Shown here in pieces: positions 1-54,458 of a stretch of DNA of 54,458 nt. Under the pieces are notes generated by a model. That model had not been told where the DNA came from. It did not search any database and saw nothing but the letters and a program-made list of their open reading frames with translations. A program made the translations under genes and the position numbers. Positions within the stretch are counted from its first letter, which is position 1; each line of letters starts with the position of its first letter. Origin of the DNA: Nitrosomonas sp. (GTDB lineage Bacteria > Pseudomonadota > Gammaproteobacteria > Burkholderiales > Nitrosomonadaceae); assembly GCF_019635155.1 (NCBI RefSeq), contig NZ_JAHBZY010000021.1, forward strand, positions 1-54,458. Direction: 5' to 3'.

Positions 1-258
1 TGTTGTTGCCATTTTATTTGCCTCCTATTAAAAAGCTCTGTTAATAGAAATCGATGTTTTGCGAGGAAAATTATTCCCTGCTTGATACATGGTTTTAGAC
101 AGGCTTTCAAGTAACGAAAGTTCCCGTCAATTCAACAAAACAATTGTGCAATGAGCAATTAATGATACGAATCATACCCATCGCTTTGATATTTTAAGAA
201 TTAATGAGCGTCACTTCAAGCGGTTAATCGATATTTCCAGTCGGTTAGCAACAGAGTT

Positions 259-320
259 TTGTCACGTTTTTGTAAGAAAAATGTAATTGTCATAAATCTG
301 TAACATTGCTGCCTTATAAC
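259..320 (+). promoter_or_regulatory. Tandem Pho-box promoter of the porin gene
   Basis: PhoB half-sites resembling CTGTCA recur with 11-bp spacing. TTGTCA (259-264), TTGTAA (270-275) and ATGTAA (281-286) form one phased series. TTGTCA (287-292) and CTGTAA (298-303) form a second, very close to the canonical 18-20 bp Pho box. A -10-like TATAAC lies at 315-320, 11 bp after the last half-site, where PhoB-dependent promoters lacking a good -35 place it. The next genes encode a phosphate-type porin and PstS, so phosphate-starvation control is a strong inference. Confidence 0.75.
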
Positions 321-367
321 GTTCGTCATCTTTATTGATTGTATTTTTTACTACGGATCAGAAACTG

Positions 368-2095
368 ATGATGAAACCATACCGATTTATCTTGAAAGCT
401 TTAGTTGCGGCCAATCTAGGCATGGTATCGAATACGCATGCTTTGGATTTATATGTTGATACGACCACCAAGCAAATTTATGCGGAACCGGGGCCGGGGC
501 GTGTGCATATGGGAACTTTCGTGAAAGCCGACGCGCCTGCCAAAACCGAATCATCCAAAGTCGCGGAGACACCATTAAAAGCATCGTCCGATGCCGCGCA
601 ATTGGCTGAGGGTCAATCCGAGGAAATGAAAAGAAAATCTACGGAACGTCTTGCCAGAATCTCGGAAAAAGCCGAAAAGGCCCGGCTTGTCAATCAAGTA
701 TCAATCCTTGAAGAACGCGTGAAAGAAGTAGAAAAGATTCATGGTACTTTCGATGATCGCGGCTTGCATTGGGAAACCAAGGATGGCAATTTTTCCATGT
801 CACTTAATGGACGAATACAGCCGGCTTCGCAATACAATTTCATTAACGAGCCTGATCCCGCTTTCGGGTCCAATACGCCGAACGAATTGAATAGCGGCAT
901 GAATGTTCGCCGCGCTCGTTTAGGTGCGGAAGGTACTTTTTACAAAATCTGGGATTATAAATTCGAGTTTGATTTTAGTCGTGGCAATGGTTCAGTGGCA
1001 TCCGGAATTACTGATGCCTTCGTACGCCTTAATCACACGGATGCGCTGTCTTATAAAATCGGTTCTTTCAAAGAACCTTTCAGCTTGGAAGAAGCAGCCA
1101 GTAACCGCTATCTCACCTTTATCGAACGCCATATGTCGGTCAATTCCTTCGTGGATAACCCTAATACTTATAAAACAGGCATAGGCGTCAATTATGCAGT
1201 GAAACGATTCCAGACAGGATTGGCGTTCCAGACGGAACCGATCGGAGCTTGGTCAGCGGCTGCCACTTCGGTAAATGCCAATGGCAATCAAAGCCGTAAT
1301 AACGGTTCTGGCGATACTGGTTGGGAAGGTATCGGCCGTGTCACAGGAAGACCGTGGATGGAGGATGATACGAAATTCCTGCACGTCGGTATTTCTGCAG
1401 GACATACCACTGTCAATACACAGTACCGAGCGGATGGAACAATGGTTGGCGAAGGCTCCAATGGTGGCGGTGGCGGGATGTCGTTCGTTGCATTCCCGGG
1501 CACGAATGTGGATCGCACGAATGTTCTCAACACCGGTAATTTAAGTAGCGGAGCGCTTGGTGATCCAAACCGTCGTCAGGTTACCAGTTATGACCGGTAC
1601 GGTGCGGAAGGATGGTTTGTTTACGGTCCATTCTCTGCGCAAGGCGAATTTTTACGAACCAATATCAATGGCGTTGGTTATGATGGAGAACATCTAACCG
1701 GATATTATGGCTTTGCGAGCTACTTTCTAACCGGCGAATCCAAGGCGTATCACGTTAGAAACGGTGCTGCAAACCGGATTAAACCGAATCGTCCGTTTCA
1801 GTTTAACGGATCGGGCTGGGGCGCTTGGGAAGTCGCCGTCGGTTATGATTACATCAACATGAATTCGGGCGTTATTGCAGGCGGTAAAGCGGATATGATT
1901 AGATTCGGTTTAAACTGGTATCCGCATTCGAACGTGAAATTTCAGGCAAACGTTGTTCATGTGCTCGATATCAATACAGCGGGAACGCCCACCACCAATA
2001 CCAATGGCTATTCCGGCGGTGCCGGCGCACGTACTCATGGATGGAATAACGCCGATTTCAGCGCATTCCTGACACAATGGACCATCGATTTTTAG
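368..2095 (+). CDS. Phosphate-selective porin (OprP/OprO type)
   Basis: Predicted outer-membrane beta-barrel porin of about 575 residues for uptake of phosphate or polyphosphate. From the ATG at 368 the protein starts with a signal peptide ending near THA (about residue 25). A charged, heptad-rich stretch follows (about residues 85-130), then a long glycine- and aromatic-rich barrel with alternating polarity. It ends in WTIDF, a terminal aromatic typical of porins inserted by BamA. The in-frame TTG at 335 would put extra residues before the signal peptide, so 368 (or the adjacent ATG at 371) is preferred. A Pho-box promoter lies just upstream and pstS just downstream, which supports phosphate over another anion. 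The N-terminal coiled-coil-like segment may reach the peptidoglycan or assist trimer formation; that part is inference. Confidence 0.82.
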   Translation: MMKPYRFILKALVAANLGMVSNTHALDLYVDTTTKQIYAEPGPGRVHMGTFVKADAPAKTESSKVAETPLKASSDAAQLAEGQSEEMKRKSTERLARISEKAEKARLVNQVSILEERVKEVEKIHGTFDDRGLHWETKDGNFSMSLNGRIQPASQYNFINEPDPAFGSNTPNELNSGMNVRRARLGAEGTFYKIWDYKFEFDFSRGNGSVASGITDAFVRLNHTDALSYKIGSFKEPFSLEEAASNRYLTFIERHMSVNSFVDNPNTYKTGIGVNYAVKRFQTGLAFQTEPIGAWSAAATSVNANGNQSRNNGSGDTGWEGIGRVTGRPWMEDDTKFLHVGISAGHTTVNTQYRADGTMVGEGSNGGGGGMSFVAFPGTNVDRTNVLNTGNLSSGALGDPNRRQVTSYDRYGAEGWFVYGPFSAQGEFLRTNINGVGYDGEHLTGYYGFASYFLTGESKAYHVRNGAANRIKPNRPFQFNGSGWGAWEVAVGYDYINMNSGVIAGGKADMIRFGLNWYPHSNVKFQANVVHVLDINTAGTPTTNTNGYSGGAGARTHGWNNADFSAFLTQWTIDF

Positions 2096-2145
2096 TGGGA
2101 ATTATTTTGAGTATGAATAGCAATCCTTACAAACGGGAGTACGAA

Positions 2146-3171
2146 ATGCCAACGCTATACAATTTTAAGGGATTAATTTTTCTATTTGCATTGAGTATCT
2201 GGGGCGGTGTTACCGGCAATGTAAACGCGCAATCGATCATCAAAATCGACGGTTCCAGCACGGTTTATCCAATTACCCAAGCGATAGCCGATCAGTTTCA
2301 AGAAGTTAGGAAGGGGGAAGCCCAAGTGACGGTTGCTGTTTCAGGCAGCGGTGGCGGTTTCAGGAAGTTTTGCCGGGGAGAGATCGATATTGTCAATGCT
2401 TCTCGCCCGATCCTGAAAAGTGAAATGAAAGAATGCAAAAATGCCGGGGTGCAATATGTAGAAATACCAGTGGCGTTCGATGCGTTGACAGTAGCGATTC
2501 ATCCCGACAATACCTGGAGCAGAATCATGACGGTTAAGCAGTTGAGAAAAATCTGGGAACCGGTTGCCGAAGGTAAAGTGATGCAGTGGAATCAAATCAA
2601 CCCGATTTGGCCGGCGGAGACAATCAAGTTGTTTGGTCCGGCAAGGGATTCCGGCACTTACGATTATTTTACCAAGGCGATTGTTGGAAAATCGAAGTCA
2701 AGCCGTACAGATTTTACCAAATCCGATGATGATACCGGCTTGATGGAAGCTATAGCGGGCGATAAAAATAGCTTGGGCTTCCTGGGGTTTGCGTATTACA
2801 TTGAAAACCAGGATAAAGTCACCGCGGTGGCGATTGACAGCGGCAATGGTCAGGGAGCGGTTCTGCCTTCGGTGGAGACTGTCGAAGACGGCAGTTATCA
2901 ACCGTTATCCCGGCCCATGTTTATCTATGTCAGTCTCAAGGCCGCCGAGAAAACGGAAGTGAAAGGATTTGTCGAGTTTTATCTAAAAAATGCGTTGTTA
3001 ATGGTGAAGAAAACACATTTTTTTCCATTGCCACCGCGAGCGTACTCAACCATGCTTGGACATTTCAATAAAAAAAGAGAGGGTACGGTTTTCAACGGTC
3101 TGCCGGTGATTGGTTTGACGATTGACGAATTGATCCGCCGTGAAGAGCGTTTACAATACGAGAACTATTAG
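2146..3171 (+). CDS. pstS: PstS-family phosphate-binding periplasmic protein
   Basis: Periplasmic solute-binding protein of 341 residues expected to capture phosphate for a Pst ABC transporter. The ATG at 2146 is preceded by a good ribosome site (GGGAG) and opens a signal peptide ending near NVNAQ. Family hallmarks visible are [11 protein letters not shown], which forms the phosphate-binding loop, then VSGSGGGF and the [11 protein letters not shown] region. It follows the porin after about 50 bp, so both probably share the PhoB-controlled promoter. No pstC, pstA or pstB lies next to it, so the membrane transporter must be elsewhere, or this protein serves as an accessory scavenger or sensor. 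The region 3172-3419 downstream shows no gene or clear terminator. Confidence 0.85.
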
Positions 3172-3419
3172 CTTGGGAAATTTGTAATTAGTTTGGGTGT
3201 ACACAGATCGCCGGAGAATTGTTTGCGTTGTTGTCGCAGTAAAGAAACAGTCGGGAAATATCCATTTATCGGGGATGAATCGAATTTCTCGTCTGTTTTT
3301 TTCTTGTACCGATTCACCTCATAATGTTTTTTCAAAAAGTCGTGGCATTCATTTATGATATGAACTGTTTTCGTAATTATTAAATTGATCCCACTGCGTC
3401 TTCGGTAATCGTTCAGATC

Positions 3420-4931
3420 ATGCCTTTCAGCCCAATCATTCTATGGACAGACACGCTTATCTATTTGTTTGTCATAACAATATTCTTCTGGGTTTGGTAT
3501 GTGCGCCGTAACGAGCATTTATTGATGCCGTGGAAGCGGGTTGGACACAGCGCCAGCGGGATGTCGGCGCTCACGGTGTTACTGTTTTTTCTTGTGGTTG
3601 GTTTGCTCGATACCGTCCATTTTCGGCCAGCGCTTGAACATAAGAATAATAAAGGCGAGACGATTTACAGCGTAGAGGTATTAAGCTTACTGGATTTAAT
3701 TTTAACACCGCTTCGAACCAACATTGAGAAAACCTATTCCGCACCGCTCGCAACACATCTCTACGCAAAGGAAACAATCGAGTTGCCGGATGGGGAAAAA
3801 GTACGGGCTTTTGCACGCCTGGAATTTGGGGGGGCGCATTTGCGCGATCCTGAGAAAGAACATTTCTCGGATATTCTGGAACGGATTTTCAAAGGCCTGG
3901 CCTATGGTTTCTTGGCTTGGTTCGGCATAGCCTTCTTCTTAATAGTCTTTTTGTCTCGCCGCCATCAACAAAATTTCGCTCAAAGCATATCCGCCATTTG
4001 GCGGCGCACCGGCGAGATACCATGGTATGCGATCTTGATTACCTTATTGATTTTGCTGCTGCTCATCGGTTGCAGTGCAATGCTGGCAACGCACTATCAT
4101 GTTTTGGGTACCGACAAAGTCGGTCAGGATGTGTTGTATCAATCGCTTAAAAGCATCCGCATCGCATTGGTGATTGGAACGTTGACCACGCTGATCATGC
4201 TGCCGTTTGCATTGCTGCTTGGCATCATGGCCGGGTATTTCCAGGGGTGGGTTGACGATGTCATTCAGTATATCTATACCACGTTGAATTCGATTCCCAG
4301 CGTGCTGTTAATTGCAGCGGCGGTGTTGATGATGCAGGTGTATATCGAAACCCATGCGGAGTTGTTTGAAACCGTTGCATCCCGCGCTGATTTGCGCTTA
4401 TTGTTTTTGTGCATGATTCTCGGCGTGACCAGTTGGACAAGCTTATGCCGGTTGTTGCGCGGGGAGGCGCTGAAATTACGTGAAATGGAATACATTCAGG
4501 CGGCACATGCATTCGGGGTGTCACATTGGCGCATCATCAGCCGTCATATCTTGCCGAATGTGATGCATATTGTGTTAATTGCGACAGTCATGGATTTCAG
4601 TGGATTGGTGCTGGCCGAAGCGGTGTTGTCGTATGTCGGGGTCGGTGTCGATCCTTCAATGATCAGCTTTGGCACGATGATTAATGCCGCTCGGCTGGAA
4701 ATGGCCCGGGAACCGATGGTGTGGTGGGCTTTGCTGGCAGCGTTCGGTTTCATGTTTACGCTGGTTCTGAGCGCCAACCTGTTTGCCGATGCGGTGCAAA
4801 ACGCGTTGGATCCGCGCACCCGGACGCTGAAACTGAGCAGTCGCTTTTTTCAGCGGCATGGTAAAAGTGAAGTTCCTCCAAACAAAACTCCCGACGTCAT
4901 GACTGCGACAGGTTTTCCTCATTCGAAATGA
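3420..4931 (+). CDS. Peptide/nickel-type ABC transporter permease with long N-terminal region
   Basis: Inner-membrane permease of 503 residues in the DppC/OppC/YejE family. The C-terminal half (about residues 225-470) is a BPD_transp_1 domain. It includes GTDKVGQDV, typical of the start of this class, and the EAA cytoplasmic loop (EYIQAAHAFGVSHWR) that contacts the ATPase. The N-terminal half adds two membrane segments, an extracytoplasmic stretch (about 67-165) and further hydrophobic segments, making it longer than the roughly 300-340 residues usual for DppC. Its stop overlaps the start of the double ATPase gene by 4 bp, so the two are translationally coupled. The substrate-binding protein and second permease expected for such a transporter are not adjacent. 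The substrate is unknown; short peptides are a family-based guess. Confidence 0.8.
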   Translation: MPFSPIILWTDTLIYLFVITIFFWVWYVRRNEHLLMPWKRVGHSASGMSALTVLLFFLVVGLLDTVHFRPALEHKNNKGETIYSVEVLSLLDLILTPLRTNIEKTYSAPLATHLYAKETIELPDGEKVRAFARLEFGGAHLRDPEKEHFSDILERIFKGLAYGFLAWFGIAFFLIVFLSRRHQQNFAQSISAIWRRTGEIPWYAILITLLILLLLIGCSAMLATHYHVLGTDKVGQDVLYQSLKSIRIALVIGTLTTLIMLPFALLLGIMAGYFQGWVDDVIQYIYTTLNSIPSVLLIAAAVLMMQVYIETHAELFETVASRADLRLLFLCMILGVTSWTSLCRLLRGEALKLREMEYIQAAHAFGVSHWRIISRHILPNVMHIVLIATVMDFSGLVLAEAVLSYVGVGVDPSMISFGTMINAARLEMAREPMVWWALLAAFGFMFTLVLSANLFADAVQNALDPRTRTLKLSSRFFQRHGKSEVPPNKTPDVMTATGFPHSK

Positions 4932-6976
4932 AAGCCGTGCTGGAAATAGAGAATCTGGCAACGGTACTCCATACCGGTAGCCTGCCGGTTCGGGCCGTCG
5001 ATGGCCTATCGTTGAATATTTTGCAGGGAGAAACGTTCGCGCTATTAGGGGAATCCGGTTGTGGCAAGTCGATGACTGCTCTGTCGATTATGCGATTACT
5101 GCCGGATGTGGGCGAGATCGTTACCGGGCAAATCAAAATTCATGGCGTGGATCTGTTGCAATTACCCGAAGCGGCTATGCGCAAAGTGCGTGGTAAGCAG
5201 ATCAGCATGATTTTTCAAGAACCCATGTTAAGTCTGAATCCGGTTTTGACGATCGCTGAGCAAATTGGAGAAGTATTAAGACAGCATCTTAGTCTGCCGC
5301 CTGCATATCAGCAGGCGCGCATTCAAGAATTGCTCGAGCAAGTCGGTATCCCGGATGCGCAGCGGCGCATGCACGAATATCCGTTTCAATTTTCCGGGGG
5401 TATGAAGCAACGCGCCATGATCGCTATGGCGTTAGCCGGTGAACCCGAACTGTTGATCGCCGATGAGCCGACGACTGCCTTGGATGTTACGATTCAAGCG
5501 CAAGTGCTCGATTTGATGCGGCAGATCCAGCAACGTACACGCATGTCGATATTGCTGATTACCCATGATCTGGGGGTGGTGGCGGAAATGGCGCAACGCG
5601 TGGCGGTCATGTATGCCGGAGAAATCGTCGAGCTGGCACCGCGAGCGGATTTTTTTCAGCAACCGGCGCATCCTTATTCGCAACAATTGTTTGCTTCGTT
5701 ACCCGGCAAACATAAACGCGACCAAGCGTTGACGGTGATGAATGGCAATGTGCCGTCGTTATCACAGCAATTCAGCGGCTGCCGTTTTGCGGATCGTTGC
5801 AATCAAGTGATGGCGATTTGCCGTGATAGGGTTCCGCCATGGCATCGATTCAGTGACGATCATCGAGTACGCTGTCATTTGTATCAACCCGGCACCACGC
5901 ATGCGATACCGGCAGTTATCGCAATTGGCGAACAAAAGGTGCAATCTGAAGCAAGCCGGACGGATGAGACGTTATTAAACGTGGCGGATCTCAGCGTGCA
6001 TTTTCCGATTCGTAAGGGCTTGTTCAAACGCGTGGTCGGCCATATTAAAGCGGTCGATGGCGTGTCGTTACGGATCGCCTCTGGAAAAACATTGGCGCTG
6101 GTTGGGGAATCCGGTTGCGGTAAAACAACGATCGGCAAGAGTATCCTGCAGTTAATCCAGCCCACTGCGGGTAGCGTGCGGTTTAAAGGACAAGAGCTGG
6201 TGGGTTTGAAAAGAAGTCAGTTAAAACCGATACGTTCGCAGTTCCAAATTATTTTCCAAGATCCCTACTCATCATTGAATCCGCGCATGCGTATTAAGGA
6301 AATCTTACAGGAAGGCATGAGCGCATTGAAGGTTGGCGCCGTCAGCGGATCATCGAATGACGAATATTCGAACGTTAACTCAAGAGAGCGGGAAATCGAT
6401 TCGTTATTGCAACGTGTTGGATTGCCTGCTGAGTTAAAATGGCGATATCCGCACGAATTCTCAGGTGGTCAGCGTCAGCGCATTGCCATTGCCCGTGCTT
6501 TGGCGGTGAATCCAAAATTATTGATTTGCGATGAGCCGACTAGCGCTTTGGATGTTTCGGTGCAAGCACAAATTCTGAATTTGTTGAAAACGCTGCAAAA
6601 TGACCTAGGGCTTGCTTTTTTGTTTATTACCCACAATATTGCTGTTGTAGAATATTTAGCCGATGAGGTAGCTGTCATGTATCTCGGAAGGATCGTTGAA
6701 CGCGGACAAATCGATGAAGTAATGAGGAACCCCAGACATCCCTATACGCAGGCATTGTTGTCGTCGGTTCCACAGATTTCCGCTGATGCCAGCCGGCAAT
6801 TTGTACCTTTAAAAGGGGACTTGCCGTCACCGGCTACACCACCGGTTGGGTGTCATTTCCATCCGCGTTGCGAAAAAGCGATGGCGGTATGCCGGGAGCG
6901 CTACCCGTCGGCCAGTTCTTTTAGTGCAACGCATTCCGCTCATTGTTATCTTTATTCATCCGAACAGATCTCTTGA
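4928..6976 (+). CDS. Double-ATPase subunit of a peptide-type ABC transporter (YejF-like)
   Basis: Cytoplasmic ATPase of 682 residues with two complete nucleotide-binding domains, equivalent to a DppD-DppF fusion. The first domain has Walker A GESGCGKSMT, signature FSGGMKQR and Walker B LLIADEPTTALD. The second has GESGCGKTTIGKS, FSGGQRQR and LLICDEPTSALD. Each ends in the Cys-containing oligopeptide-transporter C-terminal motif (CRFADRC and CHFHPRC regions). It starts inside the stop of the permease gene (ATGA), so it is the power unit for that permease. The only odd point is the missing binding-protein gene. Function as an ATPase is certain by motif; the transported substrate is not. Confidence 0.88.
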   Translation: MKAVLEIENLATVLHTGSLPVRAVDGLSLNILQGETFALLGESGCGKSMTALSIMRLLPDVGEIVTGQIKIHGVDLLQLPEAAMRKVRGKQISMIFQEPMLSLNPVLTIAEQIGEVLRQHLSLPPAYQQARIQELLEQVGIPDAQRRMHEYPFQFSGGMKQRAMIAMALAGEPELLIADEPTTALDVTIQAQVLDLMRQIQQRTRMSILLITHDLGVVAEMAQRVAVMYAGEIVELAPRADFFQQPAHPYSQQLFASLPGKHKRDQALTVMNGNVPSLSQQFSGCRFADRCNQVMAICRDRVPPWHRFSDDHRVRCHLYQPGTTHAIPAVIAIGEQKVQSEASRTDETLLNVADLSVHFPIRKGLFKRVVGHIKAVDGVSLRIASGKTLALVGESGCGKTTIGKSILQLIQPTAGSVRFKGQELVGLKRSQLKPIRSQFQIIFQDPYSSLNPRMRIKEILQEGMSALKVGAVSGSSNDEYSNVNSREREIDSLLQRVGLPAELKWRYPHEFSGGQRQRIAIARALAVNPKLLICDEPTSALDVSVQAQILNLLKTLQNDLGLAFLFITHNIAVVEYLADEVAVMYLGRIVERGQIDEVMRNPRHPYTQALLSSVPQISADASRQFVPLKGDLPSPATPPVGCHFHPRCEKAMAVCRERYPSASSFSATHSAHCYLYSSEQIS

Positions 6977-6980
6977 AATT

Positions 6981-8591
6981 ATGAGTATTCAACACGAAGT
7001 GGCGCGTCGCCGCACATTCGCTATTATTTCGCATCCTGATGCCGGGAAAACCACGCTGACCGAGAAGTTGTTGATGTATGCCGGGGCGATTCATATTGCT
7101 GGTAGCGTTAAGGCACGTAAAGCCAGTCGTCATGCGACATCCGATTGGATGGAAATCGAAAAGCAGCGTGGGATCTCCGTGGCTAGTTCGGTCATGCAAA
7201 TGGAATATCGCGATTGCATCATTAATTTGCTGGATACGCCGGGTCACCAGGATTTCTCGGAAGATACTTATCGCGTATTGACAGCGGTTGACGCCGCGCT
7301 CATGGTGATCGATGCCGCCAACGGTGTTGAAGCGCAAACCTTGCGGTTGCTGGAAGTTTGCCGCGCTCGCAATACACCGATCGTGACATTTGTTAATAAA
7401 ATGGATCGCGAAGTGCGAGAACCGCTGGATCTGATCGATGAAATCGAACGTACGCTCGGTATGTCAACGATCCCATTTACCTGGCCGGTTGGTATGGGAA
7501 AGAATTTTCAAGGCGTGTGCGATTTGCAAAATAATTGCATGCGCGTTTTTCAGCCGGGATCCGACCGCGTTGACAGTAGCGGTGAGGTGATTGCGCAATT
7601 TGACGATCCGCAGATCCAGCAACGTTTTGGTATGGACTTAGATACCGCATTGCAGGAAATTGATTTAATCAAGGGCGCGTCTCCGGCTTTCGATCATGAA
7701 GCATTTCTAGCCGGCGAGCAAACACCGGTATTCTTCGGTTCGGCAATCAATAACTTCGGTGTGCGGGAGATTCTTGACGCTTTGGTGGATCTTGCGCCGC
7801 CGCCCGAGTCTCGTAACGCTATCCAGCGCGAAGTGCAACCGAATGAGAAAAAATTCTCCGGCATGGTATTCAAAATCCAAGCCAATATGAATCTGGCGCA
7901 TCGTGATCGTATTGCGTTTGTGCGTGTTTGTTCCGGTCATTTCAAACGCGGCATGAATTTGAAAGTGGCGCGTAATGGCAAGGATATCCGCACCAGCACG
8001 GTGGTATCGTTTTTGTCGCAACGCCGCGATATTCTGGAAGAAGCTTATCCCGGTGATATTATCGGTATTCCCAATCATGGCACGCTGCAATTGGGGGACA
8101 CGCTGACCGAAGGCGAAGTTCTGCAGTTTACGGGTCTGCCGTTCTTCGCTCCGGAGATTTTCCGGACGGTTGAAATTACCGATCCGTTACGCAGTAAGCA
8201 ACTGAAACTAGGATTGGCGCAGCTTGGAGAAGAAGGTGCGATCCAGGTTTTTCGCCCTCATCTTGGTAATATGCTATTGCTCGGAGCAGTCGGTACGCTG
8301 CAGTTTGAGGTGGTCGCACACCGTTTGCAACACGAATACGGGGTCGCAGCTCGTATCGCTTCCGCTAAATACCAATTGGCGCGTTGGGTGACGTGCGATG
8401 ATTCCCGTGAGCTGCAACGGTTTATTGAGGCCAATGCGCATCGTATTGCATACGATGCGGTTGATGCACCGACCTTTCTGGCTTCATACGGAGCGGAATT
8501 GAGTGTGGCTCAGGAAAATTGGCCGGCGATTCGTTTCCATAAACTGCGCGAACATGCTGGTTTGGTCTTCCAGAACCACATGAATGGATAA
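6981..8591 (+). CDS. prfC: Peptide chain release factor 3 (RF3)
   Basis: GTPase of 536 residues that recycles RF1 and RF2 from the ribosome after termination. The ATG at 6981 gives the family-typical opening with the G1 loop HPDAGKTTL. The downstream G motifs DTPGHQDF (G3) and NKMDR (G4) are intact. The RF3-specific stretch SGMVFKIQANM opens the second domain. An upstream in-frame ATG at 6846 would overlap the preceding ABC gene heavily and add sequence foreign to the family, so it is rejected. Its stop overlaps the next start as TAATG. Length is close to the usual 525-535 residues. Conserved housekeeping gene with high confidence. Confidence 0.95.
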   Translation: MSIQHEVARRRTFAIISHPDAGKTTLTEKLLMYAGAIHIAGSVKARKASRHATSDWMEIEKQRGISVASSVMQMEYRDCIINLLDTPGHQDFSEDTYRVLTAVDAALMVIDAANGVEAQTLRLLEVCRARNTPIVTFVNKMDREVREPLDLIDEIERTLGMSTIPFTWPVGMGKNFQGVCDLQNNCMRVFQPGSDRVDSSGEVIAQFDDPQIQQRFGMDLDTALQEIDLIKGASPAFDHEAFLAGEQTPVFFGSAINNFGVREILDALVDLAPPPESRNAIQREVQPNEKKFSGMVFKIQANMNLAHRDRIAFVRVCSGHFKRGMNLKVARNGKDIRTSTVVSFLSQRRDILEEAYPGDIIGIPNHGTLQLGDTLTEGEVLQFTGLPFFAPEIFRTVEITDPLRSKQLKLGLAQLGEEGAIQVFRPHLGNMLLLGAVGTLQFEVVAHRLQHEYGVAARIASAKYQLARWVTCDDSRELQRFIEANAHRIAYDAVDAPTFLASYGAELSVAQENWPAIRFHKLREHAGLVFQNHMNG

Positions 8592-9655
8592 TGCGAACCA
8601 TGATGGTGTGGCAATGGCTTCTGGTATCGTGTTTGTTTCTGGTTTTGCCGTTGCGTGCAGGCGATGTGTTAATGTCAAGCAGTGCGAAAACCCGATTTGT
8701 TGTAATCGGCGACATGCCATACACCGATGCGGAATATGCATTGCTGGAACAGCCCGACGGTGCTCTCGCAAAAGCGATTAGGGCCGTAGATCCACCGGTT
8801 CTAATCCATTTAGGTGATTTTAAGAAGGGGCGGTTGAGTTGCAGTGACGAACTGTTGCAGGATCATTATCGCCAAATCGCGTTTCTAAATCCCCACAAAA
8901 CGGTATACACCCCCGGTGATAACGATTGGACAGATTGTGACCGTTTTACCTTATCGGGCCGCTATGATGAACTGGAACGACTGAGTTTTCTTCGTCAACT
9001 TTTCTTTCATCTGGATCCATGGCAATTGACCAAGCATATTTCGGGTTTGACCCGCCAGGAAGGGTTTGTTGAAAATGTTCGCTGGCGCATCAATCAAGTT
9101 GTTTTTGTAACGTTGCACATTCCAGGAACTAATAATGGCCGCAGAGAGATTTTGCGGAGCAACTTGGATGATGCGTTAAATGAAGCGGACTTTCGTGATC
9201 AATCGAATAAGCAATGGCTAAATCAGTTATTCCTGGCAGCGGATACTGCACAAGCCGTTGTGATAGCATTTCATGCGGATATTTTTGATTTTGATTACGA
9301 GAAACCTGCATGTACTCCCGGTAATCGTACCGATTGCGATGGCTATCGCATGTTGCGCGATGAAATCAAGCATCACGCAGCACAGTTTAAAAAACCAGTT
9401 CTAGTGGTGCATGGGGATACACCCGCGTATTGCTTTCATCAACCCTATGCTGTAATTCCAAATTTATGGCGACTTAATGCACCTGGCGACTACAAATATA
9501 TCGATGCCAGCCAAATCATATTTGATCCGGATAATGAAAATATGCCATTCGTTGTAACCGGTTTACTCGACCGTAAATCCGCGCCAGAAGTATGTAATGA
9601 TGACATTTTTAGTCTTTCGGATTCTTCCGTGTTTACCTTTTTGGGAAATCTTTAA
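8591..9655 (+). CDS. Exported metallophosphoesterase-like protein
   Basis: Protein of 354 residues with an N-terminal hydrophobic signal (WLLVSCLFLVLPLRA), so probably periplasmic. It carries the order of short motifs seen in calcineurin-like phosphoesterases: VVIGDMPYTD, HLGDF, PGDNDWTDC in the place of GNHE/D, then FHAD and VVHGDT. Metal ligands are therefore plausible, but the first motif lacks the usual DxH histidine, so activity cannot be assumed. The start codon overlaps the prfC stop (TAATG) and yicC follows after 2 bp, so it is co-transcribed with both. The substrate is unknown. Several cysteines suggest disulfides. Confidence 0.6.
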   Translation: MRTMMVWQWLLVSCLFLVLPLRAGDVLMSSSAKTRFVVIGDMPYTDAEYALLEQPDGALAKAIRAVDPPVLIHLGDFKKGRLSCSDELLQDHYRQIAFLNPHKTVYTPGDNDWTDCDRFTLSGRYDELERLSFLRQLFFHLDPWQLTKHISGLTRQEGFVENVRWRINQVVFVTLHIPGTNNGRREILRSNLDDALNEADFRDQSNKQWLNQLFLAADTAQAVVIAFHADIFDFDYEKPACTPGNRTDCDGYRMLRDEIKHHAAQFKKPVLVVHGDTPAYCFHQPYAVIPNLWRLNAPGDYKYIDASQIIFDPDNENMPFVVTGLLDRKSAPEVCNDDIFSLSDSSVFTFLGNL

Positions 9656-9657
9656 CC

Positions 9658-10524
9658 ATGATATTCAGCATGACCGGTTACGCTACTGTCCGCGAAGAAA
9701 CATCTTACGGATCGTTTAACTTGGAAATTCGTTCGGTCAATAACCGTTTTCTTGATATCCAGCTTCGCTTGCCGGATGATTTCCGCCGATTGGAAACCGC
9801 GATGCGGGAGCTGCTGACCGCGCAACTAGGCCGTGGCAAAATCGAATGCCGGATGGTTTTTTCTCATGCGCATGCTGTAGAAATCGATCAGCAATTCGAT
9901 CACGGCTTGTTGGAGCGATTGATGCGACTGGAGCAGACAATCAGAACACGTTATCCTTCCGCGGCTTCTTTAACTGTCGCAGAAATCTTAAGGTGGCCGG
10001 GCATACTTGAAAACGATACAACGCCAAATGAGGAATGGGATGAAGTCGGTATGAGATTGCTGCAAACGGCATTAAAAGATTTAAAAGCTGCAAGGATGCG
10101 CGAAGGGGATAAACTGAAATCCGTCTTGTTTGATCGCATTTCTCAAATGCGCCAATTGTTGCAAGCTGCATCACCGCGTATCCCGGCATTGATTGCTGCT
10201 TTCGAAGAAAAGCTGCGGATTCGGTTGGAAGAAATTCTCGGCGGCAACGAAGATGAACGTATTCACCAGGAAATTACACTTTTTGCCAGCAAAATTGATG
10301 TCGATGAAGAATTGTCGCGCTTGCAAGCGCATCTTGACGAAGTGGAACGTATTCTGAATCAAGGCGGTGCGGTTGGTAAAAGGCTGGATTTTATGATGCA
10401 AGAATTGCATCGCGAAGCCAACACGATTGGCTCGAAATCGGTTGATCTGGAAATTTCACGGATTGCCATGGAATTAAAAGTACTTGTCGAGCAGATGCGT
10501 GAACAAGTGCAGAATATTGAGTAA
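9658..10524 (+). CDS. yicC: YicC-family endoribonuclease-associated protein
   Basis: Protein of 288 residues with the characteristic YicC start (IFSMTGYA) and end (a DUF1732-type C-terminus with LEISRIAMELK and MREQVQNIE). YicC-family proteins have been linked to RNA decay and stationary-phase fitness. The segment LDFMMQELHREANTIGSKS is highly conserved in the family. It follows the metallophosphoesterase-like gene with 2 bp between stop and start. In many beta- and gammaproteobacteria yicC neighbours gmk; here the CRISPR island begins after it, so the usual neighbourhood appears interrupted. Identification is secure; the detailed role is family knowledge. Confidence 0.92.
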   Translation: MIFSMTGYATVREETSYGSFNLEIRSVNNRFLDIQLRLPDDFRRLETAMRELLTAQLGRGKIECRMVFSHAHAVEIDQQFDHGLLERLMRLEQTIRTRYPSAASLTVAEILRWPGILENDTTPNEEWDEVGMRLLQTALKDLKAARMREGDKLKSVLFDRISQMRQLLQAASPRIPALIAAFEEKLRIRLEEILGGNEDERIHQEITLFASKIDVDEELSRLQAHLDEVERILNQGGAVGKRLDFMMQELHREANTIGSKSVDLEISRIAMELKVLVEQMREQVQNIE

Positions 10525-10588
10525 TCGTTTTACTATATTAGACAAAAAATGAATCACCCCGGATCTTCTGGAGATTGTTTGCATTGAA

Positions 10589-10732
10589 TCAAGTTGCATC
10601 AGCAGATTCTTTTAATTGGCGATAATATGCCATTTCAGATTCCGCTGGTGGAAGATTTTCAATCGATTACAACAATCGGTGATTATTAAACCAATCCACC
10701 TATTCCAGAGCGACAAGCTTCACTTCACGATC
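10589..10732 (-). pseudogene. Decayed 3' end of an IS3-family transposase
   Basis: Read on the minus strand, this stretch encodes the recognisable tail of an IS3-family OrfB/integrase-core transposase: REVKLVALE, then VDWFNNHRLL, then LPPAESEMAYYRQ, closed by a stop at 10589-10591. In-frame stops interrupt it (TAG after ALE, TAA after HRLL), and no upstream transposase domain remains. It is therefore a relic. It lies in the gap between yicC and the first cas gene, at the left edge of the CRISPR island. The rest of the gap (10525-10588 and 10733-10921) shows no gene; a TTGACA at 10868-10873 could be a -35 for the cas operon but has no convincing -10 partner. Confidence 0.75.
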
Positions 10733-10921
10733 AGGTTAAAGCTGTGGTACTTGCTATGGTGGCAATAACTCGGTCGACGCCCGCCTACCCTCAATTGCTG
10801 TCAATGGAATACTTGATGAAGGACAGTTCATAGGCTGGATTTTTAAATCAAACAGGCTGCTGGATATTTGACAAGCTTTTCAACCATGATCTGATCCGGT
10901 TTCTCTGCGTAAACTGGTGTC

Positions 10922-11206
10922 ATGATTCAACGGCAACTTTATCTGGTGGCTTACGATATATCCAGCAACCGGCGTTTGCGCAAAGCGCTGCATGTGCTGC
11001 GCGGTTATGCATCGGGTGGGCAGAAATCGGTATTCGAGTGTTATCTGACGCATGCCGAAAAATCCTGTTTGCTGAAGAGTATCAGCACGATCATCGATCC
11101 GAATGAGGATCGATTCATTGTGCTGAAGTTGAGCGGGGGAAGCCATATTCATACACTTGGCAAAGCAGTGCTTCCTCAGGATGGTTCTTTTTATTATGTC
11201 GGGTGA
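10922..11206 (+). CDS. cas2: CRISPR adaptation protein Cas2 (first copy)
   Basis: Small ferredoxin-fold protein of 94 residues that bridges Cas1 dimers during spacer integration. The first strand LVAYDIS with its conserved Asp and the helix after it (NRRLRKALHVLRGY) match Cas2, as do the KSVFECYLT strand and the total size. It opens the adaptation block and ends 3 bp before the Cas1 ATG. A second, differently sequenced Cas2 lies 1.7 kb downstream, closing the block. Which of the two partners the active Cas1 cannot be told from sequence; adjacency favours this one. Confidence 0.9.
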   Translation: MIQRQLYLVAYDISSNRRLRKALHVLRGYASGGQKSVFECYLTHAEKSCLLKSISTIIDPNEDRFIVLKLSGGSHIHTLGKAVLPQDGSFYYVG

Positions 11207-11209
11207 TTG

Positions 11210-12166
11210 ATGAACTGTTTGTATCTTGACCGGAAGAATCTGGAAATCAGATTGGATGGCCAGGCATTGGCTTTGTACGAAGAGGGTACAAGGAAAGGAT
11301 CAGTGCCGCTGCATTTGCTGGAACGCGTCGTCATGCGCGGTAATGTGCAACTGGAAAGCCGGGTGCTCGGTGCGTTATCGGCGCGGAATATCGGCTTGTT
11401 GGTGCTTTCCGGGCGCAGTAGCGAGGCGACGGCCATATTGGCGGGAAGACCCCATAACGAGAGTTCCCGTAGGCTGGGACAATATCGCGTGAGCCTGGAT
11501 GATGATTTGCGTGCTCCGCTGGCGCACTGGCTGGTGCTGGTAAAAGTGCGCGCGCAAAAGCGTCTGCTGCGTGAAGCTTTGCCGGTGCGTGCGGATTTGC
11601 GGCATGCGCTGACTATAGCAGTGCAGCGGCTGGACAACATCATGAATCAATTGCGAGCAGATTCCAGCATACCGTCACTATCAAGCCTGCGCGGTTTCGA
11701 AGGCGCTGCCGCATCCGCTTATTTCAGCGGTTTTACGCAATTATTTGCGCCATCTTTGGATTTTACAGGACGAAAAAAACGCCCCGCGCCCGATCCTGTA
11801 AATGCATGCTTGTCGCTGGGCTATACGCTTTTGCATCATGATGCCGTGTACGCCTGCCATATCGCCGGACTGGACACGATGCTGGGTTTTTATCATGACA
11901 TCAGTTTTGGACGGGAATCGCTGCCCTGCGATCTTATGGAGCCATTGCGTCCGCTGATCGACCAGTGGGTGTGGTGGTTGTTTCGTGATCGCATCCTGCG
12001 GATAGAGCATTTTAGCGATGACAACGGGCGTTGCTTGCTGAATAAAGCCGGGCGCAAGCATTTTTACGGCTTTTACGAAGCGAATAGTGGGCCTGCCAGA
12101 CGCTTGCTGCGGCGATACAGTCATGCGCTGGCCAAACGTTTCCAGTTAATACATGGCGGCGAATGA
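11210..12166 (+). CDS. cas1: CRISPR integrase Cas1 (catalytic copy)
   Basis: Metal-dependent integrase of 318 residues that inserts new spacers at the leader end of the array. The N-terminal beta-domain (CLYLDRKNLEI onward) and C-terminal helical domain are both present. The catalytic set is intact: Glu164 in LRGFEG, His229 in GFYH, and Asp241/Glu244 in CDLMEP. The ATG at 11210 is chosen over the TTG at 11207. Its stop overlaps the start of the second Cas1-like gene by 4 bp (ATGA), so the two are translationally coupled. Length and motifs are normal for Cas1 of type III-associated modules. Confidence 0.93.
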   Translation: MNCLYLDRKNLEIRLDGQALALYEEGTRKGSVPLHLLERVVMRGNVQLESRVLGALSARNIGLLVLSGRSSEATAILAGRPHNESSRRLGQYRVSLDDDLRAPLAHWLVLVKVRAQKRLLREALPVRADLRHALTIAVQRLDNIMNQLRADSSIPSLSSLRGFEGAAASAYFSGFTQLFAPSLDFTGRKKRPAPDPVNACLSLGYTLLHHDAVYACHIAGLDTMLGFYHDISFGRESLPCDLMEPLRPLIDQWVWWLFRDRILRIEHFSDDNGRCLLNKAGRKHFYGFYEANSGPARRLLRRYSHALAKRFQLIHGGE

Positions 12167-12912
12167 TGCGGCCGCTGTATATCGATGGCGCTCTCGGCTG
12201 CCGGGTAACATGGGATGATCCTGCCCTGCGGATAATTGTGCCGGATCGGGCGGATCAGTTGTTTCCACTGTCGCGGATTTCACGAGTAGTTTGCAAAGGC
12301 AGCGTGGAGTGGTCTATGCAAGCGTTACTGGCCTGTGCTGATGCGGGTATTCAATTGCTGTTTCTGGGGAAAGACGGTGAAATTCGCGCGCGCTGGCTGG
12401 GTCAAAGTGGCGAACGGCAGCGGCTGACTCAAAGATTGATCGATTTGTTGTCACGCACCGACGGGCCGGTGCTATATGCAAACTGGCTACTGTCAATGGA
12501 AAAACTGGCGGCGCGCAGTTGTGGGCGACGAATTGGCCTGTGCGATTGGCGCGAACGTCCTGCGTTGGAACTGCACCGACAGATCAGGCAAACACTGGGT
12601 CATCATGGCAGGCATCGCGCAGCATTAATCCAAAACATCCTCTATAGTGAGTTGCTGGTTTGGCTGCCGGAATGCGGTTTTGAACGGGACAATGAAATGT
12701 TGCTGTCGATGGAGCTTGATCTAGCGACTGATCTGAGCCGGTTGTTGCTTTGGGATTACTATATCGCGCTCCTGGAACCGGACGCGGCAGAACGCGGCGG
12801 AAATGCCTTGCAAGTCATGGCGGAATTGTTTCAGCAGCGTCAAGAACGCTGTTACAAGCTGTTTCGAAGCAGCATCAACAAACTACATCAATTTTTACTG
12901 GGAGTGAGCTGA
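12163..12912 (+). CDS. Cas1-like paralogue lacking the catalytic residues
   Basis: Protein of 249 residues that begins like Cas1: a LYIDGALGC strand, then VCKGSVEWSMQALLACADAG and IQLLFLGKDGEIRARWLG, matching the Cas1 beta-domain and its ALLA...GI..LFL turn. The C-terminal half remains helical but shows no GxEG glutamate motif, no GFxH histidine and no DLxE acid pair. It is also about 70 residues shorter than its neighbour. It therefore looks like a catalytically dead Cas1 that could act as a structural or target-selecting partner. It is coupled to both sides: ATGA overlap with cas1 and a TGATG junction with the second cas2. Tight packing and an intact frame argue against simple decay. The Cas1 relationship rests on my reading of the N-terminal pattern. 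Confidence 0.7.
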   Translation: MMRPLYIDGALGCRVTWDDPALRIIVPDRADQLFPLSRISRVVCKGSVEWSMQALLACADAGIQLLFLGKDGEIRARWLGQSGERQRLTQRLIDLLSRTDGPVLYANWLLSMEKLAARSCGRRIGLCDWRERPALELHRQIRQTLGHHGRHRAALIQNILYSELLVWLPECGFERDNEMLLSMELDLATDLSRLLLWDYYIALLEPDAAERGGNALQVMAELFQQRQERCYKLFRSSINKLHQFLLGVS

Positions 12913-13226
12913 TGGCAGACAGTCAGGGCAATTTATATCTGATGGCATACGATATTGCGGATCCCAAACGCCTTGCACGGATTCATCGTCTATTGAAGCA
13001 ACAAGGATTGCCCGTGCAATATTCGGTGTTCACAGTAGTTCTCAAGCGCAAGGCTTTGCTGCGTCTTCTGGAACGAATCAATGCACTGATCAATCAGCGC
13101 GAGGATGACGTGCGCTGTTACCGCCTGCCGGAAAATAGACCCGCCGAGATACTCGGTCAGCAATATTTTCCCGACGATGTCATGCTGTTTACCGGTGGAG
13201 TCAATCGCATGTTGACGCGGCATTGA
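12912..13226 (+). CDS. cas2: CRISPR adaptation protein Cas2 (second copy)
   Basis: Second Cas2-like protein, 104 residues. The first strand LMAYDIAD and following helix (PKRLARIHRLLKQQG), the QYSVFTVVL strand and the LPENRPAEILG region fit Cas2. It differs widely from the copy at 10922, so it is not a recent duplication. Its ATG overlaps the stop of the Cas1-like gene (TGATG), which pairs these two as the earlier cas2-cas1 are paired. After it, 111 bp without a gene precede cas6. It may dock with the inactive Cas1-like protein or broaden the specificity of the integrase complex; this is inference. Confidence 0.85.
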   Translation: MADSQGNLYLMAYDIADPKRLARIHRLLKQQGLPVQYSVFTVVLKRKALLRLLERINALINQREDDVRCYRLPENRPAEILGQQYFPDDVMLFTGGVNRMLTRH

Positions 13227-13337
13227 TATTCGCAGCGGCGGTTCTGTTTTGACAAACCCAGCGGTATTGAATATAAACAATCAAAGGTAGCGGCGCACGA
13301 TATCTACCGACTTTGATTGATACATGAAAAAAAGAAA

Positions 13338-14291
13338 ATGACAACAATCAATAACCCTTCCATTCCACTCAACAGCTATCGTTTTTACTTTGATACGGAT
13401 CATCCGCTACGCCTGCCGGATTATCCCGGTTCTGCCTGGCGCGGTGCATTTGGCCATGCCTTGAAAAAGACAGTCTGCGTCGTGCGCAATACGCCTTGTC
13501 AGCAGTGTTTGTTGAAACAGGCTTGCGCCTATAGTTATATTTTCGAGACGCCGCCGCCAGCCGATACCGAAAAAATGCGCAAATACACCGCCACGCCGCA
13601 TCCGTTTGTTCTTCGCTTTGCCGTAGCAAAATCCGCAACGCAGGAATTGAGTATTGATATGAACCTGTTTGGTCATGGCCAGCGTTTTTTTCCCTATATT
13701 ATTCACGCCATGCACATGGCGGGGCAGGATGGCGTCGGCGGAAACCGGCAGCCGTTCCGTTTGAACAGAGTCGACGCGATTGATTTTCAGGGTCAGCCTA
13801 TCACGGTATATCAGGAAGCGGAATTACGCAGCCAGCCGCCGCTGCAAAGCCCGCCGTTGCCTGAAATGCCGGAAAAAATCAATATTACTTTTCATTCGCC
13901 GGTGCGTATCAAGCAGGATAATAAAAATCTTGCCGCTGCTCATTTCAGCTTTGGCGCATTGTTTGGTTCCTTACTGCGGCGTATTTCAATGATCTGCTAC
14001 TTTCACACCGACACGCCATTGGAAACCGATTTTGTCGGACTAACCGCCGCTGCTCGAAACTTTCAATTCAGCGCGCAGAATCTTCATTGGTACGACTGGA
14101 CGCGCTATTCCTCCCGCCAGCAAACCGAAATGCAAATGGGCGGATTGCTGGGCACTGTCAGCCTGAACATGCAGGGCTTGGAAGATTTCTGGCCCTATCT
14201 CTGGCTCGGCCAGTGGACGCATGTCGGCAAGGGCACCAGCATGGGCATGGGCGCATACACGATCGAACCGGCAAGCTTGCCGGATGCTTAA
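13338..14291 (+). CDS. cas6: Cas6 pre-crRNA processing endoribonuclease
   Basis: RAMP-fold endoribonuclease of 317 residues that cuts the CRISPR transcript within repeats. The opening YRFYFDTDHPLRLPDYPGSAWRG... and a cysteine group (C..CQQCLLKQAC) match the Cas6 branch common in type III loci. Near the C-terminus the glycine-rich loop GKGTSMGMGAY is the RAMP signature that binds RNA. The ATG at 13338 gives a normal family start; an in-frame TTG at 13317 is less likely. The catalytic histidine cannot be assigned without alignment. It lies between the adaptation block and the effector genes, so it serves the single array at 24287. Confidence 0.85.
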   Translation: MTTINNPSIPLNSYRFYFDTDHPLRLPDYPGSAWRGAFGHALKKTVCVVRNTPCQQCLLKQACAYSYIFETPPPADTEKMRKYTATPHPFVLRFAVAKSATQELSIDMNLFGHGQRFFPYIIHAMHMAGQDGVGGNRQPFRLNRVDAIDFQGQPITVYQEAELRSQPPLQSPPLPEMPEKINITFHSPVRIKQDNKNLAAAHFSFGALFGSLLRRISMICYFHTDTPLETDFVGLTAAARNFQFSAQNLHWYDWTRYSSRQQTEMQMGGLLGTVSLNMQGLEDFWPYLWLGQWTHVGKGTSMGMGAYTIEPASLPDA

Positions 14292-14319
14292 TCCACAAGG
14301 CAACAGCTATACTGACGCA

Positions 14320-15417
14320 ATGAATGCGCAATCCATTTTATTGGCCGTTACCGGACTGACTCCGCAGATTGTCACCGAAACACTGTTCGCCCTGCATGAT
14401 CAGGGCGAACAACTGCCTTCAGCTGTTCATATCCTGACCACGGCGGAAGGCTGCCAGCGCGCCAGACTGACGCTGATCAACGATGGCTGGCTGGCGCGTT
14501 TCTGCCGCGATTATCATCTGAAGCAGCCGGATTTTACGGAAGCCAGTATTCATGTTCTGCGGCAAGCCAATGGCGAACCGTTGACCGACATTCGCACACA
14601 GGCTGACAATCAAGCCATGGCCGATGCCATTACCGAATGGATCAGGACTTTTACCGCCGACCCGTATACCGATTTACATGTATCGATTGCGGGTGGCCGA
14701 AAAACCATGGGTTTTTACGCGGGTTACGCCTTGTCACTGTACGGCCGCGCCAGAGACCGGCTCAGTCATGTACTGGTGTCGCCCGATTACGAATCGCACC
14801 CGCAGTTTTATTACCCGACGCCCTATTCGCACGTCATCTATGGCAACGACCCCAGCCGCAAGCCGCTGGACACGCAGAATGCAGAAGTCATGCTGGTCGA
14901 CATCGCCTTCGTGCGCCTGCGGCATGGGCTCGATCAGGCTTTGCTGGAAGGTAAAGCCAGTTTCAGCCAGTCGGTGGCAGCCGCGCAACAGGCGCTTGGG
15001 CCGGCGCATCTGACCATCAACTTAAAAAACCGTCAGTGCATCGCGCACGGTAAACCGGTCAGACTCAGTCCCGCTGATTTGGCGTTTTATCTCTGGTTGT
15101 TGCAGCGGCAAACCGATGGACAACCATCGCCGCATTGCCCCAGCGACGGCGCACCGGATGACACTTACGCCAGTCAGTTTTTACAGCACTACCGCCGGAT
15201 CAACGGCGAACTTGGCGGTGCCGACCGCACTATCGATACTTTGAAGGATGGCATGAGTAAAACCTTTTTCGAGCAGCGTAAATCAAGAATCAATAAAACG
15301 CTGACACAAACCCTGGCTTATGCGGCGCAACCGTATTTGATAACGCCGGAAGGGAAGCGGCCGAGGACGACATACCGAATCAATTTAAGTATTGAACAGA
15401 TACAGATTATTCATTAA
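14320..15417 (+). CDS. CARF protein of the NE0113 family (TIGR02584-like)
   Basis: Protein of 365 residues with a CARF-type Rossmann domain. The first strand and loop ILLAVTGLTPQIVTETLF and the later VSIAGGRKTMGFYAGYALS are the ligand-facing motifs of this family, expected to bind cyclic oligoadenylate. The C-terminal part (about residues 230-365) is a winged-helix-like region (LSPADLAFYLWLL ... FFEQRKSRINKTL) ending in a conserved RTTYRINL strand. I see neither a HEPN R-x4-6-H pair nor a PD-(D/E)xK triad. It may therefore regulate transcription or act through an unrecognised activity. An alternative ATG at 14284 would overlap cas6. It precedes the cas10 gene by 14 bp. Confidence 0.82.
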   Translation: MNAQSILLAVTGLTPQIVTETLFALHDQGEQLPSAVHILTTAEGCQRARLTLINDGWLARFCRDYHLKQPDFTEASIHVLRQANGEPLTDIRTQADNQAMADAITEWIRTFTADPYTDLHVSIAGGRKTMGFYAGYALSLYGRARDRLSHVLVSPDYESHPQFYYPTPYSHVIYGNDPSRKPLDTQNAEVMLVDIAFVRLRHGLDQALLEGKASFSQSVAAAQQALGPAHLTINLKNRQCIAHGKPVRLSPADLAFYLWLLQRQTDGQPSPHCPSDGAPDDTYASQFLQHYRRINGELGGADRTIDTLKDGMSKTFFEQRKSRINKTLTQTLAYAAQPYLITPEGKRPRTTYRINLSIEQIQIIH

Positions 15418-15431
15418 ACCGGAAATATGGC

Positions 15432-17993
15432 ATGAAAAAACACGATCACATTGTTTTAGGTTGCTTATTGCACGACATCGGTAAGTTTTTTGAACGTGCG
15501 GAAGTTTTGGATCAGTACCGTAAAAACGAAGAAAAACGCCAGGGCTATTGCCCAAAACACTCAGATGGTTATTACACGCATATTCATGTATTGAATACCT
15601 TGGCTTTTTGTGAGTTGCTTGCTGAGAAAGTGCCGCAAATTCAGCCCGAAGAGCATCAGACGACTGTAACTGCGGATCAAAACTGGATCAATCTGGCGGC
15701 CTACCATCATGCGCCATCCGAAAGACAGGAGGCTTATTTGGAAAAAGTTGTTCAGGCAGCCGATCATTTTGCAAGTGCGGAACGTGAGCAAGGCAGTTTT
15801 TATGAGCAAGGTATTCATAAAAAAACCCGGCTTGAATCTCTTCTTGGACGAATTCAGATTGGTGAAACCGCCAGGCAAAATGAACATTTTTTACCGCTTA
15901 ATTTTTTGGAATTATCGGGAGAACACGTTTTTCCTAGGCAGGCTGCCACTTTTGGCATGGAAAGGAAAAGTGTCGCATGGCTGAGCCAAAGTAGTTTGGT
16001 TTCAGACTACCAAGCAGTGGCAAACCGTTTTCTATCCGAACTGGAGGGGTTGCAACAATTTCAAGCCAATATAGCCAAGGAGAAAATCCTCAAATCCGTC
16101 TTTCGCAGCTTGCTAAGTATCATGGAACGCTATTTGAGCCAAATACCGGCGGCAACGAACATACAACACCCGGATATCTCTCTTTTCGACCATCTTCGGA
16201 TTACTGCGGCAATTGGCGAAGGCTTGTATCTGCATCATGAGGAAGCTGATCAGACCAGCGGATTCAGCGACCAAACAACGGTCAAATGGCAGTTAGTTTG
16301 CGGTGACTTCTCGGGCATTCAAAAATTTATTTACAAAATCACCAGTAAAGGTGCCGCCAAAGGCTTGCGAGGCCGTTCGTTTTTTATTCAATTGTTGTGC
16401 GACGCCGTTGCCGAGCGAATCATTCGCGATCTGGGACTTTACCCAACCGCGAGAATTTATTCCTCGGGTGGCAAATTTTACTTGCTGATCCCTGCGCACC
16501 TGAAAGATCAAGTCAAGCACATTGCCGACTCTGTCAATAAAGCTTTACTTGATGAATTTCAGGGTGAAGTGTTTTTAGGTGTGGGTTTTGCCGACATCTT
16601 TGGCGATGACTTCAGGGAAGGTAATATGGGCAAGCGCTGGCAGCAAGTGAACGAAGACTTGCAAAAGCAACGCTTACAACCCTTCAAAAGCCAGGTCAGC
16701 GGAGACATCGAATGTTTTTCCCAACAAACTCAACATGAACGCGGCGCGTGTAAGATTTGCGGACGTGATGATGCTCAGGCAGAAATCAACAATCAACAAA
16801 ACTGCAAGCAATGTCACAACTTGGAACGACTGGGGCAAGTATTGGCTGATGCACGTTATTTGTTTTGGGTATGGGGCGAAAATCGGAAAACGGTGAAAAA
16901 CAAAATCCAGGGTCACCCATTTTTTATGTCGTTGCCGGGCACCGATTGTGATCTATATTTTTTAAATGATGAACCACAGTTTAGCGAGCTGACCGACTTA
17001 TCTGAATCACACCTTGAAGCCCTCAATGAATGGATTCCGTTAAGACCTAACCTACAAGGTTATTCGCAAGGCATTCGCTATGTCGGCAAGTGGCAGGATT
17101 ATAAAGACAACGGAAGTCGCGATTTCAAGGACTTTGCAGATAATGCACTGGGTATCAGCCGCATGGGCGTGTTGAGGATGGACGTGGATAATCTGGGTGA
17201 AATATTCATTCGCGGCTTGAATTTCGGTAAAAAAGACGGCGATGGAAAACAAGCCAGTATGGGTTCGTTATCTCGTGTCGCGACGGTATCCAGACAATTA
17301 CACTTGTTCTTTGCCGGCTATTTACACCGGATTCTCGACGATTACCCGCAATGCCAGATTATTTACGCCGGTGGGGATGACGTATTCATCATTGGCAGTT
17401 GGAACGAGTTACCGGATGTTGCGCAAAAAATCCGCAGCGAGTTCAGCCGCTATTGCGGCACTAATCCATGCTTTACCTTGTCCGGCGGCATTGCAATGGT
17501 CGGGGGCAGATACCCCATTTCACGCGCCGCAGAATTGGCCGGGCAAGCGGAAGAGCAAGCAAAACATTTACAACGCGGTCAAAAACAAAAAGAAAAAGAT
17601 GCGTTGAGCTTTCTGGAAACCGCCATTGGCTGGGAAAGCTTTGACGAAGCGGTTCGATTGCGCGATATTTTGTTGAATATTATCAAAGAGACTGAGAGTC
17701 AAGCTATCATCGACCGTTTGCGGCAAGTCGTGATTGCCGTCGACGAAATCAAAGCGAGGGAAAAATCGGGTCAGTTTCAAGAAATGATTTATTGGGACAA
17801 ATGGCGCTGGCGACTGGTTTACAACCTCAAACGAATGCAAAAACGTTACCCGGAAGTTGAGTCCCAACTCGAAAATTTACAGCAACAACTAATCACCCCG
17901 CAAACACCTTCAAACAAGCAGCCTGTGATGGAATGGCTGCAATTGCCGGTGCGTTGGGCGGAATTTTTAACGAGGAGCAAAGCAAATGACTGA
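15432..17993 (+). CDS. csm1: Cas10/Csm1, large subunit of the type III-A complex
   Basis: Large subunit of 853 residues. An N-terminal HD nuclease motif (LLHDIGK, His14-Asp15) predicts single-stranded DNA cleavage. The first palm domain begins near GDFSGIQKFIY. A zinc-binding CxxC pair (Cys440, Cys443, Cys458, Cys461) separates it from the second palm, which carries the cyclase motif GGDD at 647-650. Both activities therefore look intact, so cyclic oligoadenylate synthesis is expected on target RNA binding. The gene overlaps csm2 by 8 bp. Csm rather than Cmr identity follows from the neighbouring csm2 and csm5. Confidence 0.93.
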   Translation: MKKHDHIVLGCLLHDIGKFFERAEVLDQYRKNEEKRQGYCPKHSDGYYTHIHVLNTLAFCELLAEKVPQIQPEEHQTTVTADQNWINLAAYHHAPSERQEAYLEKVVQAADHFASAEREQGSFYEQGIHKKTRLESLLGRIQIGETARQNEHFLPLNFLELSGEHVFPRQAATFGMERKSVAWLSQSSLVSDYQAVANRFLSELEGLQQFQANIAKEKILKSVFRSLLSIMERYLSQIPAATNIQHPDISLFDHLRITAAIGEGLYLHHEEADQTSGFSDQTTVKWQLVCGDFSGIQKFIYKITSKGAAKGLRGRSFFIQLLCDAVAERIIRDLGLYPTARIYSSGGKFYLLIPAHLKDQVKHIADSVNKALLDEFQGEVFLGVGFADIFGDDFREGNMGKRWQQVNEDLQKQRLQPFKSQVSGDIECFSQQTQHERGACKICGRDDAQAEINNQQNCKQCHNLERLGQVLADARYLFWVWGENRKTVKNKIQGHPFFMSLPGTDCDLYFLNDEPQFSELTDLSESHLEALNEWIPLRPNLQGYSQGIRYVGKWQDYKDNGSRDFKDFADNALGISRMGVLRMDVDNLGEIFIRGLNFGKKDGDGKQASMGSLSRVATVSRQLHLFFAGYLHRILDDYPQCQIIYAGGDDVFIIGSWNELPDVAQKIRSEFSRYCGTNPCFTLSGGIAMVGGRYPISRAAELAGQAEEQAKHLQRGQKQKEKDALSFLETAIGWESFDEAVRLRDILLNIIKETESQAIIDRLRQVVIAVDEIKAREKSGQFQEMIYWDKWRWRLVYNLKRMQKRYPEVESQLENLQQQLITPQTPSNKQPVMEWLQLPVRWAEFLTRSKAND

Positions 17994-18366
17994 AAATATC
18001 GAATCCTTTATAAGAAGAGATGATGCCGCGAGGGAAATGGTGAAATTCGCTGAAATCTTAGCTAAGAAGATTGTTGGTGATGTGACAACATCCCAAATCC
18101 GTAATGCCTATGGAACAGTTAAAAAATTGGAAATGCAAAATACTTTTACTGATAAGTCATATCGTGAGCTTTTGCTTTTAAAACCGAAACTCGCTTATGC
18201 CAGAGGTCGAGCTGAATCTAGAAAAAGAGATACTTTCAAACAATTGGAAGATGCTTTGGGTGCTGGAATTGATGCAGTTGATGTAAAGCAACCCGAGACC
18301 TTCAAACGATTTTGCAATTTCTTCGAAGCTATTCTGGCTTACCACAAAGCTAACGGCGGCAAATAA
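17986..18366 (+). CDS. csm2: Csm2, small subunit of the type III-A complex
   Basis: Helical protein of 126 residues. Small size, high charge and the segments TTSQIRNAYGTVKKLE and KLAYARGRAESR match Csm2, which lines the crRNA-target duplex beside the Csm3 filament. It overlaps csm1 by 8 bp and is followed 12 bp later by csm3, with an AAAGGA ribosome site in between. This subunit is the clearest marker that the locus is III-A and not III-B. Confidence 0.88.
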   Translation: MTENIESFIRRDDAAREMVKFAEILAKKIVGDVTTSQIRNAYGTVKKLEMQNTFTDKSYRELLLLKPKLAYARGRAESRKRDTFKQLEDALGAGIDAVDVKQPETFKRFCNFFEAILAYHKANGGK

Positions 18367-18378
18367 AAGGACACGAAC

Positions 18379-19173
18379 ATGAGCGAACAAACCAGCCCAA
18401 AACTGAAAAGCAAAATTTTCATCAAAGGCAAGATTACCGCATTAACCGGTTTGCATATCGGTGGCAATTCCATAGGCATGGCCATTGGTGGCGCGGATAA
18501 AGTCGTAGTCAGAAATCCATTGACCAATGAGCCCTATATTCCCGGTTCTTCATTGCGCGGAAAGATGCGTTCATTGCTGGAACGCGCGCGCGGCGACGAA
18601 AAGCATAACCCCGAGGAAGGCGGATTCAGCTTGAAAGAAGGTAAATTGGAAGCCCAAGCCGGCATCAACCCCGAAACCCTGCTCGGCAAACTCTTCGGTG
18701 TTTCTGCCGACAAAAATAACGGCCAGCCGACCCGCTTGATGGTGCGCGATGCGCATTTAACCCCAGCCAGTAAAGAACAACTGGAAAATGCGCCCAATAC
18801 CGACATGCCGATGACCGAGGTCAAAACCGAAGTCAATATCGACCGTATCACCTCGGCGGCCAATCCACGCCAATTCGAACGCGTGCCTGCCGGAGCGGAG
18901 TTTAACTTTGAACTGGTTTTAACCCTTCTGGAAGGCGATGGCGAAAAGCAGTTTTTAAACCTGATCCGGGAAGGCCTGGAACTGGTGCAGCACGACAGCC
19001 TTGGAGGCCACGGTTCACGGGGTTACGGCGCAGTTGAATTCCGCATCGAAAGCTTGCAAGAGCGCACCATGCAGCACTATCAACAAGGTCAGGCGGCAAG
19101 CGATGTTAGCGACCAACTGGTTATACTATTCGCCAATTTACCATCAAATGCCGCCGCTGTCGCCGGAGCGTAA
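18379..19173 (+). CDS. csm3: Csm3, backbone RNase subunit
   Basis: RAMP protein of 264 residues forming the backbone of the Csm complex and cutting target RNA every six nucleotides. The family start KIFIKGKITALTGLHIGG is followed by GGADKVVVRNP, in which Asp40 occupies the position of the catalytic aspartate. PYIPGSSLRGKMRSLLE and HDSLGGHGSRGYGAVEF are the RAMP glycine-rich motifs. A good ribosome site (AAAGGA) precedes the ATG at 18379. Target RNA cleavage is predicted to be intact. The csm4 ATG follows 1 bp after the stop. Confidence 0.93.
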   Translation: MSEQTSPKLKSKIFIKGKITALTGLHIGGNSIGMAIGGADKVVVRNPLTNEPYIPGSSLRGKMRSLLERARGDEKHNPEEGGFSLKEGKLEAQAGINPETLLGKLFGVSADKNNGQPTRLMVRDAHLTPASKEQLENAPNTDMPMTEVKTEVNIDRITSAANPRQFERVPAGAEFNFELVLTLLEGDGEKQFLNLIREGLELVQHDSLGGHGSRGYGAVEFRIESLQERTMQHYQQGQAASDVSDQLVILFANLPSNAAAVAGA

Positions 19174-19174
19174 T

Positions 19175-20146
19175 ATGGATTGCTATCGGCTTAAGTTTAC
19201 CGCACCGTTTCACGTCGATAGTCGCGGGAATGCTTTTTACGAGGAAAGCGGCAGTTTCATTCATTCGGATACCCTAAGCTCTGCGATTTTAGCGACATGG
19301 GCGTTGATTTGGCCGGAACAAATGAGCCAGCAAGCGCAAACACCCTCATTTCGTCTCAGTTCGGCGTTTCCGTTTTATCGGGATTGTTCTGATCGGTATT
19401 ATTACTTTTTACCTCGACCTTTTAGGGAGTCGGTTTCTCCTCCGGATGGGTGGGATATGAAAAATAATAAGAAAATAAAAAAAATCCAATGGTTGGATGT
19501 TGATCAATGGAGAGCCTTTTGGACTGACAATAATTGGGAATATCGCATCAACCTGAAAGAAGATATTCAACAAGGTATTTTTGCCTGCCGGAATAAATAT
19601 CTACCAGAAAAACTCTGGCTGGAAGAAGAGCGTCCGCGTCTGGCGATTGACCGGAATGACAACCAGGCCGCCGAAAGCCAAATATTTAATTTCAGTCGAA
19701 TCTGGTTAGACCCAAACGGTGGTTTATACTTTTTGGCGGTATTCGACGATGAGGCGAGTCGGCAACAATTTGAAACCGCGCTAAGAGTATTGGGCGATAG
19801 CGGCATCGGCGCGGATCGCACCAGCGGCAATGGCTGCTTTACCCCGAGCAAAGGACAGATACCGGAATTGCAACTAGCCGAACATGGCCAAGCCGTAGCG
19901 TTATCGTTGGTCAATCCAGCCCCCAGCGATTGCCAGACTGGCTGGCTCGAAGGCTCTGCTTATAAGCTGGTATCGCGCGGCGGCTGGATCGGCGGCAGCG
20001 GCATACGCAAGCAGCGTGTGCGCATGTTTGCCGAAGGTAGCGTGTTTAACCAGCCATTGACGGGGCGGATGATCGATGTTTCGGTCGATCATCTGCCGCA
20101 TAAAGTCTTTCGCGACGGACGCGGTTTTTTTGTCAAAGCGGGATGA
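19175..20146 (+). CDS. csm4: Csm4, crRNA 5'-handle-binding subunit
   Basis: RAMP protein of 323 residues that holds the repeat-derived 5' tag of the crRNA and contacts Cas10. The start YRLKFTAPFHVDSRG with SFIHSDTLSSAIL, and the later GIGADRTSGNGCF loop, are characteristic of Csm4. The ATG at 19175 lies directly after the csm3 stop; the open frame extends farther upstream inside csm3 but without family resemblance. The C-terminal FVKAG ends 7 bp before csm5. Confidence rests on motifs and operon position. Confidence 0.9.
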   Translation: MDCYRLKFTAPFHVDSRGNAFYEESGSFIHSDTLSSAILATWALIWPEQMSQQAQTPSFRLSSAFPFYRDCSDRYYYFLPRPFRESVSPPDGWDMKNNKKIKKIQWLDVDQWRAFWTDNNWEYRINLKEDIQQGIFACRNKYLPEKLWLEEERPRLAIDRNDNQAAESQIFNFSRIWLDPNGGLYFLAVFDDEASRQQFETALRVLGDSGIGADRTSGNGCFTPSKGQIPELQLAEHGQAVALSLVNPAPSDCQTGWLEGSAYKLVSRGGWIGGSGIRKQRVRMFAEGSVFNQPLTGRMIDVSVDHLPHKVFRDGRGFFVKAG

Positions 20147-20153
20147 GGTGAAC

Positions 20154-21560
20154 ATGAAAGGTATCAACCACACGGTCAAATTGGGACTTGAAATCATCAC
20201 GCCGACGCAGTCCGGCTCCGGCACTGAATTGTTTAAAGAACTTGATTACATCGAACGTAACCAAATGGCTTTTATCGTTGATCAACAGGCCAGTTTTCAG
20301 GCGATAGCCTCCGGCAATCTGGCATTGGACGCACAGTTGTTGGCAGGTAATCGTTTGAGCGATTGGGTCAATGCGGCAGGACAGGATTTTGGTTATCGTC
20401 TGCCTTGGCTCGGCAGTACCGCAAAAGTGCCGGAGAAATTCCGTGAGCAACTCAAGGATGCCATGAACCGGCCGTACCTGCCTGGGTCAGCGATTAAGGG
20501 CGCGATTCGGACTGCTTTGATTGCTGACTGGTTGAGGTCGGCGAATAAAGCGAATATCGATTTGAGTCGGCAATTTCCGAAGAGAGATAAAAACGGAAGA
20601 GCACCAAATCCCAAATCGGCAGCAAAATATTTGCTCGAAGGACTTACAGGCAAAGACGCCAAACAAGACATCTTCCGTTCCTTTAAAGTCAAAGACACAT
20701 TGTTCGCTAATTCAGAATTGCGCTTGACTGATATTCGCTGGTTGAACGAAACGCGTTGGCGCAGTATGAGTCAGCGCAAAAGCTTCGAAGGTTGGCAGCA
20801 AGCCGACGGCATTTATGCCGAAGTATTGCAACCGGAGGCATTGGGTATGTTGATCTTGCAGTGGGACGGCTTTTTGCTGAGCGATATCAGCACATGGCAA
20901 CAAAACGGAACGGTTTCTGCAATCGCACCAAAGGATTTTGGCGATTTGAGGCAACGCCTCAATCGACACGCCGAGTACCGTTTACAGCGGGAAATCCAGT
21001 TTTACAAAGAACAAGGTAAGCCTGCACCAGAACAGGAATGTCAGCGTATTTTGAACATGATGAAAGCGGATCAGCAATCGGCTTACCTGCAAATATCCTG
21101 GGGTAGCGGTTGGCGCGGCATGACCGGCGATTGGGCGTCCGATGAACAAGTAAAAACCTTCAGAGAGCTATTCAATCTTGGCCGTACTGGCAAGCCTTTC
21201 CCCAAGACCCGCCGCTTGGTGGTTTCCGGTGAACCGAAACTGCCGATGGGCTGGGTAAGATTCTTGCCATACGAACTGGTCGCAGAAAAGTTGGAAACAC
21301 AGCAAACCCGGCAACAAGCCAATAACGCACAGTCTGCCTGGGTGAATCAAAAACTCGCGCAAATCGCCCAACAAAATCGCAGCCCGGAAAAAGAGGCGTT
21401 GCGCGGCAAAACGCTCGCGGAAGCCTGGCAAGCCCTGCCGGAGGGGGAAGAAAGACAGGTTGCATTGGCGGATATAAAAGCACGCTGGCAAGCGGAAGGT
21501 TGGTGGGAGCAGCCTGGTGGTAAATCGGCTAAGCAAGCTAAAGCTATTTATGAGGAGTAG
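20154..21560 (+). CDS. csm5: Csm5, crRNA 3'-end subunit
   Basis: RAMP protein of 468 residues capping the far end of the Csm filament and helping trim crRNA 3' ends. KLGLEIITPTQSGSGTE forms the first strand. PYLPGSAIKGAIRTALIADW is the hallmark Csm5 loop, and GWRGMTGDW with KTRRLV marks the second RAMP half. The C-terminal part (about residues 390-468) is charged and helical. The ATG at 20154 follows a GAGGTG ribosome site. It closes the core effector set; accessory genes follow. Confidence 0.9.
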   Translation: MKGINHTVKLGLEIITPTQSGSGTELFKELDYIERNQMAFIVDQQASFQAIASGNLALDAQLLAGNRLSDWVNAAGQDFGYRLPWLGSTAKVPEKFREQLKDAMNRPYLPGSAIKGAIRTALIADWLRSANKANIDLSRQFPKRDKNGRAPNPKSAAKYLLEGLTGKDAKQDIFRSFKVKDTLFANSELRLTDIRWLNETRWRSMSQRKSFEGWQQADGIYAEVLQPEALGMLILQWDGFLLSDISTWQQNGTVSAIAPKDFGDLRQRLNRHAEYRLQREIQFYKEQGKPAPEQECQRILNMMKADQQSAYLQISWGSGWRGMTGDWASDEQVKTFRELFNLGRTGKPFPKTRRLVVSGEPKLPMGWVRFLPYELVAEKLETQQTRQQANNAQSAWVNQKLAQIAQQNRSPEKEALRGKTLAEAWQALPEGEERQVALADIKARWQAEGWWEQPGGKSAKQAKAIYEE

Positions 21561-21579
21561 TAACAGCGGGGATTTGGCA

Positions 21580-21777
21580 ATGACTATTCAAAATATCCAG
21601 TATCCAAATATCCGTTCAAAAGACATGCACGAATCAACCGACGCCAACGGTTGGCCAACCGGTTTTCTTGAAGAAACCTATGGTTGTTTGCAGAGAGTGC
21701 TGCCAGATCGAGAACCGCAAGGCGAATATGAACAGCGGCTGGAATTGAACGACAATCAATCAGAAAGCATGGACTGA
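21580..21777 (+). CDS. Small acidic protein of unknown function between csm5 and csm6
   Basis: Open frame of 65 codons between csm5 and the Csm6-like gene, with 19 and 6 bp to its neighbours. A purine-rich AGCGGGGA lies ahead of the ATG. The protein is acidic and aromatic-containing: GWPTGFLEETYGCLQ is followed by LPDREPQGEYEQRLEL. That WPxGF...G...PxGEYExR pattern resembles, from memory, C-terminal tails of small antitoxin-like proteins, but no DNA-binding domain precedes it here. It could be an antitoxin remnant, or an accessory that tempers the neighbouring ribonuclease. It is transcribed with the csm genes. Function unassigned. Confidence 0.55.
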   Translation: MTIQNIQYPNIRSKDMHESTDANGWPTGFLEETYGCLQRVLPDREPQGEYEQRLELNDNQSESMD

Positions 21778-21783
21778 AACATT

Positions 21784-23049
21784 ATGCCCCAAATCCTCAT
21801 CTGTACCGTCGGCGGAAGTCATCAGCCTATCGTTAGCGCGATCAACGATCTGCGACCGGATTTCGTGGTGTTTATCTGTACCGACAAAGACCAGGCGACC
21901 AATCAGCCCGGTTCCCGCGTACAAATCGAAGGTAAGGGTAACTGCATTAAAGCGCACAACGGCGATGCCAATCCCACTTTGCCCAACATTCCAACCCAAA
22001 TCGGCCTTGCGTCAGAACAGTACGAAACGGTGCTGACCCTTTCCGACAATCTTGACCGCATTTATGTGGATTGTATTACCGCGATTGATGCCATCAGCCG
22101 CCGCTTTCCGGATGCCCGGATAGTAGCCGATTATACCGGCGGCACCAAGTCGATGAGCGCGGGGCTGGTGATGGCTGTAATGGAAAGTCCCGGCATTGAC
22201 TTGCAGCTTGTTACCGGCAGCCGCGCTGATTTGATCAAGGTGCAGGATGGTTCACAGTTTTCCGGCAAAGCGGATTGCGAACAGGTGCGTTACCGGCGGT
22301 TAACCGAACCTTACCGGCGGGCATGGCAGCGCTATGCCTACAGCGAAGCGGTGGCGGGGCTGGCCGGACTCAAGCCGCCCGGCGGCTTGCGGGATGAATA
22401 CACGCGCTTTCGTGAATTGAGCCGCGCCTTCGCCGAATGGGATAATTTCAATCATGCGCAGGCATTATCAATCCTGAAAACTTATGCGCCCAGCCTGCCG
22501 GATCATTTGAAGAAATATCTCAGCACCGCAAACCAACTGAATGACAACAATCAAGATAAATGCGATGCCGCCCGGTTGCTCGACCTCTATCGCAACGCCG
22601 AGCGCCGTGCTGCCCAGGGTCGCTATGACGATGCTGTAGCCCGCATTTACCGGCTTATCGAATGGAGCGCGCAATGGTTATTGAAAGTACAGGCCGGTAT
22701 CGAGACCGGCGATGTCAGGCCGGAGCAAATTCCCGATCATCTAACCCTGACACAAAACCGTAAAGGCCAGTGGCAAGCGGGGCTGTTCAACGCCTGGCAA
22801 TTGGTCAAGCATCACACAAAAGGGCCTGCGGCGGCTTTTATCACTGAGCAGGAAAACACCCTGCGCAGCCACATCGAAGCGCGCAATGCCTCGATACTAG
22901 CGCATGGTTTTAAGCCCATCCAAAATAGCCAATGGCAACCCATTTATGCATGGTTTGAAAGTCAATTCATTCCAATGCTCCTGGAAGAAACCGCAAAGTC
23001 CGGCATCAAAACCTTGCCGGCACAGCTCCCGGATGATTATCCCGGTTAA
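21784..23049 (+). CDS. csm6: Csm6-like CARF-HEPN protein (TIGR02710-like)
   Basis: Protein of 421 residues. The N-terminal CARF domain is marked by ILICTVGGSHQPIV, a strand-loop that contacts the cyclic oligoadenylate, and by ADYTGGTKSMSAGLVMA. A helical region leads to a C-terminal HEPN-like segment with ARNASILAHG, in which Arg367 and His374 fit the R-x4-6-H catalytic motif of HEPN RNases. Predicted role: collateral RNA cleavage when Cas10 makes the second messenger. The preceding small gene ends 6 bp upstream. It differs from the other two CARF proteins in both halves, so they are not tandem duplicates. Confidence 0.83.
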   Translation: MPQILICTVGGSHQPIVSAINDLRPDFVVFICTDKDQATNQPGSRVQIEGKGNCIKAHNGDANPTLPNIPTQIGLASEQYETVLTLSDNLDRIYVDCITAIDAISRRFPDARIVADYTGGTKSMSAGLVMAVMESPGIDLQLVTGSRADLIKVQDGSQFSGKADCEQVRYRRLTEPYRRAWQRYAYSEAVAGLAGLKPPGGLRDEYTRFRELSRAFAEWDNFNHAQALSILKTYAPSLPDHLKKYLSTANQLNDNNQDKCDAARLLDLYRNAERRAAQGRYDDAVARIYRLIEWSAQWLLKVQAGIETGDVRPEQIPDHLTLTQNRKGQWQAGLFNAWQLVKHHTKGPAAAFITEQENTLRSHIEARNASILAHGFKPIQNSQWQPIYAWFESQFIPMLLEETAKSGIKTLPAQLPDDYPG

Positions 23050-23079
23050 ACCGGCAACCTGTGGAGTACCGCAAATCTG

Positions 23080-24213
23080 ATGAAACTCAATACCCACCTC
23101 ATCCTCGTCTCCGCCCAGCCCATTCCCAACATCACCCCCATGCTGGACGATGCTGTCAAGCCGAAGAAAGTCATCATGCTGGTCAGTCCGGATATGCAGG
23201 AACGGGCGCGGGCGCTGGAGAATATTTTCAAGCCGCGCGGCATCGGTGTTGAATCCCGCGCCATCGCGGACCCGTGGGATGCGGAGCAAGTCAGCGATAC
23301 AGTGCTCGACATTCTCTGTCATTATCCGGATGGCGATATTGCGCTCAACGCCACCGGCGGCACCAAGCTGATGAGCATTGCCGCGTGCGAAGCGTTTCGC
23401 TCGGCGAATGCGCCGGTTTATTATGTGCACCCCCGGCATGACCGGCTGTTGTGGCTGTCGCCGAAACTGCCGCCGCACGAGCTGGCCGATCGTTTGAGAC
23501 TGAAGGATTATCTGATGGCCTATGGTGCTGATCAGGTCGATATTCCTGCAGAAACGCAAAGCGTGCCGCCAGCGATTCAGGAACTGACACGCCAATTACT
23601 GGCCGGTATCGACCGTTACGCGGATGAACTCGGCGCGCTGAATTATCTGGCGTATCAGGCGAATAATCCGCGATTGAGCGCCAGAATCGATCACACCCGT
23701 CAGGCCCGGCCGGTGTTATGGGAATTGCTTGAATTATTCGAGAACGCCGGTATCTGCCGCCTCGAACACCGGCTGATCAGTTTCCCCGATGAGCCGGCGC
23801 GATTCATCGCAAATGGCGGCTGGCTGGAAATGCACGCGTATGCCGCCTGTTTTCAGTTGAAACAAAAATGCGGCATCCAGGATGTGGCGTGCAACATTAC
23901 CATTCAGCGTCATCCGGCGGGCAAAACCGCGGTAAAAAATGAAATCGATGTCGGCCTGATTCATGCCAACCACCTGCATCTGATCGAATGTAAAACGAAA
24001 CACTTTGAAAAGGATGCGGATATGCTGTATAAACTCGACAGCCTGCGCGACCTGATGGGCGGCCTGCAAGGCCGCGCGATGCTGGTCAGTTTCAATAACC
24101 TCGATAAAACCAGCCGCGCCCGCGCCAGGGAGCTCAATATTGCGTTATGCTGCCATTCCGATTTGAAACATTTGCAGCAGCATCTGGCCAATTGGCTTAT
24201 CGCGTCAAGCTAA
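23080..24213 (+). CDS. card1: Card1/Can2-like CARF protein with PD-(D/E)xK nuclease domain
   Basis: Protein of 377 residues with an N-terminal CARF domain (HLILVSAQPIPNITPML and ALNATGGTKLMSIAAC motifs), a winged-helix-like linker region, and a C-terminal restriction-enzyme fold. The triad is clear: Asp290 in NEIDVG, then Glu303 and Lys305 in LIECKTK. Spacing fits Card1/Can2 enzymes (DUF1887 family), which cut single-stranded DNA and/or RNA when bound to cyclic tetra-adenylate. The last gene before the array, 73 bp upstream of the first repeat. Which nucleic acid it cuts cannot be told from sequence. Confidence 0.85.
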   Translation: MKLNTHLILVSAQPIPNITPMLDDAVKPKKVIMLVSPDMQERARALENIFKPRGIGVESRAIADPWDAEQVSDTVLDILCHYPDGDIALNATGGTKLMSIAACEAFRSANAPVYYVHPRHDRLLWLSPKLPPHELADRLRLKDYLMAYGADQVDIPAETQSVPPAIQELTRQLLAGIDRYADELGALNYLAYQANNPRLSARIDHTRQARPVLWELLELFENAGICRLEHRLISFPDEPARFIANGGWLEMHAYAACFQLKQKCGIQDVACNITIQRHPAGKTAVKNEIDVGLIHANHLHLIECKTKHFEKDADMLYKLDSLRDLMGGLQGRAMLVSFNNLDKTSRARARELNIALCCHSDLKHLQQHLANWLIASS

Positions 24214-24286
24214 CTTTCAAGAAATGAAATTTTCTGTCAATCCCATTTTTAAGCCTATGAAGATAAATGAGAAAACAGAACGAGCA
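24214..24286 (+). promoter_or_regulatory. Putative CRISPR leader
   Basis: This 73-bp AT-rich gap separates the card1-like gene from the first repeat. The repeats decay at the other end of the array, so the leader and newest spacers should be on this side, and the array is read in the same direction as the cas genes. No clear -35/-10 pair is seen; the array may be transcribed from within or before the last gene. Assignment is by position. Confidence 0.5.
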
Positions 24287-24605
24287 GTTTGAACTAAAGA
24301 CCTGATTAATAAGGGATTAAGACCTTTCACGTCAAGCGGATATGTAACGTTGCTCTGTTTGAACTAAAGACCTGATTAATAAGGGATTAAGACTATATCC
24401 TTACGACATACTCTTCGTTGTTCCAGGTTTGAACTAAAGACCCGATTAATAAGGGATTAAGACACAGGCAAAGTAAGCGCCTTAGCGATTTCTTCTTGGG
24501 TTTGAACTAAAGACCTGATTAATAAGGGGTTAAGATAAGTATCGTCAAGGCAATTGCCAATTATTTCCCGCTTGAATTAAAAACCTGCTCAAAAGGAATT
24601 AGCAT
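24287..24605 (+). CRISPR. CRISPR array: four repeats plus a degenerate terminal repeat, four spacers
   Basis: 37-bp direct repeats start at 24287, 24357, 24427 and 24500 (GTTTGAACTAAAGACC... ending ATTAAGAC). Spacers are 24324-24356 (33 bp), 24394-24426 (33), 24464-24499 (36) and 24537-24569 (33). Repeat 3 has one change; repeat 4 has two (GGGGTT, final GAT). A strongly diverged copy at 24570-24605 ends the array. Each repeat holds a small inverted repeat TTAAT-AAGGG-ATTAA, a possible 5-bp hairpin, and the last 8 bases would form the crRNA 5' tag typical of type III. It lies directly behind the III-A genes and is the only array in the window. Confidence 0.95.
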
Positions 24606-25395
24606 TCCGGCTGAAGGATGTCCGGTTCACATGGATATTGATGATCAAACTTCAAGTTATAAGTTTATAAACAGGATTGACTGTCAGTGCTGTGCAAGTA
24701 GATGTCAGTTCCTGGAAAATACGTCAGCAAACTGTTCGCGAGTTTGATTTGACGTTGCAACGCTATGTTCGTGATGTCAGTTGTTTATTAATAATGCGAC
24801 CGACCACTACTCGATGGAGTTCCTGTAAGATGATTTTGTAGAAACGCTCGCAAATTCGTTGGTTTGTGTAATGATTGGCTCGTTTTGGAATGCGCATTGT
24901 CATCGAACGTCAAATAGGGCTGGTAATCGTAACTTTCCGGCTTGTTGCAATATTCACAGTATCGCGGTTGATGGGATTCGGATGATATTTATACTTTTTG
25001 ATTGATTCGGTTTTGCAATATCGCAACCCTCAGATGCTTGTTCCAATCGAATTAATAATGTGAATTAACATTTCCAGAATACCACTGACATTCAATCTCA
25101 TTCTAATTAAATAAAATTCTCAATAGATAAGCTATCAGAGAGTTTTAGGTTTGTAGGATATATCCTAAGTAATTACATTACTTATTCCTTCTTTATAAGA
25201 AGAATAAGCCGACATAATATATTGCCTAATATTCCGTAATAGTTGTTTCATTCTTACATGTGATTTTCAATAATAAGACTGTAAAAAGTAAGAAAATCTC
25301 AGTAATCCAGTAATCAATCGCCTCGTGCAACGATTCCAATCGGAGTTAAAATTTTTTTTTATGATGCCTTTATGATTAGAAAAGGAGTGTAATCC
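24606..25395. other. Gene-poor region between CRISPR array and cheW
   Basis: About 790 bp with no convincing complete gene. Two short open stretches look like possible coding relics. One on the plus strand (about 24673-24840) reads RQQTVREFDLTLQRYVRDVS in part. One on the minus strand (24788-24988) reads RYCEYCNKPESYDYQPYLTF in part, with a CxxC. Neither has a good start or ribosome site and I do not recognise a family. The rest (25000-25380) is AT-rich and should hold the cheW promoter; AAAAGGAG at about 25380 is the cheW ribosome site. Confidence 0.4.
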
Positions 25396-25908
25396 ATGTC
25401 GTTAGAACAGATGACTTCGGTAGTAGTCGGTTCGGGTCATTCAAAAATTGGTGGGATTTCAGATGAATTCCTTACTTTTCGTTTAGGGAAAGAGGAGTAT
25501 GGGATAGAGATTCTGAAGGTTCAGGAGATTCGTGGTTATGAGGCCATCACGCAAATAGCCAATGCTCCGGACTTTATAAAAGGCGTAGTGAATTTGCGCG
25601 GGATCATAGTGCCGATCATTGACATGCGGATCAAGTTTCACATGGAGAATGTTGACTATGATCAATTTACCGTGGTGATTATTTTAAATGTTGCGGGCAG
25701 GGTGATGGGTATCGTCGTGGATGGAGTATCGGACGTGATCAATCTGACGTCCGAACAACTGAGACCGGCGCCTGGACTGGGATCGGTCATAGATACGGAA
25801 TACATCATGGGACTGGGAACCATAGATAATCGCATGCTGATATTAATTGACATTGAAAAGATGATGAGCAGCAGTGATATGGGATTGATCGAGCAGAACC
25901 TGAATTAA
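25396..25908 (+). CDS. cheW: Chemotaxis coupling protein CheW
   Basis: Adaptor of 170 residues linking chemoreceptors to the CheA kinase. [24 protein letters not shown] opens the SH3-like CheW fold; [21 protein letters not shown] is its most conserved strand pair. The ATG at 25396 has a strong AAAAGGAG site. A chemoreceptor gene follows after 40 bp, so the pair is probably one operon. No cheA, cheR or cheB lies in the window, so they must be encoded elsewhere. Confidence 0.93.
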
Positions 25909-25948
25909 TTGATTGTTTTCTTGAATATGAAGCCATAAGGAGGATTTA

Positions 25949-27676
25949 ATGTTTAATAACATGACGATAAAGTCGAGTTTAGCGCTGGTGATAGGTCTGC
26001 TATCGATATTGCTATTGGGTATAGGCAGTTTGGGGATGATGGGTCTGAATCAAACGAATGACTCATTCAAAGGCGTATACGAAGACCGCGCCGTTCCGTT
26101 GGGAGATCTTGCATTAGTATTGGACCGCATGCAGCGGGCGCGTCTCAATGCGGCAATCTCCGCATATTCCAAGAACGCGGAAACGGTAAAAGAACGCCAA
26201 ACGATGACGGTTCAGCGAGACGCGGAAATCGCCGAAATGTGGAAAAAATATATGGCGACCAATCTCACCCCTGAAGAAGCTGCGTTAGCTGATAATTTTA
26301 ACCAGCAATGGCAAACCTATGCGGAATCGCGCAATCGCACAATGAGTTTGGCGATTGCAGGGAATTTTGATGCCTCCGTTGATAACATGGTAAATGACGC
26401 CGGTCCGAAATTTGATGCAGTACATGGAACCATGATAAAGCTACTCGAACTGCAGCGTGATGAAGCGATGAAAGAATATACTGCCGCGCAAAGTAATTAT
26501 GAAACGATATTTATGGTTACCATAACGACGGTTGCACTTGGAATTCTATTTGCGGGCATTATTGGATTACTGCTGATTCGTGCCGTGATAGGTCCGCTCA
26601 ATGAAGCGGTAGCGGTTGCCAATGCAGTCGCATCCGGCGATCTGACCAGCCGCATTGAAGTGAGCTCGAATAATGAAACAGGCCGCTTGCTGCAAGCACT
26701 GAAAGCCATGAATGACAATCTGGTGGACCTGGTTGGCAAGGTACGGATGGGTACCGACCAGATAACGACGGCATCGGGTGAGATAGCCTCCGGCAACTCG
26801 GATTTGAGTCAGCGGACCGAAGAACAAGCATCGAGCCTGGAAGAGACAGCCTCCTCGATGGAAGAACTGACATCGACAGTGAAGCAGAATGCCGATAATG
26901 CGCGCCAAGCGAATCAACTGGCGGCGGGTGCATCGGAAGTCGCGGTCAAGGGTGGCGCGGTAGTAGGTCAAGTGGTGCAGACCATGAGTTCGATCAATGA
27001 AAGCTCCAAGAAGATTGTCGACATCATCAGCGTCATAGACGGGATCGCGTTCCAGACCAACATTTTGGCATTGAATGCGGCAGTGGAAGCGGCGCGTGCT
27101 GGAGAACAAGGACGTGGATTTGCGGTTGTGGCAACGGAAGTTCGAACCCTGGCGCAACGTTCAGCGGCGGCGGCGAAAGAAATCAAGGAACTGATCAGCG
27201 ACTCGGTGGCGAAAGTGGAAGATGGGACGCGCCTGGTTGACGAAGCGGGGACGACGATGGACGAGATCGTAAGTGCGGTGAAACGCGTTACGGACATCAT
27301 GAGTGAAATATCGGCGGCATCGCAAGAGCAAAGCTCGGGAATTGAACAGGTAAACCAAGCGGTCACGCAGATGGACGAAGTGACGCAGCAAAACGCGGCG
27401 TTGGTGGAAGAATCGGCGGCTGCGGCTGAATCGATGCAAGAACAAGCGCAATCGCTATCGCAAGCGGTCAGCATATTCAAGTTATCGGGTGGTGGTTATG
27501 GATCGTCCACACCGGTTAAGAGAAGTAATCGTCCGACGGCGGTAGCCAAGTTACCGAACCGCGGCCCGGCGACCAAGAAAGCGCTTGCAAGACCTGAAGC
27601 GGGATCATCGAGTGTACCGGCACAGCCTCGCAAGATTGCATCCGGTGGCGGTGGCGATGAGTGGGAAGAGTTTTAA
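25949..27676 (+). CDS. Methyl-accepting chemotaxis protein
   Basis: Transmembrane receptor of 575 residues. TM1 is about residues 10-33, a roughly 150-residue helical periplasmic domain of four-helix-bundle (4HB_MCP/Tar) type follows, and TM2 is about 184-208. A HAMP segment then leads to the signalling hairpin with the invariant tip ([20 protein letters not shown]). Glu/Gln methylation helices flank it. The protein ends in DEWEEF after a flexible linker, resembling the C-terminal pentapeptide that recruits CheR/CheB. The ligand is unknown. A strong terminator follows at 27697. Confidence 0.93.
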
Positions 27677-27696
27677 GCAAAAATAACGTGACGTGA

Positions 27697-27735
27697 AAAA
27701 GCCCGAGTTCCACCTGGAACTCGGGCTTTTGTGTT
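27697..27735 (+). terminator. Rho-independent terminator of cheW-mcp
   Basis: A perfect 10-bp stem, GCCCGAGTTC (27701-27710) and GAACTCGGGC (27717-27726), encloses a 6-base loop. It is followed by TTTT and flanked 5' by AAAAA, so it could also terminate transcripts arriving from the other strand (mgtE side). Confidence 0.93.
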
Positions 27736-27827
27736 TTAAAAAATAATAAATCAGGATCTTATATGTCTTTATGAATTTTTTTGTGGCTATGTAGTTACTT
27801 GAAAAAATTAAGTTGATTTGTAAATCG

Positions 27828-29267
27828 TTACAGCAGAAAAATAGTCGCTAATCCCAAGAAAATAAAGAAACCGCCACTATCGGTTACAGCGGTAATCATG
27901 ACACTGGAACCAAGCGCGGGATCACGGCCGAATTTACGCAAAGTAAGTGGAATTAATACACCCAACGACGCTGCCAATAGCAGGTTGAGCATCATGGCCA
28001 AAGTCATTACCAATCCCAATTCCACATTATGATAAATGGCGAATGTAAATAAACCGACGATGGTGCCCCATACAAGACCGTTGACCAAACTAACGCCAAT
28101 TTCTTTACTCAGTAATTTCCAAGTGCTGCTCGTGTTAATTTGATCAAGCGCCAGCGCACGAACGATCATGGTAATCGTTTGATTGCCTGAATTGCCGCCT
28201 ATACCTGCAACAATCGGCATCAAAGCGGCCAACGCCACCAATTTTTCAATGGAGTCTTCAAATAATCCAATAACCCGGGATGCGATAAAAGCGGTAATCA
28301 GATTAATTGCCAGCCATCCCCAGCGGTTTTTGACACTTTTAAGAATGGGGGCAAAAAGATCTTCGTCTTCGCTTAGCCCGGCTAAGTTTAAAGCTTCGTT
28401 TTCGGCCTTGTCGCGAATAAAATCAATGACAGTGTCGACGGTAACGCGTCCGAGTAATTTGTCGCTTTCATCAACTACCGATGCAGAGACCAAATCATAG
28501 CGTTCAAATGCATTGGCAGCTTGTTGAGCGACGTCGCCGGGCTGCAGCTTAATTATTTCTTTGGTCATCACGTCAGCGACCAAGGTGTCCAGGTCGCTAA
28601 CCAGCAAGCGATTGATTAATAAAACGCCCTTTAGGTTTTCATTCCTGTCGACAACGAACAATTGATCGGTGTGATCCGGCATTTCTTCAAGCCGACGTAA
28701 GTAACGTAATACAACTTCCAGGCGCACATCTTCACGAATGGTGATGATGTCAAAATCCATCAGCGCACCTACAGAGTCCTCCGGATAGGACATGGCTGCA
28801 CGCAACTGTTCGCGTTCTTCAATCGGCAAGGAACGAAAAACATCTTCCATGACTTCTTGAGGTAAGTTGGGCGCGAGGTCGGCAATTTCGTCAGCGTCCA
28901 GATATTCTGTTGCGGCGACCAGTTCTTGAGTACCCATGTCAGTGATCAGTGTTGCTCTGACCGCTTCGGAAGTTTCGAGCAATATTTCACCGTCTCGATC
29001 GGATTTGATCATGCTCCAGATTAGTAATCTGTCTTCCAGCGGCAGTGCTTCAAGGATATGCGCAATATCCGCGGGATGCAGTTGGTCTAAAAGAGTTTGT
29101 AACTCGGAGAGGTTGTTTTTCTGAACTACAGATTCGCCCAACGATAGATCTGGAGAGTCCTGTAAATTCACCAAGCCTTCGACTAATTTGTATTTCCGCA
29201 ATAAGAATGTGATCTGTTGGAGCGGGGTTTGTAAGTTTTCTTGGTCGTTATTATTGGTTTCGGTCAT
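27828..29267 (-). CDS. mgtE: Magnesium transporter MgtE
   Basis: Mg2+ channel/transporter of 479 residues. The N-terminal superhelical domain has the LHPADIAHILEALP motif. Two CBS domains follow (about residues 170-290, including SYPEDSVGALMDFD at their start). The C-terminal domain has five hydrophobic segments with PIVAGIGGNSGNQT, the pore-lining signature. In known MgtE proteins the cytoplasmic domains close the pore when Mg2+ is abundant. It is convergent with mcp. I see no M-box-like leader upstream. Confidence 0.95.
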   Translation of the reverse strand: MTETNNNDQENLQTPLQQITFLLRKYKLVEGLVNLQDSPDLSLGESVVQKNNLSELQTLLDQLHPADIAHILEALPLEDRLLIWSMIKSDRDGEILLETSEAVRATLITDMGTQELVAATEYLDADEIADLAPNLPQEVMEDVFRSLPIEEREQLRAAMSYPEDSVGALMDFDIITIREDVRLEVVLRYLRRLEEMPDHTDQLFVVDRNENLKGVLLINRLLVSDLDTLVADVMTKEIIKLQPGDVAQQAANAFERYDLVSASVVDESDKLLGRVTVDTVIDFIRDKAENEALNLAGLSEDEDLFAPILKSVKNRWGWLAINLITAFIASRVIGLFEDSIEKLVALAALMPIVAGIGGNSGNQTITMIVRALALDQINTSSTWKLLSKEIGVSLVNGLVWGTIVGLFTFAIYHNVELGLVMTLAMMLNLLLAASLGVLIPLTLRKFGRDPALGSSVMITAVTDSGGFFIFLGLATIFLL

Positions 29268-29607
29268 GGTTGGTTGGTGCCAGCAAGCCAGCTTGATTTT
29301 AGATATGTTTGCGTGATCTATACTCTAAACAGTTTGCAGTTGGATGACAGAAAAGTATAACCTTCAGCGCTGTATCGATACCAATACTATTTAGCAATAC
29401 CGATCAATTGGATCGGTGAGTGTATCTATTCATTCTTGATGCACGGCGCCGCTCTGTGATTGTAAATTTTATAAGCTGTCATCTTGAATGAAATGCAGCT
29501 ATTAGATCTTCATCTGCAAGATGCTTGGTTTGAAGACTCGAATTCAACGAACGTAATTTTAAAGTTCGCGATGAAAATATTTGTAAGTTAACCGATCGCC
29601 CAATAAG
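29268..29607. other. Gene-free spacer between aroE and mgtE
   Basis: 340 bp without a supported gene on either strand. It should contain the 3' end of the aroE transcript and the promoter of mgtE, both on the minus strand, but I see neither a clear hairpin terminator nor a strong -35/-10 pair. Confidence 0.4.
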
Positions 29608-30435
29608 CTAAATTTTATTGGTTGATTTCAGCATCGCAATGACCGGTTTTGTTAGAGGTTTTACATTGCGCCAAACAAAAAAAGATTCGGCTGCTTGTTC
29701 GACCAACATGCCAATGCCATCCGCGAGTTGTCGTGCGCCGTGTTGCTGAGCGAATTTAAGGAAAGGCGTGAGTGCTTCTTGATTATACATCATGTCATAG
29801 GCCAGTTCGGCATGGGTGAAGATGTGTGGGGGCAGATCGGGTAATTCGTTGTGAAGACTGGCGGAGGTGGCATTGATGATGATGTCGAATTTTTCTTCGG
29901 AGAATTGCCTAAAATCGCCTGCAACAATCTTACCATACGGTATGAATTGTTCTTGAAGGATCTCGGCTTTATTAATCGTACGGTTTGCAATAGCCAGAAG
30001 TGCCGGTTCCTTTTGCAGCAGCGGCAAAATAACGCCCCGCGCGGCACCTCCGGCGCCGAGTAGCAAAACTCGTTTCGCTGCGATCGGGATCAGGAGGTTT
30101 GATTCGATATCACGAACCAATCCGGCGCCATCCGTGTTGTCCCCCGATATCTCATTGCCTTCAAATTTAAGAGTATTAACGGCCTGTGCAATCCTTGCTC
30201 GTTCCGTCAGGCGGGTCGACAATTGATAGGCTTCCAGCTTGAAAGGCACCGTCACATTTAATCCCCGGCCACCCTGTTGCCGGAAATTTTCTACAGCGGC
30301 TTTAAAACCGTCGATAGGAGCCAGGAGGGTGGTGTACTCCATGGTTTGATTGGTTTGTAGAGCAAAAGCGGAATGTATTGCCGGTGATTTACTATGTGAA
30401 ACGGGGTTGCCAATTACTGCATACAAGTCAAGCAT
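29608..30435 (-). CDS. aroE: Shikimate dehydrogenase
   Basis: NADP-dependent enzyme of 275 residues reducing 3-dehydroshikimate to shikimate in aromatic amino-acid synthesis. The substrate motif NPVSHSKSPAIH, the NVTVPFK loop with its catalytic Lys, the DNTDGAGL segment and the nucleotide loop GAGGAARGV are all present. It lies 55 bp after the TonB-like gene on the same strand, an order common in betaproteobacteria. Length is normal. Confidence 0.96.
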   Translation of the reverse strand: MLDLYAVIGNPVSHSKSPAIHSAFALQTNQTMEYTTLLAPIDGFKAAVENFRQQGGRGLNVTVPFKLEAYQLSTRLTERARIAQAVNTLKFEGNEISGDNTDGAGLVRDIESNLLIPIAAKRVLLLGAGGAARGVILPLLQKEPALLAIANRTINKAEILQEQFIPYGKIVAGDFRQFSEEKFDIIINATSASLHNELPDLPPHIFTHAELAYDMMYNQEALTPFLKFAQQHGARQLADGIGMLVEQAAESFFVWRNVKPLTKPVIAMLKSTNKI

Positions 30436-30490
30436 AAGCGGGCACGTGTTAATTTTTTTAAAAAATATTTGTTGATTTGAATAGAGTGAC

Positions 30491-31405
30491 CTATTGACTT
30501 AGCAGCATATCCGTTGAGGCAAAGACCCAAGTGCGCGTAATGTGCAGGATGTCGGTATCCTGACTGATGTCAGGAGGAAAAGGCGCAAATCCGTTCTGAC
30601 CGGCAAGTTTAACGATATTGATGGCAGCTTCATCGAGAACCTTTTGGCCGGAAGACCGGTTGATTTCGATCGATTCCAAGCTGCCGTCAGCACGGATTCC
30701 GACGGTTAGTTGCAGATTGCCATAAAGCTTTTCTTTTCTGGCGACTTCCGGATAATTTAAATTACCAATGCGTTCGACCTTCAAGCGCCAGTCTTCTACA
30801 TAGCGTGCAAAACGGTATTCTTTGGTGCGGGCGCCGACAAATTTTCGTTTAGGGCGTTTCTGATAAGTCTCGTGGTCTTGATCGATTTGCGCTCTTAGCC
30901 GAACGATGTCAAGGCTTCGTAGCAATAGTTCGGTTGTATCCGATGGATTAATCGGTTTTGCTTCATCTTCATTACGCGATTCGCTTGAGAGTTCGATTTG
31001 CGGTGTTTCGCTCACAGCAGCCATCAATTTCTTCGCTTGCTGCTCCAATTCTTTGATTTTTTGTTGTGCAATCTTGTCATCAATAATCGGCTTGCTTTTT
31101 GGTAGGACCGGGAAAGGTGTTTTTGCCTTGCGGTTATCATCCGTGTTGCCTCCGCCGTCGAGATTGTCCTGTGCGAGCAACTTGCTTTCTCTGGGGACTG
31201 TTGGTGTTTTACTGTTAACCAGCACCACCTCAATCGAGGATGCAATTTTGTCGAATTTAGGTTGCGGAAACTGAAAAGTAATTCCAAAAAAGATAATACC
31301 GTGCAACAGCAAAGACACAGCCATCGCAATGGATAGACGATTGGTCTGCAGGGATTGATAGCTATCCTGATTTAAGGGTGAAGCTCCAAGTGTTTGAGTG
31401 ATCAC
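30491..31405 (-). CDS. TonB-like energy-transducing protein
   Basis: Inner-membrane-anchored periplasmic protein of 304 residues. It has a cytoplasmic start, one membrane segment (AMAVSLLLHGIIFFGITF, about residues 28-45), a charged linker with a coiled-coil-like part (KIKELEQQAKKL), and a C-terminal TonB domain (YPEVARKEKLYGNLQLTVGI...). A SHLLHG-like His in the membrane segment (LLLHG) is the residue through which ExbB/D energise TonB. No exbBD is adjacent. It is probably co-transcribed with aroE; such single TonB-like genes may serve a subset of receptors. Confidence 0.85.
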   Translation of the reverse strand: MITQTLGASPLNQDSYQSLQTNRLSIAMAVSLLLHGIIFFGITFQFPQPKFDKIASSIEVVLVNSKTPTVPRESKLLAQDNLDGGGNTDDNRKAKTPFPVLPKSKPIIDDKIAQQKIKELEQQAKKLMAAVSETPQIELSSESRNEDEAKPINPSDTTELLLRSLDIVRLRAQIDQDHETYQKRPKRKFVGARTKEYRFARYVEDWRLKVERIGNLNYPEVARKEKLYGNLQLTVGIRADGSLESIEINRSSGQKVLDEAAINIVKLAGQNGFAPFPPDISQDTDILHITRTWVFASTDMLLSQ

Positions 31406-31519
31406 AGCTATTCGGTTTTACCTTGAAAGTTGAATCTAACCTGTAAATAAAGATGCGTTATTGTAGGCAACTACTTTTTTCTTGTCACATATTCCTGTCA
31501 GAGTGTGTCAGCGGCGTTT

Positions 31520-33376
31520 TTATATCTCTTGTTTTTGTAAGAATTCCGCATGGAATGTGCGATCCAGCAGGTCGATTCCGGATAATTTAAGTCTGACATA
31601 AGTGCCAGGTGCTATTTCCGGCAACGATGGAACTCTTGTGACAAGTGGAATTCGATCCAGTTTAACTAAATTTTCCTTGATAACTTGCGCATCGGTTACC
31701 TGAATTTTCTCTTGCAACAGCCAACGAAGGCACCAATAACGTTCCATGGATCGCTGAAATTCGCCGTAAACACCATAGGCAGTTTCAAAGTCGCGCATCG
31801 CAATGAACAAACTGTTGCTGTCTTTGGTATAAGGCGGGGATTCATTGCGAAGCAGCGCGATAATTTGCCGTTGATTAATCAGATCAACATAACGTCTCAT
31901 CGGGGAACTGCTCCAAGCGTACTGAGAAACGCCGAGCCCTTGGTGAGGGGCGGGTGAAGTGCTCATTTTCACCTTACCATTCGCTTGGCTGCGGAAGATG
32001 CCGGTGATGCCTCCGTCGGTTAATTGTTTGCCCCATTCCGTGTTGACGTAAATCATTAGTTCTGAAACGACTTTATCGATTGGCGAACCTCGGCGGCGTT
32101 CAATTATTGAGACATGTTCACCGTTGATTTCGAAGCTGTAATCGACTTTGTCATTGTTGGCGTCATTTGACTTTCCACGTAGACTTTCCAGCTTACAAGC
32201 AAAATTCCATAAAAAAGTTAACTCCTGACTGAGAGGGTGCGGGAAGTGACCCTTACATAAAGTATCCTCATTAAAATGTTGCTCCAATTCTTTATTGCGC
32301 AAGTTCGCTGTAATTTTTATTTGCTCTATTTTGCTTTCTGTTTTGGTAACGGTGTAGTCGTCCGATACATCAAGGTACAGAGAAACTACCGGGCAGATTG
32401 TTTGTTCGGCCAGAGTAAAACGATTGATCACGCCGGTGGGCAGCATGGTAATCTTGTTACCAGGTAAATAGACTGTAGATAAACGAGAAGCAGCAGATTG
32501 ATCGAGTGCTGATTCGAAGGGGATTCCTAAAGCAGGCGCGGCGATATGGATGCCGATGCGAAAACTTCCGAAAGATAACGGTGTGACAGAAAATGCATCA
32601 TCAATTTCGGTGGTGGATGCGTCATCAATGCTGAAGGCGGCAACATCCGCATACGGCAGATCAGAAAAGTTGTCAGGGATCGGTTGTGATTCCAGTTCAC
32701 CAAACCCGATACCGGACGGGAAAAATTCCCAGATAAATTGATTGAGATGATAATCGTGCGAGGATGGAATGGCACCGCACTTTTCCATTAGTTTCACAGT
32801 GGAAAGCTTCTTATCGGTACAGACGGCTTCAAGTGCTTTCCATTCAGTGGAATTTTTATCCGGTTTGTAGAGTAACTGCGAAAGATGTGGCTTAAACTCT
32901 TCGGGTAGCATGAATTGGTTCAACTGCTCGACATAGCGGGCTTGTTGTTCGGCCTGCAGTCGTTTCTTTTCCTGACTTGCCAATGCTGCTTTGAGTGCAT
33001 CGGGAGGGGCGGCTTTGTAGCGGCCTTGTCCCTTTTTATAAAAATACATAGGCGCATTTTGCAAGAGCAACAAAGTCGCAGCAGCTTCTACCGGGCTCGG
33101 TGAGTGTCCAAAATAATCGGTTGCAAGCGCATCACTCGCGAATTCGGATTCCTGCGTGCAGCATTCCCAGAGGAAATTTGGATCCAGTTCTTCAGTAATT
33201 TTTTGTACATGGCCCATAAATTCGGCCAATGGTGGCGTATCGAACCGGAACAGCACCGAAGATGCCTTGATCTTTGATCGCTTGCCATGCACCGCTTCGA
33301 TCTGCAATGAAGTATTGTTGTCAGCCAGAATGGAGCCTATTTTAAAGGCTCCGGCTTCTTCGTAAAAAACATTCAT
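31520..33376 (-). CDS. RNB-domain exoribonuclease (RNase II/R family)
   Basis: Exonuclease of 618 residues from the ATG at 33376 (MNVFYEEAGAFKIGSILA, the usual start of this betaproteobacterial group); an in-frame ATG at 33442 is possible. The RNB core is visible at DVAAFSIDDASTTEIDDAFS, whose aspartates bind the catalytic metal, and at QYAWSSSPMRRYVDLINQRQ, conserved in all RNB enzymes. A C-terminal S1-like strand set (YVRLKLSGIDLLDRT) is short. Predicted 3'-to-5' RNA decay. It is the first gene of a minus-strand run with the TonB-like gene and aroE. Confidence 0.88.
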   Translation of the reverse strand: MNVFYEEAGAFKIGSILADNNTSLQIEAVHGKRSKIKASSVLFRFDTPPLAEFMGHVQKITEELDPNFLWECCTQESEFASDALATDYFGHSPSPVEAAATLLLLQNAPMYFYKKGQGRYKAAPPDALKAALASQEKKRLQAEQQARYVEQLNQFMLPEEFKPHLSQLLYKPDKNSTEWKALEAVCTDKKLSTVKLMEKCGAIPSSHDYHLNQFIWEFFPSGIGFGELESQPIPDNFSDLPYADVAAFSIDDASTTEIDDAFSVTPLSFGSFRIGIHIAAPALGIPFESALDQSAASRLSTVYLPGNKITMLPTGVINRFTLAEQTICPVVSLYLDVSDDYTVTKTESKIEQIKITANLRNKELEQHFNEDTLCKGHFPHPLSQELTFLWNFACKLESLRGKSNDANNDKVDYSFEINGEHVSIIERRRGSPIDKVVSELMIYVNTEWGKQLTDGGITGIFRSQANGKVKMSTSPAPHQGLGVSQYAWSSSPMRRYVDLINQRQIIALLRNESPPYTKDSNSLFIAMRDFETAYGVYGEFQRSMERYWCLRWLLQEKIQVTDAQVIKENLVKLDRIPLVTRVPSLPEIAPGTYVRLKLSGIDLLDRTFHAEFLQKQEI

Positions 33377-33882
33377 GTCGGTTTTTAGGTCGGTCGGATA
33401 AATCAGAATCAAGGATATGAGCGAGGATGAAGAATCGTCCATGCATAGATATTATTAGCATACAATTAATTAGGAATGATTGTCCTAAAAATTCAGCATA
33501 TGGCTTTGTATTATATACCGAGGTGCTAAATGAAAATAAGAATGGAGCGAATATCTGTTAGCATGAATAGTGCCGGTACGGGCTAAATAACGTGCGTTTG
33601 TTGGTTGCTATCAAACATTCGAACTGGAACTGCAAATGGAATAATAAAAATTTGCGGGGATGGGATACGCCAGGATCATTTTAGCGATTGTAATGGTTTT
33701 TTATGGTTGCTTGCTCGTCTGCAAGAAGTTCTGCAATTTTGGAATCAAACGATATGATCGAGAGAGGATTGCTGGCTGATTTAGGTGGGTATCATCAAAT
33801 AATCACTACATGGAATCCATTGGTACACAATAATATTCTGTGGACGGGATGATGATTTTTTATTCGATAGGCGTTTAAAAAA
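33377..33882. other. Spacer between the RNB gene and the Kazal lipoprotein gene
   Basis: About 500 bp holding the divergent promoters of the two flanking genes. An 18-codon frame (33530-33586) with an upstream GAGGTG, and the 39-codon frame listed separately, are the only coding candidates. No repeat or RNA gene is recognised. Confidence 0.4.
33660..33779 (+). CDS. Possible small membrane peptide (39 residues)
   Basis: A short frame with a purine-rich GCGGGG ahead of the ATG. The product would be one hydrophobic helix (RIILAIVMVFYGCLLVC) followed by a basic tail, a plausible small inner-membrane protein. Nothing else supports it: no recognised family and no operon partner, although the Kazal lipoprotein gene starts about 100 bp further on. 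Could be chance. Confidence 0.25.
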   Translation: MGYARIILAIVMVFYGCLLVCKKFCNFGIKRYDRERIAG

Positions 33883-34206
33883 ATGATGAAAAAATTGATG
33901 CGTGGCGTAATTTTTTTCTGCTTGATTTTAGTAACTCAGGGATGTGAATCCAATGGGGCGATCAAGCCCGTAAGTTGCGGCGGGATACAAGGCAAACAGT
34001 GTCCAAACGTCAATCAATACTGTGATTTCGATGTAGGGCAATGCAATGCTCCGGATAGTGAAGGGGTGTGCAGAGATAAACCTAAAGTTTGTACCAGACA
34101 ATATGCGCCGGTTTGTGGCTGCGATGGTAAGACGTATGGTAATGCTTGTGATGCTGCATCTGCGGGAGTTTCGCTTAAATATAAAGGGGAATGCAATCCA
34201 TCATAG
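33883..34206 (+). CDS. Kazal-domain lipoprotein
   Basis: Protein of 107 residues with a lipoprotein signal ending in the lipobox LVTQGC, so anchored to a membrane through that cysteine. A cysteine-rich stretch (CGGIQGKQCPNVNQYCDFDVGQC) leads to a Kazal-type protease inhibitor domain: CTRQYAPVCGCDGKTYGN, then CDAASAGVSLKYKGEC. All six Kazal cysteines appear present. Likely a serine protease inhibitor facing the periplasm or outside, perhaps against predators' or neighbours' proteases; that role is inference. Confidence 0.85.
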   Translation: MMKKLMRGVIFFCLILVTQGCESNGAIKPVSCGGIQGKQCPNVNQYCDFDVGQCNAPDSEGVCRDKPKVCTRQYAPVCGCDGKTYGNACDAASAGVSLKYKGECNPS

Positions 34207-34336
34207 TGCTTCGTTTGTGTTGATGATTCGAAAATCACATAACTTCTGATCTCGATTTATGCCGAATTGTTCGGGAATATGTAAGATCTTATTACAGATA
34301 AAGCATCAAGCGTTTTGTAGATAGCGATTGGGCGCT

Positions 34337-34798
34337 TTATGTGATTTCTTGCTTTTTTAGAAGTGAATGAATGGCGTCTCTTAATTCAGAGTCTGGCAAA
34401 GTGGCGGCCAATTGATTGAAACACTCTTTTCCAGTTACACTTAGTTTTGGTTTTGTTTTATCTCTATGTTTTTCATAATATTTTGAGTTTGTGGCCGAGT
34501 TTTGCGCTTGCACCAATATTTGAAATGAAGTAACTTCCCATCCATATTGTTGCAGTTTGCAAAGCAGCGATGGTGATAGTTGCTTAAGCTTTGCTGCAAT
34601 AGCGCCATTTTCAGCCAATATGGTTAATTTGCCATTCGTAATCCGACTAAGGCTGCAGTATTGAGTCAACTGGACCGGAATTAGTTTGTGGAAGATTGAC
34701 TGGTCTATAGATAATTGACGAGCTGTTGATAGTAAGCTTTCATATTCAGGTGCTTTGCCTAGAAGATTAAGATAAGAATCGACTTTATGAGGAGGCAT
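34337..34798 (-). CDS. dciA: DUF721 protein (DciA-like helicase loader)
   Basis: Protein of 153 residues with a DUF721 (DciA) domain. The segment LSRITNGKLTILAENGAIAAKLKQLSP holds the core strands and helix of the family (usually ...GxLxVxxxsxxxAxeLrxlsp). DciA proteins load the replicative helicase DnaB in bacteria lacking DnaC. The C-terminal tail is charged. It is transcribed away from the M23 peptidase gene, whose start lies 32 bp off, so the two promoters overlap. A divergent dciA-M23-secA order is typical of proteobacteria. Confidence 0.75.
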   Translation of the reverse strand: MPPHKVDSYLNLLGKAPEYESLLSTARQLSIDQSIFHKLIPVQLTQYCSLSRITNGKLTILAENGAIAAKLKQLSPSLLCKLQQYGWEVTSFQILVQAQNSATNSKYYEKHRDKTKPKLSVTGKECFNQLAATLPDSELRDAIHSLLKKQEIT

Positions 34799-34830
34799 GG
34801 TTATTTAATAAATACCCAACGAAAAGAAGT

Positions 34831-35748
34831 ATGAATATTATTTTGATAGCGAATAATTCTGAGCGCGCGCGCAAGCTGGCATTAACCAGAACGAATATCA
34901 TTTTAGCAATGGCTGTATTTTCAGTCATTATCATAACATTGGCTTTAGTCCTCAATTTCGTTTCTTTGCGGTATGCTGACCGTATAGATGCACCTTTCTT
35001 AAGAGCAATACTGGTCAATCCCCAGGAAGAAAGGCATCAGAAAATTCAAATGCATTTGCAAGATAACTTAAACATCATGGCCAGCAAGTTGGGGCAAATG
35101 CAAGCGCAGTTGTTGCGATTGGATGCATTGGGAGAACGCTTGGCGGAGTCTACCGGGATTCAAAGCAGAGGTTTATTATTCAAAGATATTCCGGGGCAAG
35201 GCGGCGCACTGAGTGATGCTTTGTCCGAAGAGTTAACTTTTGGTGAGTTTAATCAGAAACTTCAGGAGTTATCCAACATATTGGATGAAAGAGCGGACAA
35301 GCTCGGTGCGCTCGATTCTTTGCTTCGTTATGGCAGAGTGACCAAATTTGTTTTGCCTTCTGAAATGCCGGTTGAAACCGATTGGTATTCTTCCGGTTTT
35401 GGATACCGCATTGATCCGTTTACTGGCAGGAAAGCTTTTCATGAAGGGGTGGATTTTGTAGCGGAAACCGGAACGTCGATAAAAGCGGCGGCGGGGGGTG
35501 TGGTGATCTATTCAGATCGTCATCCTGAATATGGTAATATGGTCGAGATCGATCATGGAGATGATCTCGTAAGCCGGTATGCACATGCTTCAAAATTAAT
35601 GGTGGGGCTTGGTGAAGTTGTATTGCAAGGTCAGAAAATCGGCGAGGTCGGTAGTACCGGCCGCTCAACGGGACCGCATTTACATTTTGAAATTCGGCAT
35701 AAAGATAAACCACAGAATCCATCTAAATTTTTAAAAAAACCGAGTTAA
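34831..35748 (+). CDS. M23-family peptidoglycan endopeptidase
   Basis: Membrane-anchored protein of 305 residues with one N-terminal segment (NIILAMAVFSVIIITLALVL, about 22-41). A coiled-coil region (about 70-170) precedes a C-terminal LytM/M23 domain. Metal ligands and catalytic His are seen at FHEGVDF, where His and Asp fit HxxxD, and at GPHLHFEIR (HxH). It could cut peptidoglycan cross-links or activate amidases. It is followed by a terminator and then secA. DciA is divergent. Confidence 0.9.
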   Translation: MNIILIANNSERARKLALTRTNIILAMAVFSVIIITLALVLNFVSLRYADRIDAPFLRAILVNPQEERHQKIQMHLQDNLNIMASKLGQMQAQLLRLDALGERLAESTGIQSRGLLFKDIPGQGGALSDALSEELTFGEFNQKLQELSNILDERADKLGALDSLLRYGRVTKFVLPSEMPVETDWYSSGFGYRIDPFTGRKAFHEGVDFVAETGTSIKAAAGGVVIYSDRHPEYGNMVEIDHGDDLVSRYAHASKLMVGLGEVVLQGQKIGEVGSTGRSTGPHLHFEIRHKDKPQNPSKFLKKPS

Positions 35749-35780
35749 ATTGAATTCACATAGAACATACAACTTATCAG

Positions 35781-35813
35781 GGGTGAGCGCTTGACTCACC
35801 CTTTGTTTTTTTT
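35781..35813 (+). terminator. Rho-independent terminator before secA
   Basis: Stem GGGTGAG (35781-35787) pairs with CTCACCC (35795-35801) over a 7-base loop, followed by TTTG and a run of eight or more T. It separates the M23 peptidase transcript from secA. Confidence 0.9.
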
Positions 35814-35849
35814 ATAAATTATTCAAACATACATAATCATTAAGGACTT

Positions 35850-38579
35850 ATGCTAGGCAATTTACTCAAGAAAATTTTTGGTAGCCGCAATGATCGGATG
35901 ATCAAACAATATTCTGAAATCGTGCGCGCCATTAATGAGATGGAACCGGCAATTGGGGCTTTATCGGATGCTGATTTGCGCGCTAAGACGGATGAATTTA
36001 AGCAACGTGTGCAGCAGGGAGAAACGCTGGATGCAATCCTACCAGATGCGTTTGCCGTAGTGCGTGAAACAGGTAAGCGAATATTGCAGATGCGTCATTT
36101 TGACGTGCAGCTCATCGGGGGCATGGTACTGCACGAGGGTAAGATTGCCGAAATGCGGACTGGCGAAGGTAAAACCTTGATGGCAACTTTACCGGCTTAT
36201 CTGAATGCGCTATCGGGCCATGGTGTGCATGTTGTTACGGTGAACGATTATTTGGCCAAGCGTGATGCGGAATGGATGGGGAAAATTTATCGTGCGCTCG
36301 GAATGGAGGTGGGCGTTATTTATGCCCACATGCCGCATGATGAAAAACAAGCTGCATATGCAGCTGATATTACCTATGGCACCAATAACGAATACGGTTT
36401 TGATTATTTGCGTGACAATATGGTGACACATGCAAATGAGCGTGTTCAACGGGTGCTGAATTTTGCGATTGTGGACGAAGTTGACTCAATCCTGATTGAC
36501 GAAGCGCGGACGCCACTGATTATTTCAGGGCAGGCTGAGGGCGATACTGAGATCTATGTGCGTATTAATGTATTGGTTCCAAAGCTGACGAAACAGGAAA
36601 CCGAAGAGAGCCCCGGTGATTATAGTGTTGACGAGAAATCTCATCAAGTGACTATGAGCGAGGCCGGTTTTGAGCATGCCGAAAAATTGCTGGCATCGGC
36701 CGGCCTGTTGGCATCAGGCACCAGTCTTTATGATCCCGCTAACATCAATCTGATTCATCATTTAAATGCGGGTTTGCGTGCGCATAATTTATTCTTTAAG
36801 GATCAGCATTACGTTGTCCAGAACGGTGAAGTCATCATTGTCGATGAATTTACCGGGCGGCTAATGGCTGGTCGGCGTTGGTCCGATGGGTTGCATCAAG
36901 CGGTTGAGGCGAAAGAAGGCGTTGCCATTCAGAAAGAGAATCAGACACTTGCTTCGATTACCTTTCAGAATTACTTTCGTATGTATCACAAATTGTCCGG
37001 TATGACGGGTACTGCTGATACGGAAGCTGCTGAATTTCAGCAGATCTACGGTTTGGAAACAATTATTATTCCAACACATAGACCTATGATCCGCGAAGAT
37101 CGCATGGACTTGGTTTATCGCACCACTAAAGAAAAGAATGATGCCATCATTCAGGAAATCAAGCAGTGTTACGAACATGGCCAGCCGGTTCTGGTGGGTA
37201 CGACTTCTATAGAAAATAATGAATTGCTATCCAAGTTGCTTGATCGAGAAAAATTACCGCACCAAGTTTTGAATGCTAAGCAGCATGCGAGCGAAGCATT
37301 GATTGTTACGCAAGCAGGGCGGCCTAAAATGATTACGATCGCAACCAATATGGCAGGCCGAGGCACTGATATCGTATTGGGCGGTAATCCGGAACCGGAA
37401 ATTGAGCGGATACGTCATGATGAGAAATTGAGCGAAGCAGAGAAAGAAAAACGTATACAGGAAGTGAGTGCACAATGGAAGGTTGTGCACGAAGAGGTTT
37501 TAGCAAAAGGCGGTTTGCATATTGTGGGTACGGAACGTCACGAATCTCGTCGCGTAGACAACCAGTTACGCGGGCGTTCCGGTAGGCAGGGTGACCCCGG
37601 TTCCAGTCGTTTTTTTCTTTCACTGGAAGATCCGCTGTTACGCATTTTTGCTTCTGATCGTGTAGCCAATATCATGACTCGACTGAAAATGCCGGAAGGG
37701 GAAGCAATTGAGCACCCTTGGGTTACCCGGGCAATAGAGAATGCACAACGTAAAGTTGAAGCACGAAATTTTGATATGCGTAAGCAGTTGTTGGAATACG
37801 ATGATGTGGCCAATGATCAACGCAATGTTATCTACCAGCAGCGAAACGAATTGCTTGAAGCAAGCCATGATATCTCGGAAACCATTGCAGCAATTCGAGA
37901 AAGTGTTTTAAGCAATTTATTTTATTCCCATATTCCGCCACAAAGCGTCGAAGAGCAATGGGATGTGGCAGGATTGGAAAAAGCGCTTGCAGCCGATTAT
38001 CAATTACATTATCCGATACAACAGTGGCTTGAAAAAGAACCCGAATTGCATGATGAGAATTTGCTTGAGCGTATTCTCAGCTCGACCGAGGAAATTTATC
38101 AAACCAAAATGCAGCTCGTTGGCGCCGAAATTTTGCATCATTATGAGCGAGTGGTAATGCTGCAAATACTTGATTCGCATTGGCGAGAGCACCTGGCCGC
38201 ATTGGATCATTTACGTCAAGGCATCCATTTACGTGGCTACGCGCAGAAGAATCCGAAACAGGAGTATAAACGGGAAGCTTTCGAGCTCTTTACCAATATG
38301 CTTGAAGAGGTCAAGAATGAGGTTACAAGAATACTGCTTACTGTTCAGATAAAAAATGAGCAACAAGTTGATGCCGCAACAGAAACATTGCGTTCTCCTG
38401 AGAAAATTGAACTTCACCATGGTACTGCCGGATCTTTTGATGAGGACTCGACGGATGAGAAAATTGAGAATGATAAAGCTCAGCCGTTTGTACGCTCAAA
38501 CGAAAAAGTGGGTCGCAATCAACCTTGTCCATGCGGATCGGGTAAGAAATATAAACAATGCCACGGGAAGATTAAATAA
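35850..38579 (+). CDS. secA: Protein translocase ATPase SecA
   Basis: Motor of 909 residues driving preproteins through SecYEG. Walker A MRTGEGKT (102-109), the DEAD-like [16 protein letters not shown], the preprotein cross-linking region, and the second helicase half ([13 protein letters not shown]) are intact. The C-terminal zinc motif is complete: Cys893, Cys895, Cys904 and His905 in [13 protein letters not shown], which binds SecB. Housekeeping gene of normal length. A secM-type upstream regulator is not seen. Confidence 0.97.
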
Positions 38580-38621
38580 TTGCCGCAATGTGCGGAGGAC
38601 GATGTAAGGAAAAGAAGATTC

Positions 38622-38651
38622 TTTTTGTCCTTGAAGCGATTATGGTATACT
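38622..38651 (+). promoter_or_regulatory. Possible promoter of petABC
   Basis: A good -10 box TATACT (38646-38651) lies 117 bp before petA. TTTTTG at 38622-38627 would be a weak -35 with an 18-bp gap; TTGTCC at 38625 is closer to consensus but has only a 15-bp gap. Assignment is tentative. Confidence 0.4.
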
Positions 38652-38767
38652 GCGCGCTTTTGTGGTTGGCGCGTAAAAATAGTTAGCGAGAGCAGTCGGA
38701 TATTTTCTAATAATATCCTTTGTTTTTAGATAGTTACCTGAGATAATTACTGATGGAATGATTTAAT

Positions 38768-39379
38768 ATGATGGCAGATAGTTTCAGCATCAATGATAAG
38801 ATGAGCGGCAGGAGAAAATTTTTAGTCGCTGCAACTTCTGTAGCGGGTGGTATAGCAGGCGCTGCGATTGCAACGCCTTTTTTATTAAGTATGATGCCAA
38901 GCGAAAGAGCAAAAGCAGCGGGAGCACCGGTGGAAGTGGATATCTCTAAACTTGAGCCGGGTATGCTTATGATGGTTGAGTGGCGCGGGAGAGTCGTGTG
39001 GGTATTGAATCGCACACCAGAAATGCTTGAGACCCTTCCAAAATTGGAAGACCAATTAGCTGATCCGAATTCGGAAAAAAATCAACAGCCTGAGTATGCG
39101 AAAAATCTTACACGTTCTATTAAACCGGCGATACTCGTTATCGAAGGCGTTTGTACACACCTGGGTTGTTCGCCCGTATTCAGAAAAGATGTGGCGCCGG
39201 AGGATTTGGGCCCTGATTGGTTGGGTGGGTTTTTCTGCCCTTGTCATGGCTCCAAATTTGATTTGGCAGGGCGAGTATATAAGAGTGTACCGGCTCCGAC
39301 GAATATGGTTGTGCCACCGCATGTTTATCTGAGTGATAGTCGTCTTTTAATTGGATCTGAAAGTGAGGGATCTGCGTAA
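38768..39379 (+). CDS. petA: Rieske iron-sulfur subunit of cytochrome bc1
   Basis: Subunit of 203 residues carrying the 2Fe-2S cluster that takes electrons from quinol. The twin-arginine start SGRRKFLVAATSVAGG is both the Tat signal and the membrane anchor. Cluster ligands lie in CTHLGC (Cys129, His131) and CPCHGS (Cys157, His160), and Cys134 and Cys159 form the disulfide. First gene of petABC; petB begins directly after the stop. Part of the respiratory chain that carries electrons from ubiquinol to cytochrome c. Confidence 0.97.
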   Translation: MMADSFSINDKMSGRRKFLVAATSVAGGIAGAAIATPFLLSMMPSERAKAAGAPVEVDISKLEPGMLMMVEWRGRVVWVLNRTPEMLETLPKLEDQLADPNSEKNQQPEYAKNLTRSIKPAILVIEGVCTHLGCSPVFRKDVAPEDLGPDWLGGFFCPCHGSKFDLAGRVYKSVPAPTNMVVPPHVYLSDSRLLIGSESEGSA

Positions 39380-40627
39380 ATGAGTAATATGTTTAATTCC
39401 ATGATTGAATGGATTGATAAGCGTTTCCCATTAACATCGAATTGGAAAGCGCATCTTTCCGAATACTACGCACCAAAGAATTTTAATTTCTGGTATTTCT
39501 TTGGTTCTCTGGCCTTATTGGTCTTGGTTAATCAGCTGATAACCGGTATTTTTCTGACGATGAATTATAAACCTGATGCTAGCCAGGCTTTTGCATCGGT
39601 TGAATATATCATGCGGGATGTTGATTACGGCTGGTTGATAAGATATATGCACTCAACAGGTGCATCCATGTTTTTTGTGGTTGTTTATCTGCATATGTTC
39701 CGGGGGATGATGTATGGTTCATACCGGAAACCACGAGAACTTTTGTGGTTGGTTGGAATGTGCATATTCTTCGTTCTGATGAGCTTGGCTTTTACTGGCT
39801 ATATTTTGCCGTGGGGGCAAATGTCATATTGGGGAGCACAGGTAATTGTGAGCATGTTCGGAGCGATACCGGCTGTCGGCGATACACTCCAACAATGGCT
39901 TCTAGGTGATTTCACCCTATCGGATGCGGCGCTTAATCGTTTCTTCGCTTATCACGTGGTGACATTACCGCTGGTATTACTAGTGCTGGTATTTGTACAC
40001 ATCTTAGCTTTACATGAAACCGGGTCAAATAATCCGGATGGTATTGAGATAAAAGAGAATAAGAACCCAACGACGGGTATTCCGGTAGATGGCATCCCAT
40101 TTCATCCCTATTACTCAGTTAAAGATATTGTCGGGGTGGTGGTTTTCTTGATTGTATTCTGCGGGATTATTTTCTTCGCTCCTGAAATGGGTGGATATTT
40201 CCTGGAGTACAACAATTTCATTCCTGCAAACACATTACAAACTCCTGATCATATTGCGCCTGTTTGGTATTTCACACCTTATTATTCAATGTTGAGGGCT
40301 GTAACTGTTAACTTCCTTGGAATCGATGCAAAACTGTGGGGGGTCATACTGATGGCAGGATCGGTAGTTATTTTCTGCTTCTTGCCATGGCTGGATAGGA
40401 GTCCTGTTAAATCGATACGCTATAAAGGACCTTATTTTAAGATCGCGTTAACGTTATTTGTTATTAGCTTTTTCGTATTGGGTTGGCTTGGAACAAAATC
40501 GCCTACACCTATGTATACGCTGCTAGCGCAGATCTTTACCGTGATATATTTTGCATTCTTTATCTTGATGCCGTGGTATAGCAAAATAGATAAAACAAAA
40601 CCAGAGCCCAAAAGACTACAAGAGTAA
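39380..40627 (+). CDS. petB: Cytochrome b subunit of cytochrome bc1
   Basis: Integral membrane protein of 415 residues with eight or nine hydrophobic segments. Heme ligands lie in the second and fourth helices (HSTGASMFFVVVYLH and FFAYHVVTLPLVLLVLVFVH). The quinol-site PEWY-type motif is present in the form APVWYFTPYY. It starts on the base after the petA stop. Length and topology are normal for proteobacterial cytochrome b. Confidence 0.97.
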   Translation: MSNMFNSMIEWIDKRFPLTSNWKAHLSEYYAPKNFNFWYFFGSLALLVLVNQLITGIFLTMNYKPDASQAFASVEYIMRDVDYGWLIRYMHSTGASMFFVVVYLHMFRGMMYGSYRKPRELLWLVGMCIFFVLMSLAFTGYILPWGQMSYWGAQVIVSMFGAIPAVGDTLQQWLLGDFTLSDAALNRFFAYHVVTLPLVLLVLVFVHILALHETGSNNPDGIEIKENKNPTTGIPVDGIPFHPYYSVKDIVGVVVFLIVFCGIIFFAPEMGGYFLEYNNFIPANTLQTPDHIAPVWYFTPYYSMLRAVTVNFLGIDAKLWGVILMAGSVVIFCFLPWLDRSPVKSIRYKGPYFKIALTLFVISFFVLGWLGTKSPTPMYTLLAQIFTVIYFAFFILMPWYSKIDKTKPEPKRLQE

Positions 40628-40631
40628 AAAA

Positions 40632-41345
40632 ATGATGAAATTAACGATCGCTTTATTAATTTTATGTATGGCTCCATTTAGTAATGCTTTTGCTGCCGAA
40701 TCGAGTGTACCGTTAGATCGCGCACCGGTAGACATTACTGATAATGCTTCTCTACAACGTGGAGCGGAAAGCTTTGTGAATTATTGCTTGACGTGTCATG
40801 GTGCAAGTTATATGCGCTATAACCGTCACCGTGATATTGGACTTACGAATGAAGAAATCCTTGGGAAATTAGTTTTCACTGGGCAGAAAGTGGGTGATTT
40901 AATGCAATCCGCTATGCGCAAGAAAGAAGGACAGGAATGGTTTGGTATGGTGCCGCCTGATTTGTCTGTTATAGCGCGTTCTAGAGGAGCAGACTGGTTG
41001 TATACATATTTGCGGACATTCTATCGTGATGACGATACCGCGACAGGATGGAATAACTTGGTATTTGATCGTGTCGCGATGCCGCATGTTCTGTATCAAC
41101 TACAAGGTGAGCAAAGATTGGTGGCGAAAGGCGACCAGAAGAGCCTAGTGCTTGATAAACCAGGTCAAATGTCTGGAGCTGATTTTGATAAATTTGCTGG
41201 TGATCTAGTTAATTATTTGGTTTATTTAGGTGAACCACATGCTAATGCCCGAAAAGAATTAGGAATTCAGGTGATGATCTTTTTACTGGGCATGTTAGCT
41301 TTATCATATGCGTTGAAGAAAGAGTATTGGAAAGATATTCATTAA
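40632..41345 (+). CDS. petC: Cytochrome c1 subunit of cytochrome bc1
   Basis: Periplasm-facing heme protein of 237 residues. The signal peptide ends near FAAES. The c-type heme site is CLTCH (Cys52, Cys55, His56), with a probable methionine ligand in DRVAMPHVLYQLQG. One C-terminal anchor (VMIFLLGMLALSYALKK) follows. Four bp separate it from petB. It passes electrons to a soluble cytochrome c. Confidence 0.96.
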   Translation: MMKLTIALLILCMAPFSNAFAAESSVPLDRAPVDITDNASLQRGAESFVNYCLTCHGASYMRYNRHRDIGLTNEEILGKLVFTGQKVGDLMQSAMRKKEGQEWFGMVPPDLSVIARSRGADWLYTYLRTFYRDDDTATGWNNLVFDRVAMPHVLYQLQGEQRLVAKGDQKSLVLDKPGQMSGADFDKFAGDLVNYLVYLGEPHANARKELGIQVMIFLLGMLALSYALKKEYWKDIH

Positions 41346-41394
41346 GGCTTCGAACTTGCTGATTATGCAGGTGGTTTAGTCAGAGATTGAAGTT

Positions 41395-41994
41395 ATGATG
41401 ACGCTATATTCAACAATTACATGTCCATTCAGTCATCGGTGCAGAATTGTACTGCACGAGAAGGATATGGACTTTCAAGTAATTGATGTTGATCCTAATA
41501 ATAAATCAGAAGACTTGGCGGTAATGAGTCCGTATGGTAAGGCTCCTGTACTTGTGGAACGCGACCTCGTTTTATATGAATCGAATATTATTAATGAATA
41601 TATCGATGATCGTTTTCCACATCCGCAGTTGATGCCCGCGGACCCCGTAATGCGTGCACGTGCCAGACTATTGCTATTTCGCTTTGAACAGGAATTATTC
41701 TGTCACATTGATGCCTTTGATGAAGCTGATCAAAAAGCGATAGACAAGGCTCGTACTGTAATTGCAGAGAATTTAACGATGATCTCTCCCGTTTTTGAGA
41801 AACAGAAATTTATGTTGGGGGATGAGTTTTCGATGCTCGATGTTGCTATCGCACCATTATTATGGCGTTTAGAGTATTTTGGAATTAAACTTCCCAAGCA
41901 AGCAGCCCCCTTGTTGAAGTATTCCGAAAGACTATTTAGTCGACCATTGTTCATTGATGCATTATCGGCGTCGGAAAAAGTGATGCGCAAATGA
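41395..41994 (+). CDS. sspA: Stringent starvation protein A
   Basis: GST-fold protein of 199 residues that binds RNA polymerase in E. coli and shapes stationary-phase transcription. MTLYSTITCPFSHRCRIVLHEK is the thioredoxin-like start; the ESNIINEYIDDRFPHPQLMPADP segment is typical of SspA. It follows petC by about 50 bp, a conserved order in betaproteobacteria, and overlaps sspB by 4 bp. Confidence 0.93.
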   Translation: MMTLYSTITCPFSHRCRIVLHEKDMDFQVIDVDPNNKSEDLAVMSPYGKAPVLVERDLVLYESNIINEYIDDRFPHPQLMPADPVMRARARLLLFRFEQELFCHIDAFDEADQKAIDKARTVIAENLTMISPVFEKQKFMLGDEFSMLDVAIAPLLWRLEYFGIKLPKQAAPLLKYSERLFSRPLFIDALSASEKVMRK

Positions 41995-42413
41995 TTACTC
42001 AATCGACGAAGCCTTATTTAATTCGTTCTATCTATGATTGGTGCAGCGATAGCGGTCTTACCCCTTATATTTCTGTAGCAGTCTTTAATGGGTTGGATAT
42101 TCCAAAAGAATATGTGAAAAATAACGAGATAATACTCAATATCGGTGCGACTGCCGTGCAAGAACTGAACATTGGTAATGATTGTTTGAGTTTCACGGCT
42201 AGGTTTAACGGCATTGCTAAAAAGCTAAATATCCCTCTAGATGCAATCAAAGGAATATTTGCTAAAGAAGTTAACCAAGGAATTACTTTTTCTTCAGATA
42301 ACATCGAAAATAGAAACGATATAGATAATTCAGAAAATAGTGGTTTCAATGAGAGCATTCAAATCTCTGAAGAAAAGAAAACGCGAAAACCCAAACTTAG
42401 AATAATCAAATAA
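41991..42413 (+). CDS. sspB: ClpXP adaptor SspB
   Basis: Adaptor of 140 residues that delivers ssrA-tagged proteins to ClpXP. The start KPYLIRSIYDWCSDSGLTPYI matches the family; LNIGNDCLSFTARFNG is its substrate-binding strand set. An acidic, disordered linker leads to a C-terminal ClpX-binding peptide, KLRIIK. It overlaps sspA (ATGA). It is the last core gene before the tRNA and integrated element. Confidence 0.93.
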   Translation: MITQSTKPYLIRSIYDWCSDSGLTPYISVAVFNGLDIPKEYVKNNEIILNIGATAVQELNIGNDCLSFTARFNGIAKKLNIPLDAIKGIFAKEVNQGITFSSDNIENRNDIDNSENSGFNESIQISEEKKTRKPKLRIIK

Positions 42414-42439
42414 ATATATCAGATTATTCTTGTCAAATT

Positions 42440-42515
42440 GCCGGCATAGCTCAGATGGTAGAGCAGCTGATTTGTAATCAGAAGGTCCCGAGTTCGATTC
42501 TTGGTGTCGGCACCA
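42440..42515 (+). tRNA. tRNA-Thr (anticodon TGT)
   Basis: A complete 76-nt cloverleaf. The acceptor stem GCCGGCA pairs with TGTCGGC (one G-T pair), the anticodon loop holds TGT in CTGATTTGTAATCAG, the T-loop is GTTCGATTC, and a 3' CCA is encoded. The tRNA looks intact, so an element that integrated here would have restored its 3' end. Confidence 0.97.
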
Positions 42516-42522
42516 TAAAATT

Positions 42523-42558
42523 AATGGCTTGCAATTTTCATCCAAGCCATTTTTGTTT
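42523..42558 (+). terminator. Terminator after tRNA-Thr
   Basis: AATGGCTTG (42523-42531) pairs perfectly with CAAGCCATT (42543-42551), followed by TTTTG and TTTC. It starts 8 bp beyond the tRNA CCA. Confidence 0.85.
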
Positions 42559-42560
42559 CA

Positions 42561-42579
42561 GGGGTTACGCTGGGGTTAC
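42561..42579. repeat. Tandem GGGGTTAC repeat beside the tRNA
   Basis: GGGGTTAC occurs at 42561-42568 and 42572-42579, one helical turn apart, between the tRNA terminator and the AlpA-like gene. Phased short repeats near a tRNA attachment site are often arm-type sites for a tyrosine integrase or its excisionase. Only the repeat is seen; the role is inference. Confidence 0.5.
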
Positions 42580-42603
42580 ATTGCGGCAATCTAGCAACCA
42601 TTT

Positions 42604-42828
42604 CTAGGACACTCTTTTACTTTCTTTCCAAGCGATCAAATCAGATATTTTGTACCTGACCTTGCTACCTATTTTGTAGAAAGGGATAGTTTCTTTCTTT
42701 GTGCAGCGCCATGAAGCAAGCGTATTTATTTTTACTCCGATAATTTGTGCGGCCACCACTGGATCAACCTCTTCCGTGTTTTTGCTGGACTCAATTATTT
42801 TGCTTAGGGTTAAGTTTTTTTCGTTCAT
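42604..42828 (-). CDS. AlpA/excisionase-like helix-turn-helix protein
   Basis: DNA-binding protein of 74 residues. The segment DPVVAAQIIGVKINTLASWRCTKKE is a MerR-like winged helix-turn-helix (HTH_17), followed by the wing FYKIGSKVRYKISDLIAWKESK. Such proteins serve as excisionases or as regulators of integrase genes in mobile elements. It is the gene closest to the tRNA, and no integrase is present beside it. Its position suggests it binds near the GGGGTTAC repeat; unproven. Confidence 0.8.
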   Translation of the reverse strand: MNEKNLTLSKIIESSKNTEEVDPVVAAQIIGVKINTLASWRCTKKETIPFYKIGSKVRYKISDLIAWKESKRVS

Positions 42829-42947
42829 CTATCTAGCTCCAATACTTTTCAAATTTACGTGAACTCTTTCCGCTCAATTAATGGCTTCGTTGTTACATAC
42901 TTTGCGCGCTCGAACTATATTGTTTTTTTAAATTAAAATTTTTGTTG

Positions 42948-43376
42948 TTAACTCAAGATCACTAGAATCAATACCGCCGAAACCAATACCAGAGCTGCAG
43001 CAAATAAATTCATAATGGCCGCCTGTCTGGAAATTCTGACCAGTTCACGGATATCATGATTAATAGCGATTATGAATTTTTCACTGATTAACTGCATGCT
43101 TTGGTCTATTAATTGATCGTTGTTTTTGCTGAAATTGTTTTGTTGTGCATTAATCAGTGCATTGGCTTTTTTGCTGGCGACTGTTTGCCACTGATTAAAA
43201 CTCTCTTCCAACATCGCCTGATAATTGCTTAGCAGTTCAGCATGGGCTTCTTTATTTTGCTCCAGCAATACTTCGTTGAGCGTATGCATCATCAATACGG
43301 GATCATCCTGTGACAGAACAATGCCGTGTTCTGACGCTACTCTTTTAATGAGCGCATCTAATTTGTCATTACTCAT
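42948..43376 (-). CDS. traM: IncP-type TraM-like membrane protein
   Basis: Protein of 142 residues with an N-terminal helical part (DALIKRVASEHGIVLSQDDP, as in IncP TraM proteins), a long coiled-coil-like middle, and one C-terminal membrane segment (FAAALVLVSAVLILVIL). It overlaps the traL gene by 4 bp, and in RP4 traM likewise follows traL. Exact role unknown; in RP4 it is part of the traKLM operon supporting transfer. Assignment rests on position plus the N-terminal pattern. Confidence 0.7.
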   Translation of the reverse strand: MSNDKLDALIKRVASEHGIVLSQDDPVLMMHTLNEVLLEQNKEAHAELLSNYQAMLEESFNQWQTVASKKANALINAQQNNFSKNNDQLIDQSMQLISEKFIIAINHDIRELVRISRQAAIMNLFAAALVLVSAVLILVILS

Positions 43377-44104
43377 GTTAAAACAGCAGCTACATTTTCG
43401 ATGTTGGTGAAGAGCTGCCTGCGGATAATCGCTAACCTTTGGCGTACCATCACCGGCAAAGAACTATTCTTCAGCGCTTCATCGAAGGTAAATTTTGATT
43501 GCAGGATTTCGCTCAAATCCTTGCCGAAAGTCTCGGGCTTATAGTGCGGAATTCGGATAATGGCGGATACCCGTGCTTTGTTATCCACATACGCTTTCAT
43601 TTCCTCAAACTGCTTGCCATTCATGCTGATTTCTCCCCAGTAAGGATTCAACCAAACGACAAACAATGCTTCCTTAGGAAACTGTTTAATCAGATGTACA
43701 AAACCATTGAGCGTATCGAGCAAAGCTTGACTACCCGTGATGACAGTATGCACAACCAGTTCATGCCCCATATCCAGAAGTAAGGCGGGTATCTGGTTGC
43801 TGATGAGATAATGCGACATCGGTACAAAGGTACTGGCACCATTGTCAATAATGACGTCATTTTCAGCTTTGGCGATGAATTCAATCAAATCATCAAACTT
43901 TCTCGGATCAATCTCATCATTGTTCATCACATTAATCTGCTTAACATTGAGCTTTTTAAAACCATAAAAAGTGGCATTAACCGGATCTGTATCAATGCAT
44001 AAAGGATTGCCGCCTTTGGCAACCTTATGTTGCGCAAGCGTGGATGATATGAATGACTTCCCAACCCCACCCTTTCCTTGCAAAATCATATGTATCTTAG
44101 CCAT
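43373..44104 (-). CDS. traL: IncP-type TraL, ParA-like ATPase
   Basis: Protein of 243 residues with the deviant Walker A motif QGKGGVGKS, followed by CIDTDPVNAT, as in ParA/MinD-type ATPases and RP4 TraL. The ATG at 44104 is chosen over the TTG at 44107; it shares a base with the traK stop (TGATG). Middle gene of traK-traL-traM. Not accompanied by a ParB, so partition is less likely than a transfer-linked role. Confidence 0.83.
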   Translation of the reverse strand: MAKIHMILQGKGGVGKSFISSTLAQHKVAKGGNPLCIDTDPVNATFYGFKKLNVKQINVMNNDEIDPRKFDDLIEFIAKAENDVIIDNGASTFVPMSHYLISNQIPALLLDMGHELVVHTVITGSQALLDTLNGFVHLIKQFPKEALFVVWLNPYWGEISMNGKQFEEMKAYVDNKARVSAIIRIPHYKPETFGKDLSEILQSKFTFDEALKNSSLPVMVRQRLAIIRRQLFTNIENVAAVLT

Positions 44105-44427
44105 CAAATTAACTCCTCTTTTTCAGTTGCAGAATTAAAACGAAATCCTTCATGATTACTCCCAGCTGACTTTTCTTGATCAATGCGCGGATGCTGCTTT
44201 CTGTCCTCACCAATATGTCGATTGACCAATGTTCGGAACCATTGATATGAACATTTGATTTTTTCTTCCTGGTGCAAAATGTTCCAGATCTGCCGAATCG
44301 TCCAGCCATCCTTGAGTGCCTGCTCAATATCAGGCTTCAATGCGATGAACGCCGGTAAAAATTGCTTACCGGTACTTTTGTTTTTATCCGCATAAAGTGC
44401 GATTCGATCTGATAAGGATTTAGTCAT
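44104..44427 (-). CDS. traK: TraK, oriT-binding relaxosome accessory protein
   Basis: Basic protein of 107 residues. In RP4, TraK binds and bends DNA beside the nick site. Family features seen are FLPAFIALKPDIEQALKDGWTIRQIW, then KCSYQWFRTLVNRHI, a helix-turn-helix-like segment like RP4 TraK. The ATG at 44427 is preceded by GGGAA; an upstream in-frame start at 44469 is less likely. It is transcribed away from traJ, with oriT in between. First gene of the KLM operon. Confidence 0.8.
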   Translation of the reverse strand: MTKSLSDRIALYADKNKSTGKQFLPAFIALKPDIEQALKDGWTIRQIWNILHQEEKIKCSYQWFRTLVNRHIGEDRKQHPRIDQEKSAGSNHEGFRFNSATEKEELI

Positions 44428-44764
44428 CACACAATTCCCACAAAAATATGTATCTTGGCGTCCAAACAATTCCTTTGTTTCTATTGCTTTCTTTTTTGTT
44501 GTTTTCGACTTTTTCTAATTGCTTATCCTTTATTTTTGTTTCTAAGAGACTGTTATTTAGTTGAATAAAGCTTGTTTTAAGTATTTTTATACTGTTTGAA
44601 ATTATGATATAACGAAAATAAACTATTTGCAAACATCGATTATAGTGTTAGTATATTTCTTAAAACTCACACAACCGGGCAAGATATGTGGAGATGGCCA
44701 TCTCCACCACAACTTATTCGCACAGTGTGCTCAACGTTGATCTTGCTCTTCGAGGAAAACTGAA
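44428..44764. other. oriT region of the conjugative element
   Basis: The divergent gap between traK and traJ. CGGGCAAGATATGTGGAG (44676-44693) matches the RP4 nic region (as I recall it, CGGGCAGGATAGGTGAAG) at 15 of 18 positions. By analogy the relaxase would nick the minus strand between the complements of 44679 and 44680. A perfect 20-bp palindrome, GTGGAGATGG-CCATCTCCAC (44688-44707), overlaps it where RP4 has the TraJ-binding inverted repeat. The part nearer traK (44460-44640) is AT-rich with many T-tracts, fitting the bent TraK-binding zone. Promoters for both operons must also lie here. Confidence 0.85.
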
Positions 44765-45133
44765 ATGATTGACAAAAATAACCTTAAGACAATCAAAAAA
44801 GAAAGAAGAGAGAAGAAGCTCAGGGTGCCTGTTTTGCCAATCGAGGAAGCTGAAATAAAGAGTAAAGCAATGGATACCGGATTAACCGTTGCCGAGTACC
44901 TGCGCAATCTGGGCCTGGGTTATCAAGTGCCCAGTGTTATAGATAATCGGAAAGTGGATGCCTTGTTAAAAATCAATGCGGATCTTGGCAGATTGGGTGG
45001 GTTGATCAAACTTTGGCTTACCAACGACAAGCGCACAAAATTAATTGGCAAGTCACAATTGCATATGACCTTGGACAGTATCCGGAATACGCAAAGCATC
45101 ATGCTCAATGAAATTATGAAGCTTAAAAAATAA
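44765..45133 (+). CDS. traJ: TraJ, oriT recognition protein
   Basis: Ribbon-helix-helix-type protein of 122 residues that in RP4 binds the inverted repeat beside the nick and recruits TraI. Clear similarity to RP4 TraJ at LRVPVLPIEEAEIKSKA, AEYLRNLGLGYQV and, most strongly, INADLGRLGGLIKLWL. The ATG has a GAGGA site. The gene lies 57 bp past the 20-bp palindrome, and traI follows after about 40 bp. Confidence 0.9.
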   Translation: MIDKNNLKTIKKERREKKLRVPVLPIEEAEIKSKAMDTGLTVAEYLRNLGLGYQVPSVIDNRKVDALLKINADLGRLGGLIKLWLTNDKRTKLIGKSQLHMTLDSIRNTQSIMLNEIMKLKK

Positions 45134-45174
45134 CTTTCGGAATAGTCCTATTAGACTTAAGCAGCTTAAATACG

Positions 45175-46779
45175 ATGATCGCTAAAATCATACCCATCAA
45201 AACAGTGCGCAAAAGCAACTATTCTGCGCTGATACAGTACCTGACCGATCCTCAAGGCAAAAGTGAGCGTATCAGTCAGATCAAGGTTTCGAACTGTTAT
45301 TCAGACGATCAGACAGCAGCACTGATAGAAATACAAAACACACAGGAAATGAACACTCGCGCCAAATCAGATAAAACCTGTCATTTGGTACTGAGCTTCC
45401 CTGAAGGGGAACGTTTATCCTTTTCTGACCTGAATGCCATTGAAGAGCGATTTTGCGAGGCTCTGGGTTTTGGTGGCCATCAACGCATCAGCGTTGTGCA
45501 TGATGATACCAATAACCTACATGTGCATATTGCACTCAATAAGATTCACCCCAGAGCCCTCACAATCCATAGCCCCTACTATGACTACAAAAAAGTAGCC
45601 AATCTTTGCGAGCTAATCGAACAGGAATATGGTTTAACACAGATTAATCATGAAACCGTGAGCGATAAAGCCTCCAGAGTAGCGCAGGAAATTGAAACCA
45701 GAACCGGTGTGGAGAGCTTGCTGGGCTGGATCAGGCGTGAGTGCTTGGATGAATTGAAGCAGTCGGACAACTGGCAGGATTTGCATCAGGTTCTAGCTAG
45801 ACATGGCCTTGAAATCAAGGAGCGCGGCAATGGTTTTGTGTTGCTTGCCAACAATGGCGTGGCCGTTAAAGCCAGTTCAGTGGATCGATCTTTATCCAAA
45901 GGCAATTTGACCCAAAGACTGGGTGCTTTTGTACAGAATGAACATTCTACACAATCGTCACAACAGAGCACTAAAGAATACCAGCCAAGGCCATTGCAGA
46001 ATCGAATCGATACTTCAGAGCTTTATGCGCGATACCAGCAAGAGCAAGCGAATAGCGTCAGACAGCGTTCAAGCCAGTGGGCAATATTGCGACAAAGCAG
46101 AGATCAACTCATTGAACGCGCCAAGCTAGAAGCAAAACTCAAGCGCAACCTCATTAAAAGCATCAAAGCCGGGAGATTAGCTAAAAAAGCGCTGTATGCA
46201 ACCGCTCATCAGCAATTCAAAACGACTATCGAAGTCATTAAAAGCGATTACCAGAAAGACTATCAAAGTTCTAAAAACCGTCATTCCAGAATGGGGTGGC
46301 TGGATTGGTTAGCAAAAGAAGCAAAAAATGGCAATTCTGAAGCATTGGCTGTTTTGCGATCCAGAAGAGTGGGTCAATTTAAGGGCAATCAGATAACGAC
46401 TAAGCAGAGCAATGTTGGTTTCAGCACTAATAGTCACTTTAAGGATGGCTTGGTGGAATCTATCACCAGAATCGGCACAGTTACTTATCAAGCAGGATCA
46501 ACCACCATCCGCGATGACGGTAAACGGCTCATCGTCCTGCCGGATACATCGCGCGAAGCCTTGGCGGATATTTTGCAAGTGGCCATGAAGAAGTACGGCA
46601 GCCACCTGGCGATCAATGGAACTGAATCGTTTCGTCTTGAGATAGCACAGGTTGCAGCACAAAACCAAATGCACATCACTTTTGATGACAGGCGACTTGA
46701 ACAGTACCGTCAGCAGTTGATGAAACAGTACAAAGTATCCAGAGCACAATCGGCAGGTGGAATACGATCCACAACATAA
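45175..46779 (+). CDS. traI: TraI relaxase (MOBP, IncP type)
   Basis: Relaxase of 534 residues that nicks oriT and stays bound to the 5' end. Tyr22 (LIQYLTD), Ser74 (LVLSFPEGE) and the His pair at 116 and 118 (LHVHIALNKIHP) sit at the same positions as the three motifs of RP4 TraI. The C-terminal part is charged and helical, but the protein is about 200 residues shorter than RP4 TraI. The frame is intact, so I read this as a shorter lineage and not damage. Upstream is traJ, downstream traG (20 bp). Confidence 0.93.
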   Translation: MIAKIIPIKTVRKSNYSALIQYLTDPQGKSERISQIKVSNCYSDDQTAALIEIQNTQEMNTRAKSDKTCHLVLSFPEGERLSFSDLNAIEERFCEALGFGGHQRISVVHDDTNNLHVHIALNKIHPRALTIHSPYYDYKKVANLCELIEQEYGLTQINHETVSDKASRVAQEIETRTGVESLLGWIRRECLDELKQSDNWQDLHQVLARHGLEIKERGNGFVLLANNGVAVKASSVDRSLSKGNLTQRLGAFVQNEHSTQSSQQSTKEYQPRPLQNRIDTSELYARYQQEQANSVRQRSSQWAILRQSRDQLIERAKLEAKLKRNLIKSIKAGRLAKKALYATAHQQFKTTIEVIKSDYQKDYQSSKNRHSRMGWLDWLAKEAKNGNSEALAVLRSRRVGQFKGNQITTKQSNVGFSTNSHFKDGLVESITRIGTVTYQAGSTTIRDDGKRLIVLPDTSREALADILQVAMKKYGSHLAINGTESFRLEIAQVAAQNQMHITFDDRRLEQYRQQLMKQYKVSRAQSAGGIRSTT

Positions 46780-46799
46780 ACTCCCAGAAGGAGTCTTTA

Positions 46800-48635
46800 A
46801 TGAATAAGAACAGTTTTTTATCTCAAAACAATAGGAATTCTAAGAAGGATACACTCATCATTAGGCTATTGTCTGTTGTGTGTCTTGTTGGCGGATTCCA
46901 AGTCGCAACCCAGTATTTTGCGCAACAATTCAACTATCAGCCGCAATTAGGCACGCACTTCTTTAACATCTATGAACCCTGGGCAATTCTGATATGGGCA
47001 AATAAATGGTATGACGAATATTCGGGCAACTTCGATCTGGCGGCAGGTTTTGGTATTTTATTTTCTAGCATCGGTTTGATACTGGTGCTGGTCATTAAAA
47101 TGGTACTGGCTAATTCATCCCGGACCAATCAAGGATTGCATGGCTCGGCCAGATGGGCGGATAAGCAGGACATTGTAGCCGCAGGACTGCTTTCAACAGG
47201 CAAGAATAATCATAATGATGCAGTTTATGTCGGCGGCTGGCGGGATAATTCCGGCAAAACCCACTATCTGAAACACAGTGGCCCGGAACATGTATTGTGT
47301 TATGCCCCAACCCGCTCTGGCAAGGGTGTCAGTCTCGTCATACCGACTCTGCTTTCCTGGACTCAGAGTGCAGTCATTACTGATCTCAAAGGCGAGTTAT
47401 GGGCATTGACCTCCGGTTGGAGAAAACATCATGCCAAAAACAAGGTGCTGCGCTTTGACCCGGCATCAACCAGTAGCGCACACTGGAATCCTCTGGATGA
47501 AATCCAGATTGGCAGCGGTATGGAAGTCGCCGATGTGCAAAACCTGACCACCTTAATCGTCGATCCGGATGGCAAGGGATTGCAAACGCATTGGCAGAAA
47601 ACCAGCCAGGCATTGCTGGTAGGTGTCATTTTGCATGTTTTGTACAAATCGCAGCGAGAAGGAACTCCTGCCACATTATCGACTGTCGATGCAATGCTCT
47701 CTGATCCAGATCGCGATATCAGGGAATTGTGGATGGAAATGGCCATGCAGGATTATTTGGATGGTAAATGTCATCCCGTGATTGCAGCAAGTGCGCGCGA
47801 CATGCTGGATCGTCCTGAAGAAGAAGCCGGTTCTGTACTATCAACCGCGAAATCCTATTTATCCCTGTATCGCGATCCGATAGTCACGAGCAATATCAGC
47901 GCATCGGATTTTAAAATACGCGACCTCATGCACCATGAGAATCCAGTCAGTTTGTATATTGTTTCGCACCCCAATGATAAATCCCGGTTGCGTCCTTTAA
48001 TCCGCATTCTGATCAATATGATCATCAGAAAGCTGGCCGATAGAATAACGTTTAAAGGCGGCCAACCGAGCGCGCATTACAAACACAAATTGCTATTAAT
48101 GCTGGATGAATTCCCAAGCTTAGGAAAACTCGAAATCTTTCAGGAATCCCTAGCATTTATCGCAGGCTATGGCATGAAAGCCTATCTGATCTGCCAGGAT
48201 TTAAATCAACTCAAAAGTCGCGAGACCGGCTACGGGCATGATGAAGCGATCACCTCCAACTGTCATATCCAGACCGCATTTGCACCCAATCGTATTGAAA
48301 CAGCGGAACACTTATCCAAACTGACCGGACAGACCACGGTCATCAAAGAGCAAATTACCACCAGCGGGCGCAGGTCATCGATGATGCATGGGCATGTGAC
48401 ACGTACCCTGCAAGAGACGCAGCGCGCATTATTAACACCGGATGAATGTATGCGACTGCCCGGCCCGATGAAAGATACTGATGGCAAGATCACCAAGCCA
48501 GGCGACATGATTATTTATGTGGCCGGGTTCCCGGCCATTTATGGCACGCAGCCTTTGTATTTCCAGGATGAAACCTTTACGGCACGGGCACAAGTAAATC
48601 CCCCGAGCTTCAGCGATAAATTAACCGGATTGTGA
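46800..48635 (+). CDS. traG: TraG/VirD4-type coupling protein
   Basis: Hexameric ATPase of 611 residues linking the relaxosome to the type IV secretion channel. It has two N-terminal membrane segments, then Walker A APTRSGKGVSL (Lys175) and Walker B LLLMLDEFPSLGKLE (Asp436-Glu437). CQDLNQLKS and the NCHIQTAFAPN stretch are family hallmarks. AAGGAG precedes the start. The secretion channel (trb) genes it needs are not in the window and may lie past the right edge. Confidence 0.95.
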   Translation: MNKNSFLSQNNRNSKKDTLIIRLLSVVCLVGGFQVATQYFAQQFNYQPQLGTHFFNIYEPWAILIWANKWYDEYSGNFDLAAGFGILFSSIGLILVLVIKMVLANSSRTNQGLHGSARWADKQDIVAAGLLSTGKNNHNDAVYVGGWRDNSGKTHYLKHSGPEHVLCYAPTRSGKGVSLVIPTLLSWTQSAVITDLKGELWALTSGWRKHHAKNKVLRFDPASTSSAHWNPLDEIQIGSGMEVADVQNLTTLIVDPDGKGLQTHWQKTSQALLVGVILHVLYKSQREGTPATLSTVDAMLSDPDRDIRELWMEMAMQDYLDGKCHPVIAASARDMLDRPEEEAGSVLSTAKSYLSLYRDPIVTSNISASDFKIRDLMHHENPVSLYIVSHPNDKSRLRPLIRILINMIIRKLADRITFKGGQPSAHYKHKLLLMLDEFPSLGKLEIFQESLAFIAGYGMKAYLICQDLNQLKSRETGYGHDEAITSNCHIQTAFAPNRIETAEHLSKLTGQTTVIKEQITTSGRRSSMMHGHVTRTLQETQRALLTPDECMRLPGPMKDTDGKITKPGDMIIYVAGFPAIYGTQPLYFQDETFTARAQVNPPSFSDKLTGL

Positions 48636-48649
48636 GATACCTCGAACGC

Positions 48650-49204
48650 ATGAAAGTCAACCTCATGAAAAAAACCATCAAAATCCTGATTGTTTTGATT
48701 CTGATTATGAGCGCTAGCCTATTTGTACTGAGTATTGGTGCACGAATCAGCGGGATTTATATCAATACCACACCCAGCTTGCCGGTGGGTTTTTACAAAG
48801 TTGTTGATGAACCGATTGTAAACGACGCTTATGTCGCTTTCTGCCCGCCACAGAATGCGGTTTTTGATATGGCCAGGGATCGATCCTACATCAATCGAGG
48901 GAATTGTCTGGGCGGTTATGGTTTGTTGTTAAAACGAGTGTTTGCACAATCCGGAGATACGGTTTCCATCGATCAGGCTGGCATCTTTGTGAATGGCAAA
49001 CACTTACCCAACAGCGCTCAGCTCACAGCCGATGCTGAAGGTCAACCATTGCCGCAATATCGGCTTCAAGCTGTGGTGAATGATTCTGAATACCTACTGC
49101 TATCCGATGTGAACCCACAATCCTTTGATGCGCGCTATTTCGGATTGATTGTGCGTGATCAGATTCAACAGGTTGTACGTCCGGTTTTTACCTGGAGTCA
49201 TTAA
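48650..49204 (+). CDS. traF: TraF, S26-type maturation peptidase
   Basis: Membrane peptidase of about 184 residues; in RP4, TraF processes and cyclises the pilin TrbC. It has one N-terminal membrane segment, then TPSLPVGFYKV with the catalytic Ser, and LLKRVFAQSGDTV with the catalytic Lys, followed by the S26 strand LLLSDVNPQSFDARYFG. The ATG at 48650 is preferred; an in-frame GTG at 48632 overlaps the traG stop and is an alternative. Confidence 0.88.
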   Translation: MKVNLMKKTIKILIVLILIMSASLFVLSIGARISGIYINTTPSLPVGFYKVVDEPIVNDAYVAFCPPQNAVFDMARDRSYINRGNCLGGYGLLLKRVFAQSGDTVSIDQAGIFVNGKHLPNSAQLTADAEGQPLPQYRLQAVVNDSEYLLLSDVNPQSFDARYFGLIVRDQIQQVVRPVFTWSH

Positions 49205-49222
49205 TTAAAAGGAGGCAAAACC

Positions 49223-49441
49223 ATGCATAGACCACCGATTGATGCTGAAACCAATAATCCTGACATAACAGAAATCATTCAGGAAAAGCTACTCGATGCT
49301 GAGATACCGGGCTTCCAGGCTGAATTTGATCCCTTGGAGGCGGAAAGGCTGGGCGCATTCAAAGAAGATGCTTTGAGTGAGGAAGATGCGCTGGATAGCA
49401 CAATTGATCATACAGCGGAGGTTCAAGATGAAAGAGGCTAA
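49223..49441 (+). CDS. Small acidic protein in the tra operon
   Basis: Protein of 72 residues, strongly acidic (many Asp and Glu), with no membrane segment and no recognised domain. A perfect ribosome site (AAAGGAGG) precedes the ATG, and its last 14 bp overlap the start of traC, so it is a real, coupled gene. In RP4 traE and traD occupy this interval; I cannot show homology to either. Confidence 0.75.
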
Positions 49442-52280
49442 GAAGGCTTTTCATGAACAAGTCGCCGAGAATCTGATTGAGCAACTCAAAAAAGGTGTTG
49501 CGCCCTGGCAAAAGCCGTGGAAACCCGGTGATCTGCTTACCATATTACCCATGAATCCCACATCCGGTAAACGTTACCGTGGCATTAATAGCTTGAACCT
49601 GATGGGCCGTGCGTATACGGATCCGCGTTGGCTGACGTACAAGCAAGCGGTAAGTCTTGGCGCACAGGTGCGCAAAGGTGAAAAAAGCACGCTCGTGCAA
49701 TACTGGAAATTTACCGAGGAGCACATCAAAAAAGACGATAGCGGGAATCCTGTACTAAATAGCGAAGGTAAACCCATTAAAGAACAGGTCAGGCTTGAGC
49801 GCCCCAGAGTGTTTTATGCCGCCGTATTTAATGCTGAACAAGTGGATAATCTGCCAGAACTTGACATTAAAGCCCCCGACTGGGACCCGCTGGAACGGGC
49901 TGAACAGATATTACAGGCATCCAATGCCGTGATTCGTCATGGCGAGGCAGACAATGCGTTTTACCGGCCATCAACCGACAGTATCCACTTGCCCCACAAG
50001 CACCAGTTTCCGACACCCGATCGCTATTACGCAACAGCCCTGCATGAACTGGGTCACTGGACAGGCCATGAGTCGCGCTTAAGTCGTGACCTATCGCATC
50101 CATTCGGTAGCGAGGGCTACGGCCGCGAAGAATTGCGCGCTGAGATAGCCAGCATGCTGCTCAGCGGCGAGCTCGGGATTGGTCATGACCCAGGACAGCA
50201 TGTGGCTTATGTGAATTCATGGATCAAAGCACTACAGGAAGACCCAACCGAAATTTTTCGTGCTGCTGCGGATGCTGAAAAGATCCAGGATTATGTACTG
50301 GCGTTGTCACAACAACAGGAAATTGGACAGAAAATTGCACAGGAAGTTAATGCGCAGGAGGTAATCAAGATGGATCAAATCAAGCAAAACACCGCTACTT
50401 ATTTACAGAATCTCTCCCCTGATCTGGCAACCATCGCGTCCCACAACATCAAACTGTTGAATGATCTAACTCAGGACATGCCTAACAAGGATCAAGATGC
50501 CATCATTCTGGTAGCCGATGCACTCAAATTTTTGAGGGGCGGCGGCATTGACAATCTGGAGTTTGAAGAGATCGCAGAGGGTAAATTGGGTTTTCGAATT
50601 CCGGCTGACTGGAATGGACAGATCCAGGTACAGGGTAATGCGATTCAAACCGATGAAAATGGTATTGAGTCTGTGGTATCCGCTCATTCACAGAATACCG
50701 AGCCGCAATTTTGGGGCGTGTATATGCAGCGTGATAATCAGACTTTTCAATGGGTGAAAGACTGTGAATCCAAACAAGAAGCGCAAGATTTAACCAATCT
50801 GCTTGTACTCATAGATGTCGCTGCAGAAAAGAATGAACATGAAAAGGCCGCCAAGCTTGCCCACATCCATGAAAATCGCATTCGAAATGATCCAAATACC
50901 ACTGATGTATCGATATTAGGAGCCAAGACCGAGCAAAACGATGAAAATGCTCGTGAATATTTGATTGTTCCTTATACGGAAAAAGATTTGGCAAAGGCTG
51001 CTGGAGCTCGTTGGGACAAAACCGCCCGTGCCTGGTACGTAGGTTCAGAAGCAGATATTCAAACATTACAGCGTTGGCTACCGGAGAATGTTGCCAATCA
51101 ACAGGAACCTGCGATAGATCCTCACGTGGAATTTGCTGAATTGCTGCGCGCAAATAGTTGTCTGGTTGATGGCAATCATCCGGTGATGGATGGCAGCAAA
51201 CACAGAATTAAAGTTATCGGTGACAAATCCGGTGAGAAGTCAGGTTTTTATGTGGCGCACCTGGATGGTCATCCAGCTGGATATTTCAAGAATAATCGAA
51301 CCGGTATAGAGACTCGCTGGAAAGCCAAAGGGTATTCATTAACGGATGAGCAAAAAGCAGAATTGATCGCCCATGCCGCTATCAAGCAGCAAAACAGAAA
51401 AGCCGAACAACATGCGCAGCAAATTAAAGTTGCTGATGCCCTTCAAGAATTGCTGGCGATCGCACCGGTTGCCGGTCCAGATCATCCTTACTTACTGGAT
51501 AAGCATGCCCGACCAGGCGATTTGAGAATAGTGCCGCAGAATGTGCATGATTTGCCAACCGATTCAATCATCAAAATTGGTCAGAACTGGCAGGAAGTCA
51601 GGCTACTACGTGAGGAAAATCCAGACAGTATTGTACTGACTGCCGGTGATTTATTGCTGGCTGTACAAGATATTCATGGTCAGATCTGGAGTGCGCAAAC
51701 GATACAACCCAGTGGTGCAAAGCTTTTTGCAGCGGGTAGCAAGAAAGAGAATAACTTTCATGTGGCGGGTAATGCAGGTCAGGGATTGGATGCAGCAATT
51801 AACAAATTACCTGCCATTGTAATTGCTGAAGGTTATGCCACCGCAGATACATTATCTCAGGGGCTGAATTATCCTGTCATAGCTGCATTTGATTCAGGTA
51901 ACTTGCCCACAGTTGCGCAGGATTTACATCATAAATACCCGCACAAGCCAATCGTTATCGCAGGCGACGATGATTATCATCTGGAATCCACCCTTGGCAA
52001 AAATCCCGGCAAGGAAAAAGCGCTGGAAGCAGCAAGTTTAGTTGATGGTGTGGCAGTATTTCCAGTTTTTGCGCCGGGTGAGCGAGACTCAAAGAAATTA
52101 AATGATTTTAATGATCTCGCCAATAAAAGCGCGCTAGGTATTGAGGCGGTTAAACGTCAGGTCGGATCGGTTGTTGAAAAAGTATCTCAGCTGGCTAAAC
52201 AGGACAGCTTATTGAAGTTACAAGTCCCTATTGAACCTAAGCAGCGGGAAATCAAGCAAAAACGGGCATTGGTCAAGTAA
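49428..52280 (+). CDS. traC: TraC-type primase with ArdC-like and zincin domains
   Basis: Protein of 950 residues. Residues 1-130 form an ArdC-like antirestriction/single-strand-DNA-binding domain ([16 protein letters not shown]). A zincin metallopeptidase-like segment follows with HELGH at 206-210. A middle linker contains a DUF5710-like strand set ([20 protein letters not shown]). The C-terminal Toprim primase has the EGYATAD motif (Glu801), typical of RP4 TraC, and the IVIAGDDDY acid cluster. GGAGG lies ahead of the ATG at 49428. Likely transferred into the recipient to prime complementary-strand synthesis and blunt restriction, as for IncP relatives. Confidence 0.88.
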
Positions 52281-52301
52281 TCTTATAAAGGAGGCCGCAA
52301 G

Positions 52302-53423
52302 ATGCGCGATACTATGCGGAAGATTCCAGGAATCCCATCCAGTTCTGATGAAGGTGATCTTTATGAAAAAATTGAGACTCGTCCCGGTACAACCGATAAG
52401 CAAAAGGAAGCGGGGCGATGCGCCTATACAGAACTGCTTGAGGCTCATGCTCGATGGGCAGGTGGCACCTTACTGGGTTGTAATTTCCCGAAAGACTTCC
52501 GAGAAAAGGGAGGAACCACCTTCCTGAATCAGTCTGTCAAATCAGGTCATGATCTGGCAGTGATGGCGCAAATACTGCGTGATCCGCGTTATGAGACGCT
52601 AAGAATCTTCTATACCCGTATGAATCGCATCATTCATCATACAGCTGTGAGTTCCAGGCTGCCGGGTGCGATTTACTTGGAGAAGATCGGACATGCCAAT
52701 CATGATCTGGGTATTTTGGTAGAAAAAACAAAACGCCAGGTTAAGGCAGATGGTTACTGGTTATTGCATAACCATCCATCGGGTAATGCTACGCCATCGA
52801 GTCAGGATGTCAGACTCACAGAGATACTGGCATCAACTGTTCCGAGTTTCAAAGGCCATGTGGTAATCAATACCAGTCAATACAGTGTCATTGATAAAGA
52901 CGGTCATGTCGATTTTGTGGCTTGGATGGGTGATCAGGCAGGAGGTTATCAGAATAATCATTATAAAAGTCATGAGCTGCTTTTGGAGAAAATAGCCTCA
53001 CCGGAGGATCTGGCAAAGATAGGTCATGCTTTAAAAAAGCGGGATCAGTTTTTTAACTTCATAGGACTCAGTGCAACAGGTTTTGTATTGTCGTTAAGTG
53101 AGTTACCCCTATCTGTATTGGAGCGTCCTCAAAATCTGCTTCTGGCACGACTACAAAATTTTGCACGCAATTCTGGCGTCAATACGGTATTTGCCATCAC
53201 GAACACCAATGATTACAGACACCCGGTATTATCCAAAGCCTGTGAAGCTGGCATCTTAAAAGATGTGCTAACCGTAGAGGGCTCTGATTATCGTTCATTG
53301 CGGGAAGAAGGATTATTTGCGTCAATGCCCGGTGAAATAAGCGCCATTCTTAGAAAGCCCAGATCCTTTGTGAAGGAAGATGGCGGATTAACCAAGTTAA
53401 GGGGCAAAGGACGCAATAGGTAG
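52302..53423 (+). CDS. JAB/MPN-domain (RadC-like) protein of the element
   Basis: Protein of 373 residues. A JAB1/MPN metal-binding motif is seen as LLHNHPSGNATPSSQD: His156, His158 and Asp169 match the H-x-H-x10-D ligands. The flanks (about 1-90, 210-373) are not recognised; the C-terminal part has repeated Leu-rich helices. RadC-like JAB proteins are frequent on conjugative and integrative elements, but their substrate is unknown. GGAGG lies before the ATG. It is the last gene of the tra-strand run and converges on the next gene, 37 bp apart. Confidence 0.7.
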   Translation: MRDTMRKIPGIPSSSDEGDLYEKIETRPGTTDKQKEAGRCAYTELLEAHARWAGGTLLGCNFPKDFREKGGTTFLNQSVKSGHDLAVMAQILRDPRYETLRIFYTRMNRIIHHTAVSSRLPGAIYLEKIGHANHDLGILVEKTKRQVKADGYWLLHNHPSGNATPSSQDVRLTEILASTVPSFKGHVVINTSQYSVIDKDGHVDFVAWMGDQAGGYQNNHYKSHELLLEKIASPEDLAKIGHALKKRDQFFNFIGLSATGFVLSLSELPLSVLERPQNLLLARLQNFARNSGVNTVFAITNTNDYRHPVLSKACEAGILKDVLTVEGSDYRSLREEGLFASMPGEISAILRKPRSFVKEDGGLTKLRGKGRNR

Positions 53424-53460
53424 CGGACTGGATGACTATTTGTGGCGGTATTGAATTCAA

Positions 53461-54458
53461 TTAGAAAAGCTTTAGTTGTGTTTGCTGTGCAAAAACTGAA
53501 AGTGATATTTCTAGATCCCCTTTTTTTCTAATTGTGGTGATTTCCGCACTTATGGTTTTATCTCCAATAAAAAATTGCGGTGTTTCGCTCTTCCATGAGT
53601 CAAGTACAATTGGTGCTGTAACTTTTAATAAAATTTCCTTAGTTGCCGCATGTTCTCTTTTATCAGTCCATTTATTTATTCTAGTTTCGGAACGACGATA
53701 AGGTGCATAATTAGAGACACTCTGAAATTCGTTTAGAGGCAGTGAATTTTGAGAAGAATCTAAATTGTATTTTGTAGAAGGCAATGGATTTGTGGTTTTT
53801 ACGAGAACAACACCATCCTTAAATCCACCAACTTTATTTAGTTTTCTTTCCTTTGCTTTTGTGACTTCGGACATGTCTGCTTTTAAACTATTTAATATCC
53901 CATCTATAACTTCTTGGACATCTGATAATTCTTCGATTATTGAGTCATGATCTTTCGCATCTAAAACTTCAAGAGATTCTTCTACCAGTTTTTCACATAA
54001 AGCTCTTAATAGGTCATCACCTATTAAACGTTCAGCTTTTACAAGTTCTCCACCCGATTCAATTTTTTGAGGGATCTTGTCTCTAACTAACTTATTAAAT
54101 ACCTGCTGCTCATTATCACCTTTAAATGTAGTACCTGCTTCTACATTTGCGCCCGTTTGAAGAAGTTGATAATAAGCATGAGAAAGAGTAGCCCCTTCTA
54201 GAAAAATAACAGCATCAATTTTTTTAACTAGCCCACCAATTTTTTGTAATGCATTTCTATCACGTAACAATATTTCATCTTGAGGTTTTACAAGCACTCT
54301 TCTAATACTCTTGTCATTCGAATCTACAAGTGCTTCTAGTTTTGCAATATCTTCAAAATTTTTAATTTCAAATATTTTATCAAAATGCGTTTTATTTCTA
54401 TGACCATGACTTCTTTGTATTTTTTTTAAGTCATATTCTTCATGATACCAAGGTAAAA
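53461..54458 (-). CDS. PEP-utiliser-like segment fused to MazG-like pyrophosphohydrolase, truncated by the window edge
   Basis: The reading frame is open to the last base of the window (332 codons seen), so the true start lies outside; the GTG at 54297 is not needed. Upstream part: PWYHEEYDLKKIQRSHGHR, then VLVKPQDEILLRD, and DAVIFLEGATLSHAYYQLLQTG, which resembles the swivelling His domain of PEP-utilising enzymes (G-x-x-SH-x-x). Then FNKLVRDKIPQKIESGGE and KLVEESLEVLD ... IIEELSDVQEVIDG form a MazG/PRA-PH-like NTP pyrophosphohydrolase, with the EExxE...ELxD metal motif. A C-terminal domain of about 110 residues is unrecognised. Probably cargo of the element; low GC. Confidence 0.6.
   Translation of the reverse strand, partial: LPWYHEEYDLKKIQRSHGHRNKTHFDKIFEIKNFEDIAKLEALVDSNDKSIRRVLVKPQDEILLRDRNALQKIGGLVKKIDAVIFLEGATLSHAYYQLLQTGANVEAGTTFKGDNEQQVFNKLVRDKIPQKIESGGELVKAERLIGDDLLRALCEKLVEESLEVLDAKDHDSIIEELSDVQEVIDGILNSLKADMSEVTKAKERKLNKVGGFKDGVVLVKTTNPLPSTKYNLDSSQNSLPLNEFQSVSNYAPYRRSETRINKWTDKREHAATKEILLKVTAPIVLDSWKSETPQFFIGDKTISAEITTIRKKGDLEISLSVFAQQTQLKLF

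What the first reader, a model, noticed from the sequence alone, without database searches (positions are those of the whole stretch)
14320..24213. One type III-A operon with three unrelated CARF outputs
The locus encodes an NE0113-family CARF protein with a winged-helix-like end, a CARF-HEPN protein (Arg367, His374) and a CARF-PD-(D/E)xK nuclease (Asp290, Glu303, Lys305). Cas10 keeps the GGDD cyclase motif. This predicts one signal driving RNA cleavage, nucleic-acid cleavage and perhaps a transcriptional response. The three may read different ring sizes or act at different thresholds.
Basis: partly seen in the sequence, partly recalled or inferred. Interest (0 to 1): 0.85.

Follow-up and report, generated by a model that had tools for sequence, protein, structure and literature searches.

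The report
CRISPR operon with its own switch
A bacterial type III CRISPR operon carries two alarm-triggered nucleases and a third alarm-sensing protein that is probably not a weapon but a gene switch, because a matching palindromic DNA site and promoter signal sit in front of its own gene and of the operon in many bacteria.

Summary
The three CARF genes, their motifs and an intact Cas10 are there. Two are ordinary cOA-triggered nucleases (TIGR02710 CARF-HEPN; Can2/Card1-like). NE0113 is better read as a regulator of the operon than as a third weapon: its model joins a Cad1-like CARF to an OmpR/PhoB-like winged helix. Outside the given coordinates lies its candidate operator, the palindrome YGRCAAGCTTGYCR: 68 of 97 anchored NE0113 loci (of 110) carry its core upstream with at most one mismatch, against 85 of 2284 control segments. 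A -10-like hexamer follows at 26±1 nt, on the gene side in 56 of 71 exact sites, on the other side in 7. No -35 is seen, which fits an activator. The window has two such promoters, before cas2 (10868) and NE0113 (14269). Regulation by NE0113 was predicted in 2014 (PMC4012209); my searches found no operator. The trio recurs in 9 distinct loci but is not significantly associated once type III carriage is allowed for. Different ring sizes are unsupported. DNA binding, ligand and sign of control are untested.

The parts
10868..10883 (.). Candidate NE0113 operator P1, TTGACAAGCTTTTCAA (one mismatch to the palindrome), upstream of the first operon gene
   Evidence: sites at the matching place before cas2 in L032, L033, L053
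10910..10915 (+). Candidate -10 of P1 (TAAACT), 27 nt after the right half-site, 6 nt before the cas2 ATG
10922..11206 (+). cas2 (first copy)
   Evidence: PF09827, TIGR01573
11207..12166 (+). cas1
   Evidence: PF01867 233.9 bits
12163..12912 (+). second, diverged cas1 without the Glu/His/Asp motif regions of cas1 (motif labels recalled)
   Evidence: PF01867 N-terminal part only; PDLC01185 'diverged variant, second in the loci'
12912..13226 (+). cas2 (second copy)
   Evidence: PF09827, start
13338..14291 (+). cas6
   Evidence: PF10040
14269..14282 (.). Candidate NE0113 operator P2, CGGCAAGCTTGCCG (exact), in the 3' end of cas6
14308..14313 (+). Candidate -10 of P2 (TATACT), 25 nt after the right half-site, 6 nt before the NE0113 ATG
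14320..15417 (+). NE0113: CARF (res. 1-about 228) plus OmpR/PhoB-like winged helix (res. 229-358); proposed cOA-sensing regulator
15432..17993 (+). cas10/csm1 with HD and GGDD
17986..18366 (+). csm2
   Evidence: PF03750, TIGR01870
18379..19173 (+). csm3
   Evidence: similarity to Csm3 of other loci (the relative in L112 is TIGR02582); the window copy itself was not scanned
19175..20146 (+). csm4
   Evidence: TIGR01903 207.8 bits
20154..21560 (+). csm5
   Evidence: TIGR01899 67.1 bits
21784..23049 (+). CARF-HEPN ribonuclease (TIGR02710/Csm6 type)
23080..24213 (+). CARF-PD-(D/E)xK nuclease (Can2/Card1 type)
24287..24536 (+). CRISPR array: 4 repeats of 37 nt, the last with two changes; the only copies found in the assembly at up to 3 mismatches

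Best explanation
A Nitrosomonas-type type III-A locus in which Cas10 makes cyclic oligoadenylate (probably cA4) on seeing foreign RNA. The messenger opens two weapons, a CARF-HEPN RNase and a Can2/Card1-like nuclease, and is also read by NE0113. NE0113 is proposed to dimerise through a Cad1-like CARF and bind the two-fold palindrome YGRCAAGCTTGYCR with OmpR/PhoB-like winged helices. The site is centred about 45 bp upstream of the inferred transcription start, next to a -10 but without a recognisable -35, at P1 (cas2-cas1-cas1'-cas2-cas6) and P2 (NE0113, cas10-csm2-5 and both nucleases). NE0113 would thus control its own gene, the adaptation genes and the weapons, most likely as an activator. 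Shown by computation: genes, motifs, folds, palindrome, preferred -10 spacing and orientation. Inferred: that NE0113 is the protein that binds it, that cOA changes binding, and the sign of control.
Confidence: 0.7

Rival explanations
1. NE0113 binds the palindrome but as a repressor that cOA releases, so that the operon is derepressed on infection.
For: In part of the cas6 promoters the right half-site TTGYCA could itself be a -35 with a -10 at 17 nt (10 of 32); resting repression of a toxic operon is plausible.
Against: The dominant -10 is at 26 nt (34 of 59 NE0113 sites; 17 of 32 cas6/cas2 sites), so the half-site is not its -35, and no other -35 above background is seen.
Confidence: 0.25
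2. NE0113 is a ring nuclease that clears cOA (as NCBI's family name says) and the winged helix is only structural.
Against: Csx14 model far below cut-off (35.0 against 90.35 bits); longer than the 250 aa limit used for stand-alone ring nucleases in PMC12409355 (passages); does not explain the palindrome and promoter before NE0113. Ring cleavage and DNA binding could coexist.
Confidence: 0.15
3. The palindrome is the operator of another, host-encoded regulator that happens to control these operons.
For: Sites also occur in type III loci of G009 and G273, where no PF09623 match was found.
Against: The sites sit before NE0113 in loci whose record titles name Pseudomonadota, Acidobacteria and, once, Bacillota, including loci with no cas6 hit (L073, L075, L103-L106); the own genome has only one further exact site, inside an ORF and without a -10 at 26 nt.
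Confidence: 0.12
4. Three independent effectors that answer to different ring sizes or thresholds.
For: Three CARF clades; Csm6-fold proteins include cA4- and cA6-binding members.
Against: Nearest relatives point to cA4 for two of three; PMC11229360 (passages) reports that cA6-activated Csm6 was never found beside a cA4 effector; NE0113 has a DNA-binding-like rather than an enzymatic C-terminal domain.
Confidence: 0.08

Closest known systems
Csa3 (archaeal CARF-wHTH transcription factors; PMC8844856 passages; PMC8699464 and PMC7480081 search listing only)
   Same: CARF fused to a winged helix; Csa3 binds cA4 and cas promoter DNA and is expected to bind palindromes. PMC9704534 (passages) called it in 2022 the only experimentally characterised non-nuclease CARF effector
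   Different: Archaeal and linked to type I; NE0113's winged helix aligns with OmpR/PhoB-type domains, it lies inside bacterial type III operons, and its candidate site is tied to a bacterial -10
MM_0565 of Methanosarcina mazei (PMC7465815, abstract and outline)
   Same: CARF-wHTH dimer beside a CRISPR locus; binds CRISPR leader DNA
   Different: Type I-B, archaeal; no direct effect on cas transcription was detected
NE0113 / PF09623 / TIGR02584 family (PMC4012209, passages)
   Same: The protein is a member; a role in transcription was predicted in 2014
   Different: No operator, promoter layout or OmpR-like fold in the passages that I read
Cad1 (CARF-adenosine deaminase)
   Same: Closest solved CARF; a Cad1-like protein lies in the same locus as NE0113 in L112
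   Different: Effector domain is a deaminase, not a winged helix
Can2/Card1 and VC1899
   Same: Long match of the third protein, TGGTK and PD-(D/E)xK residues
   Different: VC1899, the top hit, lacks the TGGTK motif that the window protein shares with Can2
Thermus Csm6 (cA4)
   Different: 15% identity in that alignment; ring size not settled
CalpL with its sigma factor
   Same: Another cOA-to-transcription route in bacteria (PMC11229360, passages; further details recalled)
   Different: Works through a protease and a sigma factor, not a CARF-wHTH protein

Membership tests
Type III-A CRISPR-Cas | Cas10/Csm1 plus Csm2-Csm5 | tested here: met
   Csm1 644.4 (cut-off 170), Csm2 76.1 (30.6), Csm4 207.8 (55), Csm5 67.1 (38.3) bits; Csm3 by similarity only
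Type III-A CRISPR-Cas | Cyclase motif GGDD | tested here: met
   17370-17381
Cas_NE0113 (PF09623, TIGR02584) | Score above curated cut-off | tested here: met
   165.6 against 23; 215.6 against 80.65 bits
CARF-wHTH cOA-dependent transcription factor (Csa3-like in working) | CARF plus DNA-binding winged helix | tested here: met
CARF-wHTH cOA-dependent transcription factor (Csa3-like in working) | Binds cOA and DNA | not testable with these tools
   needs purified protein
OmpR/PhoB response regulators | Sequence match to a DNA-binding domain model in Pfam | tested here: not met
   Pfam scan to E 1 lists only PF09623 and one unrelated weak match; so it may work like one but is not filed as one
OmpR/PhoB response regulators | Receiver domain | tested here: not met
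   N-terminus is a CARF
Stand-alone ring nuclease (Crn1/Csx14) | Csx14 model above cut-off | tested here: not met
   35.0 against 90.35 bits
Stand-alone ring nuclease (Crn1/Csx14) | cOA cleavage | not testable with these tools
   needs assay
TIGR02710/Csm6-type CARF-HEPN | Family score and HEPN R-x6-H | tested here: met
   198.9 against 83.9 bits; R367/H374 invariant in the 15 aligned sequences
Can2/Card1 | CARF_Card1 and Card1 endonuclease domains, PD-(D/E)xK residues | tested here: met
   PF23400, PF09002 above cut-off; D290, E303, K305 invariant in the 8 aligned sequences

The most novel reading that the evidence does not exclude
NE0113 is a cOA-gated activator forming a positive feedback loop: the messenger made on infection switches on, through one palindrome, the adaptation genes, the interference complex and whichever effectors the locus carries, so that memory formation, guide processing and weapon supply are raised together only in infected cells, across Pseudomonadota and Acidobacteria.
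Probability: 0.35. Interest if true: 0.87.

Novelty: new variant of a known kind. Interest (0 to 1): 0.72.

Why it matters
How bacterial type III operons, whose effectors can harm the host, are switched on is little understood (my own judgement of the field), and a CARF-wHTH regulator of the NE0113 family has been a prediction since 2014 (PMC4012209, passages). A defined candidate operator, its spacing to the -10 and the genes behind it turn that prediction into a direct binding and reporter test. NE0113 is common in the sampled class (31 of 369 genomes; 25 of 35 with clear Cas10), so the result would reach far beyond this locus, and it would link cOA signalling to the expression of cas1/cas2, that is, to memory.

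Tried and rejected
Trio as an obligate set: rejected; NE0113 is frequent and the effectors vary. Rare mixed-ring signalling: no support. NE0113 against the PDB by single sequence: no relevant hit. CARF-HEPN by single sequence: no hit; the profile found Thermus Csm6. The first promoter reading (half-site as -35, -10 at 17 nt; note) was replaced by the 26-nt spacing. The first pattern TTGNCAAGCTTGNCAA with 2 mismatches is too loose genome-wide (40 hits against 20 for the reversed control) and was changed to GRCAAGCTTGYC after and to YGRCAAGCTTGYCR. These choices were made after looking at the data: the flanking letters were chosen from L002-L031, which lie in the same NE0113 genomes as the test, so that test is not independent of the choice. 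In one search three weak partial PF09623 matches were dropped (36 of 39 places used). In one search the stretch from 2200 nt before to 200 nt after the anchor was left out of the control. In one search, 32 of 40 sites remained after removing duplicates and short ones, 59 of 69. Rfam: no family in 10400-25500 at gathering scores. Spacer targets were not searched. Makarova 2020 on CARF families (PMC7498327) is not held, so what it says of CARF5 was not seen. That no operator or OmpR-like fold of NE0113 is in print rests (an open-licence library) and was judged from listings and passages. The 80 loci are the best 80 of 560 relatives, so the set leans to close relatives of the window.

Full report
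What is there. The window is from a Nitrosomonas-like genome: its NE0113 protein is 94% identical to that of a Nitrosomonas MAG (L032). From 10922 to 24213 runs cas2-cas1-cas1'-cas2-cas6-NE0113-cas10-csm2-csm3-csm4-csm5-(CARF-HEPN)-(CARF-PDDExK), followed by an array of four 37-nt repeats, the only copies in the 3.09 Mb assembly at up to 3 mismatches. The CARF motifs GGRK and TGGTK are invariant in the alignments made (20, 15 and 8 sequences).

The palindrome. Reading the DNA before cas6 in related loci showed a repeated palindrome, first written TTGNCAAGCTTGNCAA. Over the window stretch and 80 loci (1.18 Mb) its core GRCAAGCTTGYC occurs exactly 71 times in 50 of 81 loci, and in none of five shuffles. 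Anchored on the NE0113 start (97 of 110 loci), 41 have an exact core and 27 more have one mismatch within 420 nt upstream of the GLSPQ motif; the same scan of 2284 other segments of these loci gives 20 and 65 (p 7e-65 at one mismatch, without correction for shared ancestry). After removing near-identical sequences, 59 sites show 14 informative columns, YGRCAAGCTTGYCR, in surroundings with little information, so common ancestry alone does not explain it.

The promoter. In 32 cas6/cas2-upstream sites a TATAAT-like hexamer (4 or more of 6) was commonest 26 nt after the right half-site (17 of 32), with a smaller peak at 17 nt (10 of 32). The 26-nt spacing was then tested on the NE0113-upstream sites: 34 of 59 at 26, 9 at 27, 0-5 at each of the 30 other spacers from 8 to 39. 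The palindrome is symmetric, so the other side is a control: a -10 at 25-27 nt lies on the gene side in 56 of 71 exact sites and on the other side in 7. By position these are 38 NE0113 promoters, 9 cas6, 6 cas2 and 18 elsewhere; the last group includes NE0113 promoters missed by the motif search (L053, L105). No -35 above background (2.48 against 2.36 matches of 6) and an extended -10 in only 3 of 46. An operator centred near -45 with no -35 suits an activator (inference). In the window P1 (10868, TAAACT at 10910) precedes cas2 and P2 (14269, TATACT at 14308) precedes NE0113; both -10s end 6 nt before the ATG, which suggests leaderless messages.

Genome-wide. In 369 class genomes the exact 14-mer occurs in 23 of 31 NE0113 genomes and in 131 of 338 others (p 1.4e-4), so single sites by chance are common. 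Position is the stronger test: 22 of 52 sites in NE0113 genomes lie within 20 kb of NE0113 (at most 0.8 expected) and 13 within 2 kb (at most 0.08); the 14-mer's flanking letters had been chosen from loci of these same genomes, so the test is not fully independent. The own genome has one further exact site, inside an ORF that I read as RodA-like, without a -10 at 26 nt. In G249 all three sites lie in the type III locus: before NE0113, before cas2 and inside the Cad1 gene. Against: 8 of 31 NE0113 genomes have none. Of 10 genomes with clear Cas10 but no PF09623 match, 6 have no exact site, 2 (G076, G313) have it only on contigs without the Cas10 match and 2 (G009, G273) have it in type III loci; one site in G273 is promoter-like and next to an APE2256 CARF protein, so other CARF regulators may share the site.

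Co-occurrence. Of 80 NE0113 loci, 20 have a relative of the CARF-HEPN protein, 13 of Card1 and 6 both (lower bounds). All three are co-located in 4 of 369 genomes. Genome-level association is strong over all 369 (17 of 27 Card1 genomes have NE0113, p 2e-14) but not significant within the 35 genomes with a clear Cas10 (p 0.07; HEPN 0.59); the 58-bit limit for 'clear' was my choice. In many loci NE0113 stands right after cas6 and before cas10 or one gene ahead of it, with exceptions such as L051, L076 and L094, while Cas10 lineages (25-31% identity to the window's in all but three loci with a tblastn hit) and effectors change.

Conclusion. The finding is real, but its most interesting part is not three weapons: it is a probable cOA-sensing switch with a recognisable candidate operator. 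Whether it turns the operon up or down, and with which ring, needs the bench.

Noticed in passing
12163-12912: A second, shorter Cas1 keeps the N-terminal domain but lacks the Glu, His and Asp motif regions of Cas1 (7 of 7 aligned copies; motif labels recalled), in a cas2-cas1-cas1'-cas2 cassette seen in several loci; perhaps a non-catalytic partner in integration (PADLOC lists a diverged second Cas1).
   Followed up: partly
L112 (G249) 2453-17261: Locus with four CARF proteins: NE0113, CARF-HEPN, Cad1-like deaminase and Card1-like nuclease.
   Followed up: partly
L043, L046, L053: The same cas2-cas1-cas1'-cas2-cas6-NE0113 block as in the window is joined to a distant Cas10 (27% identity), so NE0113 seems to travel with processing and adaptation genes.
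   Followed up: partly
21580-21777: Small ORF between csm5 and the CARF-HEPN gene (WPxGFxEET...REPQGEYEQRLEL) with relatives at E<1e-5 in 8 of 80 loci, two with stops; no Pfam or NCBIfam match.
   Followed up: partly
L053:10001-11076: NE0113 is split over two frames while both candidate promoters remain; a natural broken copy or an assembly error.
   Followed up: no
L072:16273, L100:16442, L102:6446, L103:16361, L120:14563, L122:5983: Exact palindromes about 1 kb after the end of type III-B-like cas10 genes, inside a gene; intragenic promoter or protein-level coincidence.
   Followed up: no
24287-24536: Only four repeats in the whole assembly, the last decaying: the system would have three spacers.
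   Followed up: partly
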